A DNA stretch of 64,000 nt from positions 16,822,430-16,886,429 of the forward strand of contig OY979720.1 of assembly GCA_963855995.1 (NCBI GenBank). The letters are read 5' to 3'. The notes below the pieces were generated by a model, which worked only from the letters and a program-made list of their open reading frames with translations, had not been told where the DNA came from and ran no database searches. This document shows, piece after piece, positions 1 to 64,000 of the stretch. Made by a program: the position numbers and the translations under genes. Positions within the stretch are counted from its first letter, which is position 1. Each line of letters starts with the position of its first letter. Source of the stretch: Muricea muricata. Taxonomy: Eukaryota; Cnidaria; Anthozoa; Malacalcyonacea; Plexauridae.

Positions 1-289
1 CATTTGCCAATTTTGGCAAAAGTATAATACATCAAAAAGACTCTCATTGGCAGCCATTTTGAAAAAATGCCAACTAGTAAATAATGCCTCATATTTACTG
101 GTCAGGCAACCAATCAAAATGCTTGAAAACCATTATTTACTACAGAAATTATACTAATTACCTTTATTTACCTCCAATTCTCCAACATCAAGTAAATGCC
201 ACAAAATTATAAATGGGCAATACGTCAATAAATAAACAACTAACTCAAAATTTCGAAAGTATTCATGATTCTGACTCTGTAAGTTTTAC
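1..289. repeat. CDKAL1 intron with dispersed repeat, family shared with 15630-15800
   Basis: Bases 1-165 match 15630-15800 in the same orientation with scattered differences. Shared blocks include 'ggcaaaagtataa', 'atgccaactagtaaataatg' and 'gaaattatactaatt'. No exon is visible in bases 1-289; this is intron after the exon at 290-373. Confidence 0.7.
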
Positions 290-3200
290 CTGATCATAAC
301 TCTTGTTGTGTGCCACATAATGAATACCATCGTGAGATTCCTCGGTGATCAACACATTCTGTTTTTCTCCCAACTGAAAGATTCAATGGTTCCATATTTA
401 GAAGACACAAATCTCAATCCTGACTGTAATCCTGACGATAATCGATACGACAAGCTTAATTCTTTCCCTGATCTTCTACGTACTAACATGAAAATGTTAT
501 TATCCAGGAAAATGTACTAACCTTATGATCATATGGTTGATACGTATTAAATAATTTTGTAATTCGTCGTGTACGGCCCTTCACCTGAAATATATATATA
601 CATATAATACCATCAACAACGAAGAAGGAAACGTAATATTCCTTGCAGAAGAACATAGAGACGATTTGGAGGAATAAATGTGTGGTGAAGTGGCTTAGAA
701 AACTCAAGTGTGAATCTACACAAAACCAAAGAAGCACTCATTGCCTAATCGATACATATGACCCGAACGAAGACCCTGCCATAAGATGCTACAGTAGAAG
801 AAGTGACTGGTTAACTTCCCGACAAATGTCTTCTTCACTCGAAACATCGAACTTGTGTTTTCATCGTTAAGCTAGTCAAAGATCCTACAGATTTGTGTGC
901 TTTTAATTGCACTGGCGAGATTAGTTAGTTGTTTGAATCGATACTAACCGATTCCTGTATCGTAAGGGATGACATTCACTGTTGATAAACATATGATCGA
1001 TATAAACATAAACAGTACTTCCACTTACAATAGCAGTGTCAATTCTTTTCATGCGAGCAGCAGGCGTGCCAGGCCGCGGATAAAATTGATTTATAAATAA
1101 ACTGGGAAATTTAAAAAGTTCCACGATATTCATGGTTTCTTCGAAGTCCTGAAACAGAATCTGTGATTAACATTTTCATCACATATATACATACATCCTC
1201 GAAACAGATCTCGTTAGCGAAGCCAGCCTGACAATTTGGTCATGCTATGCAAATTTAAATCATTATCATTATTCATTTCTTTAGAAATTGATTCCTTGTA
1301 CGGTCTATAAACACAGGAAAATTTGCATTTGCATGACCAAATGTCGGGCTGGCTTTGCCACTGCCCGTCCCCCGTCATGCAGTGTAGAATCCTGGCCACT
1401 ACAATCCTAAAAACGCACATATTACAGCAAGTTTGGAACAAGTTGTTAACAACTTGCAACATACTTGATGTGATTGTCAGACTTGTGACAAGGTTATCGT
1501 GACAGCCTGTTGCAACATTGATACAACAATGTTGTTACAGGCTTGTGTTTTCAACCTTGTTACAGTCTCACAATGCCATATGGTTGTTCCAATTTATCAA
1601 CAGCTTGTTCCAAACTTGTTCCAACAACTCTTACAAGCACGGTTTGTTACAACTTGTGAAGTTTAGGGTGTGTAATACAATCTCCATTCAATTTCGCTCC
1701 AGATGATATGCAAACTTTGCAACGATATGTGTAAGCTTATCAAATTTGCCGTTGAAGTTGGTCAAAAATCAACACAATGCAGGGAGGATGACAAGTTTAC
1801 CAGTAATGACTATGTTACCTGCACTAGTAGATAAAATTTTAAAAAAAATGTGAAGCGTCCAGTACCTCTTCAGTCTCTGTGGGAAAGCCACAAATGACAT
1901 CAGTGGCCACAGTAATATGAGGCACCCTATCAAGTACAAATACTGTTACACAGAGATAGATATGAAGGCGGTAGTAAAAGAAAGCCTATATGAAAGCCTT
2001 AGACGTTTTAAAAGCCCAGGGGTCGCTTGTAAGAAAGGTTAAGAGAGCTATATCCACCGGATAGTGACTTTTATTACACCTCCTAAACGCGTTCAGTGAC
2101 TGTTAAAACCCCATCTTAAAGTCAATTTTTATCTCTTGTGAGCTCAATATTCCTGGTGTCTTTGCCTTAACGCCATTCTGCAGCATCTAAAAAATCATTA
2201 TCAAGTAGACATAGCGCTGTCCAACTTTCGTACAAGCGTCCCCAGAAATATCTCACATGTTACTTCAAACTGGGCTTGTGCGCATAAAACTTCCACAATT
2301 CGATGGAAGGTTTCTTTATAAGTTAGCGGCAGTCATTGCTCGAATGGCGTCACACACGAAATCTGGTGAATTTTGGGAGGGGAGCCTCGCATATAATTCA
2401 ATCTGCCCTATAGTTCTACACAGCAAGAAACGACAATGGTTTGATACAAAAAATGCCACTGAAGCCTAATGTATAGGTCTTTGTGAAACTCATTAATAAT
2501 TCATAAAGAAAACACAAAAGAAATCATGAGCGTGAAGGAGTCTGTATACTCTGATACAGAATTCTGTTGATTTTCATAAACTTTAACTTTGATTTTCTCG
2601 TCTTATATAAGATGTATTTTAAAAATTACTTTGCAAACTGATCTATAAAATTGGAGAGTTTCACAAGCTATTTGCAAAATTCGCGTCTGTGTTGTATCAG
2701 ATATACAACTCTCGTTTTCGGCTCGAGTTTGTATATGCTGATACAACACGGCCGCTCATGTTGTAAATAGTACATAAAAAATATCTGCTGCATCAAGCCT
2801 GTGGCTAAAAATCTAGACAAACTTGCATGAAGCCTGCAAGCAATTTACCACAGACTTGTTATCACCAAGCCGGAGCAAGCGATGACTGCAAGGGCAAAGC
2901 AATGGAAATATGGGACACACGCAAATGGATACATGTTAGGTAAGTTCATATGAGAGAAATACTGTAATGCACGAAGGATAATTGTATACCTTTCTTTAAG
3001 ATATCGAACAACGTGTTTAAAGTCGTCTATACAGTATTCACGTTTCATATCTGCCAAAACACTGTCGGAGCCGCTCTGAACAGGGCAATGAAGAAATGAA
3101 TACATCTTGGGGCTATTCATTATCTTCGCCATCTCCTATGATATGAAAACAATGTTACTTGAGTTACTTCGCCACTTCAATCTGTCCACAATGACAAGTG

Positions 3201-6200
3201 GAAAGGCGTCGAGAGTACGCCACATGAAGAAATTAAAATCTTAACATAAATACTATTAGTAGAATCATACTAGCATACTAATGCAAATGCTGTAATTTGA
3301 TTGGCTACTCTACTCGCCATCTATTCCTCGATAGATACCAAGTAGCAAAACAACAATTTTCCTGGCGTGTTTTTTTTTTCAATTCGAAGACAGTATGTAG
3401 TATTATTTTTAACAAAATGGCTTACGAATCAATTTTTTATCTCAGATTCTACTGAAACAATTACATTACTCGCTCTCAATTTCTATGCGTTGATAGTTGA
3501 TTCGCCCTCATCAACTATCACCGCATAGAAATCTAGAGCTCGTAATCCAATTGTTAAATAGCTAACGAAATGTCTTATGCTGTTTTTGCAATTTTTTTTT
3601 AAAAAACGCTTGGTTTCTTGCTATTTTTTGTCATTACAATGTGAGGCCAATAAACATTCCATGTATTCTAACAAGTAAAGTGGAATAACATACCTCCAGG
3701 TGTTCGAGAATATACGGAGGGTTAGTCATGCCTAGTCGTAACATTGCTCCCTCTGGGATCACATCAATAAGTTGCCAAAGTAATTCGGGTAATGACGAAC
3801 CAATGTCCCTGCCATACGCTCCCGTATCTTCACTGGTTAACCAAATCTCAACCACGCCCTCTGAAAGGAGTCAATTCTTTATACTATAAAACTTATTCAT
3901 TCCAGAAATCTTACAAGAAAACTTATGTAAAAGACGTTAACGGTTTAAAGTATTTTTAAAATTCGACTTATCCGCCATTTGAGCTAAACGCCCAGAAGTC
4001 AGAACAAGTTACAGTACATAATTGTTAATAAATAATTACTAAAAATTGTTAGTAATAGTACCAGTATTACTGCAGTAAAACTGCTTAATGTATGGTTTAG
4101 GCAGTGTCGTGAAAGATCCTGGGTTTTAACTGGATACTGTTAAGATACATGTATTTCTGCATCTCCTACCATCCGTTACAACTAGCGCACAAAAATATTA
4201 TTATACGCACAGGCCTGGCACTGTCGCACATATAAATTTATCCTGACAGAAAAGAACTTGCATGCACTGAGAACAATTGGCTTACACAGTGTACCTTGGA
4301 AGGCTTGCTTCGCTCGAGCAACAATCTCATCTGGTGGATAGCTTCCCAATTCACCTCTGGCATGTTTTGTTTTACAATATGTGCATTGATTCAAACATCT
4401 ATACGTGAAAAAAAGCATTTTTTTTCATATTAAGAAGATGGACGTTAGGTAATAAATGACAGGTAATTTATTTAAGTTTCTCAAACTCAATAAGTCATTG
4501 CCAAAACAATTGTTTATTTAACAGCTGAGCTAAGATACAAGACACATTTAAGTTTGTGTAAAAAACACAACTATTGCCTTGTTTCTCAATACACTTTTTG
4601 ACACTTTATAGGCCAGTAATAGCAACACTCATAATCATTGGCTAGCAGCCATGTCAATATAATTCATGTTCCTTGTGCTATTGGTAACCACTTTTCATTG
4701 ATAACCCAGCCGACCTTCTATGAACAAAACAAATATGCAAACTCACCCAGTACTTATAGCAATTATTTCGATGAGTGGATTTTTACGTATTTTTGGCAAG
4801 TCTAACTTTGCTCCACCAATCTTTCTTCCATTTTCTTTTTTCTGACCCAATATCCTAACAGTGTGACCTAGGATTAAGAATAGCTAATTCTGGTTACGAC
4901 AAAAAAATAGGTGTCCCTTGACATGTTGGCTACTGGTGCCTTTAAAATCCTCATTTCTCTAATTCTGACTGGAAAAGATGAGTTTTTGGATGCAAATGGA
5001 CCAATTGCATTATGCACAGAATTTTGAAAAAAGTTGAAGTGGGAAAATTCATTATCACAGCATTGAAGAGCATCCTAAAATTTGTAAAATTGCAAAGTTT
5101 GGTCGCGAAATGTTGTACTTTTGTATTACGCACTGAAAATTGATACCGTTTTCTCGATGTTGCTATCAATTTTCCATGCGTAATACAAAAATATACAAAA
5201 TTTGCAATCTTCCCAGGCTTACATTTTCCACATTTTGTAATGTTTTGCAACCAAACTTTGCAATTTTACTAATTTTAGGATGCTCTTCAATGCTGTGCTA
5301 ACAATTTTCCTATTTCAACTTTTTTCAAAATTTTGCCCATAATGCAATTGGTGACCCATTGACCAAATTTGTACCTTTTAAAGTCTCTTCCACTGCTTCT
5401 ACAATTCTATCAATTTGTTGCACCTGACAAAAGATGGATTAAGTAAAATATTGAGGGTGCACGTACTGAGATTACTGTCTTGTTGGCAGTGGTGGCACCA
5501 AGTGGGGGGCATCAATGCCCCCTCAAATATAAATAGCCCCTAAAAGGAAAAGTTCCTGTAGTGTTACATAGTAGAGATTAATGAGCTCCAGGATGCAATA
5601 CTGGAACAATTATCGATTGCTCTGTGAGTCATCAAAAAGTTGAAAACTAAAGCCACACCAGTAGTGTTTCAAGGCCAACATATTGTGACATATTATAGTG
5701 AACCAGTGGCAAATACATTATCTCAACATCAGTTTCACACTGTTAGCATTTCGTCAGGCATTTTACCGGTACTATATTCAAAATAGCAGGAATTTTGACC
5801 CCTGCACTAGCTGGTGGACATATTACATACCCCAATAATACTGAGACCACGTAATGATTCATGGCCTGGTTGACCTTGGCCAACACAACCAGCCAGAATC
5901 AAATGTTTATTGCTCTCCTTTGCCTTCTTGATGCTATTTCTAAAATTATCTTCTGAGGGGTTTTTGACAGTACAACTGTTCAGTAACCAAAGATCAGCCA
6001 GTTCAGGATTATCTGCAGAGATTTATTTAGCCAATTAGTATCTGATATACGTAATATCTCTCACAAATTTATATATGTTATTATACTTGTTGGTTAACTC
6101 AGCTAGAGAACTTTTCCAAGTAAGATAAAAGGTAGGGGAAAGGTAGAGTACGTTTTGTGATCCTGAGATTGTTGATGTTATCCAAGGTAAAGCAAAAAAC

Positions 6201-7183
6201 ATATGGTGTGCATTCACAGAGACATAGCCAGGGGAGCCCAAAGACCATGGCTCTGCCATTTAAGTTGTTACTTTAACATCGGTACTATAGTTAACATGAT
6301 AAATACCTATACTGTCACATACAGTACATTACAGAGTATAGGTGTGTTGGAATGAAATTGAAATGTGGGGTTGGTGGGGTTGAGTGGGGGGGGGGGGGCT
6401 GTGAGCTGTGAGTACAGTTGATAACACAGATATGGCAACCATATCTAGAGCCCATTTTGAATTCCTTGACTATACAGAAAAGGGAATAAACAGAGAGGCC
6501 ACTCCAGTCAGAACCTGAAAAGCTTGTGCCTCTCTGCATGTTGCCATATTTATTTTTATGCAGATTCTAGCCAGTCAATCCAGACTGCATTCCATGCACT
6601 CAACGCCGAAGATCTTCAAAGCAAATCACAATGGTAAATACTGTATAGTAAATATTGGCGTATCTTCAGCGTGGAGCTTACATGGAATGCACCCTGGCAG
6701 TCAATTGTTGAAAATGTTGAACTGGCTATTCCTATTCCGCACATATCTACTGGCCACTATACTTCATACTAATAGGAGGACATGTTGCACTACTGAGTGG
6801 CCCTTCCAGACACCAACTATTCTGTGAGATAACCTGACTAACTGTTCTGTAAGAAACTGCACTGACACTGACAATTAACATTGGTACGACATAGATTTAC
6901 TTAAAATACACCAACCAATTATTTTATAGCCATAAGCAGCCAGCTGACCAGCCATGTATTCACTATCACTATTATTGTGTGAGCAGCCCCAAGTCTTGAC
7001 ATAAATCTTCTGAGTTCCAGGTATAATGCTATCAGACACTGGCTTGTCATCCAATAATTTAGTGCGCTTTCCTTTTCTAGCTTTGGGTAAAACATCTTTC
7101 TTAATAGGGATTCTATCATTTGGCGTCAAGTCATCTTTACTTATAATGTCTTCAATATCATCTAGCCCTCCACCACAAGACAT
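290..7183 (-). CDS. CDKAL1: CDKAL1, threonylcarbamoyladenosine tRNA methylthiotransferase (5' 11 exons, 3' end outside window)
   Basis: A radical-SAM enzyme that converts t6A to ms2t6A at A37 of tRNA-Lys(UUU) in the cytosol/ER. Coding exons on the minus strand: 6916-7183, 5831-6012, 5375-5423, 4747-4867, 4295-4398, 3694-3860, 2990-3135, 1866-1926, 1029-1148, 522-584, 290-373. All junctions are GT-AG and keep the frame (455 codons so far). The UPF0004 domain shows its three iron-sulfur cysteines: C67 (WGCSHNNS), C103 (LNSCTVKNP) and C132 (LAGC). The radical-SAM CxxxCxxC is C208/C212/C215 (CLNQCTYC). Later blocks include [30 protein letters not shown] and [15 protein letters not shown]. The last exon seen ([15 protein letters not shown]) begins the TRAM domain; the rest of TRAM and the C-terminal membrane anchor lie beyond position 1. 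The start is the first ATG, and the following LDDIEDI matches the human N-terminus. Introns hold several MITEs. Confidence 0.95.
1211..1363. mobile_element. MITE, 'GCCAGCCC' inverted-repeat family, copy 1
   Basis: About 150 bp with imperfect terminal inverted repeats of roughly 40 bp. The outer end resembles CAGTGGCAAAGCCAGCCC and the inner part contains TTTGGTCATGC and GCAAATTT. The whole element is nearly identical to 24598-24749, including its internal section. No coding capacity. It lies in a CDKAL1 intron. Confidence 0.8.
1385..1690. repeat. Palindrome-rich 'CAACTTGTTACAAC' element
   Basis: Many short overlapping inverted motifs such as acaagttgttaacaacttg and caacattg/caatgttg. The style resembles 24040-24245 and 57781-57998. 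Non-coding, in a CDKAL1 intron. Exact termini are not clear. Confidence 0.5.
2019..2243. mobile_element. MITE, 'GGGGTCGGTTGTACGAAAG' family, short copy
   Basis: About 225 bp with terminal inverted repeats: the left end begins ggggtcgcttgtaagaaagg and the right end finishes aactttcgtacaagcgtcccc. The sub-terminal block 'ccggatagtga' is shared with copies at 22227-23146 and 55834-56065. No ORF. Confidence 0.8.
2560..2890. repeat. Intronic inverted repeats and 'TTGCATCAAG' repeat fragment
   Basis: Bases 2694-2748 form an imperfect hairpin with 'gttgtatcag' on one side and 'ctgatacaac' on the other. Bases 2775-2890 carry 'gcatcaagcctg' and 'gccggagcaagcgat', which recur in 53030-53230. Non-coding CDKAL1 intron. 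Confidence 0.45.
3255..3560. repeat. Dispersed repeat with 'CTCGCCATCTATTCCTCGATAG' core
   Basis: Contains 'gcaaatgctgtaatttgattgg', 'gctactc' and a hairpin (atagttgattcg/tcaactatcaccgcatagaaat). The same segments recur in inverted order and in several pieces at 50840-51560. It lies in a CDKAL1 intron between exons 3694-3860 and 2990-3135. Confidence 0.65.
4990..5365. mobile_element. Foldback MITE abutting a CDKAL1 splice donor
   Basis: Arms of about 110 bp: 'ccaattgcattatgcacag', 'aaaaaagttgaa' and 'gcattgaagagcatcctaaa' on the left are mirrored by 'gggatgctcttcaatgctgtg'-like sequence and 'cataatgcaattgg' on the right. The centre has a second hairpin (gtattacgca/tgcgtaatac). The right arm ends within about 10 bp of the exon 5375-5423 donor. 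A related, more diverged copy is at 59190-59720. Confidence 0.75.
6540..6830. mobile_element. MITE, 'ATGCAGATTCTAGCCAGTCAAT' family
   Basis: Inverted arms: 'ctgcattccatgcactcaacgc' faces 'gcgtggagcttacatggaatgc', and 'gccagtcaat' recurs at the right as 'cagtcaattg' then 'gaactggct'. Similar ends are at 63508-63600. It lies in the first CDKAL1 intron, 85 bp below the first exon. No coding potential. Confidence 0.5.
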
Positions 7184-8021
7184 TCTGTCCTTGAAAACTA
7201 CAAATTTCTATTTTTTATAAATCCAGAGTATCAATGTTACTGTTTTGTTTCAAATCATTTCATCATGCTTCACCCGATTCGCATGTTTTGCCACTGATCT
7301 GTAACTGCATGGAGTAATCATATTATACCATTCATGAATAATAAAAACAAAAGGCATTGTTAGAAATTCGGCCTAATTATTGATCAATGCTATTGTTTTA
7401 GAGCCAGGCCATTCAAATTCTAACAATAGTTAAATTCAATAGTTAAATTCAAACAATACATATGAGTTGTCTTGTCTCTATTGTCTCTATTGTCTAATAA
7501 CTATTGTTTAAAATGCATCCGGGTAATCAAACCAATCAGCTATCGATGTTATTAGAAGCAGCCAATCATGTACCACGATGTTATATGAAGCAGCCAATCA
7601 TGTACCGCGAAAGAGTACGGAATGCAAATACGTGGCGGATTCAAATTTTGAGCTTAAGCCGAGAGCCAGACGTTCAGAACGCACTCGCCAACAGCATCCC
7701 TTAGAAGGAAGAAGTAAGAAACTTTTTAGCCAGAAGGGCTGATGCATCCCTCGACAAGAAGCATATCAGGTATCTATGAGTTAGTTTGTGCTTCTATAGC
7801 TGTTTGAATTATAAATGTTGAACGTGGCATGCTCTCGGTTGTTTCAAGAACAAGTAGGATTGTACAAATATGAATTCGGAATTTCCGCACCTTAAGATTT
7901 TAAATCGCTTTGTTCGAACACTTCCTTTGGTCACGTTCGACGTGATTTTACTTACATTTACGTTCTAAAACGTGCATGATTTGATGTCAATGACTTACGT
8001 TCGCTTTACCTTTTGTTTTAG
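7184..8021. promoter_or_regulatory. CDKAL1 upstream region, probable bidirectional promoter with three CCAAT boxes
   Basis: Lies between the CDKAL1 ATG (minus strand) and the candidate small plus-strand gene. CCAAT occurs at about 7532, 7562 and 7593. The latter two sit in a short tandem duplication of 'gaagcagccaatcatgtacc'. A GTAAG donor at 7714 could end a non-coding first exon of the plus-strand transcript. Bases 7340-7500 are AT-rich with short repeats of 'caatagttaaattc'. Transcription starts are inferred, not seen. Confidence 0.45.
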
Positions 8022-8053
8022 CTGAGAAAATCGAAGAAAGTTCGAACCAGAAG

Positions 8054-8327
8054 ATGGCCTCGTGCTTCGTCAAGTCGCAACCACGAGGTAAGCGTCGGGC
8101 CTAATTTCGAATTTTGTGATCTAACAAATGTTCAGTACAATTTAGGGCGATCGCCAGCCAAGTATTAAACTAGTTCTAGGTCTAATCATTAATAAGTTTA
8201 TTGTTATTTTTCTTTAGACTTCGCGAAAAAGAAAGGGGCCTTACAACAACAACCACAAGCTGTTCCCGTCACGATAGAACAGCTGAAGACAAAAATTGCA
8301 GAAAACGCGCCGAAGTGGACGGAATAA
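8054..8327 (+). CDS. Candidate small spliced gene, 47 aa, unknown function
   Basis: Two coding exons: 8054-8087 and 8218-8327. The first has a good GTAAGC donor and the second a TTTTTCTTTAG acceptor; joining preserves an open frame ending in TAA. The ATG-bearing exon has its own acceptor (ttttgttttag, exon from 8022), implying a 5' UTR intron. The peptide starts MASCFVKSQPRDFAKKKGA, is lysine- and glutamine-rich, and ends ENAPKWTE. There is no signal peptide or membrane segment. I do not recognise the family. It lies head-to-head with CDKAL1. It could instead be a spliced non-coding RNA; a second, shorter frame is also open across the junction. Confidence 0.4.
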
Positions 8328-8505
8328 GAAACGCCGAAAAGCCAAAAACGCCGAAGAACCATGTAGACAAGCAATGCAGCAAGCCTTCTGTCGGCGCCAA
8401 CTGTGGTCGGATGTGCATCAAGAAAATGCCATCTTGCTAGATTAACTATGTTGAGCCAAGTCGATCCAAGCCACGCCTGGCCAAGCCATGCTATATCACG
8501 TGTAA

Positions 8506-8688
<183 letters not shown>

Positions 8689-8769
8689 ACCAACCCAGCA
8701 AGTGAAGTCTTGTCAATCCAAGCCAGCCAAGCCATGTCAACCCAAGCCAAGCCAAGCCAGCTGAGCCTC

Positions 8770-9109
8770 CCCAACGTTCCAAAAGTACGACGAGAAATCC
8801 CAACGGTCGCCCCAATTAAAAACAAAAATTTGGCCTAAAATTTTCGAACCAAACATGGCATTTTCCTCTAAAAACTATATTTTTATTCAACATTTCGTCT
8901 CTAAATTTCTTTATTTCAAATATGTTTGCAAGAAAAGATTAAAAAATATTAAGATTAAAAATAATTGGTGGCGTCCAATGGGCTCCTGCGACAACGGCGA
9001 CGAAAGTGCTGCAGTCTTTAGTGAGTTTAACATAATGATTTTCGTATTACATATCATATTATTTCGGCTCGTCGAATCGTGGACCCCTCTCTGAATCTAC
9101 TTAGGTGCG
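8770..9109. other. Intergenic, nothing recognised
   Basis: AT-rich sequence after the microsatellite. No splice-compatible coding frame, RNA gene or clear repeat was seen. Confidence 0.4.
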
Positions 9110-9246
9110 TAAAGCCCGTTCTCCGTTAGACAAATTTGCTTGTCCAAAGCGAAAATCAATTTAGCAAGATGATTAGTTGCGAGAGAATGCTGCTTGCATT
9201 TTCGCTTTGTGCGAATTGGTTAGTTTAAGGGAAAACTGGCTTTAGC
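9110..9246. mobile_element. Short MITE-like inverted repeat
   Basis: The arms 'taaagcccgttctcc' and 'ggaaaactggcttta' are imperfect inverse complements. Inside them 'gtccaaagcgaaaat' faces 'attttcgctttgtgc'. About 137 bp, non-coding. Confidence 0.55.
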
Positions 9247-10177
9247 GTTAGGAGCGCTGCGGCACTAGTTTAGACAGGATCATCAGACCTAGGATGTTGT
9301 GCAAGTAAAGCTTTGCCAGGTTTATATAGTACGAACCTGTTTATCACAGTATGAAAACCGTGTCAAAAGTAATTCACCTAAGGTGGAAGGCACTTCATAA
9401 AAGCTGGCAACGTTTTCCTTGGGGTTAGGAGGGTACAAATGGTACCCATAGGTAGAGGGTACAAGTGGTATCCGTAAGAAGAGAGAAGCTGTGTAAAATA
9501 CAAGAAGAAGAGGGGGCCCTTTTAAATGAATCTTCCGTAGCAGGTAAAAGCATGCACATTGGTTAGCTGGGCTAGCTTCATGACGAAGTCCGCTACCAGT
9601 GTCTAGGTTTCTCTCTTGGTGTGGGACAACGCAGATGACCAACGAAAGATGTGTGAGTGGTTAACCCCTGTTTATGGTGGCTCACAGGTGCGACACGCAC
9701 TAGGTTAAGTTAAGCTAGGGGCATGAGGAGACGCCATATTCAGGGGTATTATGATGCGCGGCGGCTAGGACCCGCGGCGAACAGTGCATGTGTAGTTAGA
9801 GTATTGTAGATAGCTCAGTTGCGCGACACACCACATTTATTAGTTAAATGAAATGGCTTAACATAATGGCAAAGCAATATGGCGAAAAAAAAACTAAAAA
9901 AGAAAAAATGAAAATAAAACCATAAATAAGCCATTTCAATACGGCAAGTTGAATTAGAAGTACCCAGGTTGGAATATAGTTATTCTGTTTTCTGACAGAG
10001 GGCTTCAGATTCAAGTTGTTAAGACGTTTGCAGTTATCAAGACGCGAGCGCATTAACTGTAAACGTAAGAAATAATGTTTCGTCTCCCAACAGGAGACTG
10101 ACTTATTTCTTTACTGCATTTCCTTCAGTCTTGGTATTAAAATATAAACAGATTAAGCTACCTTGTGGAGTGTTTTA
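9247..10177. other. Intergenic, no supported feature
   Basis: Mixed-composition DNA with no recognisable gene. A minus-strand open frame of about 100 codons at 9322-9642 has no coding signature. A short palindrome 'gtctcccaacaggagac' lies near 10083. Confidence 0.35.
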
Positions 10178-10546
10178 ATGTCCTCCGTTGTTAACAAGCC
10201 AATCCAGTCAATTAAGTTCTGTATTGTTCTTCAACATGGCTGGCATCAAAGCACTCCATCGATCAAGCTCACGTATGGTACTCATAGGAACGTAGAATGT
10301 TTCCATGTTCCATTCGGCGTTGCTGTGACCAGCCTATTATACGTTAGCTCGGTCAAACTTCAAGAGAAGTATTTAAACGATATTATAGATAAGTCTGGTG
10401 GGCACTGCAAATGTTTGTATGCTCACAGCATGGAGGAGTTTCGCGTGGATAAAGTGTATGGTTCGAATGAAATCTTCGAGGAAATAAGCTTGGTTTTACC
10501 GATTAGTTTCCTTTTGAAGACTTCTAACAAACGTTTCGAAACATAG
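10178..10546 (+). CDS. Orphan single-exon ORF, 122 aa, unknown
   Basis: ATG-initiated frame MSSVVNKPIQSIKFCIVLQH... ending with TAG at 10544-10546. It has a mixed, protein-like composition with cysteines in GGHCKCLYAHSMEEF and no membrane segment or known motif. No splice partners were identified. It may be a lineage-specific gene, an exon remnant, or chance: one open frame of this size is not improbable in 18 kb of non-coding DNA. Confidence 0.2.
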   Translation: MSSVVNKPIQSIKFCIVLQHGWHQSTPSIKLTYGTHRNVECFHVPFGVAVTSLLYVSSVKLQEKYLNDIIDKSGGHCKCLYAHSMEEFRVDKVYGSNEIFEEISLVLPISFLLKTSNKRFET

Positions 10547-10799
10547 AATTTACCCATGTAACATTCTTACTGTGTTCACACAAACTTGATCGGTGTAAAT
10601 CAGACTTCCAAAACTAAACCCCAGCGCTATGTTTAGGTACTTTTAGTACCCAAACGGATGTGTGCTCTTAGGTTTTTCGTATTGCGCCCAGTACTGCGCT
10701 GCGCCCGATCAGGCGCGCCTGTTTGCGCTAATGTCGCAAGCATGGGATTAGGGTAGAGCAATTAGGGTTAGGGCTAGGAGCGAAAAGGAAGCGCGTAGA

Positions 10800-11040
10800 T
10801 ACCGCCACCTGCAATTAAGCGTGCACGGTGCGTTGCGTGAATTTGTTTCGTATTATGAAACGTGATGTTTATTGGCCAAAATTCATGTTGCTATGGGCGG
10901 CACCAATGTAACTAAGTCGTGAGTAACATTGGTACCGCCCATAGCAAAATAAAAGTTTTGGCCAGTAAACACCTAGTTTCATAATACAAAACGGACACGT
11001 AAAAAACGTACGGTGTACGCTCAATTGCAAATGGCAGTAT
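10800..11040. mobile_element. Foldback MITE with 'GCTATGGGCGG' centre
   Basis: Long imperfect palindrome: 'tattggccaaaattcatg', 'gctatgggcggcaccaatgt' and 'cgtattatgaaac' on the left are inverted on the right as 'acattggtaccgcccatagc', 'ttttggccagtaaaca' and 'gtttcataatac'. The arms are about 85 bp and the element has no coding frame. Confidence 0.75.
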
Positions 11041-11214
11041 ATGAAATGCAAATGCACACATCAAAAATGTGTCCAATTGTCTTCACGTCTACTAAATTGT
11101 GGAATATGTTTAGAAGTTGGACCATTTCTAAATTGATTTTGGTAATATTTTAATTTAAAATATTGATAAGACATCTCGACAAGCAATTCTCAGCCTAACA
11201 ATTTGTTAGTAAAA

Positions 11215-11660
11215 CGAGTTTTTTTGTCTTGCGCATTTTAAGCGCGCTGCAAATATGGAAAAATTTTTTGTCAACGTCTGTTTTTTTCTTACTAACTTTT
11301 GTTCTTGGTTTTTTGTTTTGCGCATTTTGAGCGCGCTGTAAATATTGAAAATTTTTTTTCAACGCATGTTTTTTTCTTACTAACTTTTGTTCTTGGTTTT
11401 GTGTTTTGCGTATGAGCGCGCTGCAAATATGGAAAATTTTTTTTCAACGCATGTTTTTTTCTTACTAACTTTTGTTCTTGGTTTTGTGTTTTGCGTATGA
11501 GCGCGCTGCAAATATGGAAAATTTTTTTTCAACGCCTGTTTTTTTCTTACTAACTTTTGTTCTTGCTTTTTTGTTTTGCGCATTTTAAGCACGCTGCAAA
11601 TATGGAAAAATTTTTTTTCGACGCCTGTTTTTTTCTTACTAACTTTTGTTCTTGTTTGAT
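11215..11660. repeat. Tandem repeat, about 87 bp x 5
   Basis: Five direct units, each with 'gcgcgctgcaaatatgg', a T-rich run, 'caacgcatg' and 'tttcttactaacttttgttc'. Units differ by small indels and substitutions. The minus-strand 70-aa open frame across it is a repeat artefact. Confidence 0.9.
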
Positions 11661-11744
11661 TTGTTCATGTGTCATTTTAAAATGCTGTAATTAGTTAGGA
11701 CATAAGACGTTTGGTTCTTGTCGTTGTTGTTGTTTTTATATTTT

Positions 11745-11830
11745 AGTTTCGGCTATATGTTCGGTTTCGGCTAAAAGTTCGGTTTCGGTTACATATTCGG
11801 TTTTGGCTACATATTCGGTTTCGGCTACAA
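11745..11830. repeat. 18-bp minisatellite TTCGGTTTCGGCTACATA
   Basis: About five units with substitutions (ctatatg, ctaaaag, ttacata). Directly downstream of the 87-bp tandem repeat. Confidence 0.9.
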
Positions 11831-12236
11831 GGCGCAGGGTTTTTCCCCCGGGTGCGGAAATTCGGTTGTACAAAAATCACAGGAGGTTTTTTGCCAGTTC
11901 TTTGCTCTGCGGGGGACACATCCCCTCATTGCAAGCTCTGGTTTTTCCTTCGGTGATTTCATTTGGCATTAAAAAATTAAAAAATTCGGCCTAAAAAAAC
12001 AGCGGCCGTGTCGGGACAAATATAGTACTGTGTATCGTACGAAAGTAAAATTGTGAATGCGAAGCGTTTGTAATCGTTGTAGCGTTTTACCAAATCTTTA
12101 ATAAAACTAAGTAGAACTTCAACTAGGGCGCAATTGATAAGATAAATTTTAAGACGGTAAATCAGTTCTTGCGGTTCTTTTTCTGTGGAAAACACTGAAC
12201 CACAACTGTTTAGAATCGACAGTACTATCTTGGTCT

Positions 12237-12253
12237 CTAGGTTCGACTCCTAG
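12237..12253 (+). other. Isolated tRNA T-arm-like hairpin (B-box)
   Basis: CTAGG, loop TTCGACT, CCTAG: a perfect 5-bp T-stem and 7-nt loop containing a consensus B-box. The upstream 50 nt do not supply a convincing acceptor, D or anticodon arm, so this is at best a tRNA or SINE remnant. Confidence 0.35.
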
Positions 12254-12299
12254 AACGCTGAAACATTTTCTCCTTGCGTGTATTAAGTCTGGTAAACTG

Positions 12300-12970
12300 C
12301 GCAGTAAAAGGGGTTAGTTAACTTTAACCATTTCAACCATTTTTAACAAAAAAAGAAGGTTTAGCCTCTACTTTTCGAATATTTTTTTTACCAAAAACTT
12401 TGAAGGCTAACCCTTTATTTTTAGAACGGTTTTTGACCAGTCTACCTGTGGGGCTATATAGACTTTAAATTCTTACGCAGTTTTTTACCAACGAACGTTT
12501 GGGGTGGGAGGTTAGCCTTTAATTTTAACGCACTTTTTCACAAAAACCTTAAGGGGTGGTGTTTAGACTTGTTTTATTTACAAACTTTTGTCCAAAACAC
12601 CTAATACAAGGGGCGAAAAGGCGCATAAATTGTGATTGGGACCGTGTTTCCTAGAAAACGGGAATTTAAGAATTGTTATTAGTCACTCCTCGAAAACTGT
12701 GACCAATAACGAAGCAAAAATTCCTGTTTCCCCTGGTACACGGCCCTGTTCACGATCCATGCATAAGGCCTATCCATAAGGTCTTAATTTTTTTCGAGTA
12801 ATTTAAAAAAAACCCCAAGGGCTTCACCTTTACTTCAAAACTTTAGGGGTTAGCCTTTACTTGTGGGGCAATTTCTGACTTAAATTCGCACGGGATTACC
12901 CTTAATTAAATCCTTTAAGGCAATTTTTGGGTAAAAAGCAAACCCCTAAAAACCTAAATTTAGACCAAAA
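12300..12970. repeat. Degenerate tandem repeat 'GGGGTTAGCCTTTA', with inverted element at 12638-12748
   Basis: Repeated blocks such as 'aggctaaccctttat', 'ggttagcctttaatttt' and 'ggggttagcctttac' occur roughly every 90-120 bp on the same strand, strongly diverged. An inverted repeat inside runs from 'ggaccgtgtttcc' (12638) to 'cctggtacacggccc' (12748), with paired inner arms gggaattt/aaattcc and ttattagtcac/gtgaccaataa. Confidence 0.55.
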
Positions 12971-13204
12971 GACTTAAAAGGTTTATGGACTTGGATTTTT
13001 AAGAATTTGTGTATTTTGTGACGACAAAACCCAAGAAATGCCAAGTTGATATGGTCAGCTTATGAATTTTCATAACTCATATGTTGCCATATGTGTTCAC
13101 CACTAACCATCTAATTGCTAACATTGGTATAAGTTATTTAAATAGTATTGGTATACTAGCTTTTATGCTTGTAATTAGAGAAAGTGATGGTTGATACCAA
13201 ATCA

Positions 13205-13550
13205 AGTAAAATCAAATCAGCTTTATTTTAAGAGGCAAACACATAACAGCTGAAGCTGATAAACCAGTGGCCCTCGTAACTAAATATGTAAACTAAACCA
13301 TATTTACATTTACATATTTACACTAAAAGAACCGTGTTCGCATAAGTTCCCATAAAATGTTTTCTAAGGGCACTTTTAAAAGAAGCAATACTTTGCTTTC
13401 TCTTTATTTCAGGAGGTAGACTGTTCCATAACTTAATGGTACTAATTGTAAAAGATTTACCTAGTTCTACTTCGATTGTACCTAGGGCAGATACCACAAA
13501 TATCAAATCCAATAGAGGGTGTATCAATAAAAAGTAGACCCTTTAAAGTA
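13205..13550 (-). mobile_element. 3' tail of a non-LTR retrotransposon
   Basis: The minus-strand frame 13318-13527 encodes SFTISTIKLWNSLPPEIKRK followed by SFKSALRKHFM. This is the characteristic C-terminal end of the reverse-transcriptase ORF of CR1/Jockey-like retrotransposons ('xLWNSLPxxI...SFKxxLKxHL'). The frame upstream is broken and the RT catalytic core is missing, so this is a 5'-truncated dead copy. Lower coordinates, to about 13205, are its probable 3' UTR. Confidence 0.75.
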
Positions 13551-13659
13551 GCCGCAATTCTAATTAACTAAAATCTGGTATCATATTTGACAGCCTCTGA
13601 ATGCTTCGAACGAAAAACACAACGTTTTGTACAAATAGGAAATCAATAATGACGTTGTA

Positions 13660-13950
13660 AAATAGACACAATCGGCTAAAGTTTGTTTACACCGTTCTCA
13701 ACTTTATATCATTCACATGGTTGGATACCATTGCTCTGGTTTGCGAAAGAGTACATTAGGACAACAGTAACGAAGCATACATAAACGAATGATGAATACG
13801 AGTTACTCACTCGTGTCCATACTACAAAATGCGTGGTTACTTCTGTTCTTCGTTACGCTGTTGCAAGCTAATATAATAGTAACTGGGCATGTGAGTGATC
13901 TTTAAATGTGAATTGGGTATAAACGAACTTCAGCCGATTTTGTCTATTCC
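13660..13950. mobile_element. MITE with 'AATAGACACAATCGGCTAAAG' ends
   Basis: The left arm at 13660-13695 is inverted at 13920-13950 (ataaacgaacttcagccgat, tttgtctattcc). An inner inverted pair is 'aacagtaacgaag' and 'cttcgttacgctgtt'. Non-coding. Confidence 0.7.
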
Positions 13951-14079
13951 AAGTGTGTATAACATCTTGTACCGTTTTTATAATTATTAGTTTGAAGCAT
14001 TCCGGGCTGGTAAATTAATAATGCAACAGGTTGCGGCTAATTTGAATTTGCGCTATTTCAAATATCTACTTTTTTAAAC

Positions 14080-14465
14080 ACCCTGATAATGAGGCACCAT
14101 TTGTAAAAAATATTTATGTCGAAAATGTGTACATTTTTTCATTAGTTACACAAATAATTCATCATTTACAAAAAATGAGTTAATGTTTGTTAAATAATGC
14201 ATAGATTGTTTGAAAATAATCCACACATTATTTACAAAGAATCTTAGAAACATTTCATGATTTCTAAATAAGACAAGGACCATTCGCAAATAATGCTTTG
14301 CTGTTTTATACAAAATATGTTTTATTTAATATTATTACATAATTAATAAATAATCCATTATTTTTTGAATAATAAATTGTTAATTTAAACCCAGTTAAAT
14401 TATATAACAAATAATCCATTTCATTTATTTATTCTATAAATGGATATTACTTAGCAAATAAACGA
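14080..14465. repeat. AT-rich low-complexity 'AAATAATCCAT' region
   Basis: Repeated short words such as 'aaataatccat', 'caaataat' and 'tttacaaa' without a fixed period. No gene. Confidence 0.6.
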
Positions 14466-14588
14466 TCATTTCTTTAAACAATTATTTAGAGTGAAACGAA
14501 TCAGTATATAATATATAATTCTTTTCACCCTTAACCACACGCCACCCGCCAAATGTAAAAGAAAATATGGCTTCAAACTGCATGACAC

Positions 14589-15003
14589 CAGTGAACTCAG
14601 TATAACTGGAAGGCTACCTTCGTATAAACCGTTACGCAAAATTTGAAGCCAAACTTGACTTCCAGGGGCCAGTTGTATAATACTCTTAATCACTATTTTA
14701 ATCACTGTTTTGTATTAAATAGTGATTAAGTAATAAATACATTGTTGTGATTGGTTGATGTTGCCACTAATCATAGTTTACTTTAATTACTTTTTTATAC
14801 AACTGGCCCCAGACACACTTGTTTGACTTCCAGAAACGCGTATTTATATCACGCGTTCATCACCCGTGCGAGAATTCTGCAGGGGTTGCAGCATGTTGTT
14901 TTTGGCCGAGTTTTTAATTGCGTGGAAAGACTGGGAAGAACTTTAACAACTTGGCTTCAAATTTCCCGCCTCAGGTAGCCTTCCAGTTATATTGAGTTCA
15001 CTG
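14589..15003. mobile_element. TIR element 'CAGTGAACTCAATATAACTGGAAGG', copy 1, carrying a nested MITE
   Basis: The ends 'cagtgaactcagtataactg' and 'cagttatattgagttcactg' are inverse complements, continuing inward through 'ggctacctt' and 'aaatttgaagcc'. A second element (14665-14810) sits inside it. A sister copy without that insertion is 58080-58495. Confidence 0.85.
14665..14810. mobile_element. MITE 'GGGGCCAGTTGTATAA', copy 1 (nested)
   Basis: 146 bp. The termini 'ggggccagttgtata' and 'tatacaactggcccc' are exact inverse complements. Sub-terminal 'cttaatcacta' recurs inverted. A second copy at 24464-24760 is itself interrupted by another MITE. Confidence 0.9.
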
Positions 15004-15309
15004 CGTTACACCAGCATTGTCCCTATTACCTGTTTGAATATTGTTTTTTACCGTCCCTATCTCATACATGCACTTACAACAAGTCACTCAGACTCCACTT
15101 TCATGCTATACCATACTTCACATTGTAGTTACTGCCTCATTACAAACATAGGGCTGTTGTTACAAAATATTGTTTATTCTACATGATACCAATACGGTTA
15201 CCATTACCTATTTGTGTATTCCATTACTAGATATTGTTTTTTACCTTACCTGTCTCATAGGTTTACATTTAGTCACTCAGGCCTGACCCGCATGCTGTAT
15301 ATCAAGCAT

Positions 15310-15420
15310 ATTTAACAATCATTCGCCGAAGGCGAAGTGAATATTAGTGAATATTCACCGACACGAAGTCGAGGTGAATATTTATCATAATCACTGAGCC
15401 TGAGGCGAATAATTGTTTTA
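15310..15420. repeat. Hairpin-rich repeat 'GAAGTGAATATT'
   Basis: Short self-complementary words: 'ttcgccgaaggcgaagtgaa', 'gaatattcacc/ggtgaatattt' and 'gcgaataattg'. The style resembles 16372-16530 and 25190-25350. Non-coding. Confidence 0.5.
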
Positions 15421-15629
15421 ATATAATTTCTTTAGTAAAACATGTATAAAATGCACTTATGAATGCAGTTTATTTGGGAATTTGTAACTCCATTAATTTG
15501 GAGTTTATTTGTAATTTTTAAATAGTAAGAAAAGTATTTAATAAGATATTTGCAGACGATCATTACTTTAAGATAGTTTAACATCAAAGTTTGTTTACAT
15601 TCTTTGACTTGGTATTAAATGCAAATTTT

Positions 15630-15800
15630 CTCCATTTTTTAATTTTGGCAAAAGTATAAAACGTCAAAACGACTTTCATATTAGCGACCATTTTGAAAAA
15701 AATGCCAACTAGTAAATAATGCCTCATATTTACAGTGGTCAGGCAACTAATCAAAACGCATGAAAATCATTATGTGCTGAAGAAATTATACTAATTCCTA
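15630..15800. repeat. Dispersed repeat, second copy of the 1-165 element
   Basis: Same orientation as bases 1-165 and roughly 85% alike by eye over 150 bp. Flanks are unrelated. Confidence 0.75.
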
Positions 15801-16371
15801 TCATTAAGTATTCAAATTTTATTCTTGTTCGTGATTGGTTAAAACGCAACGGATAATTTACCGTATCAGCAAGATGACGCGTTATTTTAGCTGCTGACGT
15901 GTCAGTGTGCAATACGAACTTCGGTCCAAAACAAAGTATTGCACGCTCTCGAACCCAAGCCCCTAGCACGGTCGGTAGCTTGCTTGAATTCCCGCCAAAA
16001 CTAAATATTGTTTGAGAGTAAAAATGCTTTTATCTAGCTTTAAATGTCTTAAATTACTTTTTGTCGTTAGACAAGGGAGATATTTGACGTTGTTCTCTCG
16101 AAATATTGTATAAAAGCACACAGAGAAAAATAAAACAGTATTTTCAAGCAATAAAGTATCGAGAAACATCATTACTTAGCAGGTAGAGAATTTAAAGTTG
16201 TACGCAGAAGTTACAAAACAGAACGGCAAGTATAGTACTAGAAACATTGATGTTTGTCAGTTTAAATGATTGATTACTATCATTTAATTGTTTTAAAAGC
16301 ATCGCTGCATTCAAAGAACATTAAAAAAATGTTGTACGAATGAACTTGGCATGAAATTTTCGTTTTGAATA

Positions 16372-16530
16372 CATAATAAACAATTATTGAATTCGGTTTT
16401 CGCATGATATCAACAATTATCTAGGTCTCGGTATGTGTTACCACTTCGGCTTCGGTGGATTACGGAAACCTCGTCCTTGATAATTCTCGATATCATACTC
16501 AACCTCATCTAATAATTGTTTATTACATGG
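16372..16530. mobile_element. MITE with 'AATAAACAATTATT' ends
   Basis: The left 'aataaacaattattgaatt' and right 'taataattgtttatta' are inverted; inner 'atgatatc' and 'gatatcat' pair. About 160 bp, no coding frame. Confidence 0.7.
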
Positions 16531-17109
16531 AGGCTGCCCCACTACAGTGCAAACCATGGTATTAGTTCTATAAGATATTTATGCCGTACGTGTTCAAAAC
16601 GAGCATTGCTATTCATTAAAACTTGCGAACATCAAAACAAAGTTGTGAGTAGATCCTGGCGATGTTGATATTTGATGTTAGTCACATGACTGACAAAATA
16701 TGGCGCTGTTTCATATTTGAGATGGACCACGCTATTAGTTTTTATTAGTTTTAGAAATATGATAACACGATAGGACCTCGTTTTTAACTTAATTGGAAGT
16801 GGAAACGACATTCTTTAACCAAAGCAGCATAAGTAACAACAAGAGAATATTTTAGTTACAAAATAAACGAACTTGGTGTCATAGTTGAAGGATTTTTCAA
16901 AGATTATGTGGAGCGGTGAAAAAGAGGGATTCTGGATTTCTAAAATGGATAAGAATGGGAAGTATTAGGCGTCTGAAGGAGAACTGTTCGTAAATTATCA
17001 TGATCAACGTCTGTCAATATCTTCTCACACATCATTAGATATTCATAGCAATTCGGCCAATGATGCTTCCTCATTCACATCACGTGTCTGTACATGAAAA
17101 CCCAGTCTA

Positions 17110-17395
17110 GGTCAGTCCATTGATCTGAATAATACTGGATCACGCATACATATGCCTCAAGTGAAGCCAGCAGAAATGACGAATTTGGAGTACCAAGATG
17201 GCGGACAATCAGCATTATCAATAGATAAATAAACTTCCTTATTTTAAGGAAATTTACGGAAATTGAAAACGCTGCTTAAAAGATTACTCTTACACCCGCA
17301 AAGAACACTGGACCTGGAGTACCAAGATGGCGGCGATGACTTCAAAATTTTATTATGTATGCGCGATCCAGTATTATTCAGATCAATGGGTCAGT
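17110..17395. mobile_element. MITE 'TCCATTGATCTGAATAATAC'
   Basis: The ends 'gatctgaataatactggatc' and 'gatccagtattattcagatc' are inverse complements about 240 bp apart. Inner 'ggagtaccaagatggcgg' occurs twice as a direct repeat. Non-coding. Confidence 0.8.
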
Positions 17396-17919
17396 CTCTT
17401 AATATATTCAAGTGGGCAGGGCTTTGAACACTGAGCTCTATTTATATATCTGGAGATTGCGCTCCTATACTTTCGTCAGTCAAAAAGTGAAGCCAAAAAC
17501 ATGGCGGCCGCGTGACGTACTAAAACGCGTCATTTGACATCACAGTCGACTTATTCTCTGGTGATTTACCACTGACCACAGCGAGCGACCGCGATTTTAA
17601 AGTTTTCAATCCCTCCTGTTTTCAGGAGGTGAAAGCTGTAGCTTCTTCAAGATTTATTACTTTTCGCTCAAAAGCAGCAGATATGGTAAGAAAACAATAG
17701 CGATTCATTCAGTGGTATTTTAAGGAATATACAAAGCAGGATGGCAAGGAATTTCGAGGCAAATGATCAAAATAATTTGTATAAATTAATATTTCGAACG
17801 CAAACAAAGTCAACGCACTACATGGTGTATAAAAAAAGTAATCGAACTTTAAAGTGCTCAAGCGCTTTAAATATTCAATGCACACAAATAATTCTTTCAT
17901 AGTCGAAGACCAGGCTTTT

Positions 17920-18300
17920 AGCTTTCGAATATCACCGTTTTTGTGAAATTTGGTGAAAGATTGAGCAAATACGAATCAAATTAAAATAGCCGTTCGAAGT
18001 TGGATATTTTCACCTCTGCGCATTAGCCATTACATTACAAGACAGCAAATAAGAAAAGAAAATGCCATTAATCACTTATCTGTCACGAGAAACAATTAAT
18101 TTGGCTAATGAGATTCATAAATTTTACAACCTAAGCTAAAATTTGTCAATTTTATTAATTCCCAAATGGGAGTAAATTTGAACGGATTCCGAACTGTGGA
18201 AATATGCGATTTCGACCGGCAATTTTTATTTGATTCCTATTTGCTCAATTTTTCTTCAAATTTTACCAAAACGGTAGCATTCAAAAGCTAAACGTCTGTT
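17920..18300. mobile_element. TIR element 'TTTTAGCTTTCGAATATCACC'
   Basis: The left arm 'agctttcgaatatcaccgtt' and 'gattgagcaaatacgaatc' faces the right arm 'gattcctatttgctcaattt' and 'cattcaaaagcta'. The right arm has a third relative at 22100-22226. Non-coding. Confidence 0.65.
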
Positions 18301-18394
18301 GTTTCCAATTGTTAAAGAATTATTTCCATACAATAAATATTGAGTGTGCTAGGCCACTCCAAAGCTCGATTACCTATTTTATACACCCTGTATA

Positions 18395-19278
18395 CAGGGT
18401 GAGTAAAAAAAAACTGATGCTCTTTCAAATTCAAATTAGCTGCGAATTTCATTACGGTGCATTCCCATGGGTATACAGGGGGGGGGGGTGAATAGGGTTT
18501 CGGATCATTGGATTTTCTGAAAAAAGCGATTCGGAATCGGATATGGCTGAATTTTTTTACGGATTAGCGGATCCAGAAAATGCGTCGGAATGCGTATTTA
18601 TCCAATATTTTTGTTGGGATTGAGGATTTTTTTGTTGCTTGCTTCGGACTCTGGATAGATTCATTTTGGTTTTGAGCTGTGAGGCCTATAAAAGCAAAAA
18701 AAAATTCGACGCCGTTTTCGCTGTCTTCATTGTATTTCGCTATATGCCCTATATGGCCCTAAGACATTCTCTGGGATACTTATGGCTTTTAACATTATCA
18801 CCGATAACATGAAGTACAATCCAGCGTTCAACGTACTGCTCTTCTGGCTCCCCTTGATTCGGATTTTTGCAAAAAATGTTAACGGATCAGCGGATTTTTC
18901 ATAAATTTTCAGTGGATTTGCGGATTTTAGTACAACTATTCACCCCCCCCCCCTCCCATTCCCATGGGTATACAGAGAACAGATCGTGATTTAGTACACA
19001 GTACGTAAACCAATTCTGACAATCTTGCACGGCTAAAATTATGCATTTTAACTTCCACTGGGAACTAGATTTTGTTTTAGATCAACGTCTGTCAAATTGC
19101 AAAAATGCAATGCTGCTAGTTTGAATTTCAATAGTATCAGTTTTTTTACTCATCCTGTACTGTGTACTTAGTCACGATCTGTTCTCTGTATACCTACGGG
19201 AATACTTAAAGTTCCGTAATGAAATTCGCGGCTAATTTGAATTTGAAAGGGCATCAGTTTTTTTTTACTCACCCTGTT
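18395..19278. mobile_element. TIR element 'CAGGGTGAGTAAAAAAAAACTG'
   Basis: About 884 bp. The left end 'cagggtgagtaaaaaaaaac' mirrors the right end 'tttttttttactcaccctg'. Arms continue through 'ttcaaattcaaattagc' and 'gcgaatttcattacgg', and a second inner pair is 'cccatgggtatacag'. The left TIR abuts its own inverse across TATA. No transposase; C-run and G-run tracts at 18478-18489 and 18942-18955. Confidence 0.7.
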
Positions 19279-20671
19279 CATTAGGTTTCTCTGTATTGTT
19301 TGACTTTTCAGTATTTTCGCATTAAGCTTCGCTTAAAATGTAGAGAAAACGGCGGCGATGTTTTTGGTGGTATTTTCCGAAATGTATGTGTTTTCCTGGC
19401 GATGATATCGCCGTATAGATAGACAGATAGGTATTTGGTCACGATAATATTGTAAGCTACAAGCTTGCTTACTAATTAACTTTAAAACTGTGAAGTTTGC
19501 TTTTGAAGAGAAGATAATCACTTTTATGCATAGTAAACTTACAAATAATAGAATAGATTGAAAGAAATTTTATACTGCCATTTAAAGTGGTGTTTTTCTT
19601 GTATATATAGCTTATTTTAAACCAGAGATATGCTTCGCAACATCCATCGTTCGAATTTGAACGAGCTAATAGTAATATGCCGTCGCCAAGGAGTTTGCAT
19701 CTTGGCGTAGTGTACACGGTTCCACCCTGGGATACTGAACAATAAACTTCACTATTTCAAGAATATTTCCTGATTTCATTTGAAAGAATCAGGGGGGGGG
19801 TGCGTATTTTGATGCGGGCTCACCTTTAGCTGTGGTCAGTGAAAACTTTATGAGAATAAGTCGCTTGGTCCGTCATGTTTTTGGCTTCGGCGCTTATTCG
19901 AGAACGCCATCTCCAGATATATTAAGTACAGCTCAGTGGCTTTGAAGCTGAGGGAAATTGAGGGGTAAACAAAAGATTATGCAATCAAACTTAATTGCTG
20001 TATTTAGAAATAAATTCTAAATACATTAAACTGTATTTAGAAATAAATTCTGTAGAATTTTGTTCCAAATACACTTTACTGTTTTTCGAGAATATCTCCT
20101 GGATAAAAAACTTTGGACGGTGTTAGCATGTCGCAATTTAACTTATTTATAACACAAATACACACTGTAAACACGCTCTAAATATCTCTTTAAACACAAC
20201 TAGTTATTTTGTGTTAAAACAAATGTTAACACTACAATTGTTGAAAGTATTGCCACTCTTCAAAAAATGCGAACAGCCCCATCGATTTTTGTAGATAGTA
20301 GTACGTGGAGTGGATTTCTTCACATTTTCGATAGTGTGCTCAACACTTTCCTGCTCTCGAAACCTTTTTTTCGTGGGGGAAGATGCCATTCTCTCTTCCC
20401 AACACAATTGATCTATTCACGACGAACCTAAGCCGAAGTGAACACTTCGTTTCACTTCATGCATGCAAAATTTCATGCAAATGTAATTGGTAAATTTGTT
20501 TTTCACCTCAACCATATCGTAACGTATCCTAACATTTTCTTTTGTATTGAAGTCATTAGTTCCACTTTAATGTGCACTCTTTATTGTCCCAGATTTATTT
20601 TTTATCAATATGTAGTCGTAATAATTCCATGCCTCATTGCTATGAATATCTAATGATGTGTGAGAAGCCAT

Positions 20672-20815
20672 ATCCAATCCTCGTTGGTGTTTTTGACTTG
20701 GCTTCCAAATCCCTAGTGCCATGAACAATGGCTCGGCTGCGCCTCGCCATTGTTCATGGCACTCGGAGTTAGAAACCACGTCTAAAACACCAACTCGGAT
20801 TGGATATATTACTTC
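20672..20815. mobile_element. Hairpin MITE 'ATATCCAATCC'
   Basis: The outer arms 'atatccaatcctcgttggtg' and 'ccaactcggattggatat' pair. The core 'gtgccatgaacaatggc' pairs perfectly with 'gccattgttcatggcac'. About 144 bp. Confidence 0.8.
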
Positions 20816-21895
20816 AAAACTAGCAATGATGGATTCCTGGTAAGCAATAATGATTCTAAAAATATACCTTAACTACTGTCATGGAAGAAACTGGATTAAG
20901 CGAAAAGTGCATCAAAGCACAACAAGTCGAGACAGACAAGACAGACAAGCCGAGATCAACATGATAATGCCCTAATGCTGGGAAAAGGAACTTCTGATGA
21001 AAGGTTTTATGTACCTGCCAAAGAAGTGGTAGCCGGTATTATTAGCAACCAAAATGTCTTCATATGTACCTAAATGGGCAAAAAAGACCTTTGATCCCTA
21101 TTTCGGCTGTTACCAGCAGAACTCGTTTACTTTACCACTTTTTTGTTAGACTCCTTGACTCCTTAGTCTCGCCGGTCACATACCATCATTGAATATTAGC
21201 TAATAATCTAACCCATGCATGCATTTTCCAAGCTTTATCATGCTGATTTTGTCTGCCCGTCAAAAGCACAAACTTCTGTTGTGCTCTCAAGCATTTTTTT
21301 GCCTCAATCCAGTTCCAAACGTTTATTCCACGACACCAGTGGAGGTACTTTTAGAATTATTATTGCATGCCAGATCCATCATTGCTAGTTTTGAAGATAT
21401 ATGGCAAAGCAAACTGTCTCAAAATGTTGATAGACGTTGATCATGATAATTTACGAACAGTTCTCCTTCAAACGCCTAATACCTCCCATTCTTATCCATT
21501 TTAGAAGTCCAGAATCCCTCTTTTCCACCGTTCCTCGTAATCTTTGAAAAATCCTTCGACTATGACACTAAGTTCGTTTATTTTCTAACTAAAACATTTT
21601 CTTGTTGTTACCTATTCTATTTTTGTTTAAAGAATGTCGTTTCCACTTCCAATTAAGTTAAAAACGACGTCCTATCGTGTTATCATATTTTTAAAACTAA
21701 TAGCGGGGTCCACCAATCAAATATGAAACAGTGCCATATTTTTTCAGTCATGTGACTAACATCAAATATCAACATCGCCAGGATCTACTCACAACTTTGT
21801 TATGATGTTCGTAAGTTTCAATGAATAACACTGCTCGTTTTGAATACGTACGGCATAAATATCTTATAAAACTAATACTATGGTTCAATTTGACA

Positions 21896-22226
21896 GACGT
21901 TGATGTAAAACAAAATCTAATTCTCTGTGGACGTTAAAATGCATAATTCTAGCCGTGCAAGATTTGGCAGAAACAATAATAATTGATATTCTTTGGAAAA
22001 AATGGTGCAATTGACAGCGGAACAGAGGGTTCATGATCTGTTCTCTGTAGACCCATGGGAATAAACCGTAATGAAATTCGCATTTCTTATCTTATTCGCT
22101 GTTTTAATAATGCCCAGAGTTGGGGAAAGATGGGGATTCCGAACGGCTTTTTTAATTTGAATCCTATTTGCTCAATTTTTCTTCAAATTTCACAAACATA
22201 GTGATATTTGAAAGGTGTAAAAGCTA
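21896..22226. repeat. Diverged fragments of elements 18395-19278 and 17920-18300
   Basis: 'gttgatgtaaaacaaaatct', 'cgttaaaatgcataattcta', 'gccgtgcaagattt' and 'atgatctgttctctgta' match 18960-19090 in inverse orientation. Bases 22100-22226 match 18180-18300. Mosaic, non-coding. Confidence 0.6.
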
Positions 22227-23146
22227 GGGGTCGGTTGTACGAAAGGTTAATAGCGTTATTCACCGGATAGTGAATTTTTTTAAAACTTTCGACACGTTTT
22301 CAGTAACTGGTAAAACTTATATTAAAGTTTACAGTCAGGGAAGCAGAGGTAATTTTACCTACCTTCTCGAGGGACAAATGAATTTTGCTCTTAAATTGTC
22401 CATTGGATGCCTAATATCACAATTCTGAATGTTGTTTGGCCCGATTTATCTTGCGGGCTTCGATCAACACGTTTTTCTTCAGTTTTATTATAAAACTGTT
22501 ATGTGGTCAAAAATAGTAAACTTTCAAATTCGCTCATTTGAAAAATAACTTGTATCATAAGAAAGCTTATAAAAAACAGCATATAAGACATAATTACGGG
22601 CACCCTTGTTTTTCAAGCCGTTTTTGAGTTATTGCTGCTTCAAAATGAGAAAGTGTCCTAAAATGGCGCTAATTTCCTGGGCACTAGTCGGAAAATAAGT
22701 TTTCAAACGCTCATAATTCAACAAAAATGTGAAAAATAAAAGTAACCATATATAACCATTATATGTAATTTTTTATTACCTTTTTGATAACATAAGTGCA
22801 AGTGGTTTTTCCTAGAAATTAATCTGAAATTTCGCCTTTCTTAACAATAATATGGTTTTATAGAAAATTTCGCGAAAAACGCGTTGGCTGGAGCCCACAA
22901 GAAATTTTATCGCGTTCAACATGCAGAAATATATTTATTAGACCTAAAGGTACAATATAAACATAAAATGAAATTGTCTCTCGCTATGGTAAGTAAACAT
23001 GTATTTTCGTACCTCTGCCTCCCCGACCATTAGCGTTTTGGAGTTACTTGTTATCTCTGGTGTCATTTCTTTTTATGAACTTCTGCGGCAGTTTAAAAAT
23101 CACTATTCAATGGATAGCACTATTCAACTTTCGTACAACCGACCCC
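22227..23146. mobile_element. 'GGGGTCGGTTGTACGAAAG' family, long copy (920 bp)
   Basis: The ends 'ggggtcggttgtacgaaag' and 'ctttcgtacaaccgacccc' are perfect inverse complements of 19 bp. Sub-terminal 'caccggatagtga' recurs inverted as 'atggatagca'. No transposase frame in about 900 bp. Shorter relatives are at 2019-2243 and 55834-56065. Confidence 0.85.
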
Positions 23147-24463
23147 AAGTCTTTCTGACTGTGTGATTTCTGCAGACAATATAATGAACACACCCGGATA
23201 AGTCCCAAGTTCGATTTTTTAATACACCTTGTACTGAACGCATGAAAGTGTCTATGAAACGAAATTTTCTCCCACATTTTTTCATTGCATTACAAAGATC
23301 AGTTAAAATCACAGTGTAACTTCTTTGATAGAATGTTTGTAAGTGCCTTACTTTTCGAGACATTCAATTTTATTTGATTTGAAAATAACACAACCAGTGA
23401 CGCCATTGTGCATAATCACTTTTCAAAAAATTAGTGAAGATGACACTTAAACACCCAGGCCTGGATGTTAAAGATAGCCTACAACCGTGCGAGTTTAGTT
23501 CTAGTTATTTTTCACTATTATATGCTACAAAATCTGACCGTCATAATGATACAGTATGACGTCGGTGGTTGTGTTATTTGCATATCCTATAAAGTTGAAT
23601 ATCTTGCCAAGGAACGGAGTTCCAAAAATTCTACCAAAGAAGTCATTTTTTAATTTTATTTGACCTTCTTAATACAACCACCAAAACGTTGGACAAAATT
23701 CGTTTCATAAACACTTGAAATAACACAACGCAAGATGTATAATTTATTCATGACAAAAACTGACAAAAAGAAACTTAATTTGTGCTTTAGCATTGGTAAT
23801 GAGGCATTAAAATACTGATAAGGACTTGATTTTTTTGCAAATTCTTCCCCTACATTTGTTCTAGAGAAAATTCCCTCTAATCAGTAATAAGCAATTACCA
23901 CCAGTTACTTGGCATCAATACCACATTACCACCCAATATACCAGATTTAATTTTGAGCATTTTAATGCAATTATCAATATTACTTAGTACGAGTTGGAAC
24001 ACTAAGTGTACAAAGCTTGAAACTACACGGCCAAAAATCAGATCCTGTTGAAAACAGAATCTAACAATGTTGTGGGGCCAACATTGTTCATGGTTGTTAA
24101 CAATAGACACAATATTGTTAAGCATTTTTACACCAGATTGCGGGCTGATTCTGGCTAAACAATATGGCTCACTATTTTTGACATTCAGGAGCAATCCTGT
24201 CAAAACAACATTGTTGCATCCTGTTTTCAACAACCTGGAAAAACTCATGTGTACCACTACCGCTACCTTAATTCAGCCAATCAGATGTGCTGGACCTACC
24301 TGAAGAACCAATCAGGTTCCTTGCATGGAAGTTAGTGGTGGTTCTACTCAAATCTGAACTTAGATAAAGATGAGGAATGAATTTTTGCTGTGATTGATTG
24401 GCTTTTTTTGAATAAAAATTGAAAAGTATATCAATACAGTAGAAGTTCATTTATAAACAGTCA
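23147..24463. repeat. Repeat-derived intergenic DNA
   Basis: Bases 23374-23583 have ends 'aaaataacacaaccagtgacg' (left) and 'cgtcggtggttgtgttattt' (right), a probable MITE. Bases 24040-24245 are a 'CAACATTGTT' palindromic element ending 'cctgttttcaacaacctgg'. The 120-codon minus-strand open frame at 23895-24257 runs through this repeat and is not accepted. Confidence 0.5.
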
Positions 24464-24760
24464 GGGGCCAGTTGTATAAAAAAGTGATTGAAGTTAACTA
24501 CGATTAGTGGAAACATCAACCAATCAGAACAACGAATTTAGCTCTTAATCACTATTTAACTACAAAAAAGTGATTAAGAGAATTTTATACAACTGGCCAG
24601 TAGCGAAGCCAGCCCAACAATTTGGTCATGCTGTGCAAATTTAAATCATTATCATTATTCACTTCTTTAGAAATTGATTCCTTATATGCACTATAAACAC
24701 AGAAAAATTTGCATTTGCATGACCAAATGTCGGGCTGGCTTTGCCACTGCAACCGGCCCC
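24464..24760. mobile_element. MITE 'GGGGCCAGTTGTATAA', copy 2, interrupted
   Basis: The left end 'ggggccagttgtata' is intact. The right end 'tatacaactggcc' at 24586-24598 is split from the terminal 'ggcccc' (24755-24760) by the inserted element 24598-24749. This gives a relative age: the inserted MITE is younger. Confidence 0.85.
24598..24749. mobile_element. MITE, 'GCCAGCCC' family, copy 2 (nested)
   Basis: Nearly identical to 1211-1363 over about 150 bp, with ends 'cagtagcgaagccagccc' and 'gggctggctttgccactg'. It sits inside the right terminus of another MITE. Confidence 0.88.
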
Positions 24761-26107
24761 AGCTCTTAAGGTGTTTTACACACCCCCCAAACTAGAGAAA
24801 GAAATCATTTGTGTAATCGATTCCTCAGTACTTTTACAAAAAGAGATAATTGGTCTCATATCAAATTCAATACTAGTGGTATCATTATAGGCCTAAAAAG
24901 CAAGTATACCAACACTATTGTTAACATTTACAGTAATTAGATGGTAAATCGTGATACTTGTATTAGTGGTTTTCATGCCACAGCATGGCAGTCCTGCTGG
25001 CAGGAATGGATCTAGAGTGTTTATTGAGGGGGTGCATATTCATATATTCAGGTTTTGCCTGACTATTTTCTTTCAGTATAAATTTCCAGGTGACTATTGA
25101 CTTTCCTATATTCTGATTGGTCAAGATTTGCTCTCTCTGAAGTGATAGTCACTGGCCAGTGACTATACATACATAGCCTTTTGCTTTTTTAATTCAACAA
25201 CAAATTCGAAGTGAATTTTTATAAAGTCGTGTTGACTATTATTTGTAAACACCTGGATATTTATACTAAAACAATTAGTCACCTCAGACTCCGTGATTAC
25301 AAGCCCATATTCACTTCAACTTCGGCTTAGTGAATATAGTCTTGTAATTACCTCACATTTGGCGACTACTTGTTAATTATAATCAACCTTATTTTGAACA
25401 ACAGAAATTAGTTGGGTATAACCTAAATAACATTCTAGATCTATCCCTGGCTGGTGGACAACAAAGTACCTAAGCTTGTCAGAGCAAATAATTTATGGAT
25501 TCCTCTTTGTTTTAAGGTGCTTGTTCACCAGTGATTGACAATGTAAATGCCACCAGTAGCAGCATATCAATATGAATTCAATAGGTTTTCCTTTTCATAG
25601 CTGACCATATCAACATAACTTGCAAGCTGGTACCATACAACACACACAACCTACATAAGGGGCCATCGGATTATATTACATAGATTTTGTCCTGCATCAC
25701 AGACTTGTTTTGCATTGAGGGTTAAATCATTTCACCATTATAGTACTGAAATTGTCTATAATTTGCTATTGGATTAAAAGCAATTGCCATACTTACTTAC
25801 TCGTAGACTTATTTGTAGTACTTGTTTTATATTGGAGGTTTGTGGATCTTTCCAATCATATTGTCTGACTCCTGAATCACACTGTGTAATTTTTAGTGGT
25901 TCACGATAAGGTAGGGCAGGGGGGGGATTATAAGCTTAGACTAACAAAATGGAATAGCCTGCATCATATATTTTCTTACTTATAGATAAACATTATATTA
26001 GGGGGGGGGGGGGAGTATAAAGCAGTATGAAATCTATTTGTCAACGGTTAGCAATGTTGGTTCAAGATGTTCAACAATAACAATACAAACACCAAAGTGA
26101 CCAAATG
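24761..26107. repeat. Intergenic with dispersed repeat 25070-25380 and G-runs
   Basis: Bases 25070-25380 share 'attggtcaagatt', 'gaagtgatagtcactggcca' and 'tagtcacct' with 51160-51260 in opposite orientation. Poly-G tracts occur at about 25919-25927 and 26001-26013. Nothing coding was recognised. This is also the 3' flank of the C18orf21-like gene, where no polyadenylation signal stood out. Confidence 0.5.
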
Positions 26108-26731
26108 TCAAATATTAGCAAGGAAATTAATCAGGCTAGGAGATGATGTCTTTTGCTCAGATTCTAATTTCTCCTTGGCAAGAAGTTCTCTAAGTCGGCT
26201 TTTTGTTTTCTTTCTTTTTCCTGACGAGTGCTGCCCGTTGCAAGTTTTTCCCTGTTGTGGAGTGCTTTGACTGGTAACCGATGCCTTCTTTGATGATCTG
26301 GGTGTTTGGCCCAACAGGGCATTGTTATTTCTCAACGATGTGTCATTTTCCAAGAACACGCTTTTGATCTTGGCTGGCTTTCTGGTTGCCCCCACTTGTC
26401 TGGTCTTCCAGCCGCAAACATGACACAGAATTTGCAAAAAGTTGGATGATTTCGGCATAATGCCATAAGCTGGATTATTTTGGACATTGTGTTTCTTCCT
26501 TCTCCGGCATTTTCTTTTAGGTTTTATTCTGAAAGTGCAGTTTCTACCTGTGAATAAGCTACCACAATGCCCACAGACGTTTAAAGTCGATTGATAATTT
26601 TCTTCTGAATCCTTCATATTCGTTAGACGATCGTCGAAGTGTTTCACCATCATAATTCGTGATAGTTCAGGACATTTCTTGTGGTATTCCTTTGCTACTC
26701 CTTGCAAAAATTTAAGTTTTCTGGCAGCCAT
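26108..26731 (-). CDS. C18orf21-like protein, putative RNase MRP-specific subunit (RMP24)
   Basis: Single-exon frame of 207 aa from ATG at 26731 to the stop at 26108. An in-frame upstream ATG at 26821 adds 30 residues, but the inner start fits the human C18orf21 length (about 220 aa) and its N-terminus better. Features: an N-terminal helix (KLKFLQGVAKEYHKKCPELS), paired zinc-ribbon cysteines C53/C56 (VCGHC) and C103/C106 (LCHVCGWK), a basic stretch IKPKRKCRRRKKH between them, a Ser/Thr-rich linker, and a conserved tail (SRLRELLAKEK...LINFLANI). C18orf21 has been described as an RNase MRP-specific protein related to the Rpp21/Snm1 zinc-ribbon fold; I infer the same role here. Its start faces the 20-kb satellite, 190 bp away. 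Confidence 0.75.
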   Translation of the reverse strand: MAARKLKFLQGVAKEYHKKCPELSRIMMVKHFDDRLTNMKDSEENYQSTLNVCGHCGSLFTGRNCTFRIKPKRKCRRRKKHNVQNNPAYGIMPKSSNFLQILCHVCGWKTRQVGATRKPAKIKSVFLENDTSLRNNNALLGQTPRSSKKASVTSQSTPQQGKTCNGQHSSGKRKKTKSRLRELLAKEKLESEQKTSSPSLINFLANI

Positions 26732-26924
26732 AACATGCAATCTTCCAAAAATGCGAAGGCTTTCTTTGTCAGTGCCTGCGAACAGGCATGAGTAGATATT
26801 GGTGAATTCTGGTAGGAACACAAGGACCTGTGTTAAAATTTATAGTTTGTAATTCTATTTTTTGTTACTGTGTTTAAAGAACAGAACGAAGTATTTACGT
26901 ATTCTATTGGTATCATCTTGTTAA

Positions 26925-29045
26925 TTTGAACCTAACTTTCTGATAATAATTCATACCAAATCCTGCTCATATCAGTGCACCACTCTTTTATGACTTTAAC
27001 CAATCTTTTACCTTTTACTAATTTCAAGCTGTCTTTAGCGAGATTTAAACCTAACTTACTGATAGCTCATACCAAAGCCTGTACCACTGCACCACACGTT
27101 CTTGCTTGGACATGTAAGGTAAATTATTAACTTTAATCAATTTTTCTCTTAATTTGAAGCCAAAAATTTTGCAACTGTCTTCACGGAGATTTGAACTTAA
27201 CTTGTTGGTAATTCCCACCAAAGCCTCTACCACTGCACCACACGTTCTTGCTAGAACATGTAAGGTAAATTAATAACTTTAACCAATTTTTCTCTTAATT
27301 TGAAGCCAAAAATTTCACAACTGTCTTCACCGAGATTTGAACCTAACTTACTGGCAATTCACACCAAAGCCTGTACCACTGCACCACACGTTCTTGCTTG
27401 AACATTTATGGTAAATTATTAACTTTAACCAATTTTTCTCTTAATTTGAAGCCAAATATTTAACAACTTCTTCACCGAAATTTGAGCCTTACTTACTGGT
27501 AATTCCCGCTAAAGCCTGTACCACTGCACCACACGTTCTTGCTTGAACATTTCTGGTAAATTAGTAACTTTAAGCAATTTTTCTCTTAATTTGAAGCTAA
27601 AGATTTCACAACTGTCTTCACCGAGATTTGAACCTAGCTTACTGGTAATACACACTAAAGCAAGTACCACTGCACCACACGTTCTTGCTTGAACATATAT
27701 GGTAAATTAATAATTTTAACCAATTTTTCTCTTTATTTGAAGCCGAAAATTTCGCAATGTTCTTCACGGAGATTTGAACCTAACTTACTGGTAATTCTCA
27801 CCAAAGCCTGTACTACTGCACCACACGTTCTTGCTTGAACATATATGGTAAATTAATAATTTTAACCAATTTTTCTCTTTATTTGAAGCCGAAAATTTCG
27901 CAATGTTCTTCACGGAGATTTGAACCTAACTTACTGGTAATTCTCACCAAAGCCTGTACCACTGCACCACACGTTCTTGCTTGAACATATATGGTAAATT
28001 AATAATTTTAACCAATTTTTCTCTTTATTTGAAGCCGAAAATTTCGCAATGTTCTTCACGGAGATTTGAACCTAACTTACTGGTAATTCTCACCAAAGCC
28101 TGTACCACTGCACCACACGTTCTTGCTTGAACATATATGGTAAGTTAATAATTTTAACCAATTTTTCTCTTTATTTGAAGCCAAAAATTTCGCAATTGTC
28201 TTCACCGAGATTTGAACCTAACTTACTGGTAATTCACACCAAAGCCTGTACCACTGCACCGCACGTTCTTGCTTGAACATGTGTGGTAAATTATTAACTT
28301 TAACCAATTTTTCTCTTAATTTGAAGCCAAATATTTAACAACTTCTTCACCGAAATTTGAGCCTTACTTACTGGTAATTCCCGTTAAAGCCTGTACCACT
28401 GCACCACACGTTCTTGCTTGAACATTTCTGGTAAATTAGTAACTTTAAGCAATTTTTCTCTTAATTTGAAGCTAAAGATTTCGCAACTGTCTTCACCGAG
28501 ATTTGAACCTAGCTTACTGGTAATAAACACTAAAGCAAGTACCACTGCACCACACGTTCTTGCTTGAACATATATGGTAAATTAATAATTTTAACCAATT
28601 TTTCTCTTTATTTGAAGCCGAAAATTTCGCAATGTTCTTCACGGAGATTTGAACCTAACTTACTGGTAATTCTCACCAAAGCCTGTACCACTGCACCACA
28701 CGTTCTTGCTTGAACATATATGGTAAATTAATAATTTTAACCAATTTTTCTCTTTATTTGAAGCCGAAATTTTCGCAATGTTCTTCACGGAGATTTGAAC
28801 CTAACTTGTTGGTAATTCTCACCAAAGCCTGTACCACTGCACCACACGTTCTTGCTTGAACATATATGGTAAGTTAATAATTTTAACCAATTTTTCTCTT
28901 TATTTGAAGCCAAAAATTTCACAACTGTCTTCACCGAGATTTGAACCTAACTTACTGGTAATTCCCACCAAAGCCTGTACCACTGCTCCACTCGTTCGTG
29001 CTTGAACATCAGAAGCAAATTATTGAGTTTGACCAAATTTTTCTT
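26925..29045 (-). repeat. tRNA-like satellite, left block (about 14 monomers, minus orientation)
   Basis: Direct tandem monomers of about 145-148 bp. The tRNA-like half reads on the minus strand; the plus strand shows 'gagatttgaacctaactta', 'accaaagcctgtaccactgc' and 'accacacgttcttgct'. The first monomers (26925-27110) are the most diverged. Several consecutive units (27700-28150) are nearly identical. The block begins 190 bp from the C18orf21-like ATG and ends at the orientation switch. Confidence 0.95.
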
Positions 29046-30116
29046 AATTTTAGAAAAATTGGTTACGTTTAATAATTTACCATGCATGTGAAAGCAAGAA
29101 CGTGTAGTGCTGTGGTGCACGCTTTAGTGTGATTTATGAAGAAGTTAGGTTTAAATCTCGGTGAAGACAGTTGTGAAATTTTTAGCTCCAAATTAAGAGA
29201 AAAATTGGTTAAAGTTAATAATTTACCATACATGTTCAAGCAAGAACATGTTGTGCAATGATACAAACTTTGGTGTGAATTGCCAACAAATTAGGTTCAA
29301 ATCTCGGTGAAAACAATTGTGAAATTTTTAGCTTCAAGTTAAGAGAAAAATTGGTTAAAGTTAATAATTTACCATACATGCTCAAGCAAGAACGTGTGGT
29401 GCAGTGGTACAGGCTTTGGTGTGAATCACCACCAAATTAGGTTCAAATCACGGTGAAGACAGTTGTGAAATCTTTAGCTTCAAATTAAAAGAAAAATTGG
29501 TTAAAGTTAATAATTTACCTCCCTTGTTCAAGCAAGAGCGAGTGGTGCAGTGGTACAGGCCTTGGTGTGAATTACCAACAAGTTAGTTTCAGATCTCGGT
29601 GAAGACAGTTGTGAAATTTTTAGCTTCAAGTTAAGAGAAAAATTGGTTAAAGTTAATAATTTACCATACAGGTTCAAGCAAGAGCGTGTGGTGCAGTAGT
29701 ACAGGCTTTTGTGTGAATTACCAACAAGTTAGGTTCAAATGTCGGTGAAAACAGTTGTGAAATGTTTGGCTTCAAATTAAGAGAAAAATTGGTTAAAGTT
29801 AATAATTTACCACCCATGTTCGTGCAAGAGCAAGTGGTGCAGTGGTCCAGGCCTTAGTGTGAACTACCAACAAGTTAGTTTCAGATCTCGGTGAAGACAG
29901 TTATGAAATTTTTAGCTTCAAGTTAAGAGAAAAATTGGTTAAAGTTAATAATTTACCATACAGGTTCAAGCAAGAACGTGTGGTGCAGTGGTACAGGCTT
30001 TGGTGTGAATTACCAACAAGTTAGGTTCAAATGTCGGTGAAAGCAGTTGTGAAATTTTTGGCTTCAAATTAAGAGAAAAATTGGTTAAAGTTAATAATTT
30101 ACCATACAGGTTCGAG

Positions 30117-30205
30117 CAAGAACGTGTGGTGCAGTGGTACAGGCTTTGGTGTGAATTACCAACAAGTTAGGTTCAAATCTCGGTGAAGACAGTTGTGAAA
30201 TTTTT
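30117..30205 (+). ncRNA. Representative predicted pol III unit of the satellite
   Basis: One intact example of the repeated tRNA-like unit. The A-box and B-box match TRGYNNARNNG and GWTCRANNC exactly, and their starts are 43 nt apart. Counting T8 as the first A-box base, the stem falls at 27-31/39-43 with U33 and the triplet GAA at 34-36, as in tRNA-Phe. The acceptor stem does not pair, the D- and T-stems pair only partly, and no CCA is present. It cannot be a working tRNA, but it resembles a tRNA-derived SINE head ending in a pol III terminator. Expression is unproven. Confidence 0.5.
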
Positions 30206-33200
30206 GGCTTCAAATTAAGAGAAAAATTGGTTAAAGTTATTAATTTACCTTACATGTTCTAGCAAGAACGTGTGGTGCAGTAGTACATGCCTTGCTGTGA
30301 ATTACCAACAAGTTAGATTCAAATCTCGGTGAAGACAATTGCGAAAATTTTGGGCTTTAAATTTTGAGAAAAATTGGTTAAAGTTAATAATTTACGTCGC
30401 ATATTCATGCAAGAACGTGTGGTGTAGTGGTACAGGCTTTGTTGTGAATTTCCAGTAAGTTAGGCTCAAAACTCGGCGAAGACAGCTGCGAAATTTTTGG
30501 CTCCAAATTAAGCGAAAAATTGGTTAAAGTTAATAATTTACCATAAATGGTCAAGCAAGAACGAGTGCTGCAGTGGTACAGGCTTTGTTGTGAATTACCA
30601 GCAAGTTAGGTTCAAATCTCGGTGAAAACAGTTGCGAAGTTTTTGGGCTTTAAATTTTGAGCAAAAATTGGTTATTTAAAGTTTATAATTTACCTTGCAT
30701 GTTCAAACAAGAACGTGTGATGAAGTGGTACAGGCTTTGGTGTGAATTACCAGCAAGTTAGGTTCAAATCTCGGTGAAGACAATTGTGAAATTTTTTGGC
30801 TCCAAATTAAGAGAAAAATTGGTTAAAGTTAATAATTTACCATACATGGTCAAGCAAGAACGAGTGCTGCAGTGGTACAGGCTTTGGTGTGAATTACCAG
30901 CAAGTTAGGTTCAAATCTCGGTGAAGACAGTTGCGAAATTTTTGGCTCCAAATTAAGAGAAAAATTGGTTAAAGTTAATAATTTACCATACATGGTCAAG
31001 CAAGAACGTGTGATGCAGTGGTACCAGCTTTGGTGTGAATTACCAGCAAGTTAGGCTCAAATCTCGGTGAAGACAGTTGTGAAATTTTTTGGCTCCAAAT
31101 TAAGAGAAAAATTGGTTAAAGTTAATAATTTACCATACATGGTCAAGCAAGAACGAGTGCTGCAGTGGTACAGGCTTTGGTGTGAATTACCAGCAAGTTA
31201 GGTTCAAATCTCCGTGAAGACAGTTGCAGAATTTTTGGCTCCAAATTAAGAGAAAAATTGGTTAAAGTTAATAATTTACCATACATGGTCAAGCAAGAAC
31301 GTGTGATGCAGTGGTACCGGCTTTGGTGTGAACTACCAGCAAGTTAGGTTCAAATCTCGGTGAAGACAATTGTGAAATTTTTAGCTTCAAGTTAAAAGAA
31401 AAATTGGTTAAAGTTAATAATTTACCATACAGGTTCAAGCAAGAACGTGTGGTGCAGTAGTACAGGCTTTGGTGTGAATTACCAACAAGTTAGGTTCAAA
31501 TGTCGGTGAAAACAGTTGTGAAATGTTTGGCTTCAAATTAAGAGAAAAATTGGTTAAAGTTAATAATTTACCACCCATGTTCATGCAAGAGCGAGTGGTG
31601 CAGTGGTCCAGGCCTTAGTGTGAATTACCAACAAGTTAGTTTCAGATCTCGGTGAAGACAGTTATGAAATTTTTAGCTTCAAGTTAAGAGAAAAATTGGT
31701 TAAAGTTAATAATTTACCATACAGGTTCGAGCAAGAACGTGTGGTGCAGTGGTACAGGCTTTGGTGTGAATTACCAACAAGTTAGGTTCAAATGTCGGTG
31801 AAAACAGTTGTGAAATTTTTGGCTTCAAATTAAGAGAAAAATTGGTTAAAGTTAATAATTTACCATACAGGTTCAAGCAAGAACGTGTGGTGCAGTGGTA
31901 CAGGCTTTGGTGTGAATTACCAACAAGTTAGGTTCAAATGTCGGTGAAAACAGTTGTGAAATTTTTGGCTTCAAATTAAGAGAAAAATTGGTTAAAGTTA
32001 ATAATTTACCATACAGGTTCGAGCAAGAACGTGTGGTGCAGTGGTACAGGCTTTGGTGTGAATTACCAACAAGTTAGGTTCAAATGTCGGTGAAAACAGT
32101 TGTGAAATTTTTGGCTTCAAATTAAGAGAAAAATTGGTTAAAGTTAATAATTTACCATTCGTGTTCAAGCAAGAACGTGTGGTGCAGTGGTACATGCCTT
32201 GCTGTGAATTACCAACAAGTTAGATTCAAATCTCGGTGAAGACAATTGCGAAAATTTTGGGCTTTAAATTTTGAGAAAAATTGGTTAAAGTTAATAATTT
32301 ACGTCGCATATTCATGCAAGAACGTGTGGTGTAGTGGTACAGGCTTTGTTGTGAATTTCCAGTAAGTTAGGCTCAAAACTCGGCGAAGACAGCTGCGAAA
32401 TTTTTTTGGCTTCAAATTAAGCGAAAAATTGGTTAAAGTTAATAATTTACCATACATGGTCAAGCAAGAACGAGTGCTGCAGTGGTACAGGCTTTGTTGT
32501 GAATTACCAGCAAGTTAGGTTCAAATCTCGGTGAAAACAGTTGCGAAGTTTTTGGGCTTTAAATTTTGAGCAAAAATTGGTTATTTAAAGTTTATAATTT
32601 ACCTTACATGTTCAAAGAAGAACGTGTGATGCAGTGGTACAGGCTTTGGTGTGAATTACTAGTAAGTTAGGTTCAAATCTCGGTGAAGACACTTGCGAAA
32701 TTTTTGGCTCGAAATTAAAAGAAAAATTGGTTAAAGTTAATAATTTACCATACATGGTCAAGCAAGAACGTGTGATGCAGTGGTACCAGCTTTGGTGTGA
32801 ATTACCAGCAAGTTAGGTTCAAATCTCGGTGAAGACAGTTGTGAAATTTTTTGGCTCCAAATTAAGAGAAAAATTGGTTAAAGTTAATAATTTACCATAC
32901 AGGTTCAAGCAAGAACGTGTGGTGCAGTAGTACAGGCTTTGGTGTGAATTACCAACAAGTTAGGTTCAAATGTCGGTGAAAACAGTTGTGAAATGTTTGG
33001 CTTCAAATTAAGAGAAAAATTGGTTAAAGTTAATAATTTACCACCCATGTTCATGCAAGAGCGAGTGGTGCAGTGGTCCAGGCCTTAGTGTGAATTACCA
33101 ACAAGTTAGTTTCAGATCTCGGTGAAGACAGTTATGAAATTTTTAGCTTCAAGTTAAGAGAAAAATTGGTTAAAGTTAATAATTTACCATACAGGTTCGA

Positions 33201-36200
33201 GCAAGAACGTGTGGTGCAGTGGTACAGGCTTTGGTGTGAATTACCAACAAGTTAGGTTCAAATGTCGGTGAAAACAGTTGTGAAATTTTTGGCTTCAAAT
33301 TAAGAGAAAAATTGGTTAAAGTTAATAATTTACCATTCGTGTTCAAGCAAGAACATGTGGTGCAGTGGTACATGCCTTGCTGTGAATTACCAACAAGTTA
33401 GATTCAAATCTCGGTGAAGACAATTGCGAAAATTTTGGGCTTTAAATTTTGAGAAAAATTGGTTAAAGTTAATAATTTACGTCGCATATTCATGCAAGAA
33501 CGTGTGGTGTAGTGGTACAGGCTTTGTTGTGAATTTCCAGTAAGTTAGGCTCAAAACTCGGCGAAGACAGCTGCGAAATTTTTTTGGCTTCAAATTAAGC
33601 GAAAAATTGGTTAAAGTTAATAATTTACCATACATGGTCAAGCAAGAACGTGTGATGCAGTGGTACCAGCTTTGGTGTGAATTACCAGCAAGTTAGGTTC
33701 AAATCTCGGTGAAGACAGTTGTGAAATTTTTTGGCTCCAAATTAAGAGAAAAATTGGTTAAAGTTAATAATTTACCATACAGGTTCAAGCAAGAACGTGT
33801 GGTGCAGTAGTACAGGCTTTGGTGTGAATTACCAACAAGTTAGGTTCAAATGTCGGTGAAAACAGTTGTGAAATGTTTGGCTTCAAATTAAGAGAAAAAT
33901 TGGTTAAAGTTAATAATTTACCACCCATGTTCATGCAAGAGCGAGTGGTGCAGTGGTCCAGGCCTTAGTGTGAATTACCAACAAGTTAGTTTCAGATCTC
34001 GGTGAAGACAGTTATGAAATTTTTAGCTTCAAGTTAAGAGAAAAATTGGTTAAAGTTAATAATTTACCATACAGGTTCAAGCAAGAGCGTGTGGTGCAGT
34101 AGTACAGGCTTTTGTGTGAATTACCAACAAGTTAGGTTCAAATGTCGGTGAAAACAGTTGTGAAATGTTTGGCTTCAAATTAAGAGAAAAATTGGTTAAA
34201 GTTAATAATTTACCACCCATGTTCGTGCAAGAGCGAGTGGTGCAGTGGTCCAGGCCTTAGTGTGAACTACCAACAAGTTAGTTTCAGATCTCGGTGAAGA
34301 CAGTTATGAAATTTTTAGCTTCAAGTTAAGAGAAAAATTGGTTAAAGTTAATAATTTACCATACAGGTTCAAGCTAGAACGTGTGGTGCAGTGGTACAGG
34401 CTTTGGTGTGAATTACCAACAAGTTAGGTTCAAATGTCGGTGAAAGCAGTTGTGAAATTTTTGGCTTCAAATTAAGAGAAAAATTGGTTAAAGTTAATAA
34501 TTTACCACACAGGTTCGAGCAAGAACGTGTGGTGCAGTGGTACAGGCTTTGGTGTGAATTACCAACAAGTTAGGTTCAAATCTCGGTGAAGACAGTTGTG
34601 AAATTTTTGGCTTCAAATTAAGAGAAAAATTGGTTAAAGTTATTAATTTACCTTACATGTTCTAGCAAGAACGTGTGGTGCAGTAGTACATGCCTTGCTG
34701 TGAATTACCAACAAGTTAGATTCAAATCTCGGTGAAGACAATTGCGAAAATTTTGGGCTTTAAATTTTGAGAAAAATTGGTTAAAGTTAATAATTTACGT
34801 CGCATATTCATGCAAGAACGTGTGGTGTAGTGGTACAGGCTTTGTTGTGAATTTCCAGTAAGTTAGGCTCAAAACTCGGCGAAGACAGCTGCGAAATTTT
34901 TGGCTCCAAATTAAGCGAAAAATTGGTTAAAGTTAATAATTTACCATAAATGGTCAAGCAAGAACGAGTGCTGCAGTGGTACAGGCTTTGTTGTGAATTA
35001 CCAGCAAGTTAGGTTCAAATCTCGGTGAAAACAGTTGCGAAGTTTTTGGGCTTTAAATTTTGAGCAAAAATTGGTTATTTAAAGTTTATAATTTACCTTG
35101 CATGTTCAAACAAGAACGTGTGATGAAGTGGTACAGGCTTTGGTGTGAATTACCAGCAAGTTAGGTTCAAATCTCGGTGAAGACAATTGTGAAATTTTTT
35201 GGCTCCAAATTAAGAGAAAAATTGGTTAAAGTTAATAATTTACCATACATGGTCAAGCAAGAACGTGTGATGCAGTGGTACCAGCTTTGGTGTGAATTAC
35301 CAGTAAGTTAGGCTCAAATCTCGGTGAAGACAGTTGTGAAATTTTTTGGCTCCAAATTAAGAGAAAAATTGGTTAAAGTTAATAATTTACCATACATGGT
35401 CAAGCAAGAACGAGTGCTGCAGTGGTACAGGCTTTGGTGTGAATTACCAGCAAGTTAGGTTCAAATCTCCGTGAAGACAGTTGCAGAATTTTTGGCTCCA
35501 AATTAAGAGAAAAATTGGTTAAAGTTAATAATTTACCATACATGGTCAAGCAAGAACGTGTGATGCAGTGGTACCGGCTTTGGTGTGAACTACCAGCAAG
35601 TTAGGTTCAAATCTCGGTGAAGACAGTTGTGAAATTTTTAGCTTCAAGTTAAAAGAAAAATTGGTTAAAGTTAATAATTTACCATACAGGTTCAAGCAAG
35701 AACGTGTGGTGCAGTAGTACAGGCTTTGGTGTGAATTACCAACAAGTTAGGTTCAAATGTCGGTGAAAACAGTTGTGAAATGTTTGGCTTCAAATTAAGA
35801 GAAAAATTGGTTAAAGTTAATAATTTACCACCCATGTTCATGCAAGAGCGAGTGGTGCAGTGGTCCAGGCCTTAGTGTGAATTACCAACAAGTTAGTTTC
35901 AGATCTCGGTGAAGACAGTTATGAAATTTTTAGCTTCAAGTTAAGAGAAAAATTGGTTAAAGTTAATAATTTACCATACAGGTTCAAGCAAGAACGTGTG
36001 GTGCAGTGGTACAGACTTTGGTGTGAATTACCAACAAGTTAGGTTCAAATGTCGGTGAAAACAGTTGTGAAATTTTTGGCTTCAAATCAAGAGAAAAATT
36101 GGTTAAAGTTAATAATTTACCATTCGCGTTCAAGCAAGAACGTGTGGTGCAGTGGTACATGCCTTGCTGTGAATTACCAACAAGTTAGATTCAAATCTCG

Positions 36201-38459
36201 GTGAAGACAATTGCGAAAATTTTGGGCTTTAAATTTTGAGAAAAATTGGTTAAAGTTAATAATTTACGTCGCATATTCATGCAAGAACGTGTGGTGTAGT
36301 GGTACAGGCTTTGTTGTGAATTTCCAGTAAGTTAGGCTCAAAACTCGGCGAAGACAGCTGCGAAATTTTTTTGGCTTCAAATTAAGCGAAAAATTGGTTA
36401 AAGTTAATAATTTACCATACATGGTCAAGCAAGAACGAGTGCTGCAGTGGTACAGGCTTTGTTGTGATATACCAGCAAGTTAGGTTCAAATCTCGGTGAA
36501 AACAGTTGCGAAGTTTTTGGGCTTTAAATTTTGAGCAAAAATTGGTTATTTAAAGTTTATAATTTACCTTCCATGTTCAAACAAGAACGTGTGCTGCAGT
36601 GGTACAGGCTTTGGTGTGAATTACTAGTAAGTTAGGCTCAAATCTCGGTGAAGACACTTGCGAAATTTTTGGCTCGAAATTAAAAGAAAAATTGGTTAAA
36701 GTTAATAATTTACCATACATGGTCAAGCAAGAACGTGTGATGCAGTGGTACCAGCTTTGGTGTGAATTACCAGCAAGTTAGGTTCAAATCTCGGTGAAGA
36801 CAGTTGTGAAATTTTTTGGCTCCAAATTAAGAGAAAAATTGGTTAAAGTTAATAATTTACCATACAGGTTCAAGCAAGAACGTGTGGTGCAGTAGTACAG
36901 GCTTTGGTGTGAATTACCAACAAGTTAGGTTCAAATGTCGGTGAAAACAGTTGTGAAATGTTTGGCTTCAAATTAAGAGAAAAATTGGTTAAAGTTAATA
37001 ATTTACCACCCATGTTCATGCAAGAGCGAGTGGTGCAGTGGTCCAGGCCTTAGTGTGAATTACCAACAAGTTAGTTTCAGATCTCGGTGAAGACAGTTAT
37101 GAAATTTTTAGCTTCAAGTTAAGAGAAAAATTGGTTAAAGTTAATAATTTACCATACAGGTTCGAGCAAGAACGTGTGGTGCAGTGGTACAGGCTTTGGT
37201 GTGAATTACCAACAAGTTAGGTTCAAATGTCGGTGAAAACAGTTGTGAAATTTTTGGCTTCAAATTAAGAGAAAAATTGGTTAAAGTTAATAATTTACCA
37301 TACAGGTTCAAGCAAGAACGTGTGGTGCAGTGGTACAGGCTTTGGTGTGAATTACCAACAAGTTAGGTTCAAATGTCGGTGAAAACAGTTGTGAAATTTT
37401 TGGCTTCAAATTAAGAGAAAAATTGGTTAAAGTTAATAATTTACCATACAGGTTCGAGCAAGAACGTGTGGTGCAGTGGTACAGGCTTTGGTGTGAATTA
37501 CCAACAAGTTAGGTTCAAATGTCGGTGAAAACAGTTGTGAAATTTTTGGCTTCAAATTAAGAGAAAAATTGGTTAAAGTTAATAATTTACCATTCGTGTT
37601 CAAGCAAGAACGTGTGGTGCAGTGGTACATGCCTTGCTGTGAATTACCAACAAGTTAGATTCAAATCTCGGTGAAGACAATTGCGAAAATTTTGGGCTTT
37701 AAATTTTGAGAAAAATTGGTTAAAGTTAATAATTTACGTCGCATATTCATGCAAGAACGTGTGGTGTAGTGGTACAGGCTTTGTTGTGAATTTCCAGTAA
37801 GTTAGGCTCAAAACTCGGCGAAGACAGCTGCGAAATTTTTTTGGCTTCAAATTAAGCGAAAAATTGGTTAAAGTTAATAATTTACCATACATGGTCAAGC
37901 AAGAACGAGTGCTGCAGTGGTACAGGCTTTGTTGTGAATTACCAGCAAGTTAGGTTCAAATCTCGGTGAAAACAGTTGCGAAGTTTTTGGGCTTTAAATT
38001 TTGAGCAAAAATTGGTTATTTAAAGTTTATAATTTACCTTACATGTTCAAAGAAGAACGTGTGATGCAGTGGTACAGGCTTTGGTGTGAATTACTAGTAA
38101 GTTAGGTTCAAATCTCGGTGAAGACACTTGCGAAATTTTTGGCTCGAAATTAAAAGAAAAATTGGTTAAAGTTAATAATTTACCATACATGGTCAAGCAA
38201 GAACGTGTGATGCAGTGGTACCAGCTTTGGTGTGAATTACCAGCAAGTTAGGTTCAAATCTCGGTGAAGACAGTTGTGAAATTTTTTGGCTCCAAATTAA
38301 GAGAAAAATTGGTTAAAGTTAATAATTTACCATACAGGTTCAAGCAAGAACGTGTGGTGCAGTAGTACAGGCTTTGGTGTGAATTACCAACAAGTTAGGT
38401 TCAAATGTCGGTGAAAACAGTTGTGAAATGTTTGGCTTCAAATTAAGAGAAAAATTGTT

Positions 38460-41400
38460 TAAAGTTAATAATTTACCATTTGTGTTCAAGCAAGAACGTG
38501 TGGTGCAGTGGTACATGCCTTGCTGTGAATTTCCAACAAGTTAGATTCAAATCTCGGTGAAGACAATTGCGAAAATTTTGGGCTTTAAATTTTGAGAAAA
38601 ATTGGTTAAAGTTAATAATTTACGTCGCAGGTTCATGCAAGAACGTGTGGTGTAGTGGTACAGGCTTTGTTGTGAATTTCCAGTAAGTTAGGCTCAAAAC
38701 TCGGCGAAGACAGCTGCGAAATTTTTTTGGCTTCAAATTAAGCGAAAAATTGGTTAAAGTTAATAATTTACCATACATGGTCAAGCAAGAACGAGTGCTG
38801 CAGTGGTACAGGCTTTGTTGTGAATTATCAGCAAGTTAGGTTCAAATCTCGGTGAAAACAGTTGCGAAGTTTTTGGGCTTTAAATTATGAGCAAAAATTG
38901 GTTATTTAAAGTTTATAATTTACCTTACATGTTCAAACAAGAACGTGTGATGCAGTGGTACAGGCTTTGGTGTGAATTACTAGTAAGTTAGGTTCAAATC
39001 TCGGTGAAGAGAGTTGCGAAATTTTTGGCTCCAAATTAAGAGAAAAATTAGTTAAAGTTAATAATTTACCATACATGGTCAAGCAAGGACGTGTGATGCA
39101 GTGGTACCAGCTTTGGTGTGAATTACCAGCAAGTTAGGTTCAAATCTCGGTGAAGACAGTTGTGAAATTTTTTGGCTCCAAATTAAGAGAAAAATTGGTT
39201 AAAGTTAATAATTTACCATACATGGTCAAGCAAGAACGAGTGCTGCAGTGGTACAGGCTTTGGTGTGAATTACCAGCAAGTTAGGTTCAAATCTCGGTGA
39301 AGACAGTTGCGAAATTTTTGGCTCCAAATTAAGAGAAAAATTGGTTAAAGTTAATAATTTACCATACATGGTCCAGCAAGCACGTGTGATGCAGTGGTAC
39401 CGGCTTTGGTGTGAACTACCAGCAAGTTAGGTTCAAATCTCGGTGAAGACAGTTGTGAAATTTTTGGCTCAAATTAAGAGAAAAATTGGTTAAAGTTAAT
39501 AATTTACCATACATGGTCAAGCAAGAACGAGTGCTGCAGTGGTACAGGCTTTGGTGTGAATTACCAGCAAGTTAGGTTCAAATCTCGGTGAAGACAGTTG
39601 TGAAATTTTTGGCTCAAATTAAGAGAAAAATTGGTTAAAGTTAATAATTTACCATACATGGTCAAGCAAGAACGAGTGCTGCAGTGGTACAGGCTTTGTT
39701 GTGAATTACCAGCAAGTTAGGTTCAAATCTCGGTGAAAACAGTTGCGAAGTTTTTGGGCTTTAAATTTTGAGCAAAAATTGGTTATTTAAAGTTTATAAT
39801 TTACCTTACATGTTCAAAGAAGAACGTGTGATGCAGTGGTACAGGCTTTGGTGTGAATTACTAGTAAGTTAGGTTCAAATCTCGGTGAAGACACTTGCGA
39901 AATTTTTGGCTCGAAATTAAAAGAAAAATTGGTTAAAGTTAATAATTTACCATACATGGTCAAGCAAGAACGTGTGATGCAGTGGTACCAGCTTTGGTGT
40001 GAATTACCAGCAAGTTAGGTTCAAATCTCGGTGAAGACAGTTGTGAAATTTTTTGGCTCCAAATTAAGAGAAAAATTGGTTAAAGTTAATAATTTACCAT
40101 ACAGGTTCAAGCAAGAACGTGTGGTGCAGTAGTACAGGCTTTGGTGTGAATTACCAACAAGTTAGGTTCAAATGTCGGTGAAAACAGTTGTGAAATGTTT
40201 GGCTTCAAATTAAGAGAAAAATTGGTTAAAGTTAATAATTTACCACCCATGTTCATGCAAGAGCGAGTGGTGCAGTGGTCCAGGCCTTAGTGTGAATTAC
40301 CAACAAGTTAGTTTCAGATCTCGGTGAAGACAGTTATGAAATTTTTAGCTTCAAGTTAAGAGAAAAATTGGTTAAAGTTAATAATTTACCATACAGGTTC
40401 GAGCAAGAACGTGTGGTGCAGTGGTACAGGCTTTGGTGTGAATTACCAACAAGTTAGGTTCAAATGTCGGTGAAAACAGTTGTGAAATTTTTGGCTTCAA
40501 ATTAAGAGAAAAATTGGTTAAAGTTAATAATTTACCATTCGTGTTCAAGCAAGAACATGTGGTGCAGTGGTACATGCCTTGCTGTGAATTACCAACAAGT
40601 TAGATTCAAATCTCGGTGAAGACAATTGCGAAAGTTTTGGGCTTTAAATTTTGAGAAAAATTGGTTAAAGTTAATAATTTACGTCGCATATTCATGCAAG
40701 AACGTGTGGTGTAGTGGTACAGGCTTTGTTGTGAATTTCCAGTAAGTTAGGCTCAAAACTCGGCGAAGACAGCTGCGAAATTTTTTTGGCTTCAAATTAA
40801 GCGAAAAATTGGTTAAAGTTAATAATTTACCATACATGGTCAAGCAAGAATGAGTGCTGCAGTGGTACAGGCTTTGTTGTGAATTACCAGCAAGTTAGGT
40901 TCAAATCTCGGTGAAAACAGTTGCGAAGTTTTTGGGCTTTAAATTTTGAGCAAAAATTGGTTATTTAAAGTTTATAATTTACCTTACATGTTCAAACAAG
41001 AACGTGTGATGCAGTGTTACAGGCTTTGGTGTGAATTACTAGTAAGTTAGGTTCAAATCTCGGTGAAGGCAGTTGCGAAATTTTTGGCTCCAAATTAAGA
41101 GAAAAATTGGTTAAAGTTAATAATTTACCATGCATGGTCTAGCAAGAACGTGTGATGCAGTGGTACCAGCTTTGGTGTGAATTACCAGCAAGTTAGGTTC
41201 AAATCTCGGTGAAGACAGTTGTGAAATTTTTTGGCTCCAAATTAAGAGAAAAATTGGTTAAAGTTAATAATTTACCATACATGGTCAAGCAAGAACGAGT
41301 GCTGCAGTGGTACAGGCTTTGGTGTGAATTACCAGCAAGTTAGGTTCAAATCTCGGTGAAGACAGTTGCGAAATTTTTGGCTCCAAATTAAGAGAAAAAT

Positions 41401-44400
41401 TGGTTAAAGTTAATAATTTACCATACATGGTCAAGCAAGAACGTGTGATGCAGTGGTACCGGCTTTGGTGTGAACTACCAGCAAGTTAGGTTCAAATCTC
41501 GGTGAAGACAGTTGTGAAAATTTTGGCTCCAAATTAAGAGAAAAATTGGTTAAAGTTAATAATTTACCATACATGGTCAAGCAAGAACGAGTGCTGCAGT
41601 GGTACAGGCTTTGGTGTGAATTACCAGCAAGTTAGGTTCAAATCTCGGTGAAGACAGTTGTGAAATTTTTGGCTTCAAATTAAGAGAAAAATTGTTTAAA
41701 GTTAATAATTTACCATTCGTGTTCAAGCAAGAACGTGTGGTGCAGTGGTACATGCCTTGCTGTGAATTACCAACAAGTTAGATTCAAATCTCGGTGAAGA
41801 CAATTGCGAAAATTTTGGGCTTTAAATTTTGAGAAAAATTGGTTAAAGTTAATAATTTACGTCGCAGGTTCATGCAAGAACGTGTGGTGTAGTGGTACAG
41901 GCTTTGTTGTGAATTTCCAGTAAGTTAGGCTCAAAACTCGGCGAAGACAGCTGCGAAATTTTTTTGGCTTCAAATTAAGCGAAAAATTGGTTAAAGTTAA
42001 TAATTTACCATACATGGTCAAGCAAGAACGAGTGCTGCAGTGGTACAGGCTTTGTTGTGAATTATCAGCAAGTTAGGTTCAAATCTCGGTGAAAACAGTT
42101 GCGAAGTTTTTGGGCTTTAAATTATGAGCAAAAATTGGTTATTTAAAGTTTATAATTTACCTTACATGTTCAAACAAGAACGTGTGATGCAGTGGTACAG
42201 GCTTTGGTGTGAATTACTAGTAAGTTAGGTTCAAATCTCGGTGAAGAGAGTTGCGAAATTTTTGGCTCCAAATTAAGAGAAAAATTAGTTAAAGTTAATA
42301 ATTTACCATACATGGTCAAGCAAGGACGTGTGATGCAGTGGTACCAGCTTTGGTGTGAATTACCAGCAAGTTAGGTTCAAATCTCGGTGAAGACAGTTGT
42401 GAAATTTTTTGGCTCCAAATTAAGAGAAAAATTGGTTAAAGTTAATAATTTACCATACATGGTCAAGCAAGAACGAGTGCTGCAGTGGTACAGGCTTTGG
42501 TGTGAATTACCAGCAAGTTAGGTTCAAATCTCGGTGAAGACAGTTGCGAAATTTTTGGCTCCAAATTAAGAGAAAAATTGGTTAAAGTTAATAATTTACC
42601 ATACATGGTCCAGCAAGCACGTGTGATGCAGTGGTACCGGCTTTGGTGTGAACTACCAGCAAGTTAGGTTCAAATCTCGGTGAAGACAGTTGTGAAATTT
42701 TTGGCTCAAATTAAGAGAAAAATTGGTTAAAGTTAATAATTTACCATACATGGTCAAGCAAGAACGAGTGCTGCAGTGGTACAGGCTTTGGTGTGAATTA
42801 CCAGCAAGTTAGGTTCAAATCTCGGTGAAGACAGTTGTGAAATTTTTGGCTCAAATTAAGAGAAAAATTGGTTAAAGTTAATAATTTACCATACATGGTC
42901 AAGCAAGAACGAGTGCTGCAGTGGTACAGGCTTTGTTGTGAATTACCAGCAAGTTAGGTTCAAATCTCGGTGAAAACAGTTGCGAAGTTTTTGGGCTTTA
43001 AATTTTGAGCAAAAATTGGTTATTTAAAGTTTATAATTTACCTTACATGTTCAAAGAAGAACGTGTGATGCAGTGGTACAGGCTTTGGTGTGAATTACTA
43101 GTAAGTTAGGTTCAAATCTCGGTGAAGACACTTGCGAAATTTTTGGCTCGAAATTAAAAGAAAAATTGGTTAAAGTTAATAATTTACCATACATGGTCAA
43201 GCAAGAACGTGTGATGCAGTGGTACCAGCTTTGGTGTGAATTACCAGCAAGTTAGGTTCAAATCTCGGTGAAGACAGTTGTGAAATTTTTTGGCTCCAAA
43301 TTAAGAGAAAAATTGGTTAAAGTTAATAATTTACCATACAGGTTCAAGCAAGAACGTGTGGTGCAGTAGTACAGGCTTTGGTGTGAATTACCAACAAGTT
43401 AGGTTCAAATGTCGGTGAAAACAGTTGTGAAATGTTTGGCTTCAAATTAAGAGAAAAATTGGTTAAAGTTAATAATTTACCACCCATGTTCATGCAAGAG
43501 CGAGTGGTGCAGTGGTCCAGGCCTTAGTGTGAATTACCAACAAGTTAGTTTCAGATCTCGGTGAAGACAGTTATGAAATTTTTAGCTTCAAGTTAAGAGA
43601 AAAATTGGTTAAAGTTAATAATTTACCATACAGGTTCGAGCAAGAACGTGTGGTGCAGTGGTACAGGCTTTGGTGTGAATTACCAACAAGTTAGGTTCAA
43701 ATGTCGGTGAAAACAGTTGTGAAATTTTTGGCTTCAAATTAAGAGAAAAATTGGTTAAAGTTAATAATTTACCATTCGTGTTCAAGCAAGAACATGTGGT
43801 GCAGTGGTACATGCCTTGCTGTGAATTACCAACAAGTTAGATTCAAATCTCGGTGAAGACAATTGCGAAAATTTTGGGCTTTAAATTTTGAGAAAAATTG
43901 GTTAAAGTTAATAATTTACGTCGCATATTCATGCAAGAACGTGTGGTGTAGTGGTACAGGCTTTGTTGTGAATTTCCAGTAAGTTAGGCTCAAAACTCGG
44001 CGAAGACAGCTGCGAAATTTTTTTGGCTTCAAATTAAGCGAAAAATTGGTTAAAGTTAATAATTTACCATACATGGTCAAGCAAGAATGAGTGCTGCAGT
44101 GGTACAGGCTTTGTTGTGAATTACCAGCAAGTTAGGTTCAAATCTCGGTGAAAACAGTTGCGAAGTTTTTGGGCTTTAAATTTTGAGCAAAAATTGGTTA
44201 TTTAAAGTTTATAATTTACCTTACATGTTCAAACAAGAACGTGTGATGCAGTGTTACAGGCTTTGGTGTGAATTACTAGTAAGTTAGGTTCAAATCTCGG
44301 TGAAGGCAGTTGCGAAATTTTTGGCTCCAAATTAAGAGAAAAATTGGTTAAAGTTAATAATTTACCATGCATGGTCTAGCAAGAACGTGTGATGCAGTGG

Positions 44401-46070
44401 TACCAGCTTTGGTGTGAATTACCAGCAAGTTAGGTTCAAATCTCGGTGAAGACAGTTGTGAAATTTTTTGGCTCCAAATTAAGAGAAAAATTGGTTAAAG
44501 TTAATAATTTACCATACATGGTCAAGCAAGAACGAGTGCTGCAGTGGTACAGGCTTTGGTGTGAATTACCAGCAAGTTAGGTTCAAATCTCGGTGAAGAC
44601 AGTTGCGAAATTTTTGGCTCCAAATTAAGAGAAAAATTGGTTAAAGTTAATAATTTACCATACATGGTCAAGCAAGAACGTGTGATGCAGTGGTACCGGC
44701 TTTGGTGTGAACTACCAGCAAGTTAGGTTCAAATCTCGGTGAAGACAGTTGTGAAAATTTTGGCTCCAAATTAAGAGAAAAATTGGTTAAAGTTAATAAT
44801 TTACCATACATGGTCAAGCAAGAACGAGTGCTGCAGTGGTACAGGCTTTGGTGTGAATTACCAGCAAGTTAGGTTCAAATCTCGGTGAAGACAGTTGTGA
44901 AATTTTTGGCTTCAAATTAAGAGAAAAATTGTTTAAAGTTAATAATTTACCATTCGTGTTCAAGCAAGAACGTGTGGTGCAGTGGTACATGCCTTGCTGT
45001 GAATTACCAACAAGTTAGATTCAAATCTCGGTGAAGACAATTGCGAAAATTTTGGGCTTTAAATTTTGAGAAAAATTGGTTAAAGTTAATAATTTACGTC
45101 GCAGGTTCATGCAAGAACGTGTGGTGTAGTGGTACAGGCTTTGTTGTGAATTTCCAGTAAGTTAGGCTCAAAACTCGGCGAAGACAGCTGCGAAATTTTT
45201 TTGGCTTCAAATTAAGCGAAAAATTGGTTAAAGTTAATAATTTACCATACATGGTCAAGCAAGAACGAGTGCTGCAGTGGTACAGGCTTTGTTGTGAATT
45301 ATCAGCAAGTTAGGTTCAAATCTCGGTGAAAACAGTTGCGAAGTTTTTGGGCTTTAAATTATGAGCAAAAATTGGTTATTTAAAGTTTATAATTTACCTT
45401 ACATGTTCAAACAAGAACGTGTGATGCAGTGGTACAGGCTTTGGTGTGAATTACTAGTAAGTTAGGTTCAAATCTCGGTGAAGAGAGTTGCGAAATTTTT
45501 GGCTCCAAATTAAGAGAAAAATTAGTTAAAGTTAATAATTTACCATACATGGTCAAGCAAGGACGTGTGATGCAGTGGTACCAGCTTTGGTGTGAATTAC
45601 CAGCAAGTTAGGTTCAAATCTCGGTGAAGACAGTTGTGAAATTTTTTGGCTCCAAATTAAGAGAAAAATTGGTTAAAGTTAATAATTTACCATACATGGT
45701 CAAGCAAGAACGAGTGCTGCAGTGGTACAGGCTTTGGTGTGAATTACCAGCAAGTTAGGTTCAAATCTCGGTGAAGACAGTTGCGAAATTTTTGGCTCCA
45801 AATTAAGAGAAAAATTGGTTAAAGTTAATAATTTACCATACATGGTCCAGCAAGCACGTGTGATGCAGTGGTACCGGCTTTGGTGTGAACTACCAGCAAG
45901 TTAGGTTCAAATCTCGGTGAAGACAGTTGTGAAATTTTTGGCTCAAATTAAGAGAAAAATTGGTTAAAGTTAATAATTTACCATACATGGTCAAGCAAGA
46001 ACGAGTGCTGCAGTGGTACAGGCTTTGGTGTGAATTACCAGCAAGTTAGGTTCAAATCTCGGTGAAGACA
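38460..46070 (+). repeat. 3,237-bp higher-order repeat within the satellite (about 2.4 copies)
   Basis: Marker variants recur at exactly 3,237-bp spacing: 'aaaaattgttt' ends at 38460, 41697 and 44934; 'caaggacgtgtg' occurs near 39083, 42320 and 45557. Twenty-two monomers make one unit (147.1 bp each). Copies look almost identical by eye. The third is cut near 46,070, where older monomers resume. Confidence 0.9.
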
Positions 46071-47015
46071 GTTGCGAAATTTTTGGGCTTCAAATTTTGA
46101 GCAAAAATTCATTAAAATTAATAATTTACCTTACATGTTCAAGCAAGAACGTGTGGTGCAGTGGTACATGCTTTGGTGTGAATTAACTACCAGCAAGTTA
46201 GGTTCAAATCTCATTGAAAACAATTGCGAATTTTTTGGGCTTTAAATTTTGAGCAGAAATTGGTGAAAGTTAATAATTTACCGTAAATGTTCAAGCAAGA
46301 ACGTCTCATGCAGCGGTACATGCTTTGGTGTGAATTACCAGCAAGTTAGGTTCAAATCTCGGTGAAAACAGTTGCGAAATTTTTGGCTTCAAATTAAGAG
46401 AAAAATTGGTTAAAGTTATTAATTTACCATACATGTTCAAGCAGAAACGTGTGGTGCAGTGGTACATGCTTTGGTGTGAATTACCAGTAAGTTAGGTTTA
46501 AATCTTGGTGAAGACAGTTGCGAAATTTTTGGCTTCAAATTAAGAGAAAATTGGTTAAAGTTATTAATTTACCTTACATGTTCAAGTAAGAAAGTCTGGT
46601 GCAGTGGTACATGCTTTGGTGTGAATTACCAGCAAGTTTGGTTCAAATCTCGGTGAAGACTGTTGCGAAATTTTTGGGCTTTAAATTTTGAGCAAAAATT
46701 GCTTGAAGTTAATAATTTACCATACATGTTCAAGCAAGAACGTGTGGTGCAGTGGTACATGCTTTGGTGTGAATTACCAGCAAGTTAGGTTCAAATCTCG
46801 GTGAAAACAGTTGTGAAATTTTTGGGCTTTAGATTTTGAGTAAAAATTGGTTGAAGTTAATAATTTACCTTACAAGTGTTCAAGCAAGAACGTGTGGTGC
46901 AGTGATACAGGTTTTTGTGTGAATTGCCAGTAAGTTACTGGTTCAAAACTCCGTGAAGACAGTTGCGAATTTTTTTTTTGGCTTTAAATTAAGAGAAAAA
47001 TTGGTTAAAGTCAAT

Positions 47016-47232
47016 AATTTCTTCTGATGCTCAAGCATGAAAAAGTGGATGCAGAATCGAAGCCCAAAGCGTGTACCAATACACCATTCGTAAAAAAAAA
47101 GAGAAAAACGAAAAAAAAGCTATGAAGTAAAAATAACGAGGCCGTTGATCTCATAAATGTTACTGGATAGCGGACAAGAACGAAGGACGAAGGTAAACAA
47201 GAAAGACTGAGAACTAATCTTAGGAAAACAAC
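47016..47232 (+). promoter_or_regulatory. GMPS 5' flank and leader, abutting satellite remnant
   Basis: Bases 47030-47090 look like a degenerate half monomer in opposite orientation ('cccaaagcgtgtaccaatac'). Only about 140 bp separate this from the GMPS ATG, so the core promoter must lie here or within the satellite edge. No TATA box in a convincing position. Confidence 0.4.
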
Positions 47233-50200
47233 ATGGCGAGCAAATCGAGCAAAACAGGTTCTCGTTCTTCTGCAAATGGCTACACAGAAAAGCAGCCAAA
47301 TAAAGCAGCGACGAAGCAAGAAAAGATTGTAATATTAGATGCTGGAGCTCAATATGGCAAGGTTAGCTTGGAAAGTTTATTGTGAGTTTTTACGTACTGG
47401 TAATCGTTCATACAAAGCATAATACCAGCTTCGGCTACTGAATAGCTTGCTGCCTGTAATAATTGTCTGTTCAGTCAGAATGTTATGCATAAGATCATAG
47501 AACGTTGAGAGATGTGAAAACAGACGTTGATATTTATAATAACGGTGGCGTTAAAATACCTCCATTAGATCCGACTTTACAATTTATTGCAAAATCAAAA
47601 TTTAATTTAATGTGTGCAGACTGGAAAGTTTGAAAATTGCGCGCCCGAGGTTTACGAAATGTAATAAAAAAATACATGAAGGACATCAAAACTGCCTGCC
47701 TGACATCTCGGTTGTGCAATACAAACTTTCTAGTGTGGGTATGCAGTATATTTAATAGTTAATAATGTGTATCTGAATTTGCATTTTTAGCAATTTTGTT
47801 TTCATTTTGCCTGGAGGTGAATGTGAAAACAAACTTCGTTAACAAAAACTATAATATGAATGCCTGGAAATTTTCTATTATTGCATAACCATGCAAAGAT
47901 CCTTGTTGTGCAATCTGTTCTGAGGTGCTGAAAAAATGTGTCAATGATGCAAAAATATGTACACCCAAAGTTTATGTGTGCTTATATACGGAGTGTGTGT
48001 TAAACTGCAAGCAAATTTATCACTGCTGTATGTGAAAATAAAACTCATTGGCAGAAACTACTATATGAGTAATGCACCAGTCAATGCAAAATGCTACTGT
48101 AGATGAATCTCGGTTGTTTCATGATTGTTTCACAATTACTCCAATTGTATCAATGCTAAAATAATTTTGGGTATGAATGAAAAAAAATTGGTGGATATGT
48201 TATGCTTTTCAAGTTTAGCTAACAGTTCATCAAACTAATAAAGCAAGCAATTCTTTGTTACTTTGCAGGTAATTGATCGACGGATACGAGAGTTGAAAGT
48301 TGACTCAGATTTTTTACCACTCGAGACAGCAGCGTCGGTTATACAGCAAAATAAATACAAGTAAGAAACAATATCTTGATAAGCATTTGAGGTAGTGCCA
48401 TCAAATGCACACAACCTGACATGATGTATAAGAAAAAGCACTTTCCGAAAAACAACATCTTGTAAACTCAAGATTTGAGCTTTTTAAAACAAGACAACAG
48501 TTCAGAGTCGAAATATCATGGCAAAATTGTTGTCTTGTTTTTAAAAGCTGAAATCTTTAGTTTACAAGATGTTGTTTTATGGAGTGTGTTTTTTCTTATA
48601 TTTTATTAAATTGTCTGCTGGTAATGGTTTTTGAAATGATGTACACAGAAGTTCCATGCTTCAAGCCAAAGGCCTTTTATCACTAAGAGCTTTCACCTAA
48701 AATGTTGAACTTCTCCTTTCAACAAGCAGTAGGGGTCTTATACCATAGTTATGTTTTATTCTTGCAAACTTGTAAGGTATTCTTGTGTTTTAGAGCAATC
48801 ATTATTTCTGGTGGCCCAGGCAGTGTGAATGATGCTAATCCAGTGTGGTGTGATCCTCAGATATTTGAATTGGGAATTCCCATTTTGGGAATATGCTATG
48901 GACACCAGGTGTGTATTACAGAGCAATTGGATAACCTAAGTCCTTAATGGATAGGCACTTGCTGATAAAAGGACTCATTATGCTTACTGTTTATGTAATA
49001 GGTCATTTGCCTGGGAATAAGGCAGGACATTCTGATTTGCTCGATGTATAACATTTTGCTGCAAGTGTCATGCAGCAAAAAATGCACAACTCATCAAATG
49101 CTTGACAAAAAATGTTATTCTTTTAGCTGATGAATGTGGTATGTGGCGGGAAAGTTTCAAAGAAAAGCTCCCGAGAAGATGGCCAATTTAAAATCTCAGT
49201 TGATAATTCATCTCTGTTATTTCGGTAACTTCACTGAATTCCTTTCATGTGCATTTTAAACTAATAGGTGGTATTATACAGGGTGTCCCTAAAATGGGAT
49301 ATTCTTACTGCTAATATGTACTCCATCTTTAGAGGTTTGTCTTCCTCTCAAGAAGTGTTGCTAACTCACGGCGACACTATTACGGATGTTGCTGCTCCAT
49401 TTAGAGTGACAGGAAAGTCTGGAAACCTTGTGTCAGGTTAGTTATTATTTGTATACATGGAAAATTATACTTTAAAGGGAAATGGCAGCAAAAAATGGTA
49501 AGTGTTTTGGATTTCAGCTCATGCTGAAAAGGTTTCACAAATATTGTATTGGTGGTAGTTATTTAGGCTTTGAATGGGTTATCCCTGTTGTGACGTCACC
49601 AAAACATTGTTAACGGGTTTAAAAATTAATCCAAGATGGCGGACAGTTCGATTATTCAGGTGACAATCTGTCCCGAAGTAAAACAGATATAAAAATTTTG
49701 TAATTGCTATTTCCCTTTAAACATAAGAAAGAAGGCTACGGAAGGCCCCAACTGAGTTATCACGCTTGGCAGCAAGTTGGTGATATGTTCCCCTTTGAAA
49801 TAAACTAAACTAGACTGAATTACAAAACCCCACCCCCTTCTTCTCTTCCCCCTCCCTTCTTCTCTTCCCCCCCCCCCCAAAAAAAAAAACAAGGACCTGG
49901 CTGTGTCCTGTTATAATGGAAAACGTGATAAAAGATTGATAGGAAACAATTGTTTCACAACAGTACTTGCAAGTATTGTACTTTCTAGGCTTAAGATGTC
50001 ACTGTTTTGTATACAGGCACCTCTCAAATACTATTTGTGGACAATCAACTGGAATTGAAACAGCAAATGCCTAGAATATTTGACCACCACCACCAAAAAC
50101 ATCCAAAGAGAAATTCGACATTTCAAGTGAAGGCTATACTTATAGCTTCTTCCGGAAATGCTGAAATTACGTTTGCATTTTTTTTGGTGGTGAGAAATTG

Positions 50201-53200
50201 CATCCTTGTACTCAGAATGGCAGTGTTAGTTTGTGTTGACATTTTGTCAAAGTTCTCCAAAATGTTTTCTAGCTATTGATAACGAGGCTAAGAAAATGTA
50301 TGGTGTTCAATTTCATCCCGAAGTAGATCTGACAAAATCTGGCACTCAGATGTTCAAGAATTTTCTTTTTAATGTGAGTTATCGGTTGTTTTCATCCAAA
50401 TCTTTTACTGCCGTAGCTTATAACTAAGGAGTCACCAGATGTCTAGGGAGCTGTCATGCACATTCAGTCTGGGAGGGATGCTGCAAGAACTTTGGTAGCA
50501 TGTGGAGCTATTAAGGCCCTGTCACACGGTGTAATTTTTCTTGCAACTTGCAATGCAATTCTACACTTGGGAGATGTAAAATTGATAAATACAAGTTTCC
50601 ATTACAGTTTGCTAATATATTTTTAATATATCAAACATTTGTCACAAATTTACATCGCTTAAGAGTAGAATTGCATTGCAGGTTGCAAGAAAAATTGCAC
50701 GATGTCACAGGGCCTTCACTGGAAATCTTGTAGGGCTATGAGAACATTTTGAGAGTAATGATGGGCTATGAAAATTTTCAAATTTAGTCTTATATGAAGT
50801 TTCAATTGAAGTGCCAACTGATTTCTATGAGCTCTAGTTATAGCGGTTAGATTATGAGCTCGAGATTTCTATGTGGCAATAGTTGATGAGGGCAAAGCCT
50901 GAATCAACTATAGCCATATCAAAATTGAGAGCGAATAATTCAATTGTTATAATCTGAGTGAGATGAATAGTTGATTTTTAAGCCATTTTGGGCAAAAAAT
51001 ACTACAAATTATCTTTCTTTGAATTAAAAAATACACCTGGAAAATTTTGTTTTGCTACTCGCCATCTATTTAACAATTACTCAGCTCGGTGCATATAGGC
51101 TTGTAATCACCAAAACTGAAGCAACTTATTGTTTTAGTATCATTTTGAATTTATTACTGTATAAAAAAGCAAAAGCTAGAGTCACTGGTCAGTGACTATC
51201 ACTTCAGAGACAGCGAATCTTGACCAATCAGAATGCAGGAAAATCATTAGTCACCTGAAAATTTATGCTAATTAACAATTAGATTACGAGCTCGACATTT
51301 CCATGCGGTGATAATCTAATTGTTTTAGTAGAATCAGAAGTCAAACATGGAAAAAGAAATCTCTATAGGAAGGTGATTGTTTCGCTACTCGCTATCTATC
51401 GAGGAATAGATAGCGAGTAGAGTAACCAATCAAATTACAGCATTTGCAATAGAATACTAGTATGATTCTACTAACGAGGAATAGATAACGAGTAGATTAG
51501 CCAATCAAATTACAGCATTTGCAACAGTATTCTAGTATGACTGTACTAATGAAGATTTAGATGGCATAGTATCGAAAGTTATTTAATAAATAAATGTCTT
51601 TGTGAGTTTATAGAACAATATTCAATCTAGTATATTAAATATAGCGTATTAATTTTATACTCTAGATTGCTGGTTGTTCTGGCAACTTCAGTATGGAGTG
51701 TAGAATTAAGACATGTATTGATGAGATCAAGAAAAAGTGTGGTTCAGCTAAGATATTGGTAAGATATGAAAACCTTTGACCCAATGAAGATTGTTTGTTC
51801 TATGGCGGCCGAGGTTATTTTCACACAGCTGTATCTTAATTAAAATATTTTTCAGTCTTTAGTTAGCGGTGGTGTGGACTCAACAGTGTGTACTGCTTTG
51901 TTAAGTAAGGTAAAGATGCTTTGCTTAAAGATACTCGTGAAAACGTCCCTTCTGCGCGTCGGCTCTGTCATAACAAAGGGGAACCCACAGATATAATCAC
52001 TGTCCCAATTTTGAACTCCGAATTAAAAATCTGGTTTGTAGTCATGATTATATGGGGATTGTGCGTGATACCTTAACGTTTTTTTATCATCCAGGCTGTC
52101 GGGGCGAGCTCAGTGTACGCCGTTCATATAGATAATGGCTTCATGCGTAAGAACGAGAGCCAGCAAGTTGCCGAATCTTTAGGAGCGGTGGGATTAAAGT
52201 TGACAGGTAAAGTTCATTTCTTTAAATGCACCGTAGAGAGTACGCCCTTCGCGTGCACGTGACCTATACCAACAGAAGGGGATTGACTACCTCACGGGCG
52301 TTCTTTGTGGGTGACGTCAATATTTTTGGCATGCGGTTGTTGATACAAATTCGTTATTTCTTCGTAAATAATCGTAAGACTATTCTCCCTCACTGGGACT
52401 GTACCGACTTCACCAAATTTAGCTAAAGCGCGAGCCCGAAGGGCGAGTAATGATTGTCGCGCTACGCGCTCCCTCTTTAGCTAAATTTGGTGAAGTAGAT
52501 ACAGTCCCAGTGAGTGAGAATAGTCTTACGATTATTTACGAAGAAATAACGAATTTGTATGAGCAACCGCATGCCAAAAATATTGACGTCACCCACAAAG
52601 AACGCCCGTGAGGTAGTCAATCCCCAACAGAAGCGCCACGGAGGTGATTCAAGTAATTAGAGAGTTTACGATTCACAACGCGACTTGCTCGACAACGCAA
52701 TGTAAATTTTTAGCTTTAAAACAAGCGCTGAGCATTTTGATATTAATAATAATATTTCATATTTTATGCACTGCAACGTTTGACCCTTACAAATTCGATC
52801 GTTGCCGAATTGTGGAGTTTAAATAAACGGCTTTGAAAGTCACAATTGGCTCCCACGTTGCTCTAAGGACGCGATAATCCTTAATTTAATGTCGTGCTGA
52901 GAACGACAACGCCATTGAGAATCCCTCTGGGACCATAAATCACTCACAGTTCGAACAAATTTGCTTGTTTTGAAACTGCGTCGTCGAGCCGCCTCGTCGC
53001 AGATCGTAAACTCTCTATTGTGTTTTTACCGACTTCATGCAAGTCTCTGATCAAGTTGCATCAAGCCTGTTGGCTTCATCAATTTGCATCAAGTCTGGTG
53101 GATTCATCAAGTGTAAAATCATACTTGGATACGGACAACTTGCATCAAACGTTCGAATAAAAATTCGCGACAATGCTTGCATCGCAGCAGACTTTTTATC

Positions 53201-56200
53201 GTCAAGGCAGAGCAAGCGATAGCAACGCTTCCTGCTATCGGCTTTTAAGGTAATCAGCCTGCGACAGACTTGGCGTTTCGACAATCGTGGGATAATTAGT
53301 TTGGGACAAACTAGAACATAATTGTTCTACATGATAAAGTATAAATTAACGTGAAAAATATCGCTGTTTTCTCCCCTCCCCTTCCCCCACGTGGCAATGT
53401 TGGCTCTGAAACGACATCACATACACAAATGTATCTATATTGTTTTCAAGCCAAACATGTTTTCAGGACCAAACATTGGCCGGTGGGGGCAAGGGGGGGG
53501 GAGAAGGGTAAAATTTGAATCAATGTGCGATTAGAGTTTAAAGTTGAATCACATACTTTTTATTTTTGATCCAATCTCGCGCGTGGATTTCCATGACTGT
53601 CCCAGGGAATTATTCAATGATTGCAGCTGTGTAATTCCAATGCCAAACACGACACTTCTATTCTTATATTTATCCTTTCAGGCACTCTCTGTTGGAAATT
53701 GCAAGTGTTATTCTCACTGATTTTTTTTCTGCAGTTGTGAACGCAAGTCATACATTCTACAATGCTAAAACTCAACTAAGTTCAAACGAAATGGGCAGTC
53801 CTGTCAAGAAATGGTATTCACGAACTTTGAATAATACTTCTGAACCTGAAGAAAAGCGAAAAATTATTGGCGACACTTTTATGCAGGTAAGAACACCCCC
53901 CCCCCCCAAAAAAAAGACAACAACAACACAGGAACTCTTATTAAATCTTAAGTGGTCCATGAGCGATACACTATATAAAAACAGGATCACATTAATTAAA
54001 CGGCTGACACTACAGAGAAATTTGAAGTTAAATTCGTGCATGTCTTCAAATTCTAGACCGCCGACTGATTATTTGGTTGAATTTTATTGCGCGAAAATTT
54101 TTTGTCCCGACGTTCTATTCTATTTCAGAACTAAAGTGTCCTCTAGTTTAGTATGAAATATTTTATTTCGTTTAGGTTGCTAATGACGCCATCAAAGATC
54201 TCAAACTTGATCCCAAGACAACAATGGTTGCACAAGGTACGAAGAGTCGTTAGGGCGAAGAACCAAAATGAATTGAACACGTCTTTTAAATTCTAATTTA
54301 TTCGTTTTCTTTTTATACTCCTCGATCAGGACAGGAGCGTAGCAGTAGATGGGAGGGTAAGGGGATGGTTAGGGCTATCCCCCTTTCCCCTCCACGCTCC
54401 TCTAGATCCCTCACAATATCTCTGATTTAGGAGTTACTAAATCCATTTGATGATGAACATATAGTTTGTAAGCTACTAAGTTGGATATTGTAAACAGATA
54501 CCGTCACTTAATATCATATCTGTTTACTGGTAGACATATCGTACATTTTACAGGGGATTTTTCTATCTGCATGCTTAAATAACCATTTTTTATTTTTTCA
54601 AAAGTTGTTTGCGTGATTTGATGATAAACGCACGATTTCTGTTCTAGGAACTTTACGACCTGATCTCATAGAGAGTGGCTCATTAATAGCAAGTAGCAAA
54701 GCAGACGCCATCAAAACACATCACAATGATACGGAACTTGTCCGAGCTCTACGAGAAGAGGTAAAGGGAATGGCTTCTCGCAAACACCACATCTGACTTC
54801 CACATTCATATTTGTACCACCTAACTAGTGCAGTGAATGCCTACCAAGTTTGAACACTTTTTTTGTTGGCTTTCTGTAACAATAATGATCAGTGTCTATG
54901 ATTTGTGGTCAAGACCTTGTGATTTTGCGAATCGTCAATCCAAAGCACTAAGCTGTCAAATTATTGCATTAGTTTGCGGTTAGTTTGAATTTGAAGGCCT
55001 TTTCAATAAAATACATGCTATATTTTGTTTTCTTTCAGGGTAAAGTCATTGAGCCCCTTCGTGATTTCCACAAAGATGAAGTACGAGAACTTGGGATACA
55101 ACTAGGATTACCTAGGGATCTCGTTAGTCGACATCCGTTCCCAGGCCCCGGCTTGGCAATCCGTGTCATCTGTGGTGATGTGCCGTACAGTAAAGATGAT
55201 TATGCTGATACGAAGTTAATTCTCACAACAATTGTTAATTATTCCGAATCTTTAGCTCGTGTAAGTAACAAGTTGTGTACTTCTTATATGATTGAGCATA
55301 CTCAGCCACGAAAGGTGTATTAAGACGATATACAAACTCGAGCTAAAGCACTGATATGTATTAAAACTAGATAGTACATGATCGTAATACGAAACTCAAA
55401 TAAAAATGATGAAGCTGGAAACACATCATATTATGAGATCGGCGGCCATGTTGAATGGCCCCACTCAATGTAGTTTCTGTTGGGAAACCGATGGTAATGT
55501 CATGGATGTATCGTCAGCAACAATCAGAGGAATGGACTGGAAACGAAACTAAAACTAGTTTCGTTTCCAGTCCATTCCTCTGATTGTCTGTGCCACAAGA
55601 CACAAACTGAACTTATAGGCGGGAAATTTTTAAGTTGCTAATGCATTCTTTATGAAACATTGCAGCCACATACTTCTCTTATTGCGATCAAAAATGCGAG
55701 TTCAACGGAAGAACAGAAGTTCATGAAGGAGTTCAGCGAAAAGTATAGTATTGCCGCGACGCTGCTGCCCATTAAGACTGTGGGCGTTCAGGTAGGAACA
55801 GAAATTTTTGCAGGTCGCTGTCGTTGTCTCTCAGGGGCCGGTTCTACGAAAAGCGGATAGTGCCATCCATCGGATAGTGATTTTTCGAGCTGACATGAAA
55901 AGGCTAAAAAAGCAATGACACCAGGGATATTGAACTCACTAGAGGTGAAAAGTGACTTTAACTCAAAAATGAACTTTAATATGGGCTTTACTCGCCACTG
56001 AACATCTTCAGAAAGTTTGAAAAAAATTACCATCCGGTGGACTGAACTATTCACGTTTCGTTGAAAAAAGATTAGGTAGAAGATAGATGGATAGAAAAAA
56101 ATATTTATACACGCTGACTCCGTCAACCGAAGCTGGTTTCCACGATGGGCGTGTGCTGAGAATTTAGAGTTTATAGGTGCAAGTGCGAAAATTGATAGTC

Positions 56201-58933
56201 TTATAGCTATTTGCAATGTATAAGTTTAAGAAGATGTGCTAAGAATAGTGATCACACGGTATTGAAGATTGATCGTATTGTTTTTATTATTGTCTCTGTA
56301 GTAAGGGATAATAAACCTCTCAACGATCGTTTTTCCGCAAGATTGCGTGCTCACTTTTTGTTACTATCCCCAGGGCGATTGTCGAACGTACAGCTATGTG
56401 GCAGCATTGTCTAGCGATGAGAAAGTCGGTTATGAAGACTTGATGACGTTAGCGAAACTAATTCCTAGAATTTGTCACAACGTAAACAGGTATGACGCCG
56501 AGAAACAAACGTTAGGAGAAGCAAAAAAAAATATGAAAAACTTGTTTCAATGTTGATGCAGACTGGATTGCTTACTATTTTGCTGTCAACTTGTTCAATG
56601 GTGTAAAAAGTATTGTTTAGGCTCAACACTATCGTTCAATTGAATAATTCTGTTGTAAAGACAAGAAATTATCACTTGTTCAGGATTGATGAAAACAGAT
56701 TTGAATAACGTATTTGTTTATAGTTGTGCACAACAGTATATTGTCCAGGTGTAACAATGCTTAACAATATGTTGACAACTTTGGACAGTGTTCCACAAAT
56801 CATTGCTGAATGATGTTAATCCTTATTGTAGAGTCGTGTATGCGTTCGGTGAACGTATTAAATACCAAATTACTGATATAACCGAGACATATTTATCTGT
56901 TGGAGTTCTGGATCTCGTCAAAGAAGTTGATTATCTGGCACGAAAAGTCCTTAGAGAATCAGGTAAGATGTGTTTAAAGATTGTCTACAGGCCGTTCGGC
57001 ACATCGGTTTACCACGTAACAATGGGCGACTCTCGATTATCAAGATTGGCCAAATTACGCACCTTTCGAACTTTTTCTGAATTGAAACTCTGGTTTATAT
57101 TCTTTTGTAAGCATTGCAAACCGAAACAGTTTTAGATACACATGTAGTTAGTATAAATCTTCAAATGTACTTCAACAACAACTCGTTTTGCAAAACAAAA
57201 TAAGTTGAAATATTTCGTCAACCAAGCAGCCAGTTGATCTGAAAACACGGAAAAGTAATGGTAGTCAATCATCATTTTTCGACCCAAATTATCAAATTTC
57301 TCATGAAATATAATTTACTTTGTTTGTAACTTTCTGGTAGACTTTATTATTCTCTTTATTAAAGACAGTTACTAAGTTTCAACTAAATACAAAAGTATAA
57401 AATAACTTTCATTCCAGTTTAAAAATTTCTTTCACATAATTTTTTCACTGAATTTTTTTGTGTCATGCACTTCATGTAATGTTTCCATATCCTTGTTTCG
57501 TTTCAGGTCAGATGAAATCTCTGAGTCAGATGCCTGTGATTCTTATTCCCGTGCACTTCGACCGCGATCCATTATCGCGAATCCCATCATGTCAGCGGTC
57601 TGTCGTCATAAGAACTTTTATTACCAACGATTTTATGACTGGAATTCCAGCTACTATTGGCAAAGAGATTCCGGAAGATGTAAGTGTCATTTTGCGGTTA
57701 AACTTCACTTTTCTATGGATAATTACGTTTTAACTGCAGCAAGACTGCTGCCGTCCTGCACAGCCAAACACGACCTACTACACAGCCAAAAACGAACAAC
57801 CTGTTCTGGCCTGATGAAAACAGCATTGAACAATGTTTTGTCAACAATATTTTTAAACATTGTTACACCTGATTGCCGGCTAGTTCAGGCTCAACAACAT
57901 GTTCAGTATTGTTGGCTACCTTGGACAATGTTGGCAGCAAAACATTATTCAATGCTGTTTTCATCAGGCCAGAACAGGTTGTTCGTTTTTAGCTGTGTGA
58001 TCAAAGTATTCAAGCTATTCTGCGATCAGGCCTTTATTTTTCTCGTAACATCGAGCCCATATCAGGATGCGCTCGTATCATTGAACTGAATATAACTGGA
58101 AGTCTACCTTTGGCGGGAAATTTGAAGCCATTCGTACCCAGCCTTTTCACGCACGACCAAACAAAAACAATTTGATTTGCGGGAAAATCCGATGTCACCA
58201 TGCATGTCATTGAAATTTTCTTGCTGTCATACTTGTTTTTAAACAACACAAATGCTTTTGTTATTCCAAACAGTTGGGTAAATATTTTTGCCATAGATAT
58301 TTGTTTTTCTTCATTATTTTATATTTCGACACATGCTTTTGTCGCCCGCTGAAGTGGCATCATAACGCGTGACTTTCATGGGAAACGCGTGTAATTCGCG
58401 CGACAGCACACACGCGTGTCTGGAGGTAAAATTTGCCTTCAGGAAAGTCTAGGCGTATTTACCTGAAGGCAGCCCTCCAGTTATATTGAGTTCAATGTCT
58501 CGCATCGCTTGCTCCTGCTGGGTCATAACAAGTCTGCTGGCATCATGATTTATTTTAATTGTGTATTGGTGGTGTTACTCTGAATAACATACGTCTGTGC
58601 CATGGCATCAAGATGATAATAATCATGATCCCCAGAGCACCTCCTTCCTCCTACCAAATCACGCTTGATCCCTCCCCAAGTTGCATCGGTCAGATTTTCA
58701 CTGACTTGATGCAACGGGATAAAGCTTACAGGTTTGATGCAATTTGATGACGAACTTGCAAGCTGGTATAAATTCTACAACTGGTATCGAGCTTTTAGCC
58801 TCGTCATGTCTCACCGCCTTAATTCCTTTAGGTTGTTCTCGATATGGTAAAACAAATCAAAACAGTTCCTGGAGTATCACGCGTCCTGTACGACCTCACA
58901 CCCAAACCGCCTGGGACCACCGAGTGGGAATAA
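47233..58933 (+). CDS. GMPS: GMP synthase (glutamine-hydrolysing), complete, 18 coding exons
   Basis: Converts XMP to GMP using glutamine and ATP, the last step of de novo guanine nucleotide synthesis; cytosolic. Exons: 47233-47361, 48269-48360, 48794-48908, 49127-49224, 49333-49436, 50273-50373, 51666-51758, 51856-51909, 52095-52206, 53735-53886, 54176-54236, 54648-54760, 55039-55260, 55666-55791, 56374-56489, 56832-56962, 57507-57679, 58832-58933. All are GT-AG with matching phases, giving 697 aa (human 693). The class I amidotransferase domain has nucleophile C108 (GICYGHQ) and H194/E196 (FHPEV). The ATP-pyrophosphatase domain has the P-loop SGGVDST at 248-254. The C-terminal domain has HPFPGPG at 440-446, and the protein ends KPPGTTEWE. 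Every catalytic motif is intact. The first 30 residues are a Ser/Lys-rich extension. Confidence 0.98.
48430..48600. mobile_element. Intronic foldback MITE 'AACAACATCTTGTAAACT'
   Basis: In GMPS intron 2. The arms 'acaacatcttgtaaactcaa' and 'agtttacaagatgttgt' pair, extending through 'aaaacaagacaaca' and 'tgttgtcttgtttt'. About 60-bp arms and a 25-bp loop. Confidence 0.8.
49471..49721. mobile_element. Intronic MITE 'TTTAAAGGGAAAT'
   Basis: 251 bp in GMPS intron 5. The ends 'tttaaagggaaatggca' and 'ttgctatttccctttaaa' are inverted; the interior contains 'ccaagatggcggac'. A C/A homopolymer tract follows at about 49868-49890. No ORF. Confidence 0.75.
50840..51560. repeat. Mosaic of dispersed repeats in GMPS intron 6
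   Basis: Pieces of the element at 3255-3560 occur twice ('caatcaaattacagcatttgc' near 51422-51444 and again near 51501-51523). A perfect local hairpin 'ctcgctatctatcgaggaatagatagcgag' lies near 51388-51418. Bases 51160-51260 match 25070-25380 inverted. Confidence 0.65.
52279..52624. mobile_element. Foldback element with 9-bp target duplication (Mutator-like MITE)
   Basis: 346-bp, nearly perfect palindrome in GMPS intron 9. It begins GGGATTGACTACCTCACGGG and ends in the inverse complement. The flank CAACAGAAG appears on both sides (52270-52278 and 52625-52633), a 9-bp target-site duplication. Terminal GGG plus a 9-bp duplication is typical of Mutator-like elements. The short GC-rich spacer near 52430-52480 has no coding capacity. 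Confidence 0.85.
52655..53020. mobile_element. TIR element 'AGAGAGTTTACGAT'
   Basis: The left 'ttagagagtttacgattcac' is inverted at the right 'agatcgtaaactctctattg', with arms about 45 bp including 'gctcgac/gtcgagc'. Directly follows the foldback 52279-52624 in the same intron. Confidence 0.7.
53030..53230. repeat. Repeat 'TTGCATCAAGTCTG'
   Basis: Four spaced copies of 'gcatcaa' with 'caagtct' or 'caagcctg', then 'ggcagagcaagcgatagc'. Related fragments are at 2775-2890 and 58500-58760. Intronic in GMPS. Confidence 0.55.
55521..55586. repeat. Perfect 30-bp-arm hairpin in GMPS intron 13
   Basis: Arms 55521-55550 and 55557-55586 are exact inverse complements with a 6-bp loop. There is no visible extension or target duplication. 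It could be a very young foldback or a structural element. Confidence 0.9.
55834..56065. mobile_element. 'GGGGTCGGTTGTACGAAAG' family, diverged copy
   Basis: Left end 'ggggccggttctacgaaaag', then 'atccatcggatagtga'. The right end is eroded ('atccggtggactgaactatt'). In GMPS intron 14. Confidence 0.65.
57781..57998. mobile_element. MITE 'CACAGC(C/T)AAAAACGAACAACC'
   Basis: 218 bp in GMPS intron 17. The ends 'aaaacgaacaacctgttctg' and 'cagaacaggttgttcgtttt' are perfect inverse complements, and arms continue through 'gcctgatgaaaacagcattg'. It keeps an open frame continuous with exon 17's downstream sequence in another phase, which is fortuitous. Confidence 0.85.
58080..58495. mobile_element. TIR element 'TTGAACTCAATATAACTGGA', copy 2
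   Basis: The ends 'ttgaactgaatataactgga' and 'tatattgagttcaa' are inverted. Same family as 14589-15003, about 415 bp, without the nested MITE. It contains 'acgcgtg' repeats near 58365-58415. In GMPS intron 17. Confidence 0.8.
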
Positions 58934-59981
58934 AATAATTTCAGGACACAGGTAGATTATTTTTATTACTAATTTTAACAGATGGTTTTTGAATGTTTAC
59001 ATATATTGACAAGGATTATGCCCTAGTTATTTTCCAATATTACTTTGTAAAAATAGTAATTTATCTGCACCATATTATATTCACAGTAAGAACATTCTAA
59101 AAAGTGACAGACTTAGTAATCAAAGTCACTCCTCAGAAAAGCTAATGCTAATTTGAACAAGGCAAAAATGATTAAATTTTTAGCGCAGGCACAAAGATCA
59201 TCTTAAAATTAGTAAAATTTCATGCTTTGAATTACAAATGTTGTCGCTAAAATACGGAAAGTATAACCTGCAAATTTTGCAAGATTTGTGTAAATGTGTA
59301 TGTTGTGAAGAACGCGTGAAATCGGTAGGCTTTTGCGCTAGTAATACAAAGATATATACAGCTATTTCAATTAAGGTTGTCTTCCCAAAAGCGTCAACTG
59401 TGAACAGTCTATGAGCGCGCAAGGAATGATGGATTATTGTTTATTTAAGCCCTGATACTCTGGGAATTATTTTTGTAGTAAGTACATTTATCTCGTAAGT
59501 TTCCTATGTGCCCTCGATGCTGTTACACAGAGATGATTCCGAGTTTAGAGGTGAAAATAAGCAATAATCCGTCATCCGCAGTCATAGTTTACAGTTTACG
59601 CTTTTAGAAGGACAACCTAATTTAGCTCTATACAAAATTTGCAAGGCCATATTTACCATATTTTACAACATTTAGCAACCTAAGCTTGTAATTTTACTAA
59701 TTTTAACATGCTCTTTCTACATGTATCTTTCTATTCGTTATTTTTGCCGAGGTAAAAAATATTCTAGAATTGAAATTGTCCATTCTTAAATAGGATATGA
59801 TGGTGCTTCGCTAGCTTGCTCGATATAGGGTAAACCTGAAAGGTTATTTAATGTTTGGCAAATTTTGAGTGCATTGCTGAATATTTTTGGGAAATTTTTC
59901 GCAAATGTACCTCGTGCGGTGCAATTGGTTATGGCTATGATTAGTGGAATTACTTTGATTACTAAAATGATAATAAATAAA
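58929..59981 (+). terminator. GMPS 3' flank with candidate poly(A) signals
   Basis: AATAAA overlaps the stop codon (58929-58934) and overlapping AATAAA hexamers lie at 59972-59981. The second pair would give a 3' UTR of about 1 kb. Bases 59190-59720 resemble the foldback at 4990-5365. Confidence 0.35.
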
Positions 59982-59989
59982 CTGTAAAA

Positions 59990-60972
59990 AGAACTTTTGT
60001 ATTTTTTAATTTAATTTCAAATTGTATTGTGTGTTAAATCATAGTTCATATAATCACTGGAATTTATGGTAGTTTACATTGCAATTCTCAAGTAATTTCT
60101 GGGATATTTTCATAATTTGCGGTCATAACACGCAAAATTCATTGGATTCCTTAAGGAAAATAGCAATATATTTTTTATCGGCTCGTTGATCGAATCCTGT
60201 GAAGTAAAAGCCACGGCACAAAAGAAAATGCTCACGACTCAAAAGGAAAAAGAGAACGGAGCAACTCTAGTTGCAGGGAACCCGTAACAGGGTTCGCTCA
60301 AGTCAAGAAGAGTAAAATTCAAGAACGTTTTAAGGACGTTTCAAGGCCATATTATCTGGAAATTCAAGGCTAAAATGAGTTGTTAAATAATGCTCTAACT
60401 GCAGTTAAAATGAATTCGAAACATATTATTTATGTCATGACCCATCACAATTTGATTTTAAAGGTTAAAAACGCCCACAAACAAAAGCAGGATGAATTTA
60501 AGATCTTTCAAGCACTTCTTTATAAATTCAAGGACTTTAAGACCTTGAATTTTTGTTTTCAAATTCAAGGACATTTAAGCACATGCAAGTTTTGTACGAA
60601 CCCTGTGATTACCAAACTCGGGCAAACATCCGTAGCGAACAACTTTTTTTTCGTCCGATTCGTAATCTTCATTATCGACCCCTAAAGGCCGTTTTCCACT
60701 TCAACCGTATCGTAGCGAAACGTAGAACATTTGTTATTTAATTCGTACCAAGCCTGAATTACGTGTTTTTCTCAAGCATTCTTAAGTATTGTTACTGAAT
60801 GACTTCAACACATATACTATAGTAAATCATACACTATGTTACACCAGGCGAAGCACAAATAAAATCCAAATTCATTTCCAATTTCTTTGAGCCTTGCCGT
60901 TAATCCTGGTTGTTGAACATGGATGTCTGGAAGAGAAACTTAGGAAGTAAAGAAAAACCCTCTCTCCTGCAG
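59990..60972. other. GMPS-OPA1 intergenic region, no gene recognised
   Basis: AT-rich. Bases 60290-60610 repeat 'ttcaagg' words ('aattcaaggac', 'ttcaaggcc', 'accttgaattt'), a probable old repeat. The plus-strand open frame 60380-60685 runs through it and has no recognised similarity. Confidence 0.4.
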
Positions 60973-61208
60973 TAGACCTTACCCATAATGACGTCATTTA
61001 GTAGTTAAGCGAGTAAAACTATTTAAATATGGCAATGTTGTTAATTTTTTTAGGTCCTTATTTGTCCAGGACAATAAATGAAACAAAAAATTTAACTTAT
61101 TTATTTCACAAATAATCTTTTTGTTACTTAAATCATTCAATTATATTGGCATATTCAAATAGTTTTACATGCTTAACTACTAAATGACGTCATTATGGAT
61201 ATGGTCTA
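60973..61208. mobile_element. TA-flanked MITE 'GACC(T/A)TA..CATAATGACGTCATTTAG'
   Basis: The left 'cataatgacgtcatttagta' faces the right 'ctaaatgacgtcattatgga'. Arms of about 60-70 bp with GACC/GGTC ends, flanked by TA on each side (60973-60974, 61207-61208), fit a Tc1/mariner-type MITE. TGACGTCA, a CRE-like octamer, is within each arm. Confidence 0.85.
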
Positions 61209-61651
61209 TTGCTTCAAGTGCAACCCCTAAATTTTGCCAGTTGCCTCAACTGATATGCAGTGGACAACATATATTAGTTTTGTAATGGAGTTCGCACCCT
61301 TACTCTAGTCTCTATTCAGTCTTAACTTTTGCTATTTTTGCTGGACCCAAAGAACCGCCAATCTCAGGCCAAGCTCCTCCACCACCTGGGCAGTAATATC
61401 TTTGGTTGTACCCTAGTCTTACCCCTAATCTAATCACTAACTGTAATCTTAAATTATATGTCGTTCAATCTGAGTTCAATGATTATAATCGTAGGATTAA
61501 TGATCGGATCAGGATTAGATTATAATAATTACCGCAATCAAAATGGCCGCCAAAATGAAAGATTAATTTCGCTTTAAATCTTTGTGATGGCCTGCAGGAA
61601 TGTTTTTACCGACATAACTTGACAAAATAAAGTTAAAGCTACAAACCAAGA
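61209..61651 (+). promoter_or_regulatory. OPA1 5' region with short upstream ORF
   Basis: AAAATGGCCGCCAAAATG at 61541-61557 resembles a YY1-type initiator element. It also encodes a 7-codon upstream ORF (61543-61566). If transcription begins upstream of it, it could limit OPA1 translation. Placement of the transcription start is inferred. Confidence 0.35.
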
Positions 61652-64000
61652 ATGCAACGAGTCACTGGAACGTTTGGGTAAGTATGATATATGGAAAATA
61701 ATGTTGTCTGAAGTTCAGAAAATGTATAAATATTTAAGCTAGGTCATCACTTTATATTTTGTAGCAATATTTTGTGCAGCTTTTTGACCAAAGGTCAAGT
61801 AATCGTACCGACAATTTCACATTCTTTTTCACAAACAATAATGAAGTTCTGTTGCTGCTTGTGTATTTTATGTATTCAAAGCATTAAGTGTGTCTAATGT
61901 ATTTTAGTGTTTTGTGATAATAGTATGCTGAAGTTAGACAAAAATATGTCAAATGATTAATGATGTTGTATTTGTTCTTTATGTTTATTGCTTCGTTCGT
62001 ACAAAGATAATGCATTACTGCATGACTTGATGTATTTAGTTACCTCCCGTCTCTGCTAAATAATTGCATTTTTATTCCATTCCAATGATCAATATTTTTC
62101 AAAGATTGAAGTTTGCATATTTTAAATATGCACCCCTAAATATGAAGCTGCTTTTGTGATCTGTACTATCTATTAAATAATAGAGATTTTAAGATCAATG
62201 TCTACAGCAACTGGTTAACTTCAACACCTTGCTTGCTTTAAAATTGAAATCATTGCCAATAAACTGCCCAAACAGGGTGGGAATTAATGTCTGAAATGTG
62301 TGTCACATACATGCTGTACAGTGCAAGCCATAAGGTGCATGTTTCAAACTGTCATATGTATAGATTTGACATTTCAAGCATTGCATGTTAATTCCATAAA
62401 TGCATGCATGCTGTTTCACAGTCTAATAATATACAAGGAAAGGTATCTTGACTGTGATTGATCAATTTCAGTGCAGTTATACTAAATAAATAATAATTAA
62501 ACATGTTGAATATAACATGTTGAATGCAACATCTTAAACATAACATGTTGAATGTAACATCTTAACATAACATGTTAAATGTAACATCTTGAACATAACA
62601 TCTTGAACATAACATGTTCATAACATGTTGAATGTAACATGTAGAATGTAACATGTAGAATCAGAATGTAACATCTTAAACTTAACATGTTGAATGTAAC
62701 ATCTTGAACATTACATTTTGGACATAATTACGTTGAAAATTAGTCGTTAAACGTTGTTAGTTTATTGTTACTTTGCAAACCAGACAAGTATCCTTTGCAA
62801 GATATATGCACTGTTACTCATTAGCTCAACTGTTTTGGTTCTAACTGTAGGGCATATTGCACACTGTGTGGTAGACGAAGTTACTCAAGTAAACCAGAGA
62901 AAATTCTGAAAGCAAGTTTGCTGCCATTTTCCAGACCTAGCTTATGTAAACCAGGAAATTATCATAAGGAGTATAAACAGATCATATCTATTCGTGATTT
63001 TCGAACACTTCACAAAACATGGAGAAGACGTCTGCTCATCGATCAAGCTTGGTATCGAAAACAAAGTTATGCCACTGGGATTCTACGAACAATGTCGAAC
63101 ATTCTAAGGATACGTTACCTTCTTCTTGGAACTGCTGGAGCTGGTGCAATCGGCACAAAAGTGGTTAGTATCTCAGAGTGCTAGAAAACCGAAGCCTCAG
63201 TTTAGAAAGTGACAGTCAACCAGTTTAAATATAAGAAAATTTGGTTTGAATTTTGTGTTGATGAAGCAAGTAGTTAATCATATTATTGTCTGAGTTTAGC
63301 AAAACAGCTAATTCATGTGCTGACTTGAAATCACTCAAAACTTCAAACAAATGGTCAACATTAAAATATTATTTTGTGGAAGCACCACGTACTTTATTAA
63401 CGCAAAGCTTTCAACATGTAAGCTTTCATGGAAAATTATGTTTAAAAGTTGACATGATTAAAGTTTAAGTTTGTGTTGCCGTGCATGTCACATTACACAT
63501 GTTCATTATGCAGGTTCTGGCCAGCCAATTGCCTTTCCTGGCCAGTAAAGATGCTGAACTGGTTGTTCCACCATTATTCTGACCAGTCAATTGCATAAAA
63601 ATTGGGGAATAAGTTTAACTACTGTTAATATGTACTGTGTATGATTTCGTTGCAAGTGGAAATGGAGTGGAAATCATACACATGTCGAGATTCAAGCCGA
63701 GAACCAGTGAGAAACATTCTTGATCAACTATAGGCAATCTGGCAGGAATTGATTATTATTCCCTATATGTACTGTGGCTTGATTTCAAAGGGCAGCATTT
63801 TTTTTTTGGAACACCCGTGTATACTGTACTTACTAGGTATATAATTTCTTGATATACCATTAAATTAAATAGCAAGTCATTATTTCTCAGATGTATGATT
63901 CTTATAAAGAAAAGTGGGATGCACTTGTGAGCAACTTGCCAGACCTTCCTAATATTGATTGGCCGAAGAATTTCTTTTCCAAAGACAATTTGCCACAGTT
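61652..64000 (+). CDS. OPA1: OPA1, mitochondrial dynamin-like GTPase (first 3 exons, partial)
   Basis: Inner-membrane GTPase for mitochondrial fusion and cristae shape. Exons: 61652-61677, 62851-63163, and 63891 running past the right edge. Junctions are GT-AG and in phase. The ATG is the first after an in-frame stop at 61634. Residues 1-80 are Arg/Ser-rich and basic (CGRRSYSSK, KTWRRRLL), fitting a mitochondrial presequence. Residues 92-113 (NILRIRYLLLGTAGAGAIGT) align with the human OPA1 transmembrane segment (LLKLRYLILGSAVGGG), and the next exon YDSYKEKWDALVSNLPDL matches FDQWKDMIPDL. The GTPase domain would lie outside. Assignment rests on this N-terminal match only. Confidence 0.85.
62505..62730. 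repeat. Minisatellite 'AACATSTTGAATGT'
   Basis: About 16 imperfect units of 13-14 bp (taacatgttgaa, taacatcttgaaca and variants) in OPA1 intron 1, 120 bp before exon 2. Confidence 0.85.
63508..63600. mobile_element. Short MITE 'ATGCAGGTTCTGGCCAGCCAATT'
   Basis: The left 'atgcaggttctggccagcca' and right 'tgaccagtcaattgcat' are imperfect inverted ends in OPA1 intron 2. Related to 6540-6830. Confidence 0.55.

What the first reader, a model, noticed from the sequence alone, without database searches (positions are those of the whole stretch)
26925..47015. 20-kb satellite whose every monomer is a tRNA-like RNA polymerase III unit
The 147-bp monomer combines a consensus A-box, a B-box at tRNA spacing (43 nt), a tRNA-like anticodon stem-loop and a T5-7 terminator about 21 nt past the B-box. 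About 135 such units lie in tandem. Tandem amplification of a tRNA-derived unit to this scale between two housekeeping genes is unusual. If transcribed it would be a large source of roughly 90-nt RNAs; if not, the internal promoters may still recruit TFIIIC, which can act as an insulator.
Basis: partly seen in the sequence, partly recalled or inferred. Interest (0 to 1): 0.9.

Follow-up and report, generated by a model that had tools for sequence, protein, structure and literature searches.

The report
tRNA-like satellite family in octocoral
A 20-kb stretch of about 136 tandem copies of a tRNA-derived unit, probably from an octocoral, is one array of a genome-wide repeat family whose small-RNA promoter is conserved between arrays but largely broken in this one.

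Summary
The array is real: 136 monomers of about 146 bp (window 26924-47048), with A box, B box (43-nt spacing) and T-run in the consensus. "Every monomer" is wrong: 14 of 136 copies keep all 15 core box positions, 10 of 136 with T>=4 too, and here the boxes drift as fast as the rest (7.6% vs 8.1%). The first 14 copies are inverted.

The window's genome (453 Mb, probably octocoral) holds at least 17 further loci of the same unit that I read, plus seven seen in hit lists. Between 16 array consensuses the picture reverses: core sites change 0.47 times against 1.93 elsewhere (shift rank 1 of 146), and the most conserved 11-mer lies on the B box. TTTT is kept in 14 of 15 consensuses. Within arrays, core sites drift less in 13 of 16; the window is an exception. 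No conserved RNA fold was found. In the 14 loci seen with both orientations the units point outward; several centres are telomere-like tracts.

Best reading: a tRNA-derived (tentatively Gln-like) Pol III-unit satellite, spread as DNA, selected on its promoter, decaying in this window. Transcription is untested. Kin: OAX, PolIII/TAN, Rana/polIII.

The parts
26924..29036 (-). left arm: 14 full tRNA-like monomers plus a degraded outer copy, units on the minus strand
29036..29060 (.). AT-rich, imperfectly palindromic junction where the orientation of the units flips (divergent)
29060..47048 (+). right arm: 122 full monomers plus a partial terminal one, units on the plus strand, mixture of 11 recurrent monomer types (at one clustering level)
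30127..30137 (+). A box of one fully intact copy (example)
30170..30180 (+). B box of the same intact copy, 43 nt downstream of the A box
30201..30205 (+). T5 run (candidate Pol III terminator) of the same copy
   Evidence: read directly
47064..47086 (-). isolated minus-strand A-box-like fragment at the right outer end, next to an A-rich stretch
26108..26731 (-). flanking single-exon gene, C18orf21-like, Rpr2/Rpp21 domain; ATG at 26731, about 190 bp from the array
47233..55323 (+). flanking GMP synthase gene: ATG at 47233 (my reading), ORF 54973-55323 holds a GMP synthase exon; full extent not modelled

Best explanation
The array is one locus of a genome-wide satellite family whose ~146-bp monomer descends from a tRNA gene (tRNA-Gln-like, tentative) and is laid out as a Pol III unit: upstream AT block, A box, B box, TTTT run. 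Shown: consensuses of different arrays, and copies within most arrays tested, keep the two boxes (and nearly all consensuses the T-run) better than other sites, while no conserved RNA fold is seen. Inferred from that: selection acts on the promoter, not on a tRNA structure; TFIIIC binds and Pol III makes roughly 90-nt RNAs from the intact arrays. Shown: the block between units is shared by the 16 array consensuses compared, and some arrays share unique flanks; inferred: the family spreads as multi-copy DNA (segmental or inverted duplication, perhaps circles), not by retroposition of single terminated transcripts. In this window the promoter constraint has lapsed: copies are mostly promoter-damaged and mixed by unequal exchange, so it is most likely a weak or silent relic between two housekeeping genes.
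For: Family: 216 matches of a 301-bp probe in the window's own genome, listed rows on C3, C4, C5, C6, C7, C10, C12, C15 at 71-91% identity; more. Unit length 144-156 bp kept. Between 16 array consensuses (some related): 15 core sites 0.47 changes per site vs 1.93, shift rank 1 of 146, random P 6e-5. Within arrays: core below non-core in 13 of 15 (P 0.003), 13 of 16 after adding C3e (P 0.011), 9 of 11 with one array per related group (P 0.042). TTTT in 14 of 15 array consensuses. No covarying fold: covariation term +0.36, 1 of 13 predicted pairs with a change on both sides. DNA-level spread: L019 carries a copy of the C18orf21 region and L018 of the GMPS 5' end. Decay here: 14 of 136 intact. 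tRNA-Gln: 42 of 56 aligned positions identical between the window consensus and the genome's own tRNA-Gln gene.
Against: No RNA, TFIIIC or Pol III data exist here. Four of 16 array consensuses carry core lesions (L019, L024, L030, L032; for L024 the majority of its aligned copies does not). Arrays C6b (0 of 134 intact) and C3e (0 of 39) are promoter-broken yet large, so the boxes are not needed for array growth. Over all 15 arrays the combined shift rank is only 0.068; 0.007 is reached after leaving out the window and its duplicate, a choice made after seeing the data; A box alone 0.10-0.27, B box alone 0.02-0.08. An upstream block of unknown role is nearly as conserved as the B box. Arrays are related, so tests are not fully independent. 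Own tRNA-Ser scores higher than tRNA-Gln for 4 of 15 consensuses.
Confidence: 0.6

Rival explanations
1. Ordinary satellite with a fossil tRNA motif. The boxes look conserved between arrays only because the arrays are relatives; nothing binds or transcribes them, and the array is neutral DNA growing by unequal exchange.
For: In the window, boxes drift like the rest; C6b and C3e arrays are promoter-broken yet large; a mixture of recurrent monomer types is what unequal exchange gives.
Against: Shared ancestry alone should spare all sites alike, but core sites change 4 times less between arrays and less within 13 of 16 arrays.
Confidence: 0.2
2. A SINE that landed at many places and then tandemly duplicated at each, as in squamate sSats.
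For: tRNA-derived head with A and B boxes; sSats show that SINE units can tandemise (PMC10702118, part 1 of 5 and passages seen).
Against: The 16 array consensuses share the block between the T-run and the next unit, which a transcript ended at the T-run would not carry. No target-site duplication was seen at the window's flanks: longest exact direct match 9 bp in about 200 bp on each side. A LINE-like tail was not looked for in any library.
Confidence: 0.1
3. TFIIIC-binding boundary (ETC-like) without transcription: the arrays act as insulators between genes, here between C18orf21-like and GMPS.
For: The most conserved 11-mer between arrays lies on the B box; the array separates two divergent genes whose ATGs lie about 190 bp from it.
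Against: In the window only 74 of 136 copies keep the B-box core. The T-run is conserved too, which a pure boundary does not need. Whether other arrays border genes was not tested systematically (two other flanks read).
Confidence: 0.12
4. Central repeats of a non-autonomous Helentron-like element (HINE), which carries satellite-length arrays beside a microsatellite.
For: On C3 a left module, a (CCCTAA)n tract, the array and a right module recur as dispersed copies, a layout like that described for Cg_HINE (PMC7492417, passages seen).
Against: The right module has no common end among the 5 copies aligned: they run on together for different distances. 27 of 35 and 62 of 64 module matches lie on one contig, more like segmental duplication. 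The window's flanks share with L032 only a 123-bp repeat.
Confidence: 0.07

Closest known systems
PolIII/TAN of the newt Cynops, OAX (satellite I) of Xenopus, Rana/polIII (as summarised in PMC10702118, part 1 of 5 and passages seen)
   Same: tandem repeats whose monomer holds a tRNA-like sequence; PolIII/TAN is capable of in vitro transcription
   Different: amphibian, monomers ~360 (PolIII/TAN) and ~250 nt (Rana/polIII), OAX unit called too long for a proper satellite; PolIII/TAN from tRNA-Glu (title of its paper in the reference list); here probably a cnidarian, 146 bp, tentatively Gln-like, many divergent arrays in one genome and a measured promoter constraint
SINE-derived satellites (sSat1-3) of squamates (PMC10702118)
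   Same: tandem units from a tRNA-related Pol III element, a few to hundreds per locus
   Different: sSat units are portions of known SINEs (the snake Squam3 unit spans 67 nt with box B); here both boxes are in the unit and no parent SINE is known to me
PcH-Sat of Patella (PMC11121367, passages read)
   Same: invertebrate satellite linked to a tRNA-type SINE
   Different: its authors say that the SINE segment in PcH-Sat lacks boxes A and B
Macro-dyad satellites of Tribolium madens (PMC13081366, passages read)
   Same: arrays made predominantly of two inverted subarrays
   Different: no Pol III unit mentioned in the passages seen; multi-megabase (peri)centromeric fields; here dispersed arrays, outward-pointing units, telomere-like tracts at several centres
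Cg_HINE central repeats of Crassostrea (PMC7492417, passages read)
   Same: satellite-length arrays next to a microsatellite, dispersed
   Different: element ends not found here; arrays also occur outside such modules

Membership tests
tRNA-like Pol III tandem satellites (OAX, PolIII/TAN, Rana/polIII type) | head-to-tail tandem array of one unit | tested here: met
tRNA-like Pol III tandem satellites (OAX, PolIII/TAN, Rana/polIII type) | tRNA-like segment with A and B boxes in the unit | tested here: met
   window consensus; 12 of 16 array consensuses without core lesion; not met by 122 of 136 single copies of the window
tRNA-like Pol III tandem satellites (OAX, PolIII/TAN, Rana/polIII type) | transcription by Pol III | not testable with these tools
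   no RNA data
functional tRNA gene array | cloverleaf recognised by tRNA finders | tested here: not met
   ARAGORN 0; Rfam 0; no tRNA match in a 361-base stretch at E<=10
SINE | dispersed solitary copies with target-site duplications and a LINE-derived or simple tail | tested here: inconclusive
   no flanking duplication seen at the window; genome-wide single copies not resolved (the search tool scores only best candidates); tail not tested
HINE / non-autonomous Helentron | defined ends with subterminal inverted repeats and 3' stem-loop | tested here: inconclusive
   right module without common end in 5 aligned copies; inverted repeats at ends not searched
TFIIIC boundary element (ETC / tDNA insulator) | TFIIIC occupancy at the B box | not testable with these tools
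   only the motif is seen; 74 of 136 window copies keep the B core
macro-dyad satellite | array split into two inverted subarrays | tested here: met
   11 of 17 other-or-own loci plus window read as two-armed (11 incl. the window) and 3 more from hit strands, all divergent; 7 read loci show one orientation only, some of them cut off by the stretch fetched

The most novel reading that the evidence does not exclude
In a non-bilaterian animal, a whole-genome network of satellite arrays is a Pol III gene system: units point outward from a shared, often telomere-like centre, the promoter (not the RNA fold) is the selected part, intact arrays give abundant ~90-nt RNAs or dense TFIIIC platforms, and arrays that lose the promoter, like the window's, C3e and C6b, keep growing as silent relics.
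Probability: 0.22. Interest if true: 0.8.

Novelty: new variant of a known kind. Interest (0 to 1): 0.55.

Why it matters
The tRNA-like Pol III satellites named in the review I read are amphibian, and whether their promoter matters to them is open as far as I know. Here one genome offers many arrays, some promoter-intact and some promoter-dead, which makes the question testable: do intact arrays make RNA or bind TFIIIC, and does loss of the promoter change how an array evolves? The constant outward orientation of the units, around telomere-like centres in several loci, is a second, unexplained regularity.

Tried and rejected
tRNA finders and Rfam on the array gave nothing useful (one search gave three weak matches to lncRNA regions, E 3-5). 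A 19-mer of the unit matched 9 viral contigs that lack the A-box segment, judged chance; a 24-base pattern gave 0 in viral and 0 in genome contigs. Idea that every amplified type of the window was selected to be promoter-dead: 11 of 11 recurrent right-arm types carry a lesion, but random column sets give P 0.048 and shifts 0.075, and the result fades at looser clustering or with all types; also long arrays with dozens of units passing a strict A..B pattern exist (C6 0.395-0.417 Mb, C5 5.430-5.457 Mb), so it was dropped. Idea that arrays always sit at gene starts: true for the window, perhaps for L034, not seen in L022; not pursued. HINE membership: no common end. One search compared the satellite with tRNA-Gln on the wrong strand and is void; repeated correctly. 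One search was a script error, repeated. One search used 145 instead of 146 model columns; core columns are unaffected. Rows dropped: one search left out L021, L028, L031 (same arrays as L020, L027, L030) and had no TRF consensus for L023 and L025; searches left out copies under 125 aligned columns (691 copies kept of 766 hits, counting only arrays with at least 8 such copies), so C5b (L023), C10 (L026) and C10b (L025) are missing.
Full report
1. What is in the window. TRF reports a 146-bp period over 27029-29050 and 29052-47020. I extracted 136 monomers by their A-box segment: 14 on the minus strand left of about 29050 and 122 on the plus strand right of it. Profile hits extend the array to 26924-47048 (15 minus and 123 plus hits). 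73 of 136 are distinct; mean identity to the consensus is 92%.

2. Are all copies Pol III units? I scored 15 positions that tRNA A and B boxes hold nearly constant (T8 R9 G10 Y11 A14 R15 G18 G19; G53 T54 T55 C56 R57 A58 C61; the list is recalled knowledge of tRNA genes). A intact 60 of 136, B 74 of 136, both 14 of 136, T>=4 119 of 136, all three 10 of 136; 90 copies have one core lesion and 32 have two. One lesion need not abolish function, so these counts are strict. Five of the ten fully intact copies lie among the 14 left-arm copies and five among the 122 right-arm copies. Core sites differ from the consensus in 7.6% of cells against 8.1% over all sites, shift rank 0.51; in the profile alignment of 135 copies the figures are 7.7% and 6.5%. 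Parsimony counts on a tree of the 73 distinct copies give 1.94 changes per core site (16 sites in that call) against 2.30 overall, P 0.26; the two whole boxes (22 sites) give 1.68, P 0.07. So this array shows no clear protection of its boxes. All 11 recurrent right-arm types carry at least one lesion; the excess over random columns is marginal (P 0.048; shifts 0.075) and depends on clustering.

3. The tRNA fold. The anticodon-like stem pairs in 91% of cells of the distinct copies, but its variable pairs mostly break; T stem 72% (a slid control reaches 73%), D stem 56%, acceptor 25%. ARAGORN and Rfam find no tRNA. Across 11 array consensuses RNAalifold gives -4.4 kcal/mol with an unfavourable covariation term and 1 of 13 pairs with a change on both sides.

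4. A genome-wide family. The window lies at C5:16822430-16886429 of a 453-Mb, 74-contig genome. The neighbour protein at 26108-26731 has as its only named relative in the list a Dendronephthya gigantea protein (54%; two unnamed ENA proteins reach 99% and 92%), so I take the animal to be an octocoral (inference). A 301-bp probe has 216 matches there; listed rows are 71-91% identical. I fetched 20 stretches (L018-L037), which are 17 distinct loci (L020/L021, L027/L028 and L030/L031 are pairs); tandem units of 144-156 bp were found in 18 of the 20 stretches (not in L023 and L025 at the settings used), and 766 profile hits in all 20 and the window. Further searches and patterns showed arrays or hits at C3 5.58 and 39.14, C4 0.74, C6 0.40-0.45, C7 13.90, C8 0.75 and 0.90 Mb; of these I read only part of C3 5.58 (L070). 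The two patterns had 434 and 228 exact matches, their reversed controls 0. Counts are lower bounds because the tool scores only best candidates and lists are cut.

5. Conservation between and within arrays. Among 16 array consensuses (some related) the 15 core sites change 0.47 times per site against 1.93 elsewhere; no other circular shift of the site set does as well (rank 1 of 146), random sets P 6e-5. The most conserved 11-mer starts one base into the B box, the B box itself is second, an AT-rich block 25-46 nt upstream of the A box follows, and the TTTT run is also conserved. Four of 16 consensuses carry core lesions (L019, L024, L030, L032). Within arrays (730 copies in 16 arrays) core sites differ in 5.2% of cells and others in 7.9%; core is lower in 13 of 16 arrays (Wilcoxon P 0.011) and in 9 of 11 when one array per related group is kept (P 0.042). 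Exceptions: the window, C3a (L019, its partial duplicate) and C3e (L070). Copies with an intact core: 245 of 691 in 15 arrays and 0 of 39 in C3e; C6b 0 of 134, C15 63 of 86, C12a 61 of 109. Scaled per array and combined over 15 arrays, the shift rank is 0.068; without the window and C3a it is 0.007, a choice made after seeing the data. Separately the A box is not significant (0.10-0.27) and the B box borderline (0.02-0.08).

6. Architecture. Eleven loci including the window contain both orientations and all have minus units on the left and plus units on the right; three more show the same in the strands of listed hits (C6 0.40-0.45, C7 13.90, C3 39.14). After merging related loci (window, L018, L019; L020, L022) that is 11 of 11 groups. 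Details against perfection: a minus A-box fragment lies beyond the right end of the window's array, and in L019 the plus arm is a 47-bp fragment. Telomere-like (CCCTAA/CCCTAG) tracts of three or more units occur at the centre of L018, L024 and L026 and at the 5' end of L032, L036 and L037, and nowhere else in the 324,920 bases of this genome held at that point, overlaps included; the genome has 26,741 matches of a four-unit pattern, the listed ones forming a tract at 2.5-3.1 kb of contig C1, so such tracts are not rare in the genome as a whole. The centre in the window has none.

7. How it spreads. L019 (C3) carries a copy of the window's C18orf21 side (within 25534-26923, 85-90%) and L018 (C5 5.46 Mb) a copy of the GMPS 5' end (47060-47256, 84%); L021 and L022 share flanks; on C3 a left module, tract, array and right module recur (64 and 35 matches, 62 and 27 of them on C3). 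So multi-copy DNA moves. The block between the T-run and the next unit is shared by the 16 consensuses, which single terminated transcripts would not carry; this argues against retroposition as the route. I infer segmental and inverted duplication; the step that makes the divergent arms is unexplained.

8. Parent tRNA. Against 14 recalled human tRNA genes, tRNA-Gln scores best for 12 of 15 consensuses, ties once, and loses to Glu twice. Against four of the genome's own genes (L071 Gln, Ser and SeC; L038 Lys) Gln is best for 10 of 15, tied for 1 and below Ser for 4. Window consensus vs own tRNA-Gln: 42 of 56 aligned positions identical; 0 of 400 shuffles score as high. Tentative, since not all tRNAs were compared.

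9. Literature. PMC10702118 (part 1 of 5: abstract, background, first results; plus passages) lists the amphibian tRNA-like tandem families and describes squamate sSats; PMC11121367, PMC13081366, PMC7492417, PMC2872659 and PMC10886601 were seen as passages, PMC3744447 as abstract and outline. Among the titles and abstract starts listed by eight answered searches (at most 20 each) I saw no paper on a tRNA-like satellite in a cnidarian; the library is open-access only, so this is weak evidence of absence.

10. Verdict. Real array; tRNA-derived Pol III anatomy in the founder unit; promoter sites conserved in the family; constraint lapsed in this array. New variant of the tRNA-like satellite kind; function unproven.

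Noticed in passing
L038, L060, L062, L064, L066 (G000 C1:68.26-68.74 Mb): Tandem array of tRNA-Lys(UUU) genes, 346-bp unit in the one locus tested; 9 tRNA calls per 3 kb in each of 5 loci scanned, a few with a damaged anticodon. If continuous over the span it would hold over a thousand copies (extrapolation).
   Followed up: partly
L071 and G000 C1:58.30-58.39, 56.145-56.153, 69.015-69.027 Mb: tRNA-Gln genes recur at roughly 2-3-kb steps, with three tRNA-Ser and one SeC call beside the Gln gene in L071: clustered tRNA-gene repeats.
   Followed up: no
L019 1-1365 and L018 6085-6281: Partial duplicates of the window's C18orf21 region on C3 and of the GMPS 5' end at C5 5.46 Mb, each beside an array.
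   Followed up: partly
L032, L036, L037 flanks; contig C3: Left and right modules around the array recur, 62 of 64 and 27 of 35 matches on contig C3; the right module looks to me like a 5' exon with a splice donor.
   Followed up: partly
L018 1697-1821, L024 1303-1671, L026 1563-2090, L036 953-1408: Telomere-like CCCTAA/CCCTAG tracts at array centres or inner ends.
   Followed up: partly
monomer positions 1-22 of the profile (upstream block TTGGTTAAAGTCAATAATTTAC): Block upstream of the A box nearly as conserved as the B box between arrays, and the slowest stretch in the window's own array; role unknown; its position would suit an upstream Pol III element.
   Followed up: partly
L070 (G000 C3:5.58-5.67 Mb and beyond): The longest array seen in the pattern list: in the 6 kb read, monomers mostly carry either a B-box or an A-box lesion in a 296-bp double unit, 0 of 39 intact.
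   Followed up: partly
window 8575-8692 and 11220-11654: A (GCCA)n microsatellite and a five-copy 85-bp tandem repeat.
   Followed up: no
window 6875-7207 (-) and 62825-63184 (+): Exon with a UPF0004 match (CDKAL1-like by recall), and an ORF that looks OPA1-like by recall (no Pfam match).
   Followed up: no
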